A stretch of DNA of 64,000 bases from Owenia fusiformis (lineage: Eukaryota; Annelida; Polychaeta; Sabellida; Oweniidae), in the NCBI GenBank assembly GCA_903813345.2, contig CAIIXF020000007.1, forward strand, positions 687,730 to 751,729, in the 5' to 3' direction. A program made the position numbers and the translations under genes. Each line of letters opens with the position of its first letter. The stretch's first letter is position 1. The notes under the pieces were generated by a model. The model had not been told where the DNA came from. It saw nothing but the letters and a program-made list of their open reading frames with translations, and did not search any database. Below, one piece after another: positions 1-64,000 of the stretch.

Positions 1-100
1 GAACTGAACCCTATATCTGTTTAAAGCCTGATGTTCTACCACTGAGCCATATATAAGGCTACCTGGCTGAAGTAGCAACTTGCTATCCAGGATTGTTCAC
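1..100 (-). mobile_element. tRNA-derived SINE fragment cut by the window edge
   Basis: Read on the minus strand there is an A-box-like TGGCTCAGTGGTAGAAC followed by a B-box-like GGTTCAGTTC running to base 1. Next to the head is a piece (CCTGGATAGCAAGTTGCTACT, minus strand) that recurs in the elements near 48.2 kb and 60.4 kb, marking one SINE family. Confidence 0.5.
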
Positions 101-2060
101 TGGTTTTCATTTTAGTATCTGTTATCTCATTCAATTTGTGCATAGAACGAATCAAGAATACAATATTATGGGTAAATTTTCTTTGGCGAACAGCATCTAG
201 ATACATCAGTTTATAAGGGCAGCTTGATGTCTCATTTGAAAATGAGTCTAATTACATTTATTTGTGACCTTGATCTTATAATCTAACTCTACATTGGTGA
301 ATGGGCTATTTTGTGATCAAATATGAAAAGAATTTGCTGCCTGGCACTATAACATGACCAACCTCTATAAGCTAATTAGGCTGAAGTTCAGGACTTTGTG
401 GAATATCATCTTGTGAAAGTGCCACAGGTATTCCTTGAAAGTAAAGTTGAATATTTGTCAAGCTAGCTTAACATCCTATATATAATGATATTAATTCTGT
501 GATGACTTGTATGTTAAGCGTAACATTGAAATACTATTTTTTATCTTGGCTGAAAAGACTCTATCACTGCTTTTAAATTCTGATCCATGTATAATGTCAG
601 TGTCTGTTCGCAATGTTTTTAAATGTTCAAAGCTGTATTTCATGGTTAAAAATTTGCCAAAAATACAATATTTTTTCACTGGAAACAAAAATTCCATTTT
701 TCAATTGATTGATGTTCAATATGTATTGCATTAACAATAGGATATTTGATTTTATGAAACCGAGAGTAATATATTAACAAGTTGAAAGGTTGTGAATGTG
801 TTAATATAAACTACTAGTTATATAAAACAAGTGTTATAACAGGCCTGTAGATATTGTCTTTGCTAGGAGTTGTCGCGATGTGTCATAATCCTACATTGAT
901 GCATCAGCAATTTTCAGGAGTAATCATTGATGCACATGACAATGTAATTCGGGAAAAAGTCAGAGAAAAAGTTCATAAACATTTTTAGAAAGCAATTAAG
1001 GAGTTTACAAAAATACTGAATGCAAATACAGTGTATACTAAATTACTGAAAGCAAAAATAAGTTATATTTCTGGTAACGGTGTGCGAAAACAAATGTAAA
1101 AATTTGGAGATCAGACGAGATAGGAAAAGGGTGATTTTTAGCAGATTTAATTCTTTAAAAAACATCAATGTTTTATTTCAGACATCGATGCATCACCAGG
1201 ATCACTTTTGGTGAAATATACATCTGGATGTATCAATTAATTGTGACAACACCAAATAAGGGCATATTCTATATTGTTTTCGTTTCCACTTTGGAAAGTT
1301 CAAGACACGGGGGTGTGGATATCCTGATGATAAGGATAAGATATTATACTAGAAATTAAAAGGCAGGATTTTTTTAGTCATTAAGAAAAGCAAAAATGGA
1401 AAGAGCTGAGTTGGAGGAGTAGCTCAATATTTTATGCTTATTAGCATTCAATTCCATACTTTCTACCAAATATGATGAGATCTAAAAATAATTCAAGCAT
1501 TGTACGATTTTAAGTGATTCATTGCGACATTTACTAAGAAAATACTATCAACATATTATTACACTCTTTATCTGACTTTTTTGATATAACGATTTGGGCT
1601 AAAAAATGCCTTTCATCATACACAAAATTAGTGACTGAAATACATGTACATGTAAATATAATTCAGCATATATTTTGATTGTCCAATTGGATTAAAGAAA
1701 TATCAAAATTACAGGATGACTCAAAAAATGTTACCTTTTTATTTAAGAAGAACTTTCGATCTTAATGACACAAAATGGTTTCATTAAAGCGATAGCTGTT
1801 TATCAGTACTACACAAGTATATCAGTACTACACAAGTTTATCAGTACTACACAAGTATATCAGTACTACACAAGTACATCACTGTCTTATGTTTTAATCA
1901 CTCTACAGTAGATAATTCATAATTCCATCATAATTGAATAAAGTCTAAAATTAGGAAGTAAAATCATGTCACTCTCAGTGGCTCTGTGTATGGAATTCTA
2001 CCTTGCAAATGGTATATTCAAACATGATAGATAATATCTCATATATCGTGAGTTTATAGT
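101..2060. other. No gene recognised; upstream flank or intron of the kinase gene
   Basis: AT-rich, with only short chance reading frames. The acceptor at 2465-2466 implies that a 5' non-coding exon lies somewhere upstream, but none could be located. One short tandem repeat lies at about 1799-1879. Confidence 0.5.
1799..1879. repeat. 20-bp tandem repeat, four copies
   Basis: Unit tatcagtactacacaagta is repeated four times with one or two changes. Confidence 0.85.
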
Positions 2061-2063
2061 CCA

Positions 2064-2402
2064 CCCGTGTAGCTCAGCGGTAGCGCAGGTACCTCTTACG
2101 CAATAGGTCCTTGATTCGATCCCCGGTTCAGGCAAGACTAAATTTGCTTGTTTGTTTGAAGTACTTCAGGGTGTTTGACTGAGTGGTCTGCAACTCGTAC
2201 AAAAGGCTGTGGTGTGTACTTATATGCCTATGTATAAGTGCACATAAAAGAACACAGGGCTCCTTCAAGGAGGGGTTTCTGGGTCTATCTTCCATGTTAA
2301 TTACGTAAATGACGACTGTATATATACGGGACATACCCAAGAGGTATTGCTCACCTTCATTGGTGGTAAACAAAATACAAAATACAATACAATACAAAAA
2401 AC
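2064..2402 (+). mobile_element. tRNA-derived SINE, near full length
   Basis: The tRNA-like head starts cccgtgtagctcagcggtag (A box), with B box gattcgatcc about 50 bases later. About 240 bases of tRNA-unrelated body follow, ending in an A-rich (acaat)n-type tail at 2376-2402. The head is not a good cloverleaf and runs straight into the body, so this is a SINE and not a tRNA gene. It sits just upstream of the first coding exon. Confidence 0.7.
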
Positions 2403-2466
2403 GACAGATACTTTCAATATTAGAACGTTAAAATTACATTAAAATTGTTTGTTTATTTATTTTCAG

Positions 2467-5400
2467 CTCAAAAATATCATTCTGAAGCATAAAAACAAGA
2501 AGAAACCATGGGGCAATGACGCTAGATAATGTCCTCTGATGAGGAGCCAAAAGGTGGCGCCACACTCACACCACGGAGCATTAGATCCAGGAGAAAAGAT
2601 GCTGTGAGTAGTAGAGCAACAGAGCCGTCATATGACAGTGACGGCTCCAGCATAGAGAGTGTGTATGATGAACGCTACCAGGGAAAAGAGGTGGTGTATG
2701 TTAAAGATGAGGCTACAACGCTGGCTGATGTCGGAGGTCGTCTTCCGAGCCAATCAGATGAAGGCACAACACCTAGTAGGCTCTTGCTGGTCTCCAGTAA
2801 GATAAAAAACATTGGAACTATACAGAATGCTATTGTCTCAGGGGTTTGTTTCATGAGTTACAAATATGAAAGTTCTAATCTGGAGTCTATAATGGGTAAG
2901 TAAAACATGAACTAATTGTGGGATTCTTGGATGGTTATGGCAAGTGATTTTCTAACCAATTACATAAATGTGACATTTTTTCATTAAAATAACATGTTTT
3001 ACCTGTTTATCAAATATCCTCAGTAAGCTCTCCAGAATAATAAAAAATATCAATGCCTGATATGATTTGAATCATATCTTTATTGGGCACTAAGTGAAAT
3101 GAACAAAAAAAGTCATATTCATCTTAGGCTACATAGAAAGAAAGCCTACGGTATATGGAGATATTTTATGGAATATTCATGATTAAATCATGTTTTTTAG
3201 TTTATTTTGACAGAAAATGTCATGTGTTTATTCATTAGCAATTTACTGTTTTGTTTAAATTCACATTTTAGTTCTTCATCTCGGCAGTAATTAGTTCTAG
3301 CATAGGTTGGCATGGTACTAAATATGGAGGTTTAACGAAAGATGAAAAAATTTCATCCTCTCATTTTTCCACTAAGACAAAATAAAACAAACAGAATTTA
3401 ATGACTAGTTTAATGATTTCTTGCTATTTCAAGGTAATTAATTAATGATTATTGTTGAGTCGACACTCATACTCAGTCATCACTCATACTTAACCATAGC
3501 TAAAACATTTACCTGTGAAGATTCTCTCTTATCTTGCCTCAAATCACAGTTATACTTCATCGTTAAGATTCAAATAGACAACTAAGTTCTTTCTTATAAT
3601 ATCTTTGATGTTACAACCTAAGATTGAAACTATGCAATTATTTTTCTCAATTTTGCATAAAATATGACAACCTTTGTTTTACCTATAGGCTTATTTATAC
3701 AATGCTAGACCAAATTGTGGACATACGGTTTATTCAATAAATCACTAATGCCTATATACTCTAAGAGCGAGGAGGAAAATTCTTAATAAATGGAGTATAG
3801 TTGGTTTGGCAGCATTTTCAGTTAGGGGGAAGTCTTGGATGAAAATTCTACCTAGGTGATAGCTTCACAGAGTGGTACATAATTCTTTTTTTCAGGGATT
3901 AGCCCCCCACCCCCCAAAATAACCCCACCCCGGTAAAATAATTTTTTCATTCTCAATAACTTTAGATATCTTGATGTTTGTAAGTTACATACATAGACAT
4001 TATATATATGAATCATTTGAAAAATAAATAATGCCAATCACTCCTACAGAATTTGAATAATAGTACAAAGTGTGTACCCCAGGGGGCAAATTCGTGACCC
4101 ATTTTCTCACTATTTAGAGCCTCACTTTTCAATCAGACACTGGAAGACATTGGAAAAATTCACCTGAAGTGCCCAGTAGCAGACCTATAAGCCCTGAAAG
4201 GTTCAAATTAATTGAATCAGTATGAGCCAAAAAAAAATTGTTGATTTTTTGAAAAATTTGACATTTTTGAGAGGCGTGATTTTGTGTATGACTATAGCTG
4301 AGGCCTATGGTTTCTAGATCTATCCCTCTTTGATAATAAATATGGTTTTGAAGTATGGAACTAAGATGTAAAAAATAATCAAAATAGGTTTTAAGGAAGT
4401 TAAAAGTTTTAAACAAGTTCAAAATTCGAAGAATTGTACAATATCAGGTCTGAATTTACGAATTTTAGGTAAGACCTTAGATGAGCCTTAGATTTTTCAC
4501 ATCTGTCCCCTTTTGATGGTTTTTATGGTTTTGTAGTATGGAACTAAGATGTACAAAATAATTTAGATGGATTTGAAGGTTTAAGGATTTTAATCGAGTC
4601 CAAAATTTGAAGAATTGTACAATATCAGGTCTGAATTTATGAATTTCTGGTATGACCTTGGACGAGCCTTACGTTTTTTACATCCTTCCCTCTTTGATGA
4701 TATTCATGGTTTTATAGTGTGGAACTAAGATGTAAATATAATGTAAATGAATTTTAAGAAGGTTTAAGGATCTTAATGAGTTCAAAATTTGAAGAATTGT
4801 ACAATATCAGGTCTGAATTTACGAATTTCAGGTAAGACCTGGGATGGGCCTTATATTTTTACATCTGTCACTCTTTGATGATATGTATTGTTTTGTAGTG
4901 TGGATCTAAGATGCAAAAATGATTAAGATGGTTTTGAAGAGTGTTTAAGGATTTTAATGAGTCCAAAATTTGAAGAATTGTATAATATCAGATCTGTATT
5001 TTTGAATTTCACGTATGATTGTGGATGACCCTTTTGTTTTTTACATCTATATTTTACATCTATATCCCCCTTTGATGATATTCCTGGTTTTATGGTATGG
5101 AACTAAGATGTAAAATATAATTTAGATGAATTTTTAGAAGGTTTTAGGATTCCAACAAGGTTTGAAGAATTGTACAATATCAGGTCTGAATTTGCAAATT
5201 GTTGGTAAGACCTTTGGATGAGCCTTATATTCTCTACATCTGTCCATCTTTGATGATATGTATGGTTTTGTAGTGTGGAACTATGATGTAAAAAAATAAT
5301 TTAGATGCGTTTTAAGAAGGTTTAAGGATTTAAACAATTTGAAGAATTGTACAATATCAAGTCTGCAATTAACAAATTTCAAGTATAACCTTGGTTGGCC

Positions 5401-8400
5401 CATATGTTTTTTAAACCTATTCCCTTTTCATGATATATTTGGTTTAGTAGTGTGGAAATATGTAAAACATATTTTAGATAGGTTTTAAAAAAGCTTAACG
5501 TTTTAAACAAGTTCAAAATCTTGGCGTATTGTACAATATCAGAAATTAACGAATTTAAAGTATAAACTTGCTTGGCCCTTATATTTTTAACATCTATCCC
5601 TTTTTGATGATATATGTATATATTGTTTAGTAGTGTGGAGCTAATATGTAAAACATAATTAAGATGGGTTCTAAAGAAGTTTAAGGATTTCAACAAGTTC
5701 AAATTTTTATGAATTGTACAATATCAGAGCTGATATTAATGAATTTTTGGTATTACCTTGGACGAGCCTTATGTTTTTTTACACCTATCCCTTTTTGATG
5801 GCATATATGGTTTAGTAGTGTTGAACTAAGATATTAAACATAAGTTAGACAGGTTTTAAACAAGTTTAAGGTTTTAAACAAGTTAAAAATATGAAGAATT
5901 GTACAATAACAGGTCTGGAATTTATTAATTTTAGGTATAACTTTGGATGGCCTTATTCGTTTTTTACATCTATCTCTCAATGATTATTATATAATATATG
6001 GTTGGAAATATATAGTAGTGTGGAACTAAGAGGTAAAACATAATTTAGATGGGTTTTGAGAAGGTTTAAGGTTTTAAAGCTGTTCAAAACTTGACAAATT
6101 GTACAATATCATATCTGACATTAACAAATTTCAGGTATATATCTCTCTATGATGATATATATGGTTTAGTAATATGGAACTAAGATGTAAAACATAAATT
6201 TAGATCGATCGGTTTTAAGGAAGTTAAAAGGCAGAATCAGATCTATAGGGGTGATAAAATTACAAGCAACATGTCCAATTCACTACCAATCTATTCCTTA
6301 CAATCTAAAATACAATATCTTGAAAAAGATTCATGATGTGTTAAAAACTGATGAAGTTATAATGGATTCAAAGTGCAAAAATGGGGGAAAAGTGTTTAAA
6401 TACTCCCAAAATAATAAGAATGGTAACCATTCTTATGGAAAAATAATACATTATTGTAGAAATCTTTAGTTTTCCTACACTAAAGTGTGCACTTTGGGGA
6501 TTTTTAGCAAATAGACATGAAAAGGAATGACATAAGCCAGAAATATTCAAAAATTTAAACAATTTTTTGTTTGGCTGCTTGCTGGATCTGATTCTCTCTT
6601 TAAGGTTTTCAAGAAGTTCAAAACAAAACAAATTGTACAATATTAGGTCTGAAATTCTTAACCTCTTTGATGATTTACATGGTTTTGTAGTGTGGAACTA
6701 AAATATAAAACAAAATTTAGGAATTTGGGGTTTTAAGGAGGTTTATATTTATTACTTATTGCTAAATGATTATCTAGAAATTATCATCATTTTGCATTTT
6801 TTATAGTATTAAAAAACAGGGTAACCATCAATATTTCATAAATTTCATTTTTATTGGGATCAACTTCGGACTATCATAACTTTGCACCTCTACCCCCAAT
6901 CACCTTGATCTTTACACCAAAAGGTGTCAAATATCTGTGGCTCAAGCTAAAAATAATAATGATAGCACAAGAAAAACTTGCAAAAAGTACCATTTAAAAA
7001 ACAGAGGGCTAGGTCAATTTGACCCCCCCCCCCTCCCCTGCAGACATAAGGGTTAAACTTCCTTAAAACCCAAAATTCCTAAATTATGTTTTACATTTTA
7101 GTCCCACACTACAGAACCATGTAAATCATCAAAGAGGTTTAGAATGTAAAGAGCATGAGGATCATTCAAATCTATACCTGAAATTTGTTAATTTCAGACC
7201 TGATATTGTACAATTTGTCAAGTTTTTGAACCTCTTTAGAACCTTAAACTTCCTTAAAACCCATCTAAATTATGATTTACACTTTAGTTCCATACAACAA
7301 AACCATATATGTCATCATAGAGAGATATATGTAAAAAACATAAGGCTCATCTAAGGCTATACCTGAAATTTGTTTATTTCAGGTCTCATATTGTACAATT
7401 TGTCAAGTTTTGAACTTGTTTAAAACCTTAAACCTCCTTAAAACCCATTTTAATTATGTTTTACCTTTTAGTTCCACACTGCTAAACCATATATATCATC
7501 AAAAAGGGATGTTAAAAACATAAGGGCCAACAAAGGTTATACTTGAAATCTGTTAATTTCAGATCTGATATTGTACAATTCACCAAGATTTTGAACTTGT
7601 TTAAAACATTTAGTTTTTTTAAAACCCATCCAAATTATGTTATACATATTATTTCAACACTACTAAACCAAATATATCATGAAAAGGGATAGGTGTAAAA
7701 AAAACAAGAGAACCAACCAAGGTTATACTTGAAATGTGTTAATTGCAGACCTAATATTGTACAATTTTTCAAATTTTGAACTTGTGAAAATCCTAAAACC
7801 TTCTTAAAATCCATCTTAATTGTTTTTTACATCCTAGTTCCACACTACAAAACAATACATATCATCAAAGAGGGACTGATGTAAAAAAAATAAGGCTTGC
7901 CCAAGGTCTTACCTGAAATTCATAAATTCAGACCTGATAGAGTACAATTCTTCAAATTTTGACTTGTTAAAATCCTTAAACCTTCTTAAAATCCATCTAA
8001 ATTATATTTTACAGCTTAGTTTGTTACTAAAAAACCATAAATATCATCAAAGAGGGACAGATATAAAAAACATAAGGGTCATCCAAGGTCATACCTGAAA
8101 TTCGTAAATTCAGACCTGATATTGTACAATTCTTCAAATTTTGGACTTATTTAAAACTTTAAACTTCCTTAAAACCCATTTTAATTATTTTTTACATCTT
8201 AGTTCTACACTTTAAAACCATATTTAACATCAAAGAGGGATGGATCTAGAAACTATAAGCGTCAGCTATAGTCATACACAAAATCACCCATCTCGAAAAT
8301 GTCAAAATTTTCAAAAAATCAACAATTTTTTTCTTGGCTCCTACAGATTCAATTAGTTTGAACCTTTCAGGGCTCATAGGCCTGCTACTAGGCACTTCAC

Positions 8401-10513
8401 ATGAATTTTTCCAATGTCTTCCAGTGTCTAATTGAAAAGTGAGGCTCTAAATAGTAAGAAAATGGGTCACGAATTTGCCCCCTAGGGTACACACTTTGTA
8501 CTATTATTCAAATTCTGTAGGAGTGATTGGCATTATTTATTTTTCAAATGATTCATATATATAATGTCTATGTATGTAACTTACAAACATCAAGATATCT
8601 AAAGTGATCGAGAATGAAAAAATTATTTTACCGGGGTGGGGTGTTTTTGGGGGGTGGGGGGCTAACCCCTGAAAAAAAAGAATTATGTACCACTATGTGA
8701 AGCTATCACCTAGGTAGAATTTTCATCCAAGACTTCCCCCTAACTGAAAATGCTGCCAAACCAACTATACTCCATTTATTAAGAATTTTCCTCCTCGCTC
8801 TTAGAGTAATATGTGTTATATCATCAAGTTCCATTCATGCAAACATCTTTTATATTTACATATGGTTTTTGTCAATACATGTTTTCTATGGTAATATTAT
8901 AAGGTGAGGATCAACTTTGTATCACCGGCACTAAATCTTGTCTCAATATTTACGTTCATCACAATTACATGAGTTATCTTGGTAATTAGATCACAAATGA
9001 TATCAGATGAAAGAATTTGATTTGGACATTCTGAAGTTCATCAATTAGGAGACAGTTTGGGTGGTGTTTATAATACAGTTTTTACTCATGTAAGATATAA
9101 TATAGTTTAAGTGAGTAAAACATATTTTTACATTAAAAATTATGAATAAAGGGTTATATATAATATAAACCTAAAATATATTTTCAATACAGAAGAATCA
9201 GTCATATCATTGGAGAACATTCAGAGTAATGAATTGACTTTACAAAATATTATATGTTAATATGTTTCTTCTTATTATAAACAGGTACCATTACATATCA
9301 CAATGATATCAAAATTGAATCTCGAAATGTCTTCATAAATACACAATTTATTTATTTTCAGCAACATTGAGACAAGCTTTGAATGGTCAGAAAGTTGTGT
9401 CAGTGGCCCTTATTTTACATGGTAGTGGCACTTCTATCAACATATGTGGCAAAGATGAGAAAGTAAGTTCACAAGTACTTGTGTACCTTGTTCTTGGATG
9501 ATGGTCACGTCCCAGGTCACGTATATCCCAGAATGCATTTTGTCAAAATTGTTTTTACTTGCCTTTAAATTAGATGACTATATTTATGTGTGGAATTTTC
9601 TCTATATTAATTTTGCACTTTATTTTACATGTGATCCATTTCCTTCCTGATAGACCGCATGCACAGGATGGGAATGTGACTGTCTAATTTTGGAAGGAAC
9701 TGGAGCAAGACATTTTACAAGATACATCAACAATTTTGTATAACTTATTTTTGAACTTAAATTATTTTTCAACTTGAAAGCTGCGTAATTGTGGACAAAA
9801 TAAACCACTCTTTGCAATGTTAAAATCAAATATTCTTTTGCAGTAAATTTTTTGGAAGAAAGTTCTCATTGAAAACAACTTTAAACACAAAGTCATATAC
9901 ACTTTGAAATATCTATGATTACATTTACCAAATTAACATGAAAGCTTTTAAAAGTATTGAACTCAGGACACGTTGATATGAAACATAATTATATTTCAGA
10001 TCCTGACCAAGGACAATACAAATGACACCAATATTCGAGAGTTCTTCAAATGGCTTGTTGAAGTCTGTATAGATAAATCAAATGAGAATGCCCGCATTGA
10101 TTTCCTTGCTTGTCAGGCTGGCCAGGGTACAGAGGGCACTGTCATGGCTAGGGAGCTGGAAACCTATTTAGGGGTATGTTTCTTTTCATTTAAATCCACG
10201 ATCTTAGTAAATCATTCTGAAAGAGCACAACAAATCAGTTTGTCAGGAAGGAATCTGGGAAAACCAATAAACGAATACCAAAAACCAAATATTACCTCAC
10301 GTTAGTAAACTGGTAATTACACTTAAAATATTTTTTAAAAATTCAGTGAGAACCATTTTCATTTAAACATATCAGTTTAAGATAGATGTAGTAATACTAA
10401 ACATTTTGTTTTCCTGACCTAATGAAATTATTCTTGTAGGTTCCAGTTGGTATCTGTAAGGACATTTGTGGCACTGAATTGCATATAGGAGAGGAAATGG
10501 AAGGTAGACCAAA
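2467..10513 (+). CDS. Exons 1-4 of the NEK9-like gene: N-terminal caspase-fold, DUF4347-like domain
   Basis: Residues 1-80 are Ser/Asp/Glu-rich and probably disordered. From about residue 84 the order is: a hydrophobic strand (RLLLVSS), a segment ending [16 protein letters not shown], strand [10 protein letters not shown], an acidic helix region, strand [14 protein letters not shown], then ETYLGVPVGI. This order matches DUF4347 (clan CD, caspase-like), where a strand ends in His-Gly and the next core strand ends in a Gly- or Ala-Cys before a small-residue turn. The candidate dyad is His142 and Cys194. Vertebrate NEK9 has no such region; its kinase begins near residue 50. The assignment rests on motif order recognised by eye. 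Whether the dyad is active, and on what substrate, cannot be told from the sequence. Exon phases (1, 0, 0, 2) join cleanly to the kinase exons. Confidence 0.65.
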
Positions 10514-13500
10514 GTAAGTAGTGTTTATACCTGTCATCTGGCATGTATTTTCATATCCTAATAATAATAAGAATTAAACAAGCCTTTTGACCTTTTTGAC
10601 AATCTTCTTTCATTTTTAACTGATCCTTAGTATTTTAAGATTACCTATCAAGTCAAAGGTTTAAAAAGATATTGCAAAGCAATAATTAAATATACATACA
10701 CTTACCCTGTCCATATCATGTTCCCCAGCCTTCCTTGTGAATTAATTTTTGTATCAATGAGCCTTTTCCAGTTAATGAGCTTTAAATGTTGGTAACAGTC
10801 TTCCCCACTCTGAATAATGTTCAGCCTCTCATTATATTGAATATTTTTAAAATTGACTGATAATTGGGTGCAAAGTTTAGGTGAATAGGTAGCGATACAC
10901 TGAATTGGCTTAATAACTCGAAAGGCTTCTCATTGATGTTTCTTTTTTGTTTTATGTTCTTATTTGATTGCCTGGGCTTGTTTAGTTTAGAAAAGGGCAC
11001 ACATTTTTTTTAAAAAACTAACCATTCAATATCAAATCACTTATCAATTCATAGAGGCAATCGCATGAACAGGTTAACTATCATCAATTTGTGCTTGATC
11101 CTTAAAAAACAATTTGCCTAAATTTATATGGGATCAGCAAGCATATACCTGAAAACATTCTCAAAAGAATAGCTTTTTCATGTATTTGTTTCATGTATAT
11201 TTCATGTTTCAAGCAAATCAAGGTCAGTGTTATTGTCCGCCTTTGTGTATTTTTAACCATTATCACATAATTATTTGTTGTATAACTCAAGTAAAACCTG
11301 TCTAATCCGAACACCTTTGGGACCAGCCAAAAGTATTTCGATTGGCAGGTGTTCACATTTCAAGTCTTTTTTAATATGGACATTTATGACAGATTTTAAA
11401 GATGAGACACAAAAGTGTTCACTTTGGGAGTTGTTCTGATTAGAGAGGTGTTTCGATATACAGGTTTTACTGTAAATTACTGTCAATTTGTGTCATAACA
11501 TTGATTCAAAGCAACACCATGAACCATCATTTTGTAGCAGTACTCCACGCAGCTATACCAGCTATATATAAGTGAACAATGTTGCAGGAAGTAATATCTT
11601 TAAATAATATATGATATCTAAGTGATTTAGAGTTAAGGAACCAATGGACATCTGAACAAGACACAAAGAAGAATGGAAAATTACTCAATATAGGAATCAT
11701 AACTGACACAAATGTTTGCATGTCACATCATGCTTTTTCAAATGTGCCTCTAAATTCAAGGAGTGGTAAAAAACAAAAACAAGGATCATCTTTTTCAAAT
11801 ATTGATGCAGATATTATTATATAATATTACGTTCAAGATGCAATTTCTAAGTAAAGGCTTCAGCAAAAAAAGTCAAAAGAGCAATAGGTAAATACAAAAT
11901 ATGAAGAAATACATCATGCAACATTGATTCAAGTTGATGTTAATATTTAGTTCTGCAATAAAAATACACATCATATGTAAATCATATGTTAATCAGCACT
12001 ATTGTATGAGAGCCATTTCAGTTAAAGACTCATACTTCATTTTCTCATAATTTGGATTAATGTTTGGAATAAGTTTCAAGTTATTCGTTTTTTTTTGCAT
12101 GAATGTATCAAATATTCCTATCATATTTAGTGCACTGTCTACTGTTTATTGTGATTTATACATGGTTAATGGGCAGCATTTTCATAAGGAAAGGGTGAGA
12201 TTGAGGGTGGGTGCGAATGGACTCATGGAACAGAGTTATACAAGAAATGTTTCTTTTACTTTCAGCTTTGCTGGGGACTTGTACTTCAGACTGGAAAAGT
12301 TGAAGAACTGGACTGGGAATAATCAACAGACTCTAGCTGGCTTTGAGAAGATAAGGACTGTGGGGAAAGGTATGGAAACAAGGTGTTCATTAAATCATTG
12401 AGTCCATGATGATTCGCGTGATGCTCATATATTTAAGATCATTTCAGTACAATATCATATGAAATACTGTCTAGAATTGATCTCGAGAAATCATAAGATA
12501 GTGGACATTTTTCTAATAATTTAGTTTTCAAAATTTTAATTGATATCTTTATTCCAGTAAGTGTAATATTTCATTTGTGCTATGGCTACACCAGTATTCA
12601 TTGAATGGTATCATATATGTTAACGGTACACACTGTACAATGTATATCTACAAGATAGTAAAAATTGCAGGGGCATATGGTGCTGCTGTTTTGTACAAGA
12701 AGAAAGATGATGATTCATTGGTCATCCTCAAGGAGGTTAACATGCATGACTTGAATGCTAGTGAGAGACAGATGGCCCTCAATGAATGGAAGGTCCTAGC
12801 TATGTTAGACCACCCTAATATCATCAGTTACTATGACAGCTTTGAGGAAGATGGAACATTAATGATTGAGATGGAATATGCAGATGGAGGGTTGGTGGCT
12901 TTTATCATTTCACTTATTGTTGACACATTTAAGGAAATGAGAAAGTCATGGAAACACAGATGCCCCAGTTTCTGTCTCATGGGGAATGCCATATTAAGCA
13001 TCGTTAAAATTTAAAGATATTTGGTATCATTAACTTTAAAATGATGTTTAAATGGGGACTGAAATCTGGAGTGCTGCAGAATTCAAGTTTTGTTAGCTAT
13101 TTTGGACCTCAGAATTCAGAAATTATGGCTCCTTTTGCCAGACCTGTACTGTAACATTCAAATTTTTCTAAAAATGTCTGATAATTTTTTTTTTAATCAG
13201 GCTGTGTATAACACAGGTTCAGCAAATAGTATCACATAAACCCGTATTTTATCCCTCCTAGTTAATAACCTCTATTTATTCCAGGACACTGGCCCAGTAT
13301 TTGGTGAGAGATAAACCAATGGAAGAGAAGGAGATTCTTTCAATTTTCCAGCAGATTGTAGCTGCACTGAGACATATACACGAGCACAATATTTTACACA
13401 GGTAATCATAAATCAATGAATAAATCTCACAATAACTTGATTGGACTTTTGAACAATACATACTAAGCCTCCTCTCTCTCAGACATTCGTCTTGCACATT

Positions 13501-16500
13501 AAGACATGAAGTGTACATTTCAGCATCAGATCCCCACTGGGAAATTAATTTTAATGTCTACAGTTTTATAGGTTAATTTGCTTCATTCGTATTTATTGTA
13601 CACCTTCATTGATGATATTCCAATGCATTCCAATAACACAGATTATCAATACACTGAAACCTGGGTATAAGGGAAACACATTTTGTACTTCAATAGTGTT
13701 CTATTTGGATGTTTTACTTACAGATGTGTTCCACTTTACAGATTTGACTGTATTTGACTACATCCACTTTTGATTGAGAACTAATATTTTTCAGAGATTT
13801 AAAAACTGCCAATATATTTATGACCAAAGAGGGAGTAGTCAAAGTTGGAGACTTTGGAATATCAAAGATGATGTCAACTGCCACCAAAGCTGCCAACACT
13901 GTACTTGGAACACCTTATTACATCAGCCCAGAAATGGTAGGTGCTACCCTATTTATAACTGTGATGCTAAACTATATTGTAATATTCTCTAAAAGACAGA
14001 GATTTCAATTGTGTGTACACAGAAAAGACAGATTTGATGGAACATCTTTGTAAGGTACCAAGTCCATTGGCCTATAAGTTGATGAACTCTCTCTGTGAGG
14101 AACACCTGTCTACTAGGAACAAAATTAGCCAAATACTGTGCAATTTAAAGACTACACATGATGATTATATCAATTCAGAATTCCTGGTGTACGGAAATTG
14201 CTTTATTACTCTCTTAGTGTTTAATTTCACCTAAATACATATTTTTTATATATTTTGACTTTATAGTGTGAAGGCAAGGCGTACAATGAGAAGTCAGACA
14301 TTTGGGCATCAGGCTGTATTCTCTATGAGATGGCATGCCTCACTAAGACCTTCGAGGGCTCCAATCTACCTGCCCTTGTTAATAAAATTATGAAGGTTAG
14401 AGAAATTGTGTTATTTTCCTCTCTTTTTGATTTTCTCATAATTCAAAGGAGTTCCGACAATCTCATTGCTAGAATGGTCAAATTGGACACTTCTGTTTGT
14501 AAATCCATAGGATATGGGTTAAGAATAAAATAACCCCTTGTGAAATTATGATACTGGCCTATTAATTTCTTACATTTAGATTCTAAAAGTATATATGAAA
14601 GTAAAGAACATCATCGGCCTTACTTAAATGTAATTTGTCTGAACTAAAGAAATATGAGACTAGTACAAATAAATAGTACCATAGTATGGTACATGTATTA
14701 TAATGCAGATTTGTCATGGTAACAATGGAAAGAGAATACCATACATCTTTGTGACATCACCTTCTTTATTTACAATTGTTCTGATTTAGGGTCAGTTTGC
14801 CCCTGTGAAGGGAAACTACAGCCCTGAATTCAAGATGCTAATAAGGGACATGTTGCAAAGAGAGCCAGAATATAGACCTACTGCAAGTGAACTCATGTAC
14901 CAGAGATTACCCGAGGTAAGAATGTTAAACCAAAAATATATGAACTGTAAAATATGTAAAGTGGAAACCTGCATGTAGAGTGGAATGTTCTAAGTGTTCC
15001 TACTCATTTAATAAACCCACTTAATATAAAATGAGCACTTAAAAGCATATGAACATGTAAGAACATATGAACACTTATATTAAATGAACCTCTGTAAGTG
15101 GAATCGTCACAAGTGAGAGACTATTTTGAGACACCAAAGTGTTCCACTTACACAGGTTTTACTGTACATAATTTCTAAAGGAATTTCAAAATGGATAACA
15201 TTCACTTTAAAATGGTCGTTCATTAATGTACCGTATGCTCTCATTTTTTTCAAATAAACATCCACTGACTTTTCCCAATTCAATGTTTAATTAATAATCA
15301 TCACTCACTGTTCTCCAGTTAATGAATAGCTATGAAGATCCGACTACAGACTTTGATGAGGATCTCATGATTTCTATAGATGGTGCTCATAAGAAACGTC
15401 GTACAAGGTCAGTATTAGATGACGTGTAATGGAGCTTTGTTTAATTGCTTAACACTGTGCTTAAATTCAATGAATTGCTATTAATGTGTAATTGTTGCAT
15501 TCTAACTTTGCATGATGTACATCCTAAGTGTCATACCTCAAAAATTGATGTTATTTTGATGAAGAGTTACAGTTGATAGCAGTTATTATATATTGGTGAT
15601 ACACATATACATCTTCCACTTCAAATAAGGGGCCTTATATGGTGGTGGAGATTTTTTATGCTCCTTGTTTTAGTCATAAATTACATTTTTATAAGAACAT
15701 TAATGTTTGGAGAGACGTTATTACCTCCAATTGCTCAAAGATAAAAGGATCACATAGATATACAAATGGACTTGAATGGACTTCATGTCTATGATGAATC
15801 TGAATTTTACATTGGGGACCTTCGTGAAAGATTTCCACCATATAAGACGCCTTGAGCATGATAGGACTGCATGGGCATACTGTTGTGACATCATACAACA
15901 ATGACTTATGAATTTTTATAATAAGCTAATATGCCCTAATTGTTTGCACCATGCTTAATATTGTTGGTTACCTACATTGCTTGCATAGCCCTACTGTCAT
16001 GGACAAAAGGTAAAATATTGTTTGCCCCTTGATATATCAACTGTCAATGTCGAATAGACGTCACATGTTAAACTGTATGTTTTTTGTTGTGAAGAGTGGA
16101 TTGATACTCCCTGTCTTTTGTTTCTTGATTGTTTAAATGTGTGCGGTTTTAAATGATTTACATGTATTCTTATACATTAGTATTGATTATATATACATCT
16201 AAAAAGTGAGGGAATCATTTAATTTTGATGTTTCTGGTGCATTATACTTTATTACAACTAATCTTATCTCTGATTCTTCCATGTCCCATTAATATTCTTA
16301 CACTGTGGCATTACTTGTTCTGCTTGTTCTTTCCCATCTGCTCTGATGAACAACTTTGTGCCTTTTTGGATGGACAATTTTCAATAATACACACCAAATC
16401 AGTCCTGTTTGGCATACTATGTACATTTCATAGTACATGTACCTGTAATCTCTGTGACTAGATACAAGTTTTCCCTATATATTAATATGATTGTTCTACT

Positions 16501-19500
16501 TGAGTGTCGGCGATATCACTGACTAGTTTATGCTATGTTCACGTAATTCTGACTGGTTTATATTCCGGTCACTTTACCCAATGAGTGTGTTTTGAAGTGT
16601 GTATGTTTTCACGATTCACTCACTTGTGATACAAGTAGTTGCACAAAGGTTGTGTTTTGTCTGTACCACTCACTTTACTTGGAGAGAAAAGGAACGGAAA
16701 TGTTAGATTTAAGAATTCTGACAAAAAATTATACTGCTATATAAACAATAACCTATGTACATGTCCTGTTTCGTAGTGTGATATATGTGTAATGACTACT
16801 ATTTCTTATGTGTAATGACTACTATCTTCTCAAAGAACCAACATTGTTTAAAATTGCAAAGCAATCTTTGTTTTGCCTGACATTTGTCACATCTTTATGA
16901 AGTTAACTCCCTGAGTACTTGTATTTTGTTTTCAACCCAAAATTGACAATTGAATTGTATTTTCAGGTCAGTGTTATATTACCTGCAGACCTTTAACATG
17001 CAGCTACACCCAATAGACTTGATGCATTCAAAGATCAAAATCAGAGAGGTATGTTTTATGTATCAGATTTTTGGGGGCAAAAATTAAATTAAAAATTACA
17101 CCATGCAAGAGCCTACATTATATTATATTATATTATATTATATTATATTATATTATATTATATTATATTATAAGGACTATTGAATCTATTTGTTGACTCA
17201 ATGTGTGCTGACCACTACCCCACAAAATATCAGTGGATGATCTGTATTATAGGTGGCAGTAGGTGGAGATCATGTGATAGTGGTTACTATGGAGAGGATG
17301 GTGTTTACATGGGGTGAAGGTAGTAAAGGCCAACTGGGACATGGTAGTCTTGAATCATCAGACATGCCACAAATGGTAGAGGCTCTCAAAGGAAAGTCAA
17401 TCACCAAGTAGGTCTTTACATGTAGTGTATAATTTAATGTATTTGCTGATCATATATGTTACTTAAGGAAAAATCGTTGTCACTACTACTAGACTTTACA
17501 CAGAAACCCATAGTTTGATTTCTAGATGTACAGATATAAACTAGAATTAAATGTCACCAGTAAATAAATTTTTATCTCCAGTATTTTTTTTAAAAATGAA
17601 GATGGATATGAGAATATTAAAATAAAAAGGCATTATAATGACTGTTTGATGAGTATCACTGTACTCTCCAGGGCATGCTGTGGTGATGGCTTCAGTGTGT
17701 TTGCCAGTGACAATGGTATTGTAATGACATGTGGAGATGGGACACTCGGCTGTCTTGGTCATGGTGACTGGTGCTCTACTTCAAGGCCTAGACTTATTGA
17801 AGCCCTGCTTAGGTAAATCAATCTTATTATTAAACATATTTGTATGAACTGGAAAGTTATGGCACATTTCTCATTGGTAAAAATAAATAATAACAAACAC
17901 TTTATGGTGTAATGCCCTTTAGTGTAACAGCATTTTTATTGGCTCATCTAGTCTTGCTACAAGTCTTTCTGGTGACCCCCCTCCCCCTACATAGCTCACC
18001 TTAATAATCTGGCAAGATATTGGGGGAGGGGATCAATGAACTAATGAGGCATAAAAAATGTCATTTATATCAGTAGATAACTTGGTTATTATGTCTTGTA
18101 TACTCTTATTCTTGCAGTGTTGATGTTGTGGCAGTTTCTTGTGGGCCACAGCATGTGGTGGTTGTAGGCAGCAATGGGGAGATATACTCCTGGGGGAAAG
18201 GTGCACATGGAAGACTCGGTCTTGGCAATGAGGAAGACTAGTAAGTTATACTACCTGTGCTAGAGAAAATGTGATTTGGTGCCAGTTTGACACCACAATA
18301 TTGTAGTTTGTGAAATTTATGCACTGATTTTGTGAGAGATAAATTGTTGCCAGTAAGCAATGATAAAGTTTTGAAGAAAACTGATTTCTATTTTGTCTCT
18401 AAGCAAGATTAGAAATTAAAGAAATGTGTGATTTTAAATTTCAATTTGATATTTCTGTTGCAGTTGTACTCCAATGGAAGTCACACTCTCTGAGCCAGTG
18501 TTTGTACGTGAGGTTCGTTGTGGTATAGATGGCACTATGTTCCTGACAGATGTTGGGAGTGTGCTTGCTTGCGGGAACAATGAATATAACAAATTAGGTC
18601 TCAACCAGAGGCAAGGTTTTCTAATGGCTATGAAGAATATATTCAATAAGGTAAGTGTGGTGCGCTGAGGATAGGGGATAAGAGAGTTGGGCTAACTTAT
18701 CCGGTAGGATTTTTATGTCACTTACGCTAACTGCCTAAATGGTGAGATATTGTTCAGTTGTCAGCATTCGGTATTTTTAACAAATGACAGATGGTGACAT
18801 TTTGCATGTTACTGCCTTGTTACATGATGTTTTTAAAAGATCAGTTTGTCGGCTTTTTACATCACTGAAATGATCTGTTTAGTGTCTTGGTTAAATTGAA
18901 ATGTGTGTGGTGGCACTTGCTAGTTATTCTGTTGAAACATTTATACTTGGAATATTATCGATCAACTATATTTGCATAATTATTTCACATTCCAGACTGA
19001 AGTTGAGGGCCAAAAAGTGCCAACTGTTATCAAAGCCCTGACGAAGCATCGAGTAGTTGATGTCTCAATGGGTCCTAAACACTGTGCTGTTTTGGTAGAA
19101 CCAGGCCATGTATATACATTCGGCCGCAATAATGAAGGACAATTGGGTACAGAGAACACTAAGCCTCAGAATGCCCCAATTGAGGTCAAACAAGGCCTTG
19201 AGAGTAAAACTGTACAAAGAGTGCAATGTGGAGAGTTATACACTGTAGTTAGTACGACAGACAATGAGTTGTATTTCTGGGGTACTAGATATAAAACTCC
19301 TTTACCAAGTGGCAGTAATGGTACACTTGAATCTCAGAAGAGCATTGAAAGTGGTGTGTCAGAGGGAAATGAAAAGAAGGGCCATTCAAGACAAGCTAGC
19401 ATAACCAGTGTGAATAGTTTGAACAGTACAAAGGAGTCCTTACCCTCCCCTTCTCCAACTCCAGTCCCTGCAAACAGAGATGGTAAGTTTTTCTGTCCAA

Positions 19501-22500
19501 AAATCAATAAAGTCCAGTTTTTGGTATTTGTCAAGTTATATGACAATGTATACTTATGATTAGTAAAATATGTAAATTGTAACTTGTAAATTGTGTTAAC
19601 ATTGTAATCATCGTTCTAATTTCTGTATTTTCGCATCAAAGGCCTGTATACTTTTTGTTCCATCTGATTCCTAGTGATCACTACTAGTTACATATGATAT
19701 GTTTGTTCACTTTCAGGATCAGCCTCTAACAGACATGAAAGGACAGACAAGGGTGATAAAGGTGCAAGCAGTGACAGCACATTGTTCTCTAGTGCTGATA
19801 AGATAGAAAAGTTGAACCTCTCCAACTCAAACAGCACAGACATAAGTAGCAAATATGGATTCAGACCTATCAGTGAGTATTACCTCCATGTCCTGGGTTG
19901 GTGCAGAAATAAACACCACATCTTAAAAAGTGAACTTTATTTTGTGCTAATACCATTTATTTCAGATCTATTTATCATCGTACATATATTAAGTTATGGT
20001 TGTAGGTCTTTTTGTATTTGGAAGGGCAATTTCAAACACATAATCCTTGCAACTGTGGTGTCTTAGATTGTGACAATTTGCCTGTTTTATATATATCTTT
20101 GTGAGAAATAAATAGATAAATGTTTCTATATTTCAGGTAGCACGCCACGTCGTAGCCAGAGCGCTGGGAGCTCCAGGGATGGCAAAGACCTCAACAAGGA
20201 GATGAAGGAGAAGAGAGACAAGGAGAAGGATGAAAAGGAAAAACCTCCAGATAATGCTGACCTTGTCCTACAGCCTATACACCTACTCAGGTTAATGCCC
20301 ATCAGTTTATCTTTTACACTTTCTTAAGCATCAGTTTCAATGATTTATCCTATACACTTACTCAAACATCTGTTTCAATGATTTATCCTATACACTTACT
20401 CAAGCTTCAGTTTCAATTATTTATCCTATACACTTACTCAAATATCAGTTTCAATGATTTATCCTATACACTTACTCAAATATCAGTTTCAATGATTTAT
20501 CCTATACACTTACTCAAGCTTCAGTTTCAATTATTTATCCTATACACTTACTCAAATATCAGTTTCAATGATTTATCCTATACACTTACTCAAATATCAG
20601 TTTCAATGATTTATCCTATACACTTACTCAAGCTTCAGTTTCAATTATTTATCCTATACACTTTCACAGGCCAGTGCCCAAAAATTATCCCAGTGTCACC
20701 ATCCTCTCAAAATGACAACTTTTTGGTTATTTGTCTTTGAATGTTCTAAAATTACACTTTTGTGAATTATTCATTACATGCGAAACACTTATTTTATTCA
20801 AATTTTTATCTTGTAAAAAAGTAGCAGCCTTTGATATGTTTGGTAGATTAGCAAGAGTCACTGAATGCAAAGTTTATAATGTTGTGCATTAAGCAATAGT
20901 CTTTATATCTCAAGGTTGGTTACCATAGTTACTTTGTACACTATTATAATGAGCTATTTACTGTTCAATATTCTTCCACTATAAGGTAACCTGTAATTTG
21001 TTGTTCATACTATTTTTATAAATTTAGGTGTTATCATAGTCTGTTAATCTTTCTTTAATGACTAATATGTCATTGATTGTTTTAGGCTAGATGCTACTGG
21101 GGCCCACAGTCCTGCAGGGGAGATAGTAATCCTCTCCAACTTTGTGTGCCATGGAGAGAATCTGTTCCTGCAAGTAGAGACCACGGCTCCACCACCCAAG
21201 AAAAGAAGCAGGAAGAAGCGAAGTTTTAGGTTTGTACATATATTTATGAATCATGTATGTTGCTTTGTTGAATATCATTGGGATTAGAACACCAATCAAA
21301 AGGCAAATAATTGTTCATTATTTAGTTCCATGTGCCATTGCTGAAGTAGAGTTGGTGATACTAACATTTGTGGATTATAAATGGGAAAATGAATAAGTTG
21401 AGCTGGTTTCATATATATTAGTGAAATTCAAAATATTAATATAATGTGCATTTTACAACATTTAGTGAGAATATACATGCTACAATGGACATGTTAAAAA
21501 CTCTTCAAGCCTCCTCCAATATTGAGGTATATATACTCATAGTCAATTCACTCTGTCAATCCTATAGAAAGTCATCATCTCAGTTTCTCTCAATGTCTTT
21601 TACATTTTAGTTATCACTTCCAGTACAATAGGGATTGTCTCCAAATATGGTCAACGATTCAAATAATTTTCTGAATAAAACATGCCTTTCTCAAGTAGTA
21701 ATGATTATAATACAGTTCTCACGGTGTACAGCTATTAACATACTAAGAATGGCACCATTTGTTCCATTCTTTAGCTAATTAATAGCCTTTTCCACATCTA
21801 TGAATATTTGGACACATCCTCCTATTTGATTATTACCAATTTTGCTGGTCTCATTACTCAACAAGATTTTGGTAAAACTTATTCAATGCTAGGCGAAAAA
21901 AACATGCCATACCTTGTTTTAAGATCAATGAACCTTATAACATTGTCCCTGGCCTATTGAGTAATGAGCCCATTGTCACTCCTTCCTACACCAGTCACAA
22001 CCACAGCTGGTTGAAAGTTCTCCATAATACTACAGATATTTACCTTTGATACCTATATTAAATGGAGAACTTCAAACTATCCATGGTCACAGCAGATAAG
22101 TCACGTTCCCCGTATCACTTGTAGAAAGCGTGTGAGTGCTGATACACTAGAAGTACCTCATGGTAAAAAGCTTGTCCATTCAGCAGGCAGCAGAGATGGA
22201 GGGGATGAATACTCTTCTGAGGCCTCAGAGATTGACACCCAAGGAACTGTAAGTGACCTTTTAATCAGATTTGTTGTCACAGATTAACAGCTAATTAGAT
22301 TCATTAAATAGCCAATATAATAAGCACATTATTTGCCTCTCACTGGTTTGTTATGTCACCACCAAAAAGTGGTGACATATTGTTATGGACTTTGTTTTTT
22401 ATGAGGGCAGTTGGCATCTGTAAAAAAATGGTGGTGACATTTTGCATGTTAGTGCTTTGTTTATTCTGCTTCTGTATCAATGTTTGCTATAGCTCTTTGT

Positions 22501-25500
22501 GTCATTTTAGCTATTTTCTCATTTGAAACAGTAATTTTACAACCCTGAACTTTGAATCCAGATCAGCTTTTTTGGTTGTCTGAAAGAAAAATGTACATGA
22601 TTCGATCATGAAATATGATAATTTGAAAGTAATTGAAGCAATCATGTTAAATTCTGCCTATTAAGTCTATGTGGTGTGTAGCTTTTGGTGTAAATGCTTT
22701 ACAGTGTATGAGATTCAATAAAATATTATCATTTCACAGCCTAACTATCGCAAGAGCTTTCTGACACGGCTATCCCATAATAAACTCTCTATGCAGTCAG
22801 GGGAATATGGCACGGTAGTAATTACTTTACATTCTTTTGAAATGTCACAGTGGTCAGTGGTTCTAATGTTTTCAATAACATGAATTTTGACGAGTCTGGA
22901 TGAATTGTCTCATCAGAAGACAACAGGCAAAATTCAACTATCTCAGACTGTCAAGATTTACAAGTAACCCTAGCCAAAGTGAAATTTTAAAAGGCTCTTA
23001 TTGTTGCGTGTATTTATATTCATTGTGCATTTTATCAATTATGCATGGTGTCATTCTATACATTATGTGTAATACATGTTCAGTATAATAAGTTGTACTA
23101 GTATTCGTTAGCTTTTTAAAATGAGATCTCACATGCATTCTATATTTTAGCAAGTTTTTTATGATGGCATATGCATTTGTTAGCATCTTTTAGGAATTAA
23201 ATTTTTTTTAGTTCAGATGGTTTAGACTATTCATTGGTAATAGAAATTAAAAGAAATACAGGTTAAAGTCGGGCCTCTCTCCGAAACGCAATCTTAGGTT
23301 GTTCCCGGGGTCCCTGGTAATATTTTGTGCTTTAATGAGACAATTTGACAATTGTTCATTCAATTGCTCAGAGGTTCGCCGGTAAACAAAATTCTTCGAA
23401 GATTTCTAAATTTAGAATGTCATGTGACTAACTAAAAAGAAGTTAAAATAAAATCCCTTAAATTACAAGTGCGCATAACCAATGCCTGGTTAGTACAGTG
23501 GCAGAGTGCTCGGCTGTTACTTCGAAGGTCCGGGTACGAATCCCGGTATTGTCTTTTTTTATTCTTTTTTTAAGTTAATGGTTACGCTTTGATTTTACAC
23601 TTAAAAAAACGTTTATATCTATGTCAAAGAACAGGTCCATTTAACAGACTATTGGTCAACTTAGACTTTTTCAAAAAAAACTCATTCTTCCATTTACTTT
23701 CAAAACCGATTGCAAGTTGTAGATAAACCTTTTTTCTTGAGGTGTGCAATTTCAAAAAGTGGCATTAGTTTTCAGTATTTTTGAAAAATTGGCAGTAAGA
23801 ACCCCTATCACAAGGCTGTCTGAATATGGGTACACACTATGTTTACCATCAAAATAATATCAAAACTTATCATTACATAGAATTTAGTATATGGAACATA
23901 TGGCATGCAAGCATTCGGAGTACAACATTTTAAAAATCTAGCTATGTATGAAGTTTACCAATGCAAATCTGGAGAACATTGTCATTTTTTGTTTACTTTG
24001 TTATCAAGTTTTAGCATGGTGCTCATTTCCTTTCGTTGAAAATTTAACCATCAGCCCATTCTCCCACAAAAAAGATATTGAAACTGTATAATGCAGAGAC
24101 TGTAAAGTAGCTTCTCTGCAAATATCATTGTTGTGGGAGTTTGGGCTCACCACTAAATCTTAACTTTTGTGATGAAAATAAGGCTGACTGGTTTATGTTT
24201 TCAATATGGCTGCTAACCTGGGCATACATGTACACTACATAACTGCATGTACAGATTAGGCCATTCAAAATTAATTATATGTTGGCATTCTGATGAAGGG
24301 CCTTATATTAAAAACTACAAAACCTTTATTTATTTAAAGGGCTTTATATATTATTTACACAGGGCTCCCTTTTGAGAACTTCAAAATCCCATGTTTGCTC
24401 TTTGCTGATGATATTGTCCTAACTGCTGAATCTGGTAAAGACCTTGAACTCCTTCTGAACGTTGTTAACAGATTTGGAATAAAGTGGGGATTTAAGTTTA
24501 GCAAAAAGAAATCAAAGGTAATGGTCATTGGAAAAAAAGTTGATTCAACTAAACTGTGGAAATTTGGCGACCTAAAACTCTCTGAAGTTAATGTATATAA
24601 ATACTTGGGAACCTTTTTCCACAGGCACTTAAAAGATTCTCATCACATTGATGTACATGTATCTAAGAAATCACGAATGTTAAATGGGTACCTATCATCA
24701 ACTCTTACTAAACATTGCAATCTTAAGGGAGTAAATTTCGGCAAAACAATATATCACTCTATGATTGAGTCTGCAATTTTATCTGGATGTTCTGTATGGA
24801 CACTTACCAAAAGTAACATAGCTCAGATGAAGTCAATACAATACAGAGCAGCGCAAGCTGTTTTACAATTAAAGTGTAAACCCGCAAGACCAGCCTTATT
24901 GGGAGATCTCGGTTGGACTCCCATTGACCTCACAATTGAAAAACGATTGCCTACTTTAAATATCTAAAGTTTGACCTAGCCCATTCATCCCTACCCCATA
25001 AGGTTTTAACTCATTTGATAAACCAACATAGTGAAGGTAATGAAGCCCCTTGGAAATGTGTGTCTAACATAAAGTCTATTTTAATCAAGAGGGGCCTTGA
25101 TGACATTCTTTTTCGAGATGACTGTGAGTGGTACAGTACCTATGAAGGCATTTGTAGACAGGAACGCGCCACTAATTTTATTGATGACATATCCCATTAT
25201 AAATCTCTTAATACTTATTCCACTTTTAAGAACCATCCATACCAAGAAAATTATCTAAAACAAGATTTTGATTTTTATGGTGCTAGACTCAAATTTCTTG
25301 CAAGAACCAACAATTTTTGCCTTGAATCCAATTACTCTGTATGGGGCAAAAGTGATGGCAAATGTAAACTTTGTAGTTTGAATGTTCATGACGACTTACA
25401 GCATAGGTTGCTGCTGTGTGAACATTTTAAAGAAGAACGTGAATCCTTTTTCCACACTGTTTGTAAGCAATGTCCCTTCGATTTATTTTCTGATTTCATT

Positions 25501-28500
25501 AAGGGTAATCTGACTGAAAAATTGACCTATATGCTTGGTGATGAGACTTTTTCAAAATGGGGGCAAGACTATTTTAGATTATTTGATAGCATTGTAAAAC
25601 GCTTTTTAACCCAATTGTACAAGCCCAGAGATTTATGTCTTTCATTATTTTAGTATATGCAACATTGTTTTAAAGAAATTATACATGACTTTGTATTCTA
25701 TTCATATTGTATAGCTGTATGTAGCCGCACTGGATGATAATCCATGTGCCACTGTTAAAAGTGTTGGCAAATAAATAAATAAAAAAAATAATAGTGAAAA
25801 TGCAATAAAACAAAGTGGAAAGGCAAGTAACACCTCTTGATTCAGATGACCTTGTTAATGAAGACAATACTAAAGCTTATATACATGTAGTTTTTAATCA
25901 ATCTTGGAACTCATTTCAATGCAATATATTTCACGATCTCAATTCCCTCTGTCATTTATATGCATTACAAGTACAGAGTACATGGGAACATTTTGTTTTT
26001 TCTGAAAACATAGAATCTAGTGACATTAATTAGAAAATTCTTTTGAATGGCCTAAGTGTTTTTTCTCAAAAGGGAATAAGAAGAAATTATTTTAGGCAAT
26101 CTTTTGAGTGTCATGCCATTTATACATGATGCTGCCTTATATTTTATGATATTGAAATCCAAATATGGGAACTGCAAATTGGCAAACAACTTTAAAACTA
26201 AGTCTCCATACAGACATTTAATTTCAAATTCCAATGTAGATGCCAATGGGCATCTACATTGGAAATGGCCTTGTCATGGGTATTTAAAATAATAATCACA
26301 TCCCAACTCATAAAACATGCTTATATTAGGATACTGTTAGAGTCTCAAAAGGCAACAAGAACATTCATTTTTGAAACAGGAAAATGTATCCCCCCAAAAA
26401 TGGATACATTATAAAATTGCCGAATGTAAAACAGAAACGGCAACATGAAATTAGGAAATATACATCTAATTAAGATATTGAAGATCGATCTTAGTGGGCT
26501 TTAATATGGTAGTTGTCTCATGAGTGTCAGCTTATTGTATCAACTTTACTTTAACAAAACTCATAAACAAAATACGATAGATTCGAAGCTTTAAAATCTC
26601 AGAAGATATCCAAGTGCTTTGGATATCCCAGTATTAAAAGTTTTTAATCCCGGTATTAAACATTAAAATTGTAGATCAGTTGTAAATTAGAATTATATAA
26701 GGGGTGTCAGGTCGGCAATATTTTATTTGGTTTTACATTAGTGGTGTCAGGTCAGCAAACTTTTATTCGGCAATTACAATTTTAATCCAATTCAGAAAAT
26801 AAAGCACCCGGATTTTATACATGTTATACAGTATCTCTTCAGTCGTATGAAAATGGAAAAATGATTTATGTTCACATATTGCGTTTTGGAGAGAGGTATA
26901 GGCTTAATAATGCAAATAAGACATTTTATTTGTTATTAAACACTTCAAGTTTGTTTATTTAAGTATTGACACATCCACAATGACTAAGATAAACAATTTT
27001 GTAGTCATAACAACCATGATATTAAAAAAACATCACAGATTGTAAAATGTCCAATGGCATTGTGGACCATTTTAATCTTTGCCTTGACGACCTCCTGGAC
27101 GGCCCCCTGGACGACCTCCTGGACGACCCCCTGGGCGACCTCCTGGGCGACCTCCTGGACGACCCCCTGGACGACCTCCTGGACGACCCCCTGGACGACC
27201 TGGGCGACCCTTTGACTGACCTCCTGAGGAGTCACCTCCTGAGCGATCTCCTGGACGACCCCCTGGACGACCCTCAGGACGACCTGGGCGACCCTTTGAC
27301 TGACCTCCTGCACGACCTTTTGGGCCTTCTGACTGACCTCCTGAGGAGTGACCTCCTGAGTGACCAATTGACTGACCTCCCGATTGACCTACAGAATGAC
27401 CTTCTGAATGACTCTCTTGTTTCTTCCCTCGTCCCTTTGTGCCACGTCGTGCTTGGATGGCTATGATACAAGCCACAAACAAGATGACCAAAGCAATACG
27501 CATCTTGGTCATATTGATGGAATATCTTAAAAGTATAAATAAAAATATTTAAAAGCTATGATATACCAACAAAAATGATAATAGATTTCTTGATTTAAGG
27601 CATTGCTCAAACTAACACATTCTCAAAGATTCCCAGCAGGCTTTTACAAATTATAGCCCACCTGACCCATATACGAGTATTTTAAAAAAACACTCATGTA
27701 TTAAAAAAACAAAAAAGTCAGCATTTTTCTTAAAGGTAGTGACAAACATTTGCAAGGTAAACTGTGAAATATATGATATGTTCAAGACTTTTCTGAGTGA
27801 ATAAAAACATGTTTGACTTTTGTAATTGCAATCTATTCATGCTAATGTTACTATTGATTAATAATTGGAAACATTTTGTTAGGGAGGGCATCATTACGAG
27901 CCTCAGCTTTTTTTGTCCAATGAACTAAAAATTAATTAAGGTCATTAAAAAATGTGTTGGCAAAAAAGGTAGAAATACATACCAGTTGACTTGAATCAAG
28001 AAATCTTCAGTGAATATCCCTTCTTAGGATACTCTGTCTGGTTTCCCTGATATCCTCTGCTCTGTTTATAAGCTCTAACATAGCTACCTCAGGGACTTCA
28101 TAGTTACATAATTAAAAATAGGTAGAAGTTGTGTCGTGATCTTTAACAATAGGCTTGGACAAAGGTTTGTGGTCACGAAAACTTGGCAAACAATATTGGG
28201 GATTATGATATATACACTGGAGACCTCGTGATATTTGTCAATGGGTCCAGTTACTGTGAACTTCAAATAAACCTTCAAAAAAGCAAATATTTACACTGCA
28301 TTTGTAATTTATCACTAGTAGTCTATAGCCTTATTGTACTAAGGTTACAATTAACAAATCTTATTGCCATCCATCACATTATAAAAAACTTGATAGTTGT
28401 CAGTTACAAGATAACTTCCATTGATGACTATCAATTCAGGCATTAATGTTATTCTTGTGAAAGAGAAGGATGTGCTTCAGCATTATCTTATTTAACAAAG

Positions 28501-31500
28501 TATCTATCAAAGAGGATTGGCTTACAGACCTCCAACTCAATATTCGACCTTGACCCTGATCGGCGTCAACATTGAAACTCTCATTATTTTCTGACATTAT
28601 AAGTGACGATAAATTCATTATCAGCAATGCAAAAGATTTGTAACTAATTCTTCTTGTGTGTTTTGAAATTTTGTGTTTGGATGTAAAACCAAAACTTGTG
28701 ATTGAAATTCCTAAGTGATAAAATGGTGGCTGTTTGATTTTGAATTTTGTAATCAAGACATGACTCACTGTGTGTGACATGACTCCCTATATGGCAGAAT
28801 ATGGAGATGGAACCCTGGGGGCCCATCCTCCTTTAAGTATCCTTGTTAATTCTTGGAAGCATGGCATATTATGCCTTGACACTATTCTTAAGAAGGTGGC
28901 CAATTTGAGAAATTATTACTCACAGTCTTGCACTTGACAAGAAGTTAAAGGGGTTTTACTGTGCCTTGGTATTGATTTTTTAAAACGTATTAATACATGT
29001 TCCATGTTGATAGGCTTCACATATCAGTTTACCACAAACACTAATACAGCATTGCTTTATATGTACAGATTTATCATTGCAATTATCTGTTATGTTGGCA
29101 TAGAAACAAGAACCACGTCTTCAGTGAAAGGATTTGTTGTTATTAGTGTTGTATTAGTGTATTAGTGATTCCCATGGTGATGTGTATTTGTTGTTGTTTA
29201 TTTTTTTATACTTTTAAAGTGTTACCCCATCTGTGCATTAAGACTCATCCTTATGAAAAATAGATAGTTTTTTTTCAATGTCTATCATGCGCATGCAACC
29301 AAGTCTTACATCAAATAAGGATTTGTAAAATGCCTTGTATTTTATGCTCAATTATAATCGAAAGCAAACAATGACATAACAACATGTTATATTTGTTTGA
29401 TATTATTTTTAATGATGTCAGTCGGTTAGTAGCAGATGCAAACTAAATACAATAAGCAATAAATGTTTTAAAGTCATCATGCATTGATAATTGTAATTGA
29501 GCATGTTTAGATAAAACTGCACGTGTTTGGAGCTTTACTTCAATCTACATGCAGTTCACAGACTTGGATTATGGAAATGGAATCATATTCAAGTACTATC
29601 TAGTAATATGAAAGAGTCTGAGATTTAGAAAGTAATATGGATGAATTATAATGTTATCATTGAAATAATTAAAAACTAAAAAATGTCTGAAAATACTGCA
29701 TCATAAGAGTACTGATACTGATATCTATATTATCCAGATACCTGCATGGATAAAAGAAGAACTTGCTGTGTCTGAGATGGATGAAAGAGAGAATGCTGAT
29801 ACAAGTGAACAATCAGATGATGAACTTACAACCAATGATACATCAATGTCCAGTATACAGATAAACAATGATCTCAGGCCTAAACACAGTAAGTACTTTA
29901 ACTTTTAAAGATGAGTTGTGAATTTTCTAAAACAAATTGGCTCAATTTTACAATATAATTTTGTCTTTGGTATGTCTATTGGTATATAATAGAGCATGAG
30001 ATCTGATATTTTAAAATAACTGTTACTAAGTTGAATCAGTCAGTTCCCACAATGTATCAATGTATTCAATATACATATTAAAGTTGCAGTCATTTTTCTC
30101 TGGTCATCTGAGTTTGGAATATACTAAAGGAATCAAAATCTCTAGTTCTTCTCATGTAATAAACAAAACTATTATGCTTTGATTCAGATCACAAGTCAAA
30201 CAATGCAGTGCACAAGTCTGCCAGTGTTCCAATAATGGCACCAGGGAGTCAAAAGGTATTGATTACTTTGAAACAGTAACTCATTTGAAAAATAGCCCAA
30301 TTTAAATTGGTATGTTTTGTGATTTTTTCTATTACATGTATTTTGATTTGATACATAAAATAATCAATTGTCATCAGCCATAACAACTATTGACAATGCA
30401 CAAAATATGAAATCTAAAGGCAATAGCGAACCAAACAAGTTATAACTTCCTCTTACTATACTACATGTATTGTACTGTACTGTATTGTACTGCACTTTAC
30501 TGCACTGCACTACATTGTACTGTACTATACTATAATAATAAAAATATATATGCATTTACTTTTATTTGTAGAACACTTTATCAGGTGGTCACATGAAAGG
30601 GCCAAAAGCAAAGGCCCATAGTGATATAGGACCCATAGAGTTCACACCTGTTGACCCTCTCTCCAGTTCTAGCTCCAGTGAGACTATGGCAAACTCAGCC
30701 AGGTATGTCCTAATTCAACCAAATACAGAAATTTACAGAATATTTAGACTTTAAATGATATTTATCAAATAAGACATGGCCAATATTAAAGTTTTATTTC
30801 GCACTTGATTGTTTGCGTATTTCACATTGATTGCTTGGATATGCACATTGATTTCTTGTATATTGCACATTGATTGTTTGTATATTGCATAATGATTGTT
30901 TGTGTATCGTACATTGATTGTTTGTATATCGCATAATGATTGCTTGTACATGTATATTGCACATTGTTTTTGTATATTGCAGTCCTGTGGAGGACAAGAA
31001 GGAGTTGGGCCCCAATAAGAAGGTAACCTCTCCCCCCAGGAAGGTTCCTGGCCCCTCCCCCTACAAGACAAAGGTGGGTCCCATGCCTGTGCAACCACAG
31101 AAACCACTAAACAGACTCAGGGCACAGAACAAAGGCAGGACAAGAATGTAAGAATTACGATTTCTGAATCATAACTTGGTTAATGAGAACATTGGGTCAA
31201 CATGAGGTCACACATGATATGACATTCTCATTTTAGAAAAAGTATGTGTGAATCATATTCACTTTTTGCCCTGTCTTCAGGCACTCTATATTTCAATTTT
31301 CATGATTGCTAAAATTGAATTTTTTACAGTCAAGAGCAAGGAGCCATAGCTAAAGAACCCCCACCACAGCGAGGTCTTGTTTCTGATGTAACACAGAAAA
31401 AGCGGGAAGAGACCCTACTATTAGAGTTTGAAAAGATGAAAGAGGAGAAGAGAAGGACAGAGGAGAGATTACGAGAGCTTGAAGAAAAACACAGAAGAGA

Positions 31501-32742
31501 TGAAAGACAGATAAAAGAAATTGCTGAGAAACAGGCAAAGGTAAAATGAAAAAAGTCTAAAACAGACTTATCGGCAAGATGTTGTCCTCGGTGAAATTGT
31601 ATCCCAGATTAGTCCTGAATATGTTCATACAGCAAATGCATGCCACAGTTTGTAGCCATATAGACAATTTATCATTGTCTCCTGAAGAAGCATTTTGTCT
31701 CTATGTCATCCTCAATTCGTAGCTTTATATTGGACTGTTTATTGTCCTGTATTATTTTTTTAGGTTATTGTTATTTATTTCTATATAATTCAACATAATT
31801 ATTTACATAGATTGTGAGGGGTCGAGGCTACATAGCATTATTGGCCCCCCTCTAGAAAGTTAAAAACATATAATAAATCACTGGAGTGTGTAGGATTGCA
31901 ACGGACAGACGGTCGTCCTGTATTGTCACTAAAATGAATAAAAAATAATGAATATTTCGTTGAAACATATTTTATCAACATAAGTAGAAGAAAGTACTTA
32001 CAACTGTGCTGGTAGCATTGAAAGGTTTTTGTGCATATGCCTCAGACTGTGTATTTATGATGATATCATTTTTGTTTCCAGGAGAGAGAGAAAGAATTAA
32101 CAAATGAGATTAGAAACCTCCGTCAAGAATTGATTCAGCAGAGTGGGAAGATGCAGGAGAATTATAATGTGGTCCTCAATTTACAGGTAGGCTAGGCTAC
32201 AAAAGTGACAAAACAAGAAATTCATTCAATTTTAAAGCAAGACGATAGAAAAGATAAAGATTTAATTTAAGCAAAGTTAATAATTTGTTTTCTGTTAGAG
32301 CAATGATCAAATACAAAATATGCCATGTATGGAAGGATCAATTCATGAGTTTCACCAAAGTAACAGTAATGTTATATATATGCAGGAACAGTTGGTAAAA
32401 GTGTTACAATAGTAACAATAATGTCATGTATAATGCTGGAACAATCAGTGAAAGTATTACCATAGTAACAGTAATATATATTGCAGGAACGGTTGGTAAA
32501 AGTGTCACCATAGTAACAGTAATGTCATGTTTATTACAGAAACAGTTAGTGAAAGTGTCACCATAGAAATAGTAATATTGTATTTAAATATATTGCAGGA
32601 ACAACTGGTGAAAGTGCAGTCAGACCAGATGCGGATGAGTGCTAGGGAGCAACGAGCAAATACTAAAGGTGCAAACTCTCGAGCCAACTCAAGAAACTCT
32701 TTGAATAATAATAAAGAGAGTAAAGTGTGTAGTATACAATGA
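2529..32742 (+). CDS. nek9-like: NEK9-like protein kinase with N-terminal caspase-fold (DUF4347-like) domain, RCC1 repeats, coiled coil and CaaX-like end; 29 coding exons
   Basis: Exons: 2529-2895, 9362-9462, 10000-10173, 10440-10513, 12266-12369, 12671-12890, 13285-13401, 13795-13936, 14267-14395, 14790-14915, 15319-15407, 16967-17048, 17253-17407, 17672-17812, 18118-18240, 18464-18650, 18996-19482, 19717-19872, 20137-20290, 21086-21229, 22125-22248, 22740-22814, 29738-29888, 30188-30255, 30572-30702, 30983-31147, 31330-31540, 32082-32186, 32599-32742. All junctions are AG/GT, phases agree throughout, and the total is 4446 nt (1481 residues). An in-frame TAG at 2523-2525 fixes ATG 2529 as the start; an acceptor at 2465-2466 suggests an upstream non-coding exon. 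Order: caspase-like domain about 84-238, kinase 264-516, RCC1 repeats about 576-885, low-complexity linkers, coiled coil about 1340-1450. NEK9 kinases act in mitosis (family knowledge). Kinase motifs and the RCC1 stretch [13 protein letters not shown] favour NEK9 over NEK8. Weakest points are the exon 6 donor (gttggt) and the exon 21 start. Confidence 0.85.
4428..6748. repeat. ~180-bp tandem array, left arm of the foldback element
   Basis: The core gaattgtacaatatcaggtc recurs about every 180 bases (near 4430, 4610, 4792, 4973, 5164, 5343, 5525, 5710, 5893, 6097, then 6634 after an insertion). Each unit also carries tagtgtggaactaagatgta. Divergence among copies is moderate. Confidence 0.85.
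6233..6595. mobile_element. Small element nested in the left arm of the foldback
   Basis: This segment interrupts the 180-bp periodicity and is bounded by inverted ends agaatcagatc (6233-6243) and gatctgattct (6585-6595). It has no matching part in the right arm. Probably a MITE-type insertion. Confidence 0.5.
7055..8230. repeat. ~180-bp tandem array, right arm, inverted relative to the left
   Basis: The same unit appears in the opposite orientation. Its core (gacctgatattgtacaatt) lies near 7200, 7385, 7565, 7750, 7935 and 8115. Confidence 0.85.
11285..11476. mobile_element. MITE with acagtaaaacctgt-type ends
   Basis: Left end caagtaaaacctgtctaatc and right end acaggttttactgta are inverted matches, and related copies occur elsewhere in the window (about 14940-15175 and 36900-37060). 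It lies in intron 4 of the kinase gene and contains no gene. Confidence 0.55.
12266..14915 (+). CDS. Exons 5-10 of the NEK9-like gene: NIMA-family Ser/Thr kinase domain
   Basis: The domain begins at [11 protein letters not shown] (residue 264) with glycine loop VGKGAYGAA split by intron 5. The ATP-binding Lys sits in VILKEVN, and ALNEWKVL gives the helix-C Glu. The catalytic loop HRDLKTAN (H385, D387, K389, N392) is split by intron 7, the DFG motif is at 405-407, and the activation segment reads [12 protein letters not shown]. The later landmark [13 protein letters not shown] is present. All catalytic residues are intact, so an active kinase is expected. DDDSLV followed by KEV resembles NEK9; HRDLKT and the F of DFG are closer to NEK8. 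The C-lobe ends near residue 516. Confidence 0.92.
14940..15175. mobile_element. MITE-like repeat, same family as at 11.3 kb
   Basis: The left part gtggaaacctgcatgtag and the right end cacaggttttactgtac are inverted. The inside is rich in cacttaatat/gaacacttat inverted pieces. It lies in intron 10. Confidence 0.45.
17114..17172. repeat. (TATTA)n microsatellite
   Basis: About eleven uninterrupted 5-bp units in intron 12 of the kinase gene. Confidence 0.95.
17253..19482 (+). CDS. Exons 13-17 of the NEK9-like gene: RCC1-type propeller repeats
   Basis: Successive exons encode RCC1-like blades with the pattern of a Gly-rich turn, hydrophobic strand, W/C-G-x-G and LG. Examples are [14 protein letters not shown] (exon 13), [12 protein letters not shown] (exon 14), [14 protein letters not shown] (exon 15), [14 protein letters not shown] (exon 16) and [13 protein letters not shown] plus LYFWGTRY (exon 17). 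That gives about six blades; blade two has lost its Trp. In NEK9 this domain restrains the kinase and binds partners (family knowledge). The long exon 17 runs on into a Ser/Pro-rich linker that has no propeller character. Confidence 0.88.
20303..20668 (+). repeat. 38-bp minisatellite with a 114-bp trimeric higher-order unit
   Basis: From 20341 to about 20668, units of 38 bp (tgatttatcctatacactta and so on) run for about 8.6 copies, after a degenerate start. Positions 31-38 of the unit alternate in a fixed three-unit order (caagcttc, caaatatc, caaatatc) and tgat/ttat alternates with it, so the true period is 114 bp. The array abuts exon 19, whose last bases (cctatacacctactcag) match the unit, so it appears seeded from the exon edge. 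Confidence 0.9.
21466..21526 (+). CDS. Possible alternative exon of the NEK9-like gene
   Basis: A stretch with a good acceptor (ttttacaacatttag) and donor (gtatat) encodes [20 protein letters not shown] in frame after exon 20. It ends in phase 0. It can join an alternative exon 21 start at 22093 (acceptor cacag at 22088-22092), which is also phase 0. The long form would add 31 residues compared with the direct 21229 to 22125 splice. Both routes keep the frame. There is no family motif to choose between them. Confidence 0.35.
22340..22460. mobile_element. Short palindromic MITE-like sequence
   Basis: Perfect stem atgtcaccac/gtggtgacat at 22353-22378. A second ggtggtgacattttgcatgt follows at about 22430, a sequence shared with intron 16 near 18790 (ggtgacattttgcatgttac). 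Dispersed repeat in intron 21. Confidence 0.45.
23482..23555 (+). repeat. tRNA-like sequence (Asn GTT-like anticodon arm), probably a pseudogene or SINE head
   Basis: It contains gttagtacagtggcagagtg (weak A box), the arm ctcggctgttacttcgaagg that resembles tRNA-Asn(GTT), and B-box-like gggtacgaatccc, then a T run that could end pol III transcription. The acceptor stem halves do not pair, so a working tRNA is unlikely. Confidence 0.4.
24340..25800 (+). mobile_element. 5'-truncated non-LTR retrotransposon (LINE), reverse transcriptase C-terminal part
   Basis: Reading frames 24395-24967 and 25015-25653 are adjacent parts of one LINE ORF2, separated by a frameshift near 24950. The first begins just before the RT catalytic motif FADDIVL (Tyr of YADD replaced by Phe, a common LINE variant) and lacks the fingers and upstream RT blocks. 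The second carries the C-terminal Cys/His segment ([19 protein letters not shown]). An A-rich tail, aaataaataaataaaaaaaa-like, ends the element at about 25770-25800. It is dead on arrival, lying in intron 22 of the kinase gene. Confidence 0.8.
26229..26264. repeat. Perfect 16-bp hairpin
   Basis: ttccaatgtagatgcc and its exact complement are separated by a 4-base loop. No U-tract follows; it is probably the relic of a small inverted duplication. Confidence 0.8.
26925..26959 (-). terminator. Poly(A) signals of the RPGG-repeat gene
   Basis: AATAAA on the minus strand at 26954-26959 and again at 26925-26930, about 115-145 bases after the TAA stop (27072-27074). Confidence 0.6.
27072..27512 (-). 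CDS. Small secreted Arg-Pro-Gly-Gly repeat protein, nested antisense in a kinase-gene intron
   Basis: One coding exon of 146 residues. Residues 1-21 ([21 protein letters not shown]) form a clear signal peptide; the mature chain starts [10 protein letters not shown]. Residues about 33-70 are Ser/His/Gly/Gln-rich ([15 protein letters not shown]). The rest is GRPGGRPGG, a four-residue RPGG repeat of about a dozen units, interrupted by two [12 protein letters not shown]-type blocks. There is no Cys, and the mature chain is strongly basic. Upstream are an acceptor (ttttaag, just above 27534), a 5' UTR exon and a TATA box; downstream are two AATAAA signals. Such chains occur among basic antimicrobial, silk-like and matrix proteins, but no known family is recognised and the role is unknown. 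It lies wholly inside intron 22 of the NEK9-like gene, on the opposite strand. Confidence 0.75.
   Translation of the reverse strand: MTKMRIALVILFVACIIAIQARRGTKGRGKKQESHSEGHSVGQSGGQSIGHSGGHSSGGQSEGPKGRAGGQSKGRPGRPEGRPGGRPGDRSGGDSSGGQSKGRPGRPGGRPGGRPGGRPGGRPGGRPGGRPGGRPGGRPGGRQGKD
27983..28042 (-). other. Probable 5' UTR exon of the RPGG-repeat gene
   Basis: The minus-strand segment ends ...caagtcaactg followed by donor gtatgtattt (27982 downward). It begins about 25-30 bases below the TATA box and has no start codon in frame. The intron to the coding exon would be about 450 bases. Confidence 0.6.
28065..28070 (-). promoter_or_regulatory. TATA box of the RPGG-repeat gene
   Basis: TATAAA on the minus strand in the context gagcttataaacagag, at the proper distance above the predicted UTR exon. 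Confidence 0.65.
30455..30542. repeat. Imperfect (TACTG)n low-complexity tract
   Basis: Runs of tgtactgtactgtattgtac and tactgcactgcac just before exon 25 of the kinase gene. Confidence 0.8.
30813..30982 (+). repeat. ~22-bp tandem repeat running up to the exon 26 acceptor
   Basis: The unit attgtttgtatattgcacattg is repeated about seven times with drift. Its last copy forms the actual splice acceptor tgtatattgcag at 30971-30982. Confidence 0.8.
31330..32742 (+). CDS. Exons 27-29 of the NEK9-like gene: coiled coil and C-terminal tail
   Basis: Exons 27 and 28 encode a charged heptad-rich helix (for example [20 protein letters not shown] and [11 protein letters not shown]), matching the C-terminal coiled coil through which NEK9 dimerises. 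Exon 29 continues with [13 protein letters not shown], then an Asn/Ser/Arg-rich tail ending KVCSIQ and TGA at 32740-32742. The last four residues, C-S-I-Q, have the form of a CaaX prenylation box. Earlier, exon 23 begins IPAWIKEEL, which resembles the conserved P-G/A-W-L/I-K/R-x-E-L patch just upstream of the human NEK9 C-terminal region. Confidence 0.8.
32370..32598 (+). repeat. ~53-bp degenerate tandem copies of the exon 29 acceptor and start
   Basis: Copies of (a)cag followed by GAACAGTTGGTAAAAGTG start at about 32386, 32439, 32487 and 32540, before the real exon at 32599 (gaacaactggtgaaagtg). Three of the four keep an AG acceptor. Stops appear soon after in these copies. Confidence 0.8.
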
Positions 32743-34805
32743 CCCCACCTGGAGTGAACACAGTGATAAAACAGCTTAGAGGAAGTGTGTATTTTGCAAT
32801 GACCCTGTGCATAGGGAACATATGTGTTGTTGAACTGTAAGCAGTCACATAAGGGATGATCTGGAACAATGGACAAGTCCATGATCCTGTGTGTTAACTT
32901 ATTGGTGTTAAGGTGGTTGATTCATGAAGAATGAAGGCAAAGAAAAACACTGGAATGGATTCAGTAACATGCAATAAAACTAAGAATCCCTGATGGATTA
33001 ACTTTCACAGACAACATATCATAGGATGTATGATTCTATCTCAACAATGATATTAATGTTTAATAGAGTGTCAGAATGGCTTCAAACATATATATGCACA
33101 ATCAAAATGACCTAGATTAGCCAATGATTTGATGGATGTAGTTGATGATATGTGTTAATCCCATTCATATAAACAGACCTTAGCCCCATGTGGTTCATGT
33201 TGATGTAAAACAATTTAGTATTTATTATGAAGGGAATTTCTTGCATTTTCAACGTGTCAGAGTATGGCTATATTGTGTATTTTGATGGTCATGTTTGAAT
33301 CTCATACACATTCATGATAAAATAAAGAATCCCAGGGGAGCCTCTAAATGCGTACCAATCATAGAACTACTGAGAAGTATCCCCATATGAGACTCTAAAA
33401 GTGTACATGTATCTCTTTACCCTTCTGGAATCCCCTTAAGATTCTCAAAAGATTTCTTGTAGCGTCAGTTTTGTAATATCAATTGACTGAAGTGTTTAAT
33501 ATTATATCACTGTACAAGAAGTTTATTTTACATAAAAGACAATGGAGAAAAAACACATTGTTTTTGAGAAATAACAATAATGCCACCACACTGCTGTGTT
33601 GCAAGTAGTAGATTTACCATTCATTCAAATTGCCAATGATTTAAATTGTCCAGTTGCAATGTGGGACACAAAGAGTGCTTTAAGCTTGAATATTGCTCCA
33701 ACTCATCTGTATCAATTGACAATTGTCACTACAAATGTTGTCAGTTCTTGCAGACTATTTGCTGGAAGGATATTTTTTTCACCATGTGTATATCTCTAAC
33801 ATTATACTCAACTCATGAATATTAAAGAAAAATATCTAATCATTTTGTAAATGTCCACTTTATATATGATGTATGTCTATTTCTATATTATTACATATTT
33901 GTGATACAAGTTGAAAGTGCAATATTGAATGTCCATAATCTTACTATTTTAGTGCATGAAAGCATATCTTTATAATTATTAGCAAACCTCCTTGAAGACT
34001 TCCACATATAAAATTGTAACTATAGTAACAATGAACCTTTAAAGGGGTCTTGGAAGGGGTTTAGAGTCTTGTTACAATATGAGCTATTTCCTTTATACGG
34101 TCAAGACGGTATTTGATATATGTACCATGTATATTATAGATTGTATATATCTTTAGATGAGAACTCTATTAGATAGAACCCCAAATCCTATACAGACTCT
34201 TCATTTAGCAAGATATGTTAAAATATTGTATTTTTGGTATCCCACTGATTTTAAACATGTTATGATACGAAACCCTGACCATATCAAAAAAAACAAACAT
34301 TATGTTGCCACGGATGTATAAAGCATAGTGTATTTGTAACAACAAAAATGTAACTGCTAAATAATGAATATGACTTTTGAAGGTTTATTTTTAAAATCCG
34401 TCCCCTCTACAAATATATATTTTATAACGTGACAATCAGATTGATGTATTGTTTTACAATTGTGTATTGTCTTAATAAGTAGAATGCAGTCATTGTGACT
34501 TCTTGTATTGTGTAATACTATCACCATGACAACAAGCAAACATATTATCTACAGGTATTGAAAATGTTTACAAATATAACTTGTATAACCATTGCATGCA
34601 TAGGATATCAATTAGCATGCCATTTTGTAATGTGAATCAGATTTTTTTATAGAAATAATAGATCTAATAGTTTTATAAAAAATAATTTTGTGTTCTTTTA
34701 TTATCAAAAATCTTGAATCCTGAAGAGGTTTATTTGGAGATAATGGGGAATTGTTTGAATGTATAGTAACTCTGACAGAGCTCAGATAATATCAATTGTG
34801 GCAAT
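32743..34805 (+). other. 3' UTR / downstream flank of the NEK9-like gene
   Basis: AT-rich sequence without coding signals. Candidate poly(A) signal AATAAA at 33321-33326, about 580 bases after the stop. A longer UTR cannot be excluded because ATTAAA forms also occur near 33.8 kb. Confidence 0.4.
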
Positions 34806-35331
34806 CACAGCCCGGAAGAGCCTGACTACGGTAAAGTCAGATACCGTTGTCACAAATGGCGGACATAACCGTCGCTTCAATAAGATTTTCATGATTTGTA
34901 TGTTTAATAGAGCACCTAGATTAAATTCCTTTAGAACAACAATCAATCAAAGTGTCTTAATACTCATTGTACAGTTAATAATGTTCTACCATCGAAATAA
35001 AGTATTTAATTTAACCGATCAAAATGAGATACGGGACAACGGACACTGTAATTACCATATGCCGTTGTCTTTCTAAATTACTCAAATTCAGATTCCGTTG
35101 TCATTGACGATATCGAAGACGCTTTATTGTGGCGATTCACGACCAAATTTGATCGAAAATGGGATTTCATATAATACATTATCACAAGAGCTTATAAGCA
35201 TGCACAGAATTAGCGACGATAAAATCCCATGAAATGAGGACCAAGTGATTTAACAGTTGGAGAGACGGCTATGTCCGCCATTTGTGACAACGGTATCTGA
35301 CTTTACCGTAGTCAGGCTATTCCGGGGTGTG
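34806..35331. mobile_element. 526-bp MITE with ~75-bp terminal inverted repeats
   Basis: The left end starts cacagcccggaagagcctga and the right end, read in reverse, starts cacaccccggaatagcctga. The match continues for about 75 bases with few changes. The flanks show a possible short AAT duplication. The inside is AT-rich with no transposase, so it is non-autonomous. Confidence 0.85.
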
Positions 35332-35945
35332 AATAAATGGTTGGAGCGAATCCCATTTTCCTCTGTGTGTGCAGGGTGGTGGTCGTAGTGTTCCTCCACC
35401 GTCTCAATGAGACACGCTTTTCACTAAACCCCCACTGTTTAACTTTACCAATATTATCAACAACAAACACAAAAAATGCAAGTTTACATATCCTTTATTC
35501 TGTATTAACTGATATCATACAAACAAAGTCACAAGTCAAGCACAATGTCACAAAAGTTTCATCAAGTTCAAATGTGGATCTAAAACAGGTGTTCACGTCT
35601 GAAAACTCAAAGGGGCAGCTGGGTTTACACACTGCTCCTGCTCCTGCTCCTTGCTTTTATATTTTTGTCACATGGCCCATTGGACCCTAAGCAATGAACA
35701 CTAACCAGCTCCCTGCAATGTATATTAACTGATCTAGTGTACTAACATGTTAAAAATAGAAATAGATTATATATAGCCAAATTCTTATATCACGTTGAAA
35801 TGTACAGTAAAACATTTCGAGGATTCGACATTGTCGAGATTCTGAATTTTGAAGAAATATGAACACATTCTCAATAGATATTTATAGTTCTTTTGACCAC
35901 ATAGCTATATAATAGTAATTTGAAAAGAATTTCAAATGAATATCA
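35332..35945. other. No gene recognised
   Basis: A chance frame at 35337-35690 lacks any family feature. A gtacagtaaaacatttcgag piece at about 35801 is another trace of the acagtaaaac MITE family. Confidence 0.5.
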
Positions 35946-36198
35946 CAGATGCGAGTAGAAATAATCTTGATTTACGTCATTAAAAATTCACAATTCATTC
36001 AAACCGATTTCATATTTGTAATCTACATGTAAAATTACATTTAGAAATGTGGTTTTGAAAAGAGTTTATCAACTTTGAAAATTTAATTTTCTTTGAAAAT
36101 GTGACTTCTAGGTCGGGGAGATTCCCCATAGAACCCATGGTAAAACCACAAAAAGTGAAATATCTTTTCTTGTGTTTGGTAGATAATATTTTCTTTTA

Positions 36199-36643
36199 TT
36201 CCATAATACTACTGTTTTCCCAGGGAAATATGAAGGAATAAAAATCGTATTGAATCGTATTACATGAAAAAATCGTATTGTCCCCGGGAAAAAAATCGTA
36301 TTGGAGCGTATTACATGAAAAAATCGTATTGTCCCCGGGAAAAAAATCGTATTGGAGCATATTTACCTATTTTCGGTTTCCCGGTTATTTTTTCCCAGTT
36401 ATCTGCATTTTCCAAATGTAGCATTTTAGAGGGGTGTATTGTGGAATAAATAGGTTATTTCTGGTCGGGATTGAATATGAGTTTTATTCCTCGGAAAATA
36501 TGATATTGACCTTGGGCTATATGATATTGACACTCGGTCGCTGCGCTCCCTCGGTCAATATCATATTACCCTTCGGCCAATATCATATTGTCCCTCGGAA
36601 TAAAACCCATATTCAATCCCTCCCAGTAAATAACCTATATTTA
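36199..36643. mobile_element. Composite insertion inside TIR element copy 1
   Basis: The copy at 47.2-48.1 kb reads straight through (cttttactggacata on the complement), so this 445-bp block is an insertion. It is flanked by TTTA at 36195-36198 and 36640-36643, a likely target duplication. It holds a 51-bp tandem duplication (aaaaaatcgtattgtccccg) and the palindromic MITE at 36450-36638. Confidence 0.7.
36450..36638. mobile_element. Palindromic MITE (ataggttattt ends)
   Basis: Left ataggttatttctggtcggg and right complement ataggttatttactgggagg. The hairpin goes on through gaatatgagttttattcc, and the centre carries (ca)atatgatattg motifs. A second, more decayed copy lies at about 62945-63122. 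Confidence 0.75.
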
Positions 36644-36899
36644 CTGGACATATTTTAATTTGTATAACTATCAGATACATAAAGGTAATATGAAAAGTGA
36701 ACCACTAAAACTGATGCATATTCAAGTTTCCCCCGAATCAGCCACCTAGCGGCGAAACTGGTAACTACCTACTCGCATCTGAGTAATTTAGTCATGCTAG
36801 AAAGCTCCATTATAAGTGAGACCATTCCAAAAGTTTTGAGTGTTTAACTTTCAAATATTTGAGCAATTTTGTTTGAAACATGTGATATTTTATAAAAAG

Positions 36900-37060
36900 T
36901 ATTCAGATTAGACAGGTTAATTTTTCAAATTGGAAGTTGCTCACATTTCAAGGTTTTTTTTAACATGGGAGTCAATGGGAGGAAAAAATGGGACCGAAAA
37001 AAGTGTCCAGGACATGTTCGGATTAGCCAGGTGTTTGGCTAAACATGTTTTACTGTACTT
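36900..37060. mobile_element. MITE-like repeat of the acagtaaaac family
   Basis: Contains agacaggttaatttttcaaa at the left and the right end gtgtttggctaaacatgttttactgta. This resembles the element at 11285-11476 in order and motifs. Confidence 0.45.
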
Positions 37061-37109
37061 TAAATATTTAAAGTGACAATGCAGATGCAAACACAATATA
37101 TGTAACACC

Positions 37110-37127
37110 TTTATTACCGCCTTTATT
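37110..37127 (-). terminator. Candidate poly(A) signals of nAChR-like gene A
   Basis: AATAAA on the minus strand at 37122-37127 and 37110-37115, about 740 bases after the stop. Confidence 0.35.
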
Positions 37128-37864
37128 TTCATAAAACTTCAATCGACCATGTCTGTATACTCTCCATAAAACGAAGAAATAAAGAAACATAAACATACCT
37201 AAGAATATCAGTGGTAAATATCAATAAATAAGATGTTATATCGATATATACATTTTTTCAACAAACAAACATCTTCACAAAATATTTAAACTCAAAACGT
37301 GGATTTCATCTTCATAAAAGTGGAAGTCCAACTGTTTAGGGCAACTGTTCAATTTTTCAAATTGAGGCCAATTTTTTTTAAATAGGCACATTTTCAAAAA
37401 TGGAGTATATTTTGGAAAAAGTTAACCAGCCTGAATGTACTGGAATGTTTTATCTAAAATTCTACTGGGTGGGAAATTTGCACACAGGGATCTACCATTC
37501 CTCAACTGGTTTATATTAATAGAAGGCTTTTTTGCACAAGGTAGCCCTTATACCTGATCCATATATCAATACTGATTAATATAAGTGATTTTCTAAACTT
37601 ATCCCAACAGTCATCTTTTAAACAAATGCAATAGCAAATTGATCAAAAATCAACGTATCGAGTGTATTTGGCAAAAAGTTCACCTTGAATAATTGGATCA
37701 AGTCAGAATAGGGCATCCCAGAGCACTTGGAGTTCCACATACAGCCAAATATCAATGCCAAATAACATTGAAATACCTTTAGATAAAGTCAGTTTTAGAG
37801 AATTTAGTTTTTCAGACTCATTTCTGTCCGCTGGCACTTTACATGATATGATTTAATGGCCTTT

Positions 37865-40800
37865 TCAAACTGAAATTGCATGTGGATCTTCTGGGCGCAA
37901 TAAGATTATCAATAGACTTATCATAATTGTGGCTAATACAAAGAAAACAAAAAGTAATCGATCAACCACGCATGCTACAAGTTGCCACTCTTGAACATAC
38001 ATAGCATTACGTTCTTCCTCTTGTCTGGAGGCTTTTGCATCCAATCGAGTCATCCTGAGTTCTTCCAATGATTTATTCAAAGTGTCTCCCATGGATGCGG
38101 TCTTTCCATTTCCATTGACTATTGGAACGTCTTGCATATGTTCTCTCCTTGTATAATGGTAGGGCATGTGAGAGGTCTTGCCATCTGCCCCTGTTCCCTT
38201 TGACTCCATCTCCTTTAAAATAGTATCTAATAATTAATTAAAAACAATAGACACCTCACTAAAATGTCTAAATTGACAATTTGATGTACACATCTCATGA
38301 TGTGACAGTATGATGGCATATTTAACACTATTCAAATCCAAAATGGTTGTCATAAGCAAGAGAGAGAGACGTAATGCCTAGGTCACATTTGCACCAGGCC
38401 GATTGAGTATTTTGTTCAAAATCAAATTTGAGGTCAGTTGTGAACTTCTGAGAACTTGTACCAAGTTGAAATCAGATGAATCGGAACAAATGTGACCCAG
38501 ATGTAAGTCTTGACATACAAGTGAGAAGTTTAGGTAAAAGAGTCGTTCGGTACCGTAGATGGGGTGACAAGTAAACAATGGAATATAAAGATACCCTGCG
38601 CGCAGAGTAAGAAGTGAAGTCGAACGAATGCAAAGGGTAACTTCTATATGGCAATATACCTTGACTTCGAGAACAATGCAGATAAATATAAATTGCATTC
38701 AAAGCTTGATATATCAAAAACATTTTTAACTTAAACGGACTCATCTCTCACCTGGCCGTTTTGGGGGTTCCACGGTCGATTTTTACCTCAAGGAATGTCA
38801 AAGTTAGTTGAAATAATAAGGCGACCGAAATTCGACATGGCGTCAATTTTATTGGGGGGCCTTATATTAATTATTGCCGAACAAAAACAGTATATTCATG
38901 TTACGGTACTCCAAAATCGCAAAGGTAAAAGACGAGTCCCCGAGATTGCAAATGAGTTCCGATGGAAAAAGAGGAAAATAGCTGACCCCTAAATGAGGTA
39001 TTCAAATTGTTCTTTTTACCATACGTACCTCAATCTGCTGTAGAAAGTCACTAATATGCGGTGTCAGACACAGCACTTTTGCGCAACATCCAAAAAGAAA
39101 TCTCCTCAGAGGTTTTGGAACCCTCGCACCAAAGCATCCATAGAAGTGGATATTTAAAACACCAACCGCAGACAATGTCGAAAATGCCAGAAGCACAACA
39201 GAAGCCCCAAATAGTTGAGCTAAAAAGCAAAAGTAAAAATAATTCAATACTAATGTATCAATATAGTTTTTATATGCCATAACTCAACAATTAAGAATTG
39301 TGCTTTGTAGCCTGTCATAGTGAACACGAAGGATGATTTTCTAGTAAAGTTATGTAAATTACCCAGAAGTGGCACATAATCAGAAGTCTCGGGTATATTT
39401 TCTGTTATGAGCAACTGGTACACGGTCAGGGCCAATAATACCGTCACCCCAAGCGACACCTTTTCACCACTTTCTGCTGGTAACCAAAACACTGCTACTG
39501 CTATGACCATCAGCAATATACATGGGAAAAGCAATGTGAAAAGGTAGAAATTTGGCTTTCTTTTTATGTGTATGCTGAGTGTAACGTCTGAAAATGCCCC
39601 AGCAGTATACTGCACATAATTTTGAAGCAGTTTTGTATCGATTAATTCCCATTCTTCATTTTTTATAAAGTTACCAATATTTGCTTTATTGTTCGTCGGA
39701 ATAACATCAACTTCATGTGCAAAATATGTCCATGAGCCGATTTTCATCGAGCATATCTGTTGATCAAATGGGTACTCGCTGAGCTGAAGTATGCAGGTAG
39801 TTTGTGTCTGTGCAATAGTCATCCATTCTACATCGCCTTTATAAGAAATCCTCACATTTGTTGCACTCCATATTTCAGTGAAGCCCTTTTCCCCGTCCAC
39901 ACTAGAAATGAATGTTTGGCATGAATTTCACATCTAAATTGTCACAAGTAGTTCACTCCTAAATGAAGCACAAAAATACAGACGAGTTGACATCATGATA
40001 AACCATGACATCTCATTTCTTCTCAGCCCTGAGCTGTTTCAGGTGAAAAAGAAAGATGCTATGAGTATCAGAATGACGAGTTGAGAGTAAGCTATCATTC
40101 GCGAATTCAGTCGTCGGCTGTCGACTGACGGTTTAACATAGTATCTTATGGTCAACTCATTTAAATATGAAAGAAATAGTGCTATTTATATTTAAATGGG
40201 TTGACCATAGAATAGTAGGTTAAACAGTCTTCCCAAGTTTCGATAAAATAATTTGTCAAAATTTTACAATATGTCTTGTTCTCATCATTCGATATGATGT
40301 TGCCTTATAGTTGCTTTTGTTTTGAAGGATAATTCTTCGATTTCACGAGTAATACCAAAAATAGCGGACGTCCCTTTCAATCCTAATGACTTTGGACAAT
40401 TCTGCGTCTTAAATATTTAATAACATCTACACCGATCAATTCTTTTTTCTAGAAGGGGAAACACTGGAATATTTTTGAAAAGATTTAAACCAGCAATTTC
40501 CAATATCATTTCTGCCTTACTTATAATTGCATCTAAGCCTCAGTCACATTTGCCACGGAGACTGTGCGGTCGTACGGCCTATCATTTCTGCGGTCAGTAA
40601 CAATTCTACGATCGCCTTAGAATTCCTGCGGTCAGATGATAGCAGTCATATTTGCTACGGCAGCCACATGCTACATATGATGGCGTATTTTTGAGAAGAC
40701 ATAAAAACTACGGTTGCCAATGCACATGGCTGATAAATTATGACGCACGGTCAGATCAGCGGAGGGCGGTCCTACGACGGGCGTAGTTTTTCTTGACAAA

Positions 40801-43800
40801 AAAATATGGTAGACGCAAGGCAGTCGCAGGGGGGAGGCTTACGGTGATTCTATACCGCAGGTGTGAAAAAAAGTTATAACTTCGAATTATAATTCTACGG
40901 TTGTTTTCCTTTGTTTTCCGCAGAAGGTCCATGTGCAGTATGGCAAGTGATTTTAGACGGTCATATCTTTCACCATGAGTACTTTCTGGCCATATATACA
41001 ATGGGTTTTATTTAAACAATATGGTTTCTTTAGAGTGAAGTACCCATGATGATAAGAAAATTGACACTTGCCATACTGCACATGAGGCTGAGGCTTAAAC
41101 ATATGTCTTATTCTTACTTAAAATCTCATTTCTCTTGTTGTGTTATACTCAATTTATGATTTCATCAATACTAAATAATACCGATACCATGCTTTATACA
41201 ATGTACGAGGGTTGTCCCAGAAGTAATGCACTAACTATGCTCTAACTTTATCAATAATTTATATTTTTCCATGAAATTTTCAGTAAATGTTCCTTAGAGA
41301 CATTTTGATTACTCTGAAAAATTTCATGTTGACTGATAAAACTATATTGATGTTATAATAAAATCAAGTTGGTGAGTTTGGGTAGGGCGGGGCAGGTTAT
41401 ACAGTCACGTCAAAAGGAATAAAAAATTGAAAATAAGAAATAATTAATCAACAAATACCATTTTATGTAGCTATAAGAAGTATGCTCAAAAATACATTTT
41501 TGAGATACTTAATTACTATGAGCACATCCTAGATTTAATGGATGTATATTGCACAGTGTCCCATTTCACATTTTCTCAAAATATTGCCCTTTGCATGTTA
41601 TGCACTTTTGATGCCTGTCCGGTCAAACGCTCTTGGCAATTTCTTCCACTGTGACTTGTGGAGTTTTTGCCTCTCATGTTTAGAGTCGTCATCCAGGGTC
41701 AAATAGTCTCTTAAATCTATTCTGCCACCCCATAATTGTAGTTCTATCTGGTATATACTCCTTATATACTTTCTTCATGTTTTGCATGGCTGTGAGTCCA
41801 AGTGAAGTATGAAATTAGGCCACCAAACGCAAGGCCTTCTGTTATCAGGTAAGAATTGCAGCCATTTTTGCAATTTATTGACTGTGACTGTATTTGAATC
41901 TGTGACTATTGAAATGTGGTATTATGTATTATGATATCACAGTGCTAAATGTCATTATTTGTACTTGGTTAACATCATGTTGAATAAATTTAACAATTTC
42001 CCAAACATTTTGACCATTTGAAGGAAAGAAATATTAATAAAATAACACTTTAGATCTTTCCATAATTAGAAAAATTGGTGCCTGCCCCGCCCACCCCTAC
42101 CCCCATGTTGTTATAGCAACCATATTGAGACTTAATATTAATGTTTGATGCTGAAACTTCAGGATATAATAGATTAAACTTCAATTGTTATATATACAAA
42201 ATTTCAGCTGAATTGAAGAATATTAAAGAAAGTTAGAGCATATAGTGCATTACTTCTGGGACAACCCTCGTAGGTACATCATTTTTGCTATGTACGCAAC
42301 CTATCTGGCTGTCAGCTGACAACAAGACAGTTGGACCTATTTTAGGACATTGGCATCGTTAAGCGCATTCAGGCAATGGAGTGAGACACATGGCGTAGTT
42401 GCCAAAATAGCAAAATTAATACATCGATTCATACACATAAATTCCAGAAGAATCGACCATACAAGATTATAAAGGGATGGTCTGCTCTTGCTTTAGGACT
42501 GTGGGTTTTTAAAGTTTCGCACCAGCGTGTTTTCAAACTGCGCTACACTTCGTTTCTAGGTGTGTCAAAGTTGCTTGTAAACATAACTAAAAATATCAAT
42601 TCGAAATTAAGACAGGAAACATATAAATATACCTGTTATACAATGTCATATCGGGGATCCAAATATTTCCAGAGGGTATTGTAAGTTCATCAATTCCATT
42701 GTAATCGGCTGGATTCCAAGTCAGAAACTCATCTCGCCAACCCTTGACGGAATTAAATCCTTTAATCAATGTGTATGAAGTAGTAAATTAAACCTATTAC
42801 TAATCGTTGAAGGGTTACAGCGTATGGATTTTACCATTCACCGATATTCCCATACTTTTGAAGTATGAGTTGCATCGTAATGTCACACTGATATTTAAAT
42901 ATTTAATGACTTTAAATAATATCCCTGGAATGTTATTAATTTCTACAACCCAAGCAATATTCACAGACTCGTGTGTGGGGACAGACCCAGACCATATTGT
43001 TGATATAATCATACATCAATGTTCTTATATTTTTCAATAATATAAAAGTACTTACGAATGTTACCCATATAGCTGAACTGAGTGTTTGTGTCTTCTCCTT
43101 CTGAGATAGAAAACAGTATATTTATGAGTCAATTTCTATGATAGCTCTATATGCTTTTCATATAAAATAATAATTTATACTTACAGACAAAATATGTATA
43201 AAAAGTTTTTTAAATACTAGTAGTTTTCTCTGTTTGTTTCGGTGATGTTTTTTCTTTTTTTAATAAGTTTTTATTTCATGTTAACAGCATTACAATTAAA
43301 CAAGGTTGTACATAATAGTGGAGTAATAAGTTGCTTGTCGGTGTGTTTTAGGCCTGTGCTTATACAACTTATATACATTAATATTAATAATTATAAATCC
43401 CACCAGTCCTCGTATTTGATTGAGACTCATTGATACAGATACTGTTGTCGTTGTGCTCTCATTCTTCACTGGTCTAATACTGGAATCGTAATTGTTTACA
43501 TCGAAAAGGTCTTTCACCAGCGAGACACCATTTGACGCTGTAACTAAACAACAAGAGACATGCTCGATAGCCAGGATGAAAAAATCTTTTCTTCATCCTT
43601 GTCGATATGCACAGTATTATATCATCATTATCAGATTATTTAGATATATAGTTTTGTAATTTCTCATGTTTAAAGTGGATTTATTAATAATGCAACTTGT
43701 ACAGTGCCACTGGAATACTTGTACTGTTTTCATACTTACTGCGAAATAAAACATGAATTTTTGTACTGAAATTTCCAAACGCTGAATCTCATGATAGATC

Positions 43801-43893
43801 ACTTATTTCATAACCCCTATGTAATGCCCTACCTCTCATTAAGCAGCATATTACAGCAAATGTATATATCCAATTTTGTCGCCTATGTCTCAT
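37865..43893 (-). CDS. nAChR-like subunit A, complete, seven coding exons
   Basis: Minus-strand exons: 43893-43833 (signal peptide), 43537-43404, 43100-43056, 42742-42633, 39901-39363, 39219-39029, 38212-37865. They total 1428 nt, 475 residues, with every phase agreeing. Family marks: W-R-D-E-F-L-T-W-N-P-A-D-Y, WIPDMTLYN (loop A), the Cys-loop with 13 residues between Cys (TTC to QQIC), GSWTY (loop B), LFPCILL in M1, and M2 GEKVSLGVTVLLALTVYQLL with Glu at -1' and 20' and Leu 9', which predicts a cation pore. M3 is in exon 6, and VACVVDRLLFVFF leads M4. There is no YxCC vicinal Cys pair, so it is a non-alpha-type subunit. The M3-M4 loop is short (about 120 residues). It is a ligand-gated channel of the plasma membrane; the ligand is not provable here. 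Confidence 0.9.
38377..38502. repeat. Short inverted-end repeat in intron 6 of gene A
   Basis: ctaggtcacatttgc at the left and caaatgtgacccagatg at the right are inverted. A related gtcacatttgcc piece lies at about 40545 in the same gene. Confidence 0.4.
40533..41097. mobile_element. Possible MITE in intron 4 of gene A
   Basis: The ends taagcctcag and ctgaggctta are inverted. An inner inverted pair is catgtgcagtatggcaagtg near 40930 and cacttgccatactgcacatg near 41070. No coding content. Confidence 0.45.
41204..42272 (-). mobile_element. Mariner-like DNA transposon, decayed
   Basis: Terminal inverted repeats of about 45 bp start cgagggttgtcccagaagta on both sides and are flanked by TA (41204-41205 and 42271-42272), the mariner target. 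At about 1065 bp inside the TA pair, it is close to the size of a full element. Read on the minus strand, fragments resemble a transposase DNA-binding region (WQNRFKRLFDP..., VTVEEIAKSV), but stops and shifts break it throughout. It lies in intron 4 of nAChR-like gene A. Confidence 0.8.
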
Positions 43894-44800
43894 CGCATTT
43901 GATGTTTACTGTGTATATATCCTTTCTATTGCGGACATCAGGATAGCTTCACTTGAGTGAATTCAAATCTTATTGCCTGGTTAGCATGTAACTATAATTT
44001 AAACAGAGTAGGCCAATAAAAATATCACCCTTATATTAAATACTAAATACCTACAATGGGGATATTTGAATTAACTATGTTTGAAATCACTGTTGGTTTA
44101 ATAATTATACATAATTTCTTGGAATTTCAGGATATCAAGTTTGCATTTGGAGTATTTAGAAAATATTCCTTAACCAAAGGTAGTAAAATAAGAAAATCCA
44201 TTTAAAATTCTGCAGTATTGCAATATAAACAACCTGGATGAAACTTAGGTATAAGTCAATTGGCGCAATTAAAAGGCCCACCCTGTACATACATGATAAT
44301 AAATATGGTATATTATTATTGCATTTAAAAAGCTTGATACATTTCCAAAAATATGATTAAAACCCGACTTGAATAAATCTATCTCCGTCACGAGTCCGTG
44401 ATATTACCCCAACCAGTTTATTATGGGTTAGTTGAAGTTAGTTTATAGTGGTAAAAGATGGCTCCATGCTACAGCATATGAGAAATGATTCGATGAGAGT
44501 TCAGCTTTAAGACACTTACAAAAATGATATTTTTCAGTTCATAAATACATACGTTTTAAATTGGATGGGGCTAATGTATTGTGCTTTGGCACTTTAGTGT
44601 ACTTTTGCTGCACTTTGCTAAATAATCTAAGCAAGCCACGCAGAGTGAACGATATCGCACTGATGAAAATAATATAGACAGTTTTCTTAACTTGCATACC
44701 AAGAGGCAAGAAATATTCCTTAAAATTGCAGATCAGTCCATCTCGAAACGTGTCGACAAGACTATTCGAGCAAGGTTATAGGACGAAAAATCCAAATTGG
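43894..44800. other. Intergenic, upstream flank of gene A
   Basis: No gene or clear repeat is seen. A promoter for gene A should lie here, but no distinct TATA box could be chosen. Confidence 0.4.
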
Positions 44801-44805
44801 CATTT

Positions 44806-46095
44806 TTTTATCTTTTTATTTTATTCAATTTAACTTTTAACATATATACAAATACATAAATAATACAGTTCAATTATAAAACAAATTGATCTAAAAATAG
44901 TATGAAATGCCTAGCGAAGAATGAAGCATGATTACAATTTGAATGTTTATATACATTAGCGAAAAATACAATGTTGCAAGCTATTTTTGACTTGAAGTTC
45001 AGATTTATAAAGAGATCGGCCTTTTCCGAGAAAGCTATCCAGTTTGAATAAACAGTGTAAGAAACAATAGTCAATAATAAGTCTCTGAACATTGAGATCT
45101 TGTTTTCATGGATTTTTATATTGCCCCGTACAATGTCCTGCCATCTGATATTAAGTTTTAGTATTTTTTCAATTTTCTCCCATATTGGTTTTATTAATTT
45201 ACAGTCAAATAGCAAATGTTTCATATCTTGCGTCTCTCTACATTTCATACAATTTCTATTTACACCTACATGCCAATTAGAAACCATTTTGCCACAAGCA
45301 ATGGTATTATGCAGAAGTTTAAAGTTAAATTGAGCAAAAATTTTATAAGACACATTATTTATCTTCCTTTCATAAACTCGCTTAAAGAGACTATTTCTAT
45401 ACTCCAACTTAAAACATCTGCACCAGTAATTCTCAGAAATTGACCGTTCTACATTTTCCTCAATTATATGTTTATATACAATCTTCGTACTATCTGTATT
45501 TATATGCCTAAATCCATCTTTAAAGAGAACATATTCACTATCTTTTATATTAATGTAATTTCCATAAGTGGTATCTAAACCTTTTGTAAAAACAGTCAAA
45601 CATTGTTTTAATGTAAGCCATTCCACCATCCAGTTTTGAGCTCGATGCTTCAATTGTTCAATAATAATTTTTTCCTTTTTAAAAACACCCTGCCTGTCAA
45701 AGAAGTCCTTGACATACATAAACCCAGATTTAATCCAGCTTTTGTAATATAACGTGCTATTTTTGCTTTTTACATTTTCATTTAGCCATATGACTTCTCC
45801 CATGCGATATTTACCTTTTGTATTGTTTTGTTTACATTTATTAAAGGCAATGAAAGGTTCTTTGTAAAATTCTGGCAATTTTATGTCAGTTTTACTAGTG
45901 AAAGTGGTCTTCAAGAATTGTTTTACAGTAAATCCTAAGTTGTTAATATAATGTTCAATAATGAGATTCCAAGACGATTTATTATGCAAAAGTCTTTAAA
46001 TCCAAGACCCGCGTATAGCTTTTATCTTAGTATCAATATGGCATTCTTAATATTTACCCAGAATGCCCCAAAACCAATCAGTTAAAACTTTAATA
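44806..46095 (-). mobile_element. 5'-truncated LINE fragment, ORF2 C-terminal region
   Basis: The minus-strand frame 45989-44874 (371 residues) ends with a Cys-rich zf-RVT type segment (CMKCRETQDMKHLLFDC) typical of L1/Tx1-like ORF2 C-termini. Upstream, in another frame, the LINE landmark YAGLGFKDF reads through to about 46018 and related residues to about 46095, so at least one frameshift is present. The RT catalytic domain is missing. The 3' end is A-rich (complement of 44806-44830). It is not a host gene. Confidence 0.75.
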
Positions 46096-47198
46096 CAGGA
46101 CAACTTTTCGGACAAAATTTTAGGACAGAAAACCCAAAATTGACGCTTTAACATTTACCCAGAATTCCTTAAAACTACTAGTAATCGGTTCTAGATTTTC
46201 ATACCAAAAAGGAATTCCTTAAAATTAAATCAATCCGTCGTACGGTTTTCCTGGAAACGAATAGACTTGACTTTACAAACAAGATCTTGAAAATAAAAAT
46301 TCAAAAATTTAAAGCCTAGTTAGTGTCTCTTGGGAATAGGGCATATTGGAAGGAGTTTAAAGTATGGCTGCTCAATTAGAATTGGCCGCCATGTTTTTAA
46401 AAGTACAATATTTGATAGATATAATAGATTTGGTTGAGATCTTAAATCCTGGGGCCTAATAGGCATGGGACTCTGGCTCAAGTCAAAGGGGGATTGGCTT
46501 GCAGGATCGAAATTCGATGTTTCCAAACAATGAGAACGTCGAAATGTCGTTATTTTCGGAAATTATAACCGATTGTAAATTCAAAATAAATACTTCAGAT
46601 CCGAACCAATATCTCGATCATTTCTTGTGAATTTTGGAATTTTTCGTCAGGAAATAAGGCCAAAATTCACGATTCAAATGTTGAAGTGAACAACGACATA
46701 TATGGGACAGAATATAAACGTTGTACTCTTGGAGCCAATCAAGAGTATATCATCAATTGAATCATGGGGTTTTCCTTCTTCTTGAGCCAATCCTCCTTGT
46801 ATTGGGCTCAAGCAGGGAATTTCAAGATAGCTACTGAAATAAAAATGGATACCTTTTTAAACTAAATTGATATATATAACTAATTTACGATAACTCAAAT
46901 AGCAGTTATCTGATTTGGTTTTAATTTATAGGCCAGTTAATTAGCTGTCATGTAGATTTTGCCAAAATATGACAATATAAGTTCCTCTTAAGAGTTGCTG
47001 TTTTTCTAATAAATTCAATTATTTGTGTCAAATGTATTAAAAAACTTACTCTAAAATGGTAAAACTTTTGAGAACTCCAATTGCTTGATTAACAAGTTAC
47101 AACAAACAAAACATCTGTTCTTTCCTTCATTTTATTTATTCATGACTTGGTGATTATAAGTAGTAGTGTACACTCGACAAAATTATATGACAATTACT
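46096..47198. other. Intergenic, no gene recognised
   Basis: AT-rich unique-looking DNA. Repeated cagaatnccttaaaac pieces at 46060-46220 echo sequence at 44700-44800 on the other side of the LINE fragment. No coding signal. Confidence 0.45.
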
Positions 47199-48100
47199 CA
47201 GATGCGACTAGGTAGTTATCAGTTTCGCCACCAGGTGGCTGATTCGGGGGAAATAACATGGCAGGGTATTACAAAATTCCCTTAATTAAAGAGGCTCTAT
47301 GCCGTAGGATAGCACAATCAAGACCCCTCTGGACTTTTTTTGCATATTGAGTTTCACCACATATTCACCCATCTACTTACCAAAGAAGAAGTCCCAAATC
47401 CCCCTCTTTCAGTGTTAATTTTGCGATTGTGCTGGCCGATCTAATTATTTTCGCAGAAATTAATTCAATCTGAAGTTTGAATATACCGGGAAAGTCCTCC
47501 TGTTATCTGATTGGTCGTTGAATTTGTTTATCATGAACCTGATTGGCTGCCTGGTTCAATGCGCTTGTGGGCGCTTGTGTGACTCAGTGGGGATTCCCCT
47601 CGCTAGCCGAGGAATCGATTGTGTTTTATACTGGTTGTTCTGTTGATTATTTCAATATTTCGGCAATAATATACGGAAAAGTTATTCTCAAGATATATCC
47701 ATTGTATGTGAGACACTATATGAGCAATAACAATAGGATATCTTTGATTGTCTGGGGGAGAAACCAATGGCATAATACATCTTTAAACTTGAATATTCAT
47801 CAGTTTTAGTGATTCACTTTTCATATTACCCTTATGTATCTGATATGTCCAGTAAAAGAAAATATCATCTACCCAACACAAGAAAAGATATTTCACTTTT
47901 TGTGGTTTTACAACATGGGGTCTATGGGGAATCTCCCCGACCTAGAAGTCACATTTTCAAAGAAAATTAAATTTTCAAAGTTGATAAACTCTTTTCAAAA
48001 CCACATTTCTAGATGTAATTTTACATGTAGATTCCAAATATGACATCAGCTTGACTGAATTTTCAATGACGTAAATCAAGATTATTTCTACTCGCATCTA
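47199..48100 (-). mobile_element. TIR element copy 2 (inverted relative to 35.9 kb) with its own insertion
   Basis: Ends cagatgcgacta at 47199 and ctactcgcatcta at 48088-48100. It matches copy 1 in inverted orientation, except for a block of about 545 bp (about 47243-47787) between gctgattcgggggaaa and cttgaatattcatcag, absent from copy 1 and flanked by AAA. The block includes gcttgtgggcgcttgtgtga and has no gene. Confidence 0.75.
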
Positions 48101-48189
48101 GGATATTGCTAGTTCAATGGTAATGGATACAATAGGAAATGTTAAGATGGAATATAGGTAACATCTTATAAATCACCCTCAATAGTGAA

Positions 48190-48475
48190 TTTACACATTT
48201 AAGTCAACATAGCCGAGCTGTTGTCAGATAGTAGCATCTTGCTATCCAGGTTCATTCAGGGGCATTATTGTGCCCTTGAATGGCAAATCCCACCGCTGAC
48301 ACCAATATAACGACCTTGGACACGCTCGTCCGGGGATCTGTAACGAGCCAGACACTAGACATGAAAGAGAGTGTAAACTCAATACTCCGTACGGGAATCG
48401 AGCCCAGGACCTTTCGCGCAATAAACTGACTCTCTACCGCTCGAGCCAAAGAGCCACTGACATTCATACTCATAC
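48190..48475 (-). mobile_element. tRNA-derived SINE copy (minus strand)
   Basis: The minus-strand head has A-box-like ttggctcgagcggtagagag and B-box-like gggctcgattccc, then a body ending in cctggatagcaagatgctact, the tail piece shared with the element at the window start. Confidence 0.65.
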
Positions 48476-48507
48476 CATGCTTCATATTTTGATAATTGAC
48501 TAAACTG

Positions 48508-48529
48508 TCTAGAGAGAGAGAGAGAGAGT
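48508..48529. repeat. (GA)n microsatellite
   Basis: About ten GA units just below the stop of nAChR-like gene B. Confidence 0.9.
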
Positions 48530-48530
48530 G

Positions 48531-51500
48531 CTAGACCACAAGATCTGAACTTGTTGGCTGCAATTTGAATATTATTACGCTCATTACAATTGTGGTTAAC
48601 ACAAAGAAAACAAAAAGTATTCGATCAACCACACATGCTACAAGTTGCCACTCTTGAACATACATAGCATTACGTTCTTCCTCTTGTCTGGAGGCTTTTG
48701 CATCCAATCGAGTCATCCTGAGTTCTTCTAATGATTTATTCAAAATATCCTTTATAGCAGCAGTCTTGCTCTTGCTGTTGTGAACCTCATTGTTAATGGT
48801 TATTGGAATGCTGTCTTGCATACGTGTTCTTCTCATATAATGGTAGGGCATGTGAGAGGTCTTACCATCTGCCCCCACTGTAATCTCGTTTGACTCCATC
48901 TCCTTCAAAATATTATTTTAGAATTTTATGTTTGTATCGTATATTTAGAACATCTTGAAAAATAAACATGAAACATATTCTTGTGCCAATTTACATGTTT
49001 TTAAATGACTAAAATCAATCAAATATTTATTTGTCGTTTATTGTTTTCCTTTTGCACATATTATTGATCCCCTCCCTAAAAACGTATTGACCTATTGATT
49101 CCTGATTCGGGCCACTCTGTTTCAAACAAAATGCAGAGCCCTTCTAATAAGCAAATTAGACTAATTAATTTATTGAGCCGAATATAATCAAAACAAGGCC
49201 AGAGTAAACCTTATATCATTTAAGATTGAATGCTACATCAATTGCAGCAGTTCTTGATTACTATATTTCCAAAATGTTGTTTGCTGTCAATTTTTGGAAA
49301 TAAATACTCCAATTTTGAGTTTATGTTATACAAATACAATCATTGAATAACCAATAAATGAGATGCACATCTCGAAAGACCTCTATATCATGGGAGGGGG
49401 TACAACACAATGAATGAAAAGGGAAGGTCACAATATTGCAAAAACAGTGCATTAAGAGACACAAGAGTTATTTGAGTCATTTTTAGATTTAAGTTACCTC
49501 TATCTGTTGTAGAAAGTCACTCATGTGTGGCGAAAGACACAAAACCTTTGCACAACATCCGAAAAGAAATCTCCTAAGAGGTTTTGGAACCCTCGCCCCA
49601 AAGCATCCGTAGTAATTAAGGTTTAAAACGCAAACAGCAGACATCACAGAAAATGCTAGAAGGACAATAGTGGCACTGAAGAACTGAGCTGAAAAGCAAA
49701 ATACGTGGCACGTGATTGAGATTGAAGTTTTAATTAAAATGATATTTTCTGCGTCCTTAACATTGTCCAGGAAAGAAATTACAAATAACATATTATAACT
49801 GCTTTAGAACATGATATGTCTGGGGGTATTGCTTACCAAGAAGTGGTACATATTCAGAAGTCTCTGGTATATTTTCTGTTATTATCAACTGGTACACGGT
49901 CAGCGCCAATAATACAGTCACTCCAAGGGAAACCTTTTCACCACTCTCTGGTGGTAACCAAAACACTGCCACTCCTATGATCATGAGCAATACACATGGG
50001 AAAAGTAACGTGAAAAGGTAGAAATTAGGCTTTCTCTTCATTTTCACATAAACGGTTACGTCTGAATAATTGGCTGTACCATAAACATCCTCATGTCGTA
50101 TCATATTAGCATCGATCAATTCCCACTCTTCATTTTTAATAAAGTTGTCGAGGTTAACAGTTTCTGTCCCTGGAATAATATCAACTTCTTTCGCATGAAA
50201 TGTCCACGAGCCAATTTTCATCGGACATATCTGTTCATCAAATGGATATTCTTGGAGTTGAAGTCTACATGAAGTTTGTGTCTGAGCAATTGTCAACCAT
50301 TCTACATCGCCTTTATAAGAGATTCTCACATTTGTTGCACTCCATATTTCAGTGAAGCCCTTGTCTCCATCCACACTAAAACAACAAAGAAATGTTCATG
50401 ATGCCACGTAGTCTTTCCCATGCGCCATTCCCGACTGACTAGGATTTTTATCAGTTTCTGTGAAACAATGGACCAAATCCTGTACTAAGGGCTGATGTAA
50501 AAAAGTTACTCCACCTCAGTGGGAAAATGAAGTTGCTGAAGAAATAGATACTGCGTATGCGTCAGACTAGCGTAAAACCAGTAAATCATGAAAGTACGTC
50601 GCACAGTCCGTTATGGTGTATCAAATTTCAAGAATGTTCTCAGATCACAACGGCTCTTTAGAGTTAGAACTGATGACAATATTATCACTTGTAGCAACCA
50701 TATGCTACATAAGGCTTGCATGTAATGACTGACTTAGTAGATTTGGAGGACATACACACATAACAGGATAAATAGCAATGTATTTTTGAATACACAATTA
50801 TTTCACGCGGATATTGATTACATTTTAAACAAGACATTAGAAAAGGGCTTTACCAATATGTATTTCTCGCCATGACATTGCAATAATATGATTTGGACAT
50901 ATAGCAAGTACGTTGGGGTTGCCAATATAATATAACTTACCATGCTACGTTTAACTTTTTTCCATACAAAATTGGCATATTTGCCAAATTAGAGTTTTGT
51001 TAGTGGACTTTATATAAAATAGGAACGCATAGATACCTGTTATACAATGTCATATCGGGGATCCAAATATTTCCAGAGGGTATTGTAAGTTCATCAATTC
51101 CATTGTAATCGGCTGGATTCCAAGTCAAAAATTCATCTCGCCAAGTCTTGGTAAAACGAGAGAATCAAAAAGTGCGCTTTTATTGCGATATGATTTCATA
51201 TTATATTATCCTCAAAAAAGTTAAGGACCAGTATTTTTCCTCATAGGTTTACATGTCAAACCTTATGTTTATTTAAACTTTATTTTCTAAGCCCAAACGC
51301 AAGAAAAACTGATAATTTAAATGGATATATACCTTGACTCTATTCTCTATATTTCAAGAAATTTTCAATTTAATCTCTCTATAACAATAGGTCAAAAATA
51401 GATGTCAAAGTTGAGGAATTTTTAAAAAATTGCAGAACCCATGTTAACCAATGGGAAATGGTGGGCTAGGGGCAAATCATATTTTTGAATATATATTCGG

Positions 51501-54271
51501 TAAAACATTTATCAAAAATAATTTCTGAGTAGACAATTGAATTGTTTTACTTTGTGCATGCTTGCATGTACTTACCATCTTGAAATAACGTATAATTCAT
51601 ATTTGGCGTCTCATTTTGACTATTATAGCTTCATTTTGTCTAGTCTTGAAACCACATGGTGTCATATGGTGTAGTATTTTACAATTCATTTACAAAAAAT
51701 ATCGACACAAATATTTTAAATGATTTTTCAAATTATTGTATAAAAGAGTACTCACGAAAGTCGCCCACAGGGCACATGTCAACGTTTGTGTTTTCTCCTC
51801 CTAGAAAAGAAATACATTTTTGATTGAGTTTTAGATTTTGTTTCTGGAGCCATTACTATTTTCGGGAATACAGCAACAAACTAGTATTTCAGCATAGATA
51901 GAGTCTTGTGGTGCAAGAGCATTCGTATCAAATTGAAGTTCGGTTGACTTACGAATGAAATATTTCACATGTGCACGAAAGACCAAATTCTTGACATATG
52001 GTTTGGTTAAAAGGTTACTGGGGTATTTCAAGACCGAAGATGATATAAATTAATAACCCTTTAACTTTCCATACCAGTTCTCGTATTTGATTGAGAGTCA
52101 CATACATATATACGTCCGTCGTATCGTTGACATCTTTCACTGGTCTGATACTGGAATCGTAAATGTTTTTATGGAATAGATCCTTCACAAGCGAGATTTG
52201 GTTTGGTTTTGCCACTGGAACAGCAAATAATATGAAATATAGAAGGGCGGGCCAATATAGTCCATATTTCAAGATGTAATACAAATAACGACAATCAGTG
52301 CAGTGCTTAAGTAGGAAAATATATAAATGATTGGCTTGGTATTATTCCAACATAATTTCGGCCCATGATTTCGCCTAGCAACCACATAGCAATGAAATAA
52401 AAATTAGTGAAATTGAAAAATTTAGGGTAGGGGAGAAAAAATTATTTCTAAATTTGGAGAAAATTATCATTATAATCATAATACCACAGTTTGCATAAAC
52501 ATTTAGAAACATGCCAAAAAATTAATTAGTGAAGAAAATGGGATTCGCAAATTTTGTCGATTAACTGTATTTTACAGTTAGTGCCGCGATTTTCATGAAA
52601 TAAAGCATTTTAGAAAGGAAATTCAGTGTGCGCTAAATGATTATCTATCAAACAGATAGTAATAGCAATAATGATTACTTTGCATTTTCTATGTACAGAA
52701 ATAAGGTATTAGTAACTATCAATATTCTATGAATTTCATTTTTATTAGCATCAACTTCCGACTATCATAACTTTGCCTCTCTACCCTCAATCACCTTGAT
52801 TTTTTAAAAATTGTCATTTATGCTCAAGGTAGAAATAACGGAGCCCCCCCCCCCCCCCGGTGCAGACATTAGGGTTAATTTTGATCAACAAACTTTGGAT
52901 CAACGCTATTTAAATCTTAACACTTAAAGGATCAATGAATCAACAAGACATCTGAGTTAAGACGAATTGCATTGTGAGCTTTTCTCCGTATTTAAATTAA
53001 ACAACTCGATCCCATACAAGTCTTCCGATCCTAATCTGATATTAGTGTGATATGATTGTGTATTAATAAAGACATGCTACATAGTAATTGTAAATTGATC
53101 ATATGCGAATACGTAAAACATCATTAAACTAACCAGCAACTCTGGGATCAACTGTCGTACTCGTTGGATCAATTGTTGTTGCAGCTCCAGTGGAACTAGT
53201 ATCAGCCACTATTGTTGAAGCATCAGAAGTGGCATTATCAGTTACTGTTGTTGTAGCATTGGTGGTGGTTGCATCAATTACTCTAGTAGCATCAGTAATA
53301 GTATTATCAGACACTGTTCTTGTAACATCAGTAGTAGTAGCATCAGTTACTGTTGTTATAGCATCAGTAGTGGTTGTATCAGTCACTTTTGCCGTAGCAT
53401 CGGTGGTAGTAGCATAAGTTACTGTTGTTATAGCATCAGTAGTGGTTGTATCAGTCAATATTGCCGTAGCATCAGTGGTAGTAGTGTTGGCCACTACTGT
53501 TGTGGAATCATTTGTAGCTTTATCTCCCACTGTTGTTGCAACATTAGTAGTAAAAGTGTCAGCCATTATCGTTCTAGGATCGATCGAAGCAGTACCAGCC
53601 ACTATAATACAATAATAATCAAGAATTTACGTCTTTCCAAAAGTTAAAATTATTTCTTCATTATTTTTAAAACATGTTTCTGGATTCGTAGTCAAGCATA
53701 CGATGTCTATATTCATAATAAATTTTGTATCATGAATAAGTACATATTATAGTTTATAGTTTCAGAGTATAATTGACACTAGAGCAACAGCTGGTACACT
53801 CTGATCAACTGGAACAGTCGGGCGCTTTTCAACACAAAGCCAGTGTGCCTGTGTGTCCTAATTCACTATTTTGCAACGGTCAATGCCATACCATTCAGAT
53901 TTGAGACAAATATACTCTGATTAGTATCGAAGATATTCATTATTCAAAAATCATTATTATAATATTATTTTGTTGTTCTTCTTTGTTTTTTCGATAAGAT
54001 TTACAAATGCGATGAAAAGTAATTTTGGTGCATGATGACACGGCATTGTATTTGAAACTATAAAATGTAAGAAATTAAAAACAAACTAAATATAGACAAT
54101 GGCTTCATAATTAGTTAATTGATTGATTTAATTATAATTTCGATACTTAGTAAAAAATATACATATTTTGTCTTCATTGCAGAAAAGAGAATATTTGAGA
54201 CTGTTACAATCCTTACCTCTCAGTAAGCAGTATATTACTGCAAATGTATGTCTCCAAATCATTCTTTTCAT
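48531..54271 (-). CDS. nAChR-like subunit B with a mucin-like N-terminal insert, complete, eight coding exons
   Basis: Minus-strand exons: 54271-54217 (signal peptide MKRMIWRHTFAVIYC), 53601-53134 (Thr-rich), 52214-52075, 51800-51756, 51146-51037, 50375-49837, 49688-49498, 48902-48531. They total 1920 nt, 639 residues, with all phases consistent. The receptor part has the Cys-loop (SC to QIC, 13 residues between), WIPDMTLYN, GSWTF, M1 LFPCVLL, M2 GEKVSLGVTVLLALTVYQLI with Glu -1', M3, and M4 after VACVVDRILFVFF. There is no vicinal Cys pair. Exon sizes 45, 110, 539 and 191 equal those of A and C. The extra exon sits between the signal peptide and the ligand-binding domain and is phase 1-1, so skipping it would keep the frame. 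Confidence 0.9.
52635..52876. repeat. Solo copy of the foldback-element centre, in an intron of gene B
   Basis: Matches 6760-7054: gctaaatgattatct, aatttcatttttattrg, the atcaacttc-gactatcataactttgc block, aatcaccttgat, a C-run, gcagacatnagggttaa. None of the 180-bp arm units flank it. Confidence 0.75.
53134..53601 (-). CDS. Mucin-like Thr/Ala/Asp repeat exon of nAChR-like gene B
   Basis: 155 residues almost entirely of Thr, Ala, Asp, Val and Ser, in 12-residue units of the type DTTTTDAITTVT / DATTTDVTRTVS, about ten units with drift, ending DPRVA. The DNA is a 36-bp minisatellite. The acceptor (tattatag) and donor (gttagt) are intact and both sides are phase 1. Such Thr-rich runs usually carry dense O-glycans and would form an extended stalk outside the membrane (inference). 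Gene A has no equivalent; its intron 1 is only about 295 bp. Confidence 0.8.
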
Positions 54272-54834
54272 TGTATTAATATTCCTTATGAATCTTCCTA
54301 GTCAAGTGAGTCCACTCGGTTTAAGACATCTAGGACGCTAATTTTGTCCCCATATTACACTTCGACTTAGATGAACATTTTACATTAAAAATCCCAGTAA
54401 CAATAAAGTATACGTGAAATTGGCTGCACTACTAATCATGTCACAGTTGGTTGCAGTTTATTTTGACTTCGCTTTTGTTTTATACTTTACATGCTTCTAT
54501 CTATATAAACCATTTATGTATTTTTTCACCAATAAATAGCGCCGATGCAAATGACAGCGAGTCAACCACTAATGGTAACACATACATATTCCGATTGAAA
54601 GTCATAATTGAGCTGAGTGATGGTAATATTGATGACACCTTAGCTACCTGCTCGTTCTAACAGTTAACCAGTAACTACAGTAAGCGTAAGAGATGCTGTT
54701 CACATGAGTTTTATTGGCACATTGACATTGACATTAGGAGTACAGGGCCAAGATAACTGATATATCGAAAAATAGAAAACAACTGAAATGTAAAATAGAA
54801 ATATGGCAATGATTTCACTTGAATTGTATAATAA
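54272..54834. other. Upstream flank of gene B, no gene recognised
   Basis: AT-rich. A short open frame at 54451-54660 shows no family feature. Confidence 0.45.
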
Positions 54835-54837
54835 ACA

Positions 54838-54998
54838 CATTTTATTCCATAATACTACTGTTTTCTCTGGAAAATAAAATCGTATTAGTGTCCCTCTAAA
54901 ATCGAATATACTCGAGAAATCGTATTGTCCCGAGGGAAATCATATTGGATCGTACTGTCTCCAGAAAAAATATCGTATTGGGATCATATTTGTTTCCC
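54838..54998. repeat. Dispersed aatcgtattg repeat, second copy
   Basis: Starts ttattccataatactactgt like 36194 onward, and repeats aaatcgtattgtccc motifs. It is cut off on the right by the start of the LINE fragment. Confidence 0.65.
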
Positions 54999-56292
54999 AG
55001 GGAGTCCCTCAGGGATCCGTTTTGGGACCACTTTTATTTATCATTTATGTTAATGACCTGTTCACGGCGTCACAAAGTCTTAAATCTGTTTTATTTGCAG
55101 ATGACACTAATCTTCTAGCTTCAGACCATAATTTGACTAGACTTGTAAATACTGTTAATCAGGAACTCATTACTCTTGATGACTGGTTTAAAGCAAACCT
55201 CCTTTCTTTAAACTATTCAAAAACAAAATTCATCGTCTTCTCCAAAAAACGAAAAAAGTTTTGTCAACAAATTGAAATATTTATAAATGGAAAACAAATT
55301 GATAGGGTTCATGAAATAAATTTTTTGGGAGTAACAATTGATGAATTCCTTGACTGGAAAAGTCACATAAAAAATGTAGAAAGAAAAATATCTAGAACCA
55401 TTGGAATCTCATTCAAATGCAGATACTTGCTAAACATAAAAAGTATGTTAGCAATTTATAATTCTTTAATATATTCCTACTTGAATTATTGCACAATCAT
55501 TTGGGCCGGAGCATATTCAGCTTTGGATAAACTACTCAAATTACAAAAATCATACCTTCGTCTCATGGCAGGAGAAGACAGGTTTGAGCACTCGGCTCCA
55601 CTTTTCAAACAATTTAGAATACTTCCAGTGCATGATATCTATCAATTAAATGTTGGAATTTTTGTTTATTGCTGGTATAACAATATATTAGTCCACCGCA
55701 AGATTTTTGAAAACTATTTTACGTTAAATGTTGACATTCATCGGTATCAAACTAGACATTCACATGATATCCATGCCTTCAAGTTCAAAACAAATATTGG
55801 CCTTTATTCACTGAAAGTGCAAGGTCAGCAAATCTGGAATTCTATATCTCATCATATTCAACAAGCAGCCTCACTCTCAATTTTTAAGTCTTTGTTCAAA
55901 CAAAATAAAATAAATGACATACCTTTATAGTTTTAAAGATTTGAAAATGTCTTTACTATTGAAAATCTGTACTCTGCCACATTTTGTCTTATCAACTTAT
56001 ATATATACATATTATAAACTTAGCAGCAATTACCCGTTCTCGTGTCCTGTGTCTCTGTCCCCGAGTGTTAATATTTTTTACATTTTTGAAATTATTTCCA
56101 ACAGACTTGGGCCAGTGTCATTCTCAGGTATTTCTCCACTCCATTTTTATTTGTCTTACCTGTTGGTGTCACTGACCCATTTCTGTCCAGTTAAAACCAA
56201 CATATATGCTCTTGAGAGCGTCATGTTGTATTGAATGTCATATATAATTTTCAAAATAGTAATAAATATCTGAATCTGAAAATCTGAAAAAA
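54999..56292 (+). mobile_element. 5'-truncated non-LTR retrotransposon with intact RT C-terminal frame
   Basis: An open frame from about 54999 to 55930 begins inside the RT motif GVPQGSVLGPLLFIIYVNDL and contains the catalytic FADDTNLL (Phe in place of Tyr) and later thumb and C-terminal parts. There is no stop until 55928-55930. About 360 bases of 3' UTR end in (tctgaa)n-like repeats (56265-56292), a tail style of CR1/Jockey-type elements. The endonuclease and first RT blocks are missing, so it cannot move alone. The lack of inner stops suggests recent arrival. It is on the opposite strand to the receptor genes. Confidence 0.82.
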
Positions 56293-57149
56293 CTGTATTG
56301 GAAACATATCATAATCGTAGTATATACGAGCGTAGAAGCAGTTCATCACAGAATGGTATAGTAATAATAATCATGTGGTTTAAATCCTAGAACTTTTGGG
56401 AACAATTCTTTTTCAAATTTTAGTGGTGGAACAATTAATTTCTATGCACAAGAATTGCCCCGCCCCACTCCAAATGTCAATCTAAGTTATTCAACCGTAA
56501 AAACATTAAAATGGCAAGTCTTTTGTAGCTCTTCAGAAGAAAGCTCCCTTGGATGAACATTTATTTATTTGTTGTTAATTAACATGTTCAATATGACAGT
56601 GAAAACTGTCTTGTTTATTGTTACTTAAAAGCATGGGTTCTGTATTTATAGCCTATCTGCTTGTAACAGGGCCATGGAAAAAATTAAATCGTGGAATAAA
56701 AGGTCATTTCATGGTTGATTTAGAAATATCAGCCGCAGAATATTTTGAATGGCCCCTATGTCAATAACAATAACTTTACCCATATATAAGATCGCTTCAT
56801 ACTATGGACTTTTTTTTGCATTTTTATTCGATTTTCACATTTTTGTATTTGATTACAACCATTCGATATTCCACTCTATTAAAATAATTCGAAACACATA
56901 ATAAATTTGTTTGTTTTTACACATTTATATTTGATTTATGTACCTATATATGCGGTAAATGCACTTGTATATGCGGTTTATGTTATTCAGTGTTTGGTAA
57001 AATGTCACATATTTAAGTCCATGTACACACACGAACAAAGATGGTTGACGCATAAATTTAGAACACGCATCAAATACAAATACACTTTAGAACCAAACAA
57101 TGTTCATTTATCGAACAATCATAGGCTCCAAGATAGCACGGACATATAA
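56293..57149. other. Intergenic, no gene recognised
   Basis: AT-rich. The frame at 56907-57149 shows no family feature. Confidence 0.45.
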
Positions 57150-57585
57150 TGACTTACCCCACATAATTAATGACATGTACTATCGCATAAAATCATGTGG
57201 GGTAAGTCACGTGACTTACCCAACATAAATGACACATGCCGCATGTAGCATAAAACTATTCGGTAAATCACGTGACCAGTGACGTAGAAATTATTTCAAA
57301 ATGGATGAAACAAGGGAGGAAAAAGAATTTGAACACGATTCATATTCACAATTTAGAGAAGAAATTGAGAAGTTATAAGATCATTGCAACAGGCATGAGG
57401 CTTAAACAGATCCTTTGTTCTTAATAGAAGATATGTACGTTTTCGCGATTGGAGAATCACACAGAGCTCTTTGAATATATAGATGGCGCAAGTCACATGG
57501 TCGAAGTCACGTGACTTACCCCACATCAAAATAGTGAACAATGGTTTATATAAAATCATTCGGTAAGTCACGTGACTTACCCCAT
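57150..57585. promoter_or_regulatory. Cluster of palindromic gtcacgtgac boxes
   Basis: gggtaagtcacgtgacttaccc at 57200-57221 is a perfect 22-bp palindrome. gaagtcacgtgacttac lies at 57503-57519, ggtaagtcacgtgacttacc at 57562-57581, and a weaker aatcacgtgacc near 57267. Half units (gacttaccccacat) flank them. The core GTCACGTGAC is the bHLH-Zip (TFEB/MITF type) E-box. It may be regulatory or just a tandemly repeated palindromic element. Confidence 0.4.
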
Positions 57586-59346
57586 AAATGAATACTGTAT
57601 GTTTAGCACAAATGAATATGTTTACCCAATACGAATAGTACTTGGCATCATATTTAAAATACTTATCAAATTTATATTTGATCGTGTCGAATACTGTTTT
57701 GAAGCATCTTACATATTTGTTGTGTAGGACAGTCAATTATATGTGGGATAGTAGGTACCATTTGTTGTAACTGGTTTTGTTTATGTTCGGTTTAACTTAC
57801 TCCGTGGGGTAAAACCCGAAGATATTAATGTTACGAATATTGATGCAATAAATACACTATATCATACAACTTCTTCACCTGCGCAAATATAGTATCTTTC
57901 AAATGCTCTTATCTTCTATGGCATGATTTGAAACAATTTTCCAATAGAGCGTTTGTATCTTCTGCTGCACCTGAATCTCTATGGACAAAAGAGGGTAAAG
58001 AGACAAACAGATATGCATAACGAATGAAACTTTAAAGATTTGATGATGCCGACCCCCTCGCTATTTTTATTTGGATTTTTATTAATTTTTCTTGTAATTG
58101 AGAGTAGTTTTTCTTATAAATTGTGTAAAAACTAATCTAAACATTCAACACGTTATCTGACAATCCTGCATGACAGGTGAGGAAATGATCAAAAGAAATG
58201 TGTAAAAACACAACATTTTCCAACCGATCAATTATATGGGTAGATTGACTACGAAATAAATCGAGCACTGTTCGAAAATCTTTTAACGTTATTAGAAAGT
58301 TAAATGTCTTCCTAAACGAATACACAAAAAATCAAACATGAAATCCTTAATGCATTCCTCAGATTATTTTTTAAACCTACATCAAACCTACATCATTGTC
58401 TCTGCTTCAAATCGGTTAAATAGTGACATCGTACATCGAAAGTGTACTACGGTATATTCTTTCACTGTACCTTGCCGATGGTTAGGCGCGTTGAACGGTA
58501 TAAAGGGGGAGGGGTATAATACACTGTTTATTTTCATGTGAGATCGTGGTTTGGGAGAGTTAGTGTTTGTTTTTCTTATTATGACTGGCGTACTGTTAGA
58601 TGTTTTCTTTTTCTTGCTGTGTTTCGTTACTATTTTTGGTCCTTTCCTTTGGGGACTTGTGCATATACATAGTATATGTATATGTATATATTGTACATAT
58701 TTGTTTTAATAAAAGAATGATCTAAAAATAGTCATGTGTTTTGATTTTACAATGTTGCCGATACCAGTGAACGATACCAATAATTTGACAGCTTACTAGT
58801 ATTTGTTGTCCATCTTCATATAAGCCCCGAAATCAAAAAATTATTTTATCAAAAATTCAATCCAAAACAACAAAAAACAATATTTGAAAATTATCCTTGA
58901 GATACTTATCAGCTGTTGTCCTGTTGTACTTTATGGATATTACACACGTTATGCATTAATGCGTTATATTAAGTTAAGTAATGCCACATAATAATAACAG
59001 TAATAAATGGACACATGTTAAATCTATAGTTAACATTTAGTTATTCTACATTCAACATCAAGGCGCTTCGGGACCTGTCTTCCAAAAAAAACGTGCAGAA
59101 AAAACTATGCATATGCTCTAAATCAAGAAATTAGCAATTTGAAGAATGAGACATTGTCTCAATTTGCTCAATAGATCGGCCATTTTGAAAAAGTAAATGC
59201 TGATCTGGATAATTTGCCTTCGTAATATTGTTCACGCATATGCCTTCATAGTCTCAAAATTACATGGGGCATCTGAAAGTTCTAAATGTACCAGGTAGCC
59301 CTACACGAGGAACACACAAATACATTGTGAAGAACACAAAGTCATG
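57586..59346. other. Intergenic between genes B and C, no gene recognised
   Basis: AT-rich with a short (ta)n-type tract at about 58664-58702. No coding signal, tRNA or clear element was found. Confidence 0.45.
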
Positions 59347-59352
59347 TTTATT
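59347..59352 (-). terminator. Candidate poly(A) signal of nAChR-like gene C
   Basis: AATAAA on the minus strand about 50 bases after the stop codon. Confidence 0.45.
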
Positions 59353-59399
59353 AAATAATGTTTCCAACATTTTTCGGCATTGGGTCTATCTAACATGAT

Positions 59400-62300
59400 T
59401 TAATATCCCTTTTTACGCAACCGTTCATATAGGTCTACCTTTTCTGGTCTTAATTCGAATATGAATACGCCTATTAAAATTGTGGCTATTACAAAGAAAA
59501 CAAACAGTATTCGATCAACCACACATGCTACAAGTTGCCACTCTTGAACATACATAGCATTACGTTCTTCCTCTTGTCTGGAGGCTTTTGCATCCAATCG
59601 AGTCATCCTGAGTTCTTCCAATGATTTATTCAAAGTGTCTCCCATGGGAGCGGTCTTTCCATTTCCATTGACTATTGGAACGTCTTGCATATGTTCTCTC
59701 CTTGTATAATGGTAGGGCATGTGAGAGGTCTTGCCATCTGCCCCTGTTCCCTTGGACTCCATCTCCTTTAAAAAAATGAAAAATAAATACTAAACGAAAC
59801 ACAAACTATAGGATAACACGGCATTTAGCTTATTCGGAAACTGAAATGCAAATCGGTAAGCGGCAAAGTAAAAATAGAGTGACACAAAAAATGCCACCCA
59901 CATAGTGTTGCACAACATTGTCTGAATAATTTCAGATTTGTTCTTTAGCACATTAAAACTATCTGACTAGACGCCGTGAAGCAACTCCACAAGAAGTTTC
60001 GGATGACTTGTTCAACTGGATGCACTTTTCTGAGCGTTATAGTATGTGCCCTAAATGTCAGGCACACCTGGATTCTAGGCTTTGTATAAAAAACCTCCTA
60101 CCTCATACCCACCTACCCACCTACGTGGGGCATGATGCAGTCATTGAAGGGTTCAAGTTGAAAGATTTTTAAATCTCAAAATAGCTCTCATTATTAACAT
60201 TTCTACAATTCCGGCTTTATTTTATGACGAGACGCATGACAGATCCATAAATAAAGGCATATGGGTGCATTGTAATGTGTAATGACCCGAGGGCGTCCCA
60301 GGGGAATAACTAACCAACGACTGCGAGCATAAAGTGTTCTAAATTCGATGCTCCGAGTGAGAATCGAACCCAGCTGGGCTGTAGTAGCAACTTCCTATCA
60401 AGGGTCGTTACAAATGCATCTATAATTCATCATAAACTAAGATTTAATAAACTAAGATCTTTAAAATTGAACCCTTCAAAGACTGTATCATGTCCAACGT
60501 GCGTGGGTAGGTGGGTATGAGGTAGGAGGTTTTTTATACAAAGCCGGATTCTATGGGCAACGTTATTGACGACCATGACACATTCCCCCACAGAAAGGGC
60601 ACCGATTTTACTGATGATCTCCATCTTCAGGTTTCATATGGTTTGGGGGGTTTGTTACATTCGCATGGTCCTCCAAGTACCTACCCTCAGATATACAATC
60701 TGGAGGGTTTATGTTAGGCGAATATAGTCAATAACTTTGTCAGTAGAATCTAGAATAGAAGTGTGCCTGCAGTGGTATGGACGACATTTACACTGGTCAG
60801 TATCAAGCGAAGGTAACGGCCGTCACCTTCGCATCAAGGATGGCGGACGGGAAGTGTTGATTTCGATAAATCAACAAAAAAAATATGCAAAAGAACAAGC
60901 TAGGAATTATATAAACACAAATGTTATTCAATATTATGTGGGTGGCACTTTTCTGTATCACCCTGTAATATTACTTAGAGGTTTTCACTTTTGTGTTCCT
61001 TTGTTTGGAAGATGTGAGTCTACGTTACCTCTATTTGCTCGAGAAAGTCACGAATATGCGGCTTTAAACACAGAATTGGAGCACAATATCCAAAAAGAAA
61101 TTTCCTTATGGGTTTTGGAACTCTCGCACCGAAGCAGCCATAGAAATGGAGATTTAAAATGCAAACAGCAGACATCACTGAAAATCCTAGAAGGACAACT
61201 GACGCACCAAAGAACTGAGCTGAAAAGGAGAAAAAACAAGAATTAGACGCAAGCAACACTTCAATTATACTTTATCATCTCTAATATAATAAGATATCAT
61301 GTATCATATTTCTATTGGCCCTTTACACTTCTGCTACTGGGCTAGGTAACCAACTTTGGTAGAGGAATGATACACACATGGTGAGCAATAATTAACCCAA
61401 GCAAATGTATATTGATAACTCAGTCATTCAGCAATGGTTTGAAATCAAATTTAACTAAATCAAATTGAATTAAATAACAATTAAACCTTGTTCATTGTTC
61501 TTTCCTTCTATATAAAGTTTTATTGGTCTACAGAATTGTGCCAACTATGACACTAAACCCATGCTGCATGACTGAGTTATTAACATTCATCCGGGTTATA
61601 CCTTTTTGGCTCACTCTGCACTGCGAAGTGATGCTTTTCTGGTTTTTGAAATGTTTCTGTAATTTCATCTATTGCGATGATATGGCTTACCCAGAAGTGG
61701 CACATATTCAGCAGTGGATGGTATGTTGTCTGTAATTATCAACTGGTACACGGTCAGGGCTAACAATACCGTTACTCCAAGGGACACCTTTTCACCACTT
61801 TCTGCCGGTAGCCAAAATACGGCCACTGATATCACCATGAGTAATATACATGGGAATAATAAAGTGAACATGTAGAAATTTGGTTTTCTGCTCATGCGAA
61901 CATAGGCTGTAACATCTGAAAAAGTTCCTCCATCGTATTCCAACGAATGTCTAATCAATTTAACATCGATCAATTCCCATTCTTCATTGTCTATAAACTT
62001 ATCAGTGTATGCTTCATCCGTTACGGGTATCACATCAACTTCGTCCACATTGAAAACCCACGAGCCAAATTTCATAGGACATAATTGTTCATCAAATGGA
62101 TAATCACGAATGTAAAGTCTGCAGGTAGTTTGTGTTTGAGCAACTGTCATCCAATGTATGTCGCCTGTATGGGAAATCCTCACATTTGTGTTACTCCATA
62201 TTTCAGTGAAGCCCCTTTCTTCATCAACACTATAACAAAAACAAGAATACATGTATTGCCACAAGAGGGACATTTGTAACAAATGGTGTCTGTTTGTTGG

Positions 62301-63502
62301 AAGGGTAGTCTAAGTAGGAACTGGCAAATACATATAGTTGTCATGTTTAAAACGGGACAATGTCACGTCTGTGACAACGGGAATCAAACCTGTCCGTCTT
62401 GCATGTTTGTAGCTCAAAATATCCTACCAAACAAGCTTGTTTAAAATATGTATCAGAAAACCAACCATAGAACTACCAATAGCATCATGCTTAGGCGTAG
62501 TTAAGATACATTTCTTTGTATTAATCTCCAACATGCACGTATTATGTAGTAGTGTTTTGACATTTTGTGATGTACAGGTGCATTCAAAGAAACACGCGTA
62601 ACTAGTTTATTCAAGAAACATAAAGAAAAGCATTTCCGTTTTCACTTCCGTTCTAAGAATAAATTAACATTGAAGCTGAACGGTTATAAAGTAAGAGTAC
62701 TATACATGCATGTGCAAGCTCGAAACGTTACGCGTTATATGCGAGCTTAAAGATGTTATAAATTAATGGCAGTTAGAATCTCTAATTAGCTTGTACTTAG
62801 CACATAGAACAGTTCTTTTGTTATTTTTACAACTTTGGTGATATTTCCCCCACAAAACCCGATTCACTAAGACGAAATTGTCAACCGCCTTGACACCGAA
62901 TTTACTTGTACATTAAAAGTAAATTCGGTGTCAATTCAGCTTTATAAATTAAACAGGTTATTTACTGGGAGAGATCTTGAATATGGGTTTTATTACGAGG
63001 GACAATATGATATTGACCGAAACATAATATGATATTAACCAAGGGAGCGCAGCGACCGAGTGTTAACATCATATTGCCCAAGGTCAATATCATATTTTCC
63101 AAGGAAAATCTGGTTTATAACATCTTTAACCTCTCTAATTGATTCGGTCAAAAACGAGTGCAGCCAGATACCTGTTGTATAATGTAATATCAGGGGTCCA
63201 AATAGTGTCAGATGGTACTATAAGTAGGTCCAATCCATCATAATCAGCTGGATCCCAAGTTAGAAACTCATCCTTCCAACGCTGAAGGAAATCAAAGTTC
63301 ATATTTGTACTTGCACAATGTATATCACTGTGATATATGGGTTAAAATAGAAACTAAAAAACATATTTGACCTTGTCGTATGGTACACTGGTTTACCGTT
63401 AATCGCTAAAATGTCTTTAATCAGAACTAGATATCAAACTATATAAAATATACTAACCAATACCGCCCAAATAGCACATGTCAGAGTCTGTGTTATCTCA
63501 AC
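59400..63502 (-). CDS. nAChR-like subunit C, partial (5' exons beyond the window)
   Basis: Minus-strand exons: 63502-63458, 63281-63172, 62229-61691, 61219-61029, 59765-59400 (stop at 59400-59402). Sizes 45, 110, 539 and 191 match A and B. The signal-peptide and first ligand-binding exons should lie past 64000. Marks: TLTCAIWAVL, FLTWDPADYDG, WTPDITLYN, the Cys-loop (TTC to EQLC, 13 between), FGSWVF, M1 LFPCILL, M2 GEKVSLGVTVLLALTVYQLI with Glu -1' and Asp at 20', M3, and M4 after VACVVDRILFVFF with a charged tail ERLRKKGY. There is no vicinal Cys pair. Its exon 4 is well diverged from A and B, but its last exon is nearly identical to that of A. Confidence 0.88.
60070..60553. repeat. Foldback pair of ~100-bp arms in intron 6 of gene C
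   Basis: Left arm 60070-60170 (ggctttgtataaaaaacctc and so on to gaagggttcaa) and right arm about 60458-60553 (its complement) match with few changes. The ~290-bp spacer contains a SINE-like piece. Confidence 0.75.
60270..60412 (-). mobile_element. SINE fragment inside the foldback spacer
   Basis: The minus-strand read has a B-box-like gggttcgattctc and the shared family piece gatag(g)aagttgctact. Same family as at 1-100 and 48190-48475. Confidence 0.5.
62891..62933. repeat. Perfect 17-bp hairpin
   Basis: tgacaccgaatttactt (62891-62907) and its exact complement (62917-62933) with a 9-base loop, in an intron of gene C next to a MITE copy. Confidence 0.85.
62945..63122. mobile_element. Second copy of the palindromic MITE
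   Basis: Begins acaggttatttactgggaga and gaatatgggttttattacga, has the same centre with agcgcagcgaccgag, and a decayed right half. Compare 36450-36638. In intron 4 of gene C, just before exon 4. Confidence 0.65.
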
Positions 63503-64000
63503 CTGAAAAAATAAGTAATACGTTTTTTAAATGTTCAGTATGAATGAAAATAACATATAGTATCGAGTTAGGAAAGTCCCTTGGCAATGATGCAAATTTT
63601 AACTTAAGGTGACGGCTAAGTAAACCAAAAGTAGAAAAAATGGCAGCCATATTTTTTTTGATAAAGACACATGGTTTTAAAATATGTTTACCTTGTATAT
63701 AAATGTATATCTTCACTTAAGAGACATGTAAAAGTGAACATCACACATAAACGTGTTTTTCATAACTCTGAATTAAAGGTGTATGGGTCCCTAAAGCTAA
63801 TGAAAACTGAAGTGGGATTAATTTTTGAAAATTTCAAGGAATAGGGTTGCTTTGGTGTCACATTTGAAAGACTCCAAAAGGAGTGGTATCGATATGGAGA
63901 ACTTTTTGAACACACATTTCTCTTAAACCTGTCATAAAAAATCTAAAAATTTAACACATCGTCAATTTAATGGTCATCTTTTGAATGGTAACAATAGTAT
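63503..64000. other. Intron of gene C, no feature recognised
   Basis: The 134/140-nt exon expected here by comparison with A and B was not found up to the window edge. Confidence 0.45.

Follow-up and report, generated by a model that had tools for sequence, protein, structure and literature searches.

The window, by which we mean the whole 64,000-nucleotide stretch of Owenia fusiformis DNA that was analysed, was annotated in a first pass as encoding a caspase-fold, DUF4347-like domain fused to the mitotic kinase NEK9. This raises the questions of whether the domain and the kinase belong to one protein, which NEK kinase this is, and what a domain with a predicted peptidase fold might be doing in front of it.

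A predicted single gene for the domain and the kinase

Our splice model consists of 29 coding exons on the forward strand (2529-32742), which encode a product of 1481 amino acids and end with a stop codon at 32742. The ATG of exon 1 is preceded by an in-frame TAG at 2523-2525. Exon 1 (2529-2895) encodes a disordered N-terminus (residues 1-80) and then the start of DUF4347 at residue 81 (nucleotide 2769). The domain continues through exon 2 (9362-9462), with a strand ending LILHGSG and the codon for His142 at 9418-9420, through exon 3 (10000-10173), with the strand [11 protein letters not shown] and the codon for Cys194 at 10111-10113, and through exon 4 (10440-10513), with [24 protein letters not shown]; both strands are present as they were first described. 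Exon 5 (12266-12369) is the last of the five taken for the domain. It carries the domain end (YFxxxKLxxW), a linker of about 10 residues and the start of the kinase at residue 265 (nucleotide 12342). The remainder of the NEK-type Ser/Thr kinase domain, with HRDLK and GDFG motifs, is encoded by exons 6-10 (12671-14915) and is followed by a charged linker in exon 11 (15319-15407) and by RCC1 repeats and the beginning of a Ser-rich region in exons 12-17 (16967-19482). Exons 18-26 (19717-31147) encode a low-complexity tail; a Pfam scan of the part beginning with the last residues of exon 18 gave nothing over its cut-off. Exons 27-29 (31330-32742) encode a charged helix, which by eye resembles a coiled coil, and the stop codon.

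The acceptor of exon 2 ranks only 25th among the 334 AG dinucleotides of the long intron. A further candidate exon at 9654-9737 on the forward strand (28 codons, open, phase 0/0) was added by eye and then dropped. In the model that contained it, which had 29 acceptors and 29 donors, its acceptor (-3.9) and donor (-2.4) received the lowest scores, and the DUF4347 score was 30.9 bits with it and 37.0 without. When intronic stretches of fitting length with equal or better splice scores were collected, 102 of 1142 were likewise open in phase.

The phases of the first five exons (0/1, 1/0, 0/0, 0/2 and 2/1) join without an intervening stop, and the frame from exon 5 runs on through the kinase, RCC1 and tail exons. 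With splice models trained on the later junctions only, the donor of exon 4 ranks 16th of 3542 in the window and the acceptor of exon 5 ranks 20th of 3359, the latter being the best of 105 in its intron and the next exon. The in-phase joining of exons 4 and 5 proposed in the first-pass annotation is thus upheld, and these features argue against a model of two adjacent genes, in which exons 1-4 would form a small DUF4347 gene and the kinase would have a promoter of its own upstream of exon 5. Such a model would draw on three observations. If the donor of exon 4 were unused, translation would stop after one residue (...EGRPK-stop) to give a product of 239 amino acids; Met codons occur upstream in the open frame that contains exon 5; and a table for the snail Biomphalaria includes a "DUF4347 domain-containing protein" of 24.7 kDa (PMC6744689). 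However, the TAA is automatic behind a GTAAGT donor in the phase of exon 4, and the domain end that is common to this protein and ECT2L sits within the kinase exon. In an ungapped BLOSUM comparison with the ECT2L domain end, the open reading frame of the kinase exon scored 48, with two of 2899 frames higher and two equal; it was not among the 28 frames listed with a short HMM of the same region. We consider two separate genes very unlikely, although a short transcript of this type could exist alongside the fusion transcript, and the DUF4347, kinase and RCC1 parts almost certainly form one protein.

A very probable third NEK-RCC1 kinase

Pfam recognizes both a kinase (Pkinase, 3.2e-65) and RCC1 repeats (5.8e-62) in the window protein, and the best matches of the kinase in the PDB are NEK1, NEK2 and NEK7. 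A NEK kinase followed by RCC1 repeats is the arrangement that defines the NEK8/9 group, and the window protein shares it with NEK8 and NEK9. In both of these the kinase is N-terminal and DUF4347 was not found, whereas the window protein carries this domain in front. A FastTree analysis of seven kinases, two of them approximate reference sequences and two assembled from exon matches with gaps, supports the NEK8/9 group at 0.962.

The same genome contains a separate NEK9-like gene on C8, with a short N-terminus, and a separate NEK8-like gene on C1, which starts with MDKYEK just after a stop codon; DUF4347 is lacking from both. The window kinase is 49% identical to the former and 56% to the latter. 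The C1 kinase is nearer to NEK8 (approximate reference sequence) than the window kinase is (79% against 55%) and lies at the N-terminus of its protein, so that the window gene does not qualify as the NEK8 orthologue. A comparable argument tells against the NEK9 identity given in the first-pass annotation, since the C8 kinase is 61% identical to human NEK9 (again an approximate reference sequence) and the window kinase only 46%. In the tree the window kinase does cluster with both NEK9 sequences (support 0.813), which would fit an orthologue of NEK9 that has gained a lineage-specific extension at its N-terminus, but in view of the C8 gene we regard this explanation as highly improbable. The label "mitotic" is unsupported. 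Very probably, then, the window gene is a third NEK-RCC1 kinase, apart from the NEK8-like and NEK9-like genes, and further genes of this type may exist among the other kinase and RCC1 matches in this genome.

The DUF4347 domain and its relatives

The Pfam profile PF14252 (DUF4347) matches the window domain with 37.0 bits (E 3.6e-9, cut-off 24.6) over positions 1-160 of 164, so that the proposed family membership holds over nearly the full length; just 1.0 bit of this score comes from exon 5. An HMM built from 80 bacterial DUF4347 loci, including L008, which has a stop codon, gives the domain 23.5 bits, and the best of 2000 shuffles reached 9.8. These loci were retrieved with a query that contained the His in one of its six patterns and the Cys in none. 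Identity to the bacterial domains is 12-22% in an alignment of 67 rows, from which 13 of the 80 loci were omitted (L008 for its stop codon and 12 to reduce the number). By sequence, the window protein has no Pfam match to the CHAT peptidase, caspase or legumain families. Searches gave nothing meaningful in PHROGs and NCBIfam, no match among plasmids, a best value of only E 5 among phages and no relative among viral contigs; the window domain as query found none among genome contigs either. Within this genome, all six matches to the window domain lie inside this gene, one being the rejected exon, which was included in the query, and a search with the bacterial L041 domain found nothing. A PF14252 search of the genome produced no candidate and missed the window gene itself, and cannot show absence.

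The nearest relative that we found is the DUF4347 domain of ECT2L (PDB 11xu, chain A1) and not, as had been proposed, a bacterial one. ECT2L has F-box and RhoGEF parts and is not known to carry a kinase, and we take the entry to be mammalian from its 904 residues. Its DUF4347 domain is colinear with the whole window domain and likewise ends in YFxxxKLxxW. Aligned end-to-end, the two score 116, against 8.5 +/- 4.8 for 2000 shuffles, none of which reached this value (z 22). ECT2L has a Pfam DUF4347 match of its own (61.2 bits, with 13 unseen residues entered as X). An ECT2L-like gene is present in this genome; its joined exons have no Pfam match, and its identity rests on other comparisons.

The bacterial DUF4347 proteins, including Tce1/PA0256 (PDB 9qpe), belong to the same family and share the His and Cys columns with the window domain. 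In all six open reading frames examined, the domain sits on the N-terminal side of a longer protein of repeat-like character; five of these frames are truncated where the locus ends. Bacterial DUF4347 can also be a T6SS cargo, and a kinase was not seen, unlike in the window protein. The predicted structure of one bacterial member (pLDDT 91.6) most resembles Tce1 in a Foldseek search (9qpe, E 8.8e-5). The next matches are mostly caspases and legumain, but the caspases score weakly, from E 0.0038 upward, and are interspersed with unrelated enzymes, among them a dehydrogenase (0.0073) and aminotransferases. VIA Z scores for the same model are 12.8 with Tce1, 9.9 with SAVED-CHAT and 8.2 with both Csx29 and TPR-CHAT (the latter from Craspase); legumain, GPI transamidase chain K and caspase-3 all give 7.2 and a dehydrogenase 6.9, so that values below 8 may reflect just a common arrangement. 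As in the CHAT peptidases, caspases and legumain, the His of the model directly follows a strand and the Cys directly follows the next core strand. The clan CD-type fold that had been claimed is therefore supported as a prediction for a bacterial DUF4347 member.

The candidate dyad and its possible use

His142 and Cys194 had been placed in the catalytic columns, and the bacterial alignment bears this out, with His in 79 and Cys in 80 of its 80 rows. Their spacing is 52 residues, compared with 54 between His186 and Cys240, the published putative dyad of Tce1 (PMC13323088). The conserved His-Gly and Cys of the family are present as H142, G143 and C194. In ECT2L of PDB 11xu the dyad is gone, with Asp in place of His and Val or Pro in place of Cys, and in the ECT2L-like gene of this genome a His is kept and Pro replaces Cys. 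Since both residues are retained in the window domain and both are lost in ECT2L of PDB 11xu, the domain probably still uses the dyad, a conclusion toward which the balance tilts slightly.

The principal alternative accepts the same fusion but makes the domain a pseudo-peptidase, a binding or targeting module in which His and Cys were kept by chance or for structure; the ECT2L domain would presumably be such a module as well. The substitutions in the two ECT2L sequences are consistent with this, as is the finding that the window domain departs from the family at 19 of 27 near-invariant positions, so that the surroundings of the active site may not work. Yet the only eight positions retained include His142, Gly143 and Cys194. 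In the bacterial record L044, moreover, one tandem copy lacks both dyad residues, as judged by eye, and their joint loss suggests that His and Cys function as a pair. We give the pseudo-peptidase explanation a substantial chance, somewhat short of even. That the domain is a clan CD cysteine peptidase, active through the putative dyad, is a tentative proposal that we rate as somewhat less likely than not.

Our overall explanation, in which we place about even confidence, is that the gene encodes a third NEK-RCC1 kinase whose N-terminal DUF4347 would act as a dyad-using regulatory domain at the cilium or basal body. Most likely the domain serves as a switch that regulates; it may also be an active cysteine peptidase, and it may act at cilia. 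The RCC1 part of NEK9 is described as autoinhibitory and NEKs as dimerising through a coiled coil (PMC12564199). By the proposed mechanism, the DUF4347, of putative clan CD (caspase/CHAT-like) fold and probably ending about 10 residues before the kinase N-lobe, would control the kinase jointly with the RCC1 propeller and the C-terminal helix, which would dimerise if it is a coiled coil. The dyad could serve in cleavage, either of the linker or of a partner protein, or it could belong to a ligand-gated switch of peptidase descent. The cilium or basal body is suggested as the place of action by analogy with two ciliary proteins: NEK8 is ciliary (PMC11974183), and knock-down of ect2l in zebrafish shortens the motile cilia of kidney tubules (PMC4199137). 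A ciliary role for the window protein has by this analogy a nearly even chance. A bolder version would have an animal NEK-RCC1 lineage, distinct from NEK8 and NEK9 and absent from humans, in which a working clan CD cysteine peptidase in cis switches the kinase by cleaving a partner at the cilium, the linker or the RCC1 lock, with ECT2L as its dead-enzyme sister in motile cilia; this we consider unlikely.

The first-pass annotation had suggested a new architecture. Because the closest relative is in ECT2L, the domain itself is not new to animals. What stands is its placement, with an intact dyad, before a NEK kinase, which we did not find elsewhere, although orthologues in other animals may already be annotated. 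In three of the four open-access papers in which DUF4347 occurs, the passages on it make no connection with a kinase, and we found no co-mention of ECT2L with "caspase-like" in that literature. Parker et al. (2007), in their survey, place the kinase N-terminally in all Neks but some in Tetrahymena, and NEK10, with ARM repeats N-terminal to its kinase, is a further exception (PMC12564199). A peptidase-fold domain ahead of a NEK-RCC1 kinase would be a new sort of exception, in which a single polypeptide unites a kinase with a potential protease. The unstudied ECT2L domain is now linked to a counterpart whose dyad is intact, and the role of DUF4347 in ciliated animals thereby becomes testable by point mutants.

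A DUF4347 domain with a candidate dyad

Read by splice phase, the gene at 2529-32742 has 29 coding exons and encodes 1481 aa. The predicted protein starts with a disordered region up to aa 80. A DUF4347 domain occupies aa 81 to about 255, and some ten residues of linker separate it from a NEK-type kinase that begins at aa 265 (Pfam Pkinase, E 3.2e-65). Behind the kinase come RCC1 repeats (E 5.8e-62), a long low-complexity tail and, at the end, a charged helix that by eye resembles a coiled coil. The part of the tail that was scanned gave no Pfam match over the cut-off. A pseudo-exon, 9654-9737, was taken out of the model.

The first-pass annotation had proposed a caspase-fold, DUF4347-like domain with His142 and Cys194 at the places of a catalytic dyad; at the level of sequence, the DUF4347 family and the two dyad positions are confirmed. 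In the model lacking the pseudo-exon, residues 81-256 score 37.0 bits against PF14252 (DUF4347; E 3.6e-9; Pfam cut-off 24.6) in a single stretch, profile 1-160 of 164; the score is 35.0 bits if the chain is extended into the start of the kinase. A second HMM, for which a consensus query supplied 80 bacterial loci, gives the domain 23.5 bits, compared with 9.8 for the top of 2000 shuffles. His142 lies on a column with His in 79 of the 80 bacterial rows, and Cys194 on one with Cys in all 80. Eight of 27 near-invariant columns in a 67-row subset are kept (H142, G143, C194, G202, G225, G231, L248 and E249), and the His-Cys spacing is 52, compared with 54 in Tce1 of Pseudomonas and 43-45 in these rows. 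By eye, a short motif like LEPR-x-[ML][FL] near the N-terminus precedes DUF4347 in four of six bacterial ORFs (L007, L041, L078, L044); L024 has LEER in place of LEPR, and in L016 the motif is absent.

A structure predicted for one bacterial member, L041, from an alignment of 67 sequences (pLDDT 91.6, pTM 0.87) describes the fold of that member and not of the Owenia domain. Its top Foldseek match in the PDB, and the sole one below 0.001, was Tce1 (9qpe, E 8.8e-5); caspase-3 and legumain came next, with E of at least 0.0038, and interspersed among them were a handful of enzymes of no relation, one of them a dehydrogenase (0.0073). VIA-align gave Z 12.8 for Tce1 (rmsd 3.2, 142 residues), 9.9 for SAVED-CHAT (rmsd 2.6, 127 residues), 8.2 for both Csx29 and TPR-CHAT, and 7.2 for legumain, GPI transamidase chain K and caspase-3, compared with 6.9 for an unrelated dehydrogenase. 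Tce1 is PA0256, named a DUF4347 protein in an earlier paper (PMC8262886); its authors propose a cysteine-protease dyad of His186 and Cys240, both dyad and activity being putative (PMC13323088).

ECT2L and the joining of domain to kinase

Compared with the sequences in the PDB, the domain matched ECT2L (11xu) alone, with E 0.0024, or 6e-4 when the first half of the domain was the query. End to end the two align with a score of 116 (shuffles 8.5 +/- 4.8, 0 of 2000 as high). ECT2L stretches score 61.2 bits against DUF4347, far above the Pfam cut-off, so that DUF4347 in animals is not new. Where the Owenia kinase protein has His and Cys, ECT2L has Asp and, depending on the alignment, Val or Pro. 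An ECT2L-like gene in the same genome (G000 C11:9044006-9046862, L094 with L095) carries a DUF4347-like domain that scores 78 against ours (shuffles 8.8 +/- 5.0); it has the His, and Pro stands where the Cys would be. When the exons of this gene were joined, they had no match in Pfam. By eye, the bacterial L044 ORF (Nitrospira sp. bin_25) holds a tandem pair of DUF4347 copies, the first lacking both His and Cys and the second having both, and loss of the dyad as a pair may therefore occur in bacteria too.

That domain, kinase and RCC1 repeats form one protein, as first annotated, is supported at the exon 4/5 junction. With splice models trained on junctions after exon 6 only, the exon 4 donor ranks 16 of 3542 GT in the window and the exon 5 acceptor 20 of 3359 AG, the latter outscoring every other one of the 105 AG in its intron plus the exon that follows. 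Of the junctions tested, the exon 2 acceptor is the weakest, at 25 of 334 in its long intron. Exon 5 encodes both the domain end, [10 protein letters not shown], and the start of the kinase. ECT2L domains end in YFCESKLQTW (11xu) or YFCTSKLNIW (the C11 gene), and against these ends the exon 5 ORF scores 48, with 2 higher and 2 equal among 2899 window ORFs. These ranks, and an ECT2L-type end in the exon that starts the kinase, make it unlikely that a separate gene upstream, or a short product of the domain alone, stands in place of the fusion; a domain-only transcript might also be made beside it. Either reading would nevertheless fit with the stop codon that lies one residue on if exon 4 is left unspliced, with the small share of exon 5 in the Pfam score (36.0 bits before it is added and 37.0 after, a gain of 1.0), with an HMM of the ECT2L end for which the exon 5 ORF was not among the matches listed, and with a 24.7 kDa DUF4347 protein tabulated for Biomphalaria (PMC6744689).

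Kinase identity and proposed working

The kinase had been named NEK9, an assignment that gives way to a separate NEK9-like gene in the same genome. Searching with kinase and RCC1 exons found a NEK8-like gene (C1), starting MDKYEK a few codons past a stop codon, and the NEK9-like gene (C8), with a Met about 39 residues ahead of the kinase; the DUF4347 HMM found no domain within 1.5 kb before the former or 6.3 kb before the latter (best E 0.8 and 2.7). Their kinases are 79% and 61% identical to human NEK8 and NEK9, respectively, while the window kinase is 56% identical to the NEK8-like and 49% to the NEK9-like one. A FastTree of seven kinases supports a NEK8/9 group at 0.962 and places the window kinase with NEK9 at 0.813. 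Because the genome holds better NEK8 and NEK9 matches, the gene is, on sequence, a third NEK-RCC1 kinase. In humans, NEK8 and NEK9 are the only NEKs with RCC1 repeats (PMC12564199).

NEK9 is kept inactive by its own RCC1 part, and NEKs dimerise via coiled coils (PMC12564199). By analogy, the RCC1 part would act as a lock on the window kinase and the tail helix would be the likely dimeriser. The clan CD-like module would adjoin the kinase N-lobe as a new element, and we infer that it may control the kinase. Whether the dyad is in use is about an even call from these comparisons: both residues are retained, which favours use, and other positions have diverged, which favours the opposite. The protein may have a ciliary place, by analogy with ECT2L and NEK8; zebrafish ect2l loss shortens motile cilia in kidney tubules (PMC4199137), and the ciliary background of NEK8 is described in PMC11974183.

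Parker et al. 2007 (PMC2031824) place the kinase N-terminally in all Neks outside Tetrahymena, though NEK10 has ARM repeats at its N-terminus (PMC12564199). In passages from three of the four open papers that name DUF4347, the domain is not connected with a kinase. Subject to the content of UniProt and InterPro, the novelty would lie in the combination with an intact dyad, every part being already known.

Other elements in the window

Intron 1 holds a 5-kb fold-back element (3757-8808) with arms (3886-4259 and 8305-8678) that are 93% complementary and an interior of many diverged repeats in both orientations (81 inverted pairs, 25 of them listed). By eye, about 24340-25650 on the + strand, in the intron after exon 22, resembles part of a LINE reverse transcriptase with a FADD-like motif. 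Two stretches that look tRNA-like by eye, 2065-2135 and 23460-23550, are probably tRNA-derived SINEs; ARAGORN found no tRNA gene. Three similar ORFs on the - strand (39253-39927, 49796-50395 and 61668-62309) match neurotransmitter-gated ion channels, with E 5e-23 to 1e-26 for the ligand-binding domain and E 6e-19 to 2e-20 for the membrane domain; they probably represent Cys-loop receptor genes clustered in tandem.
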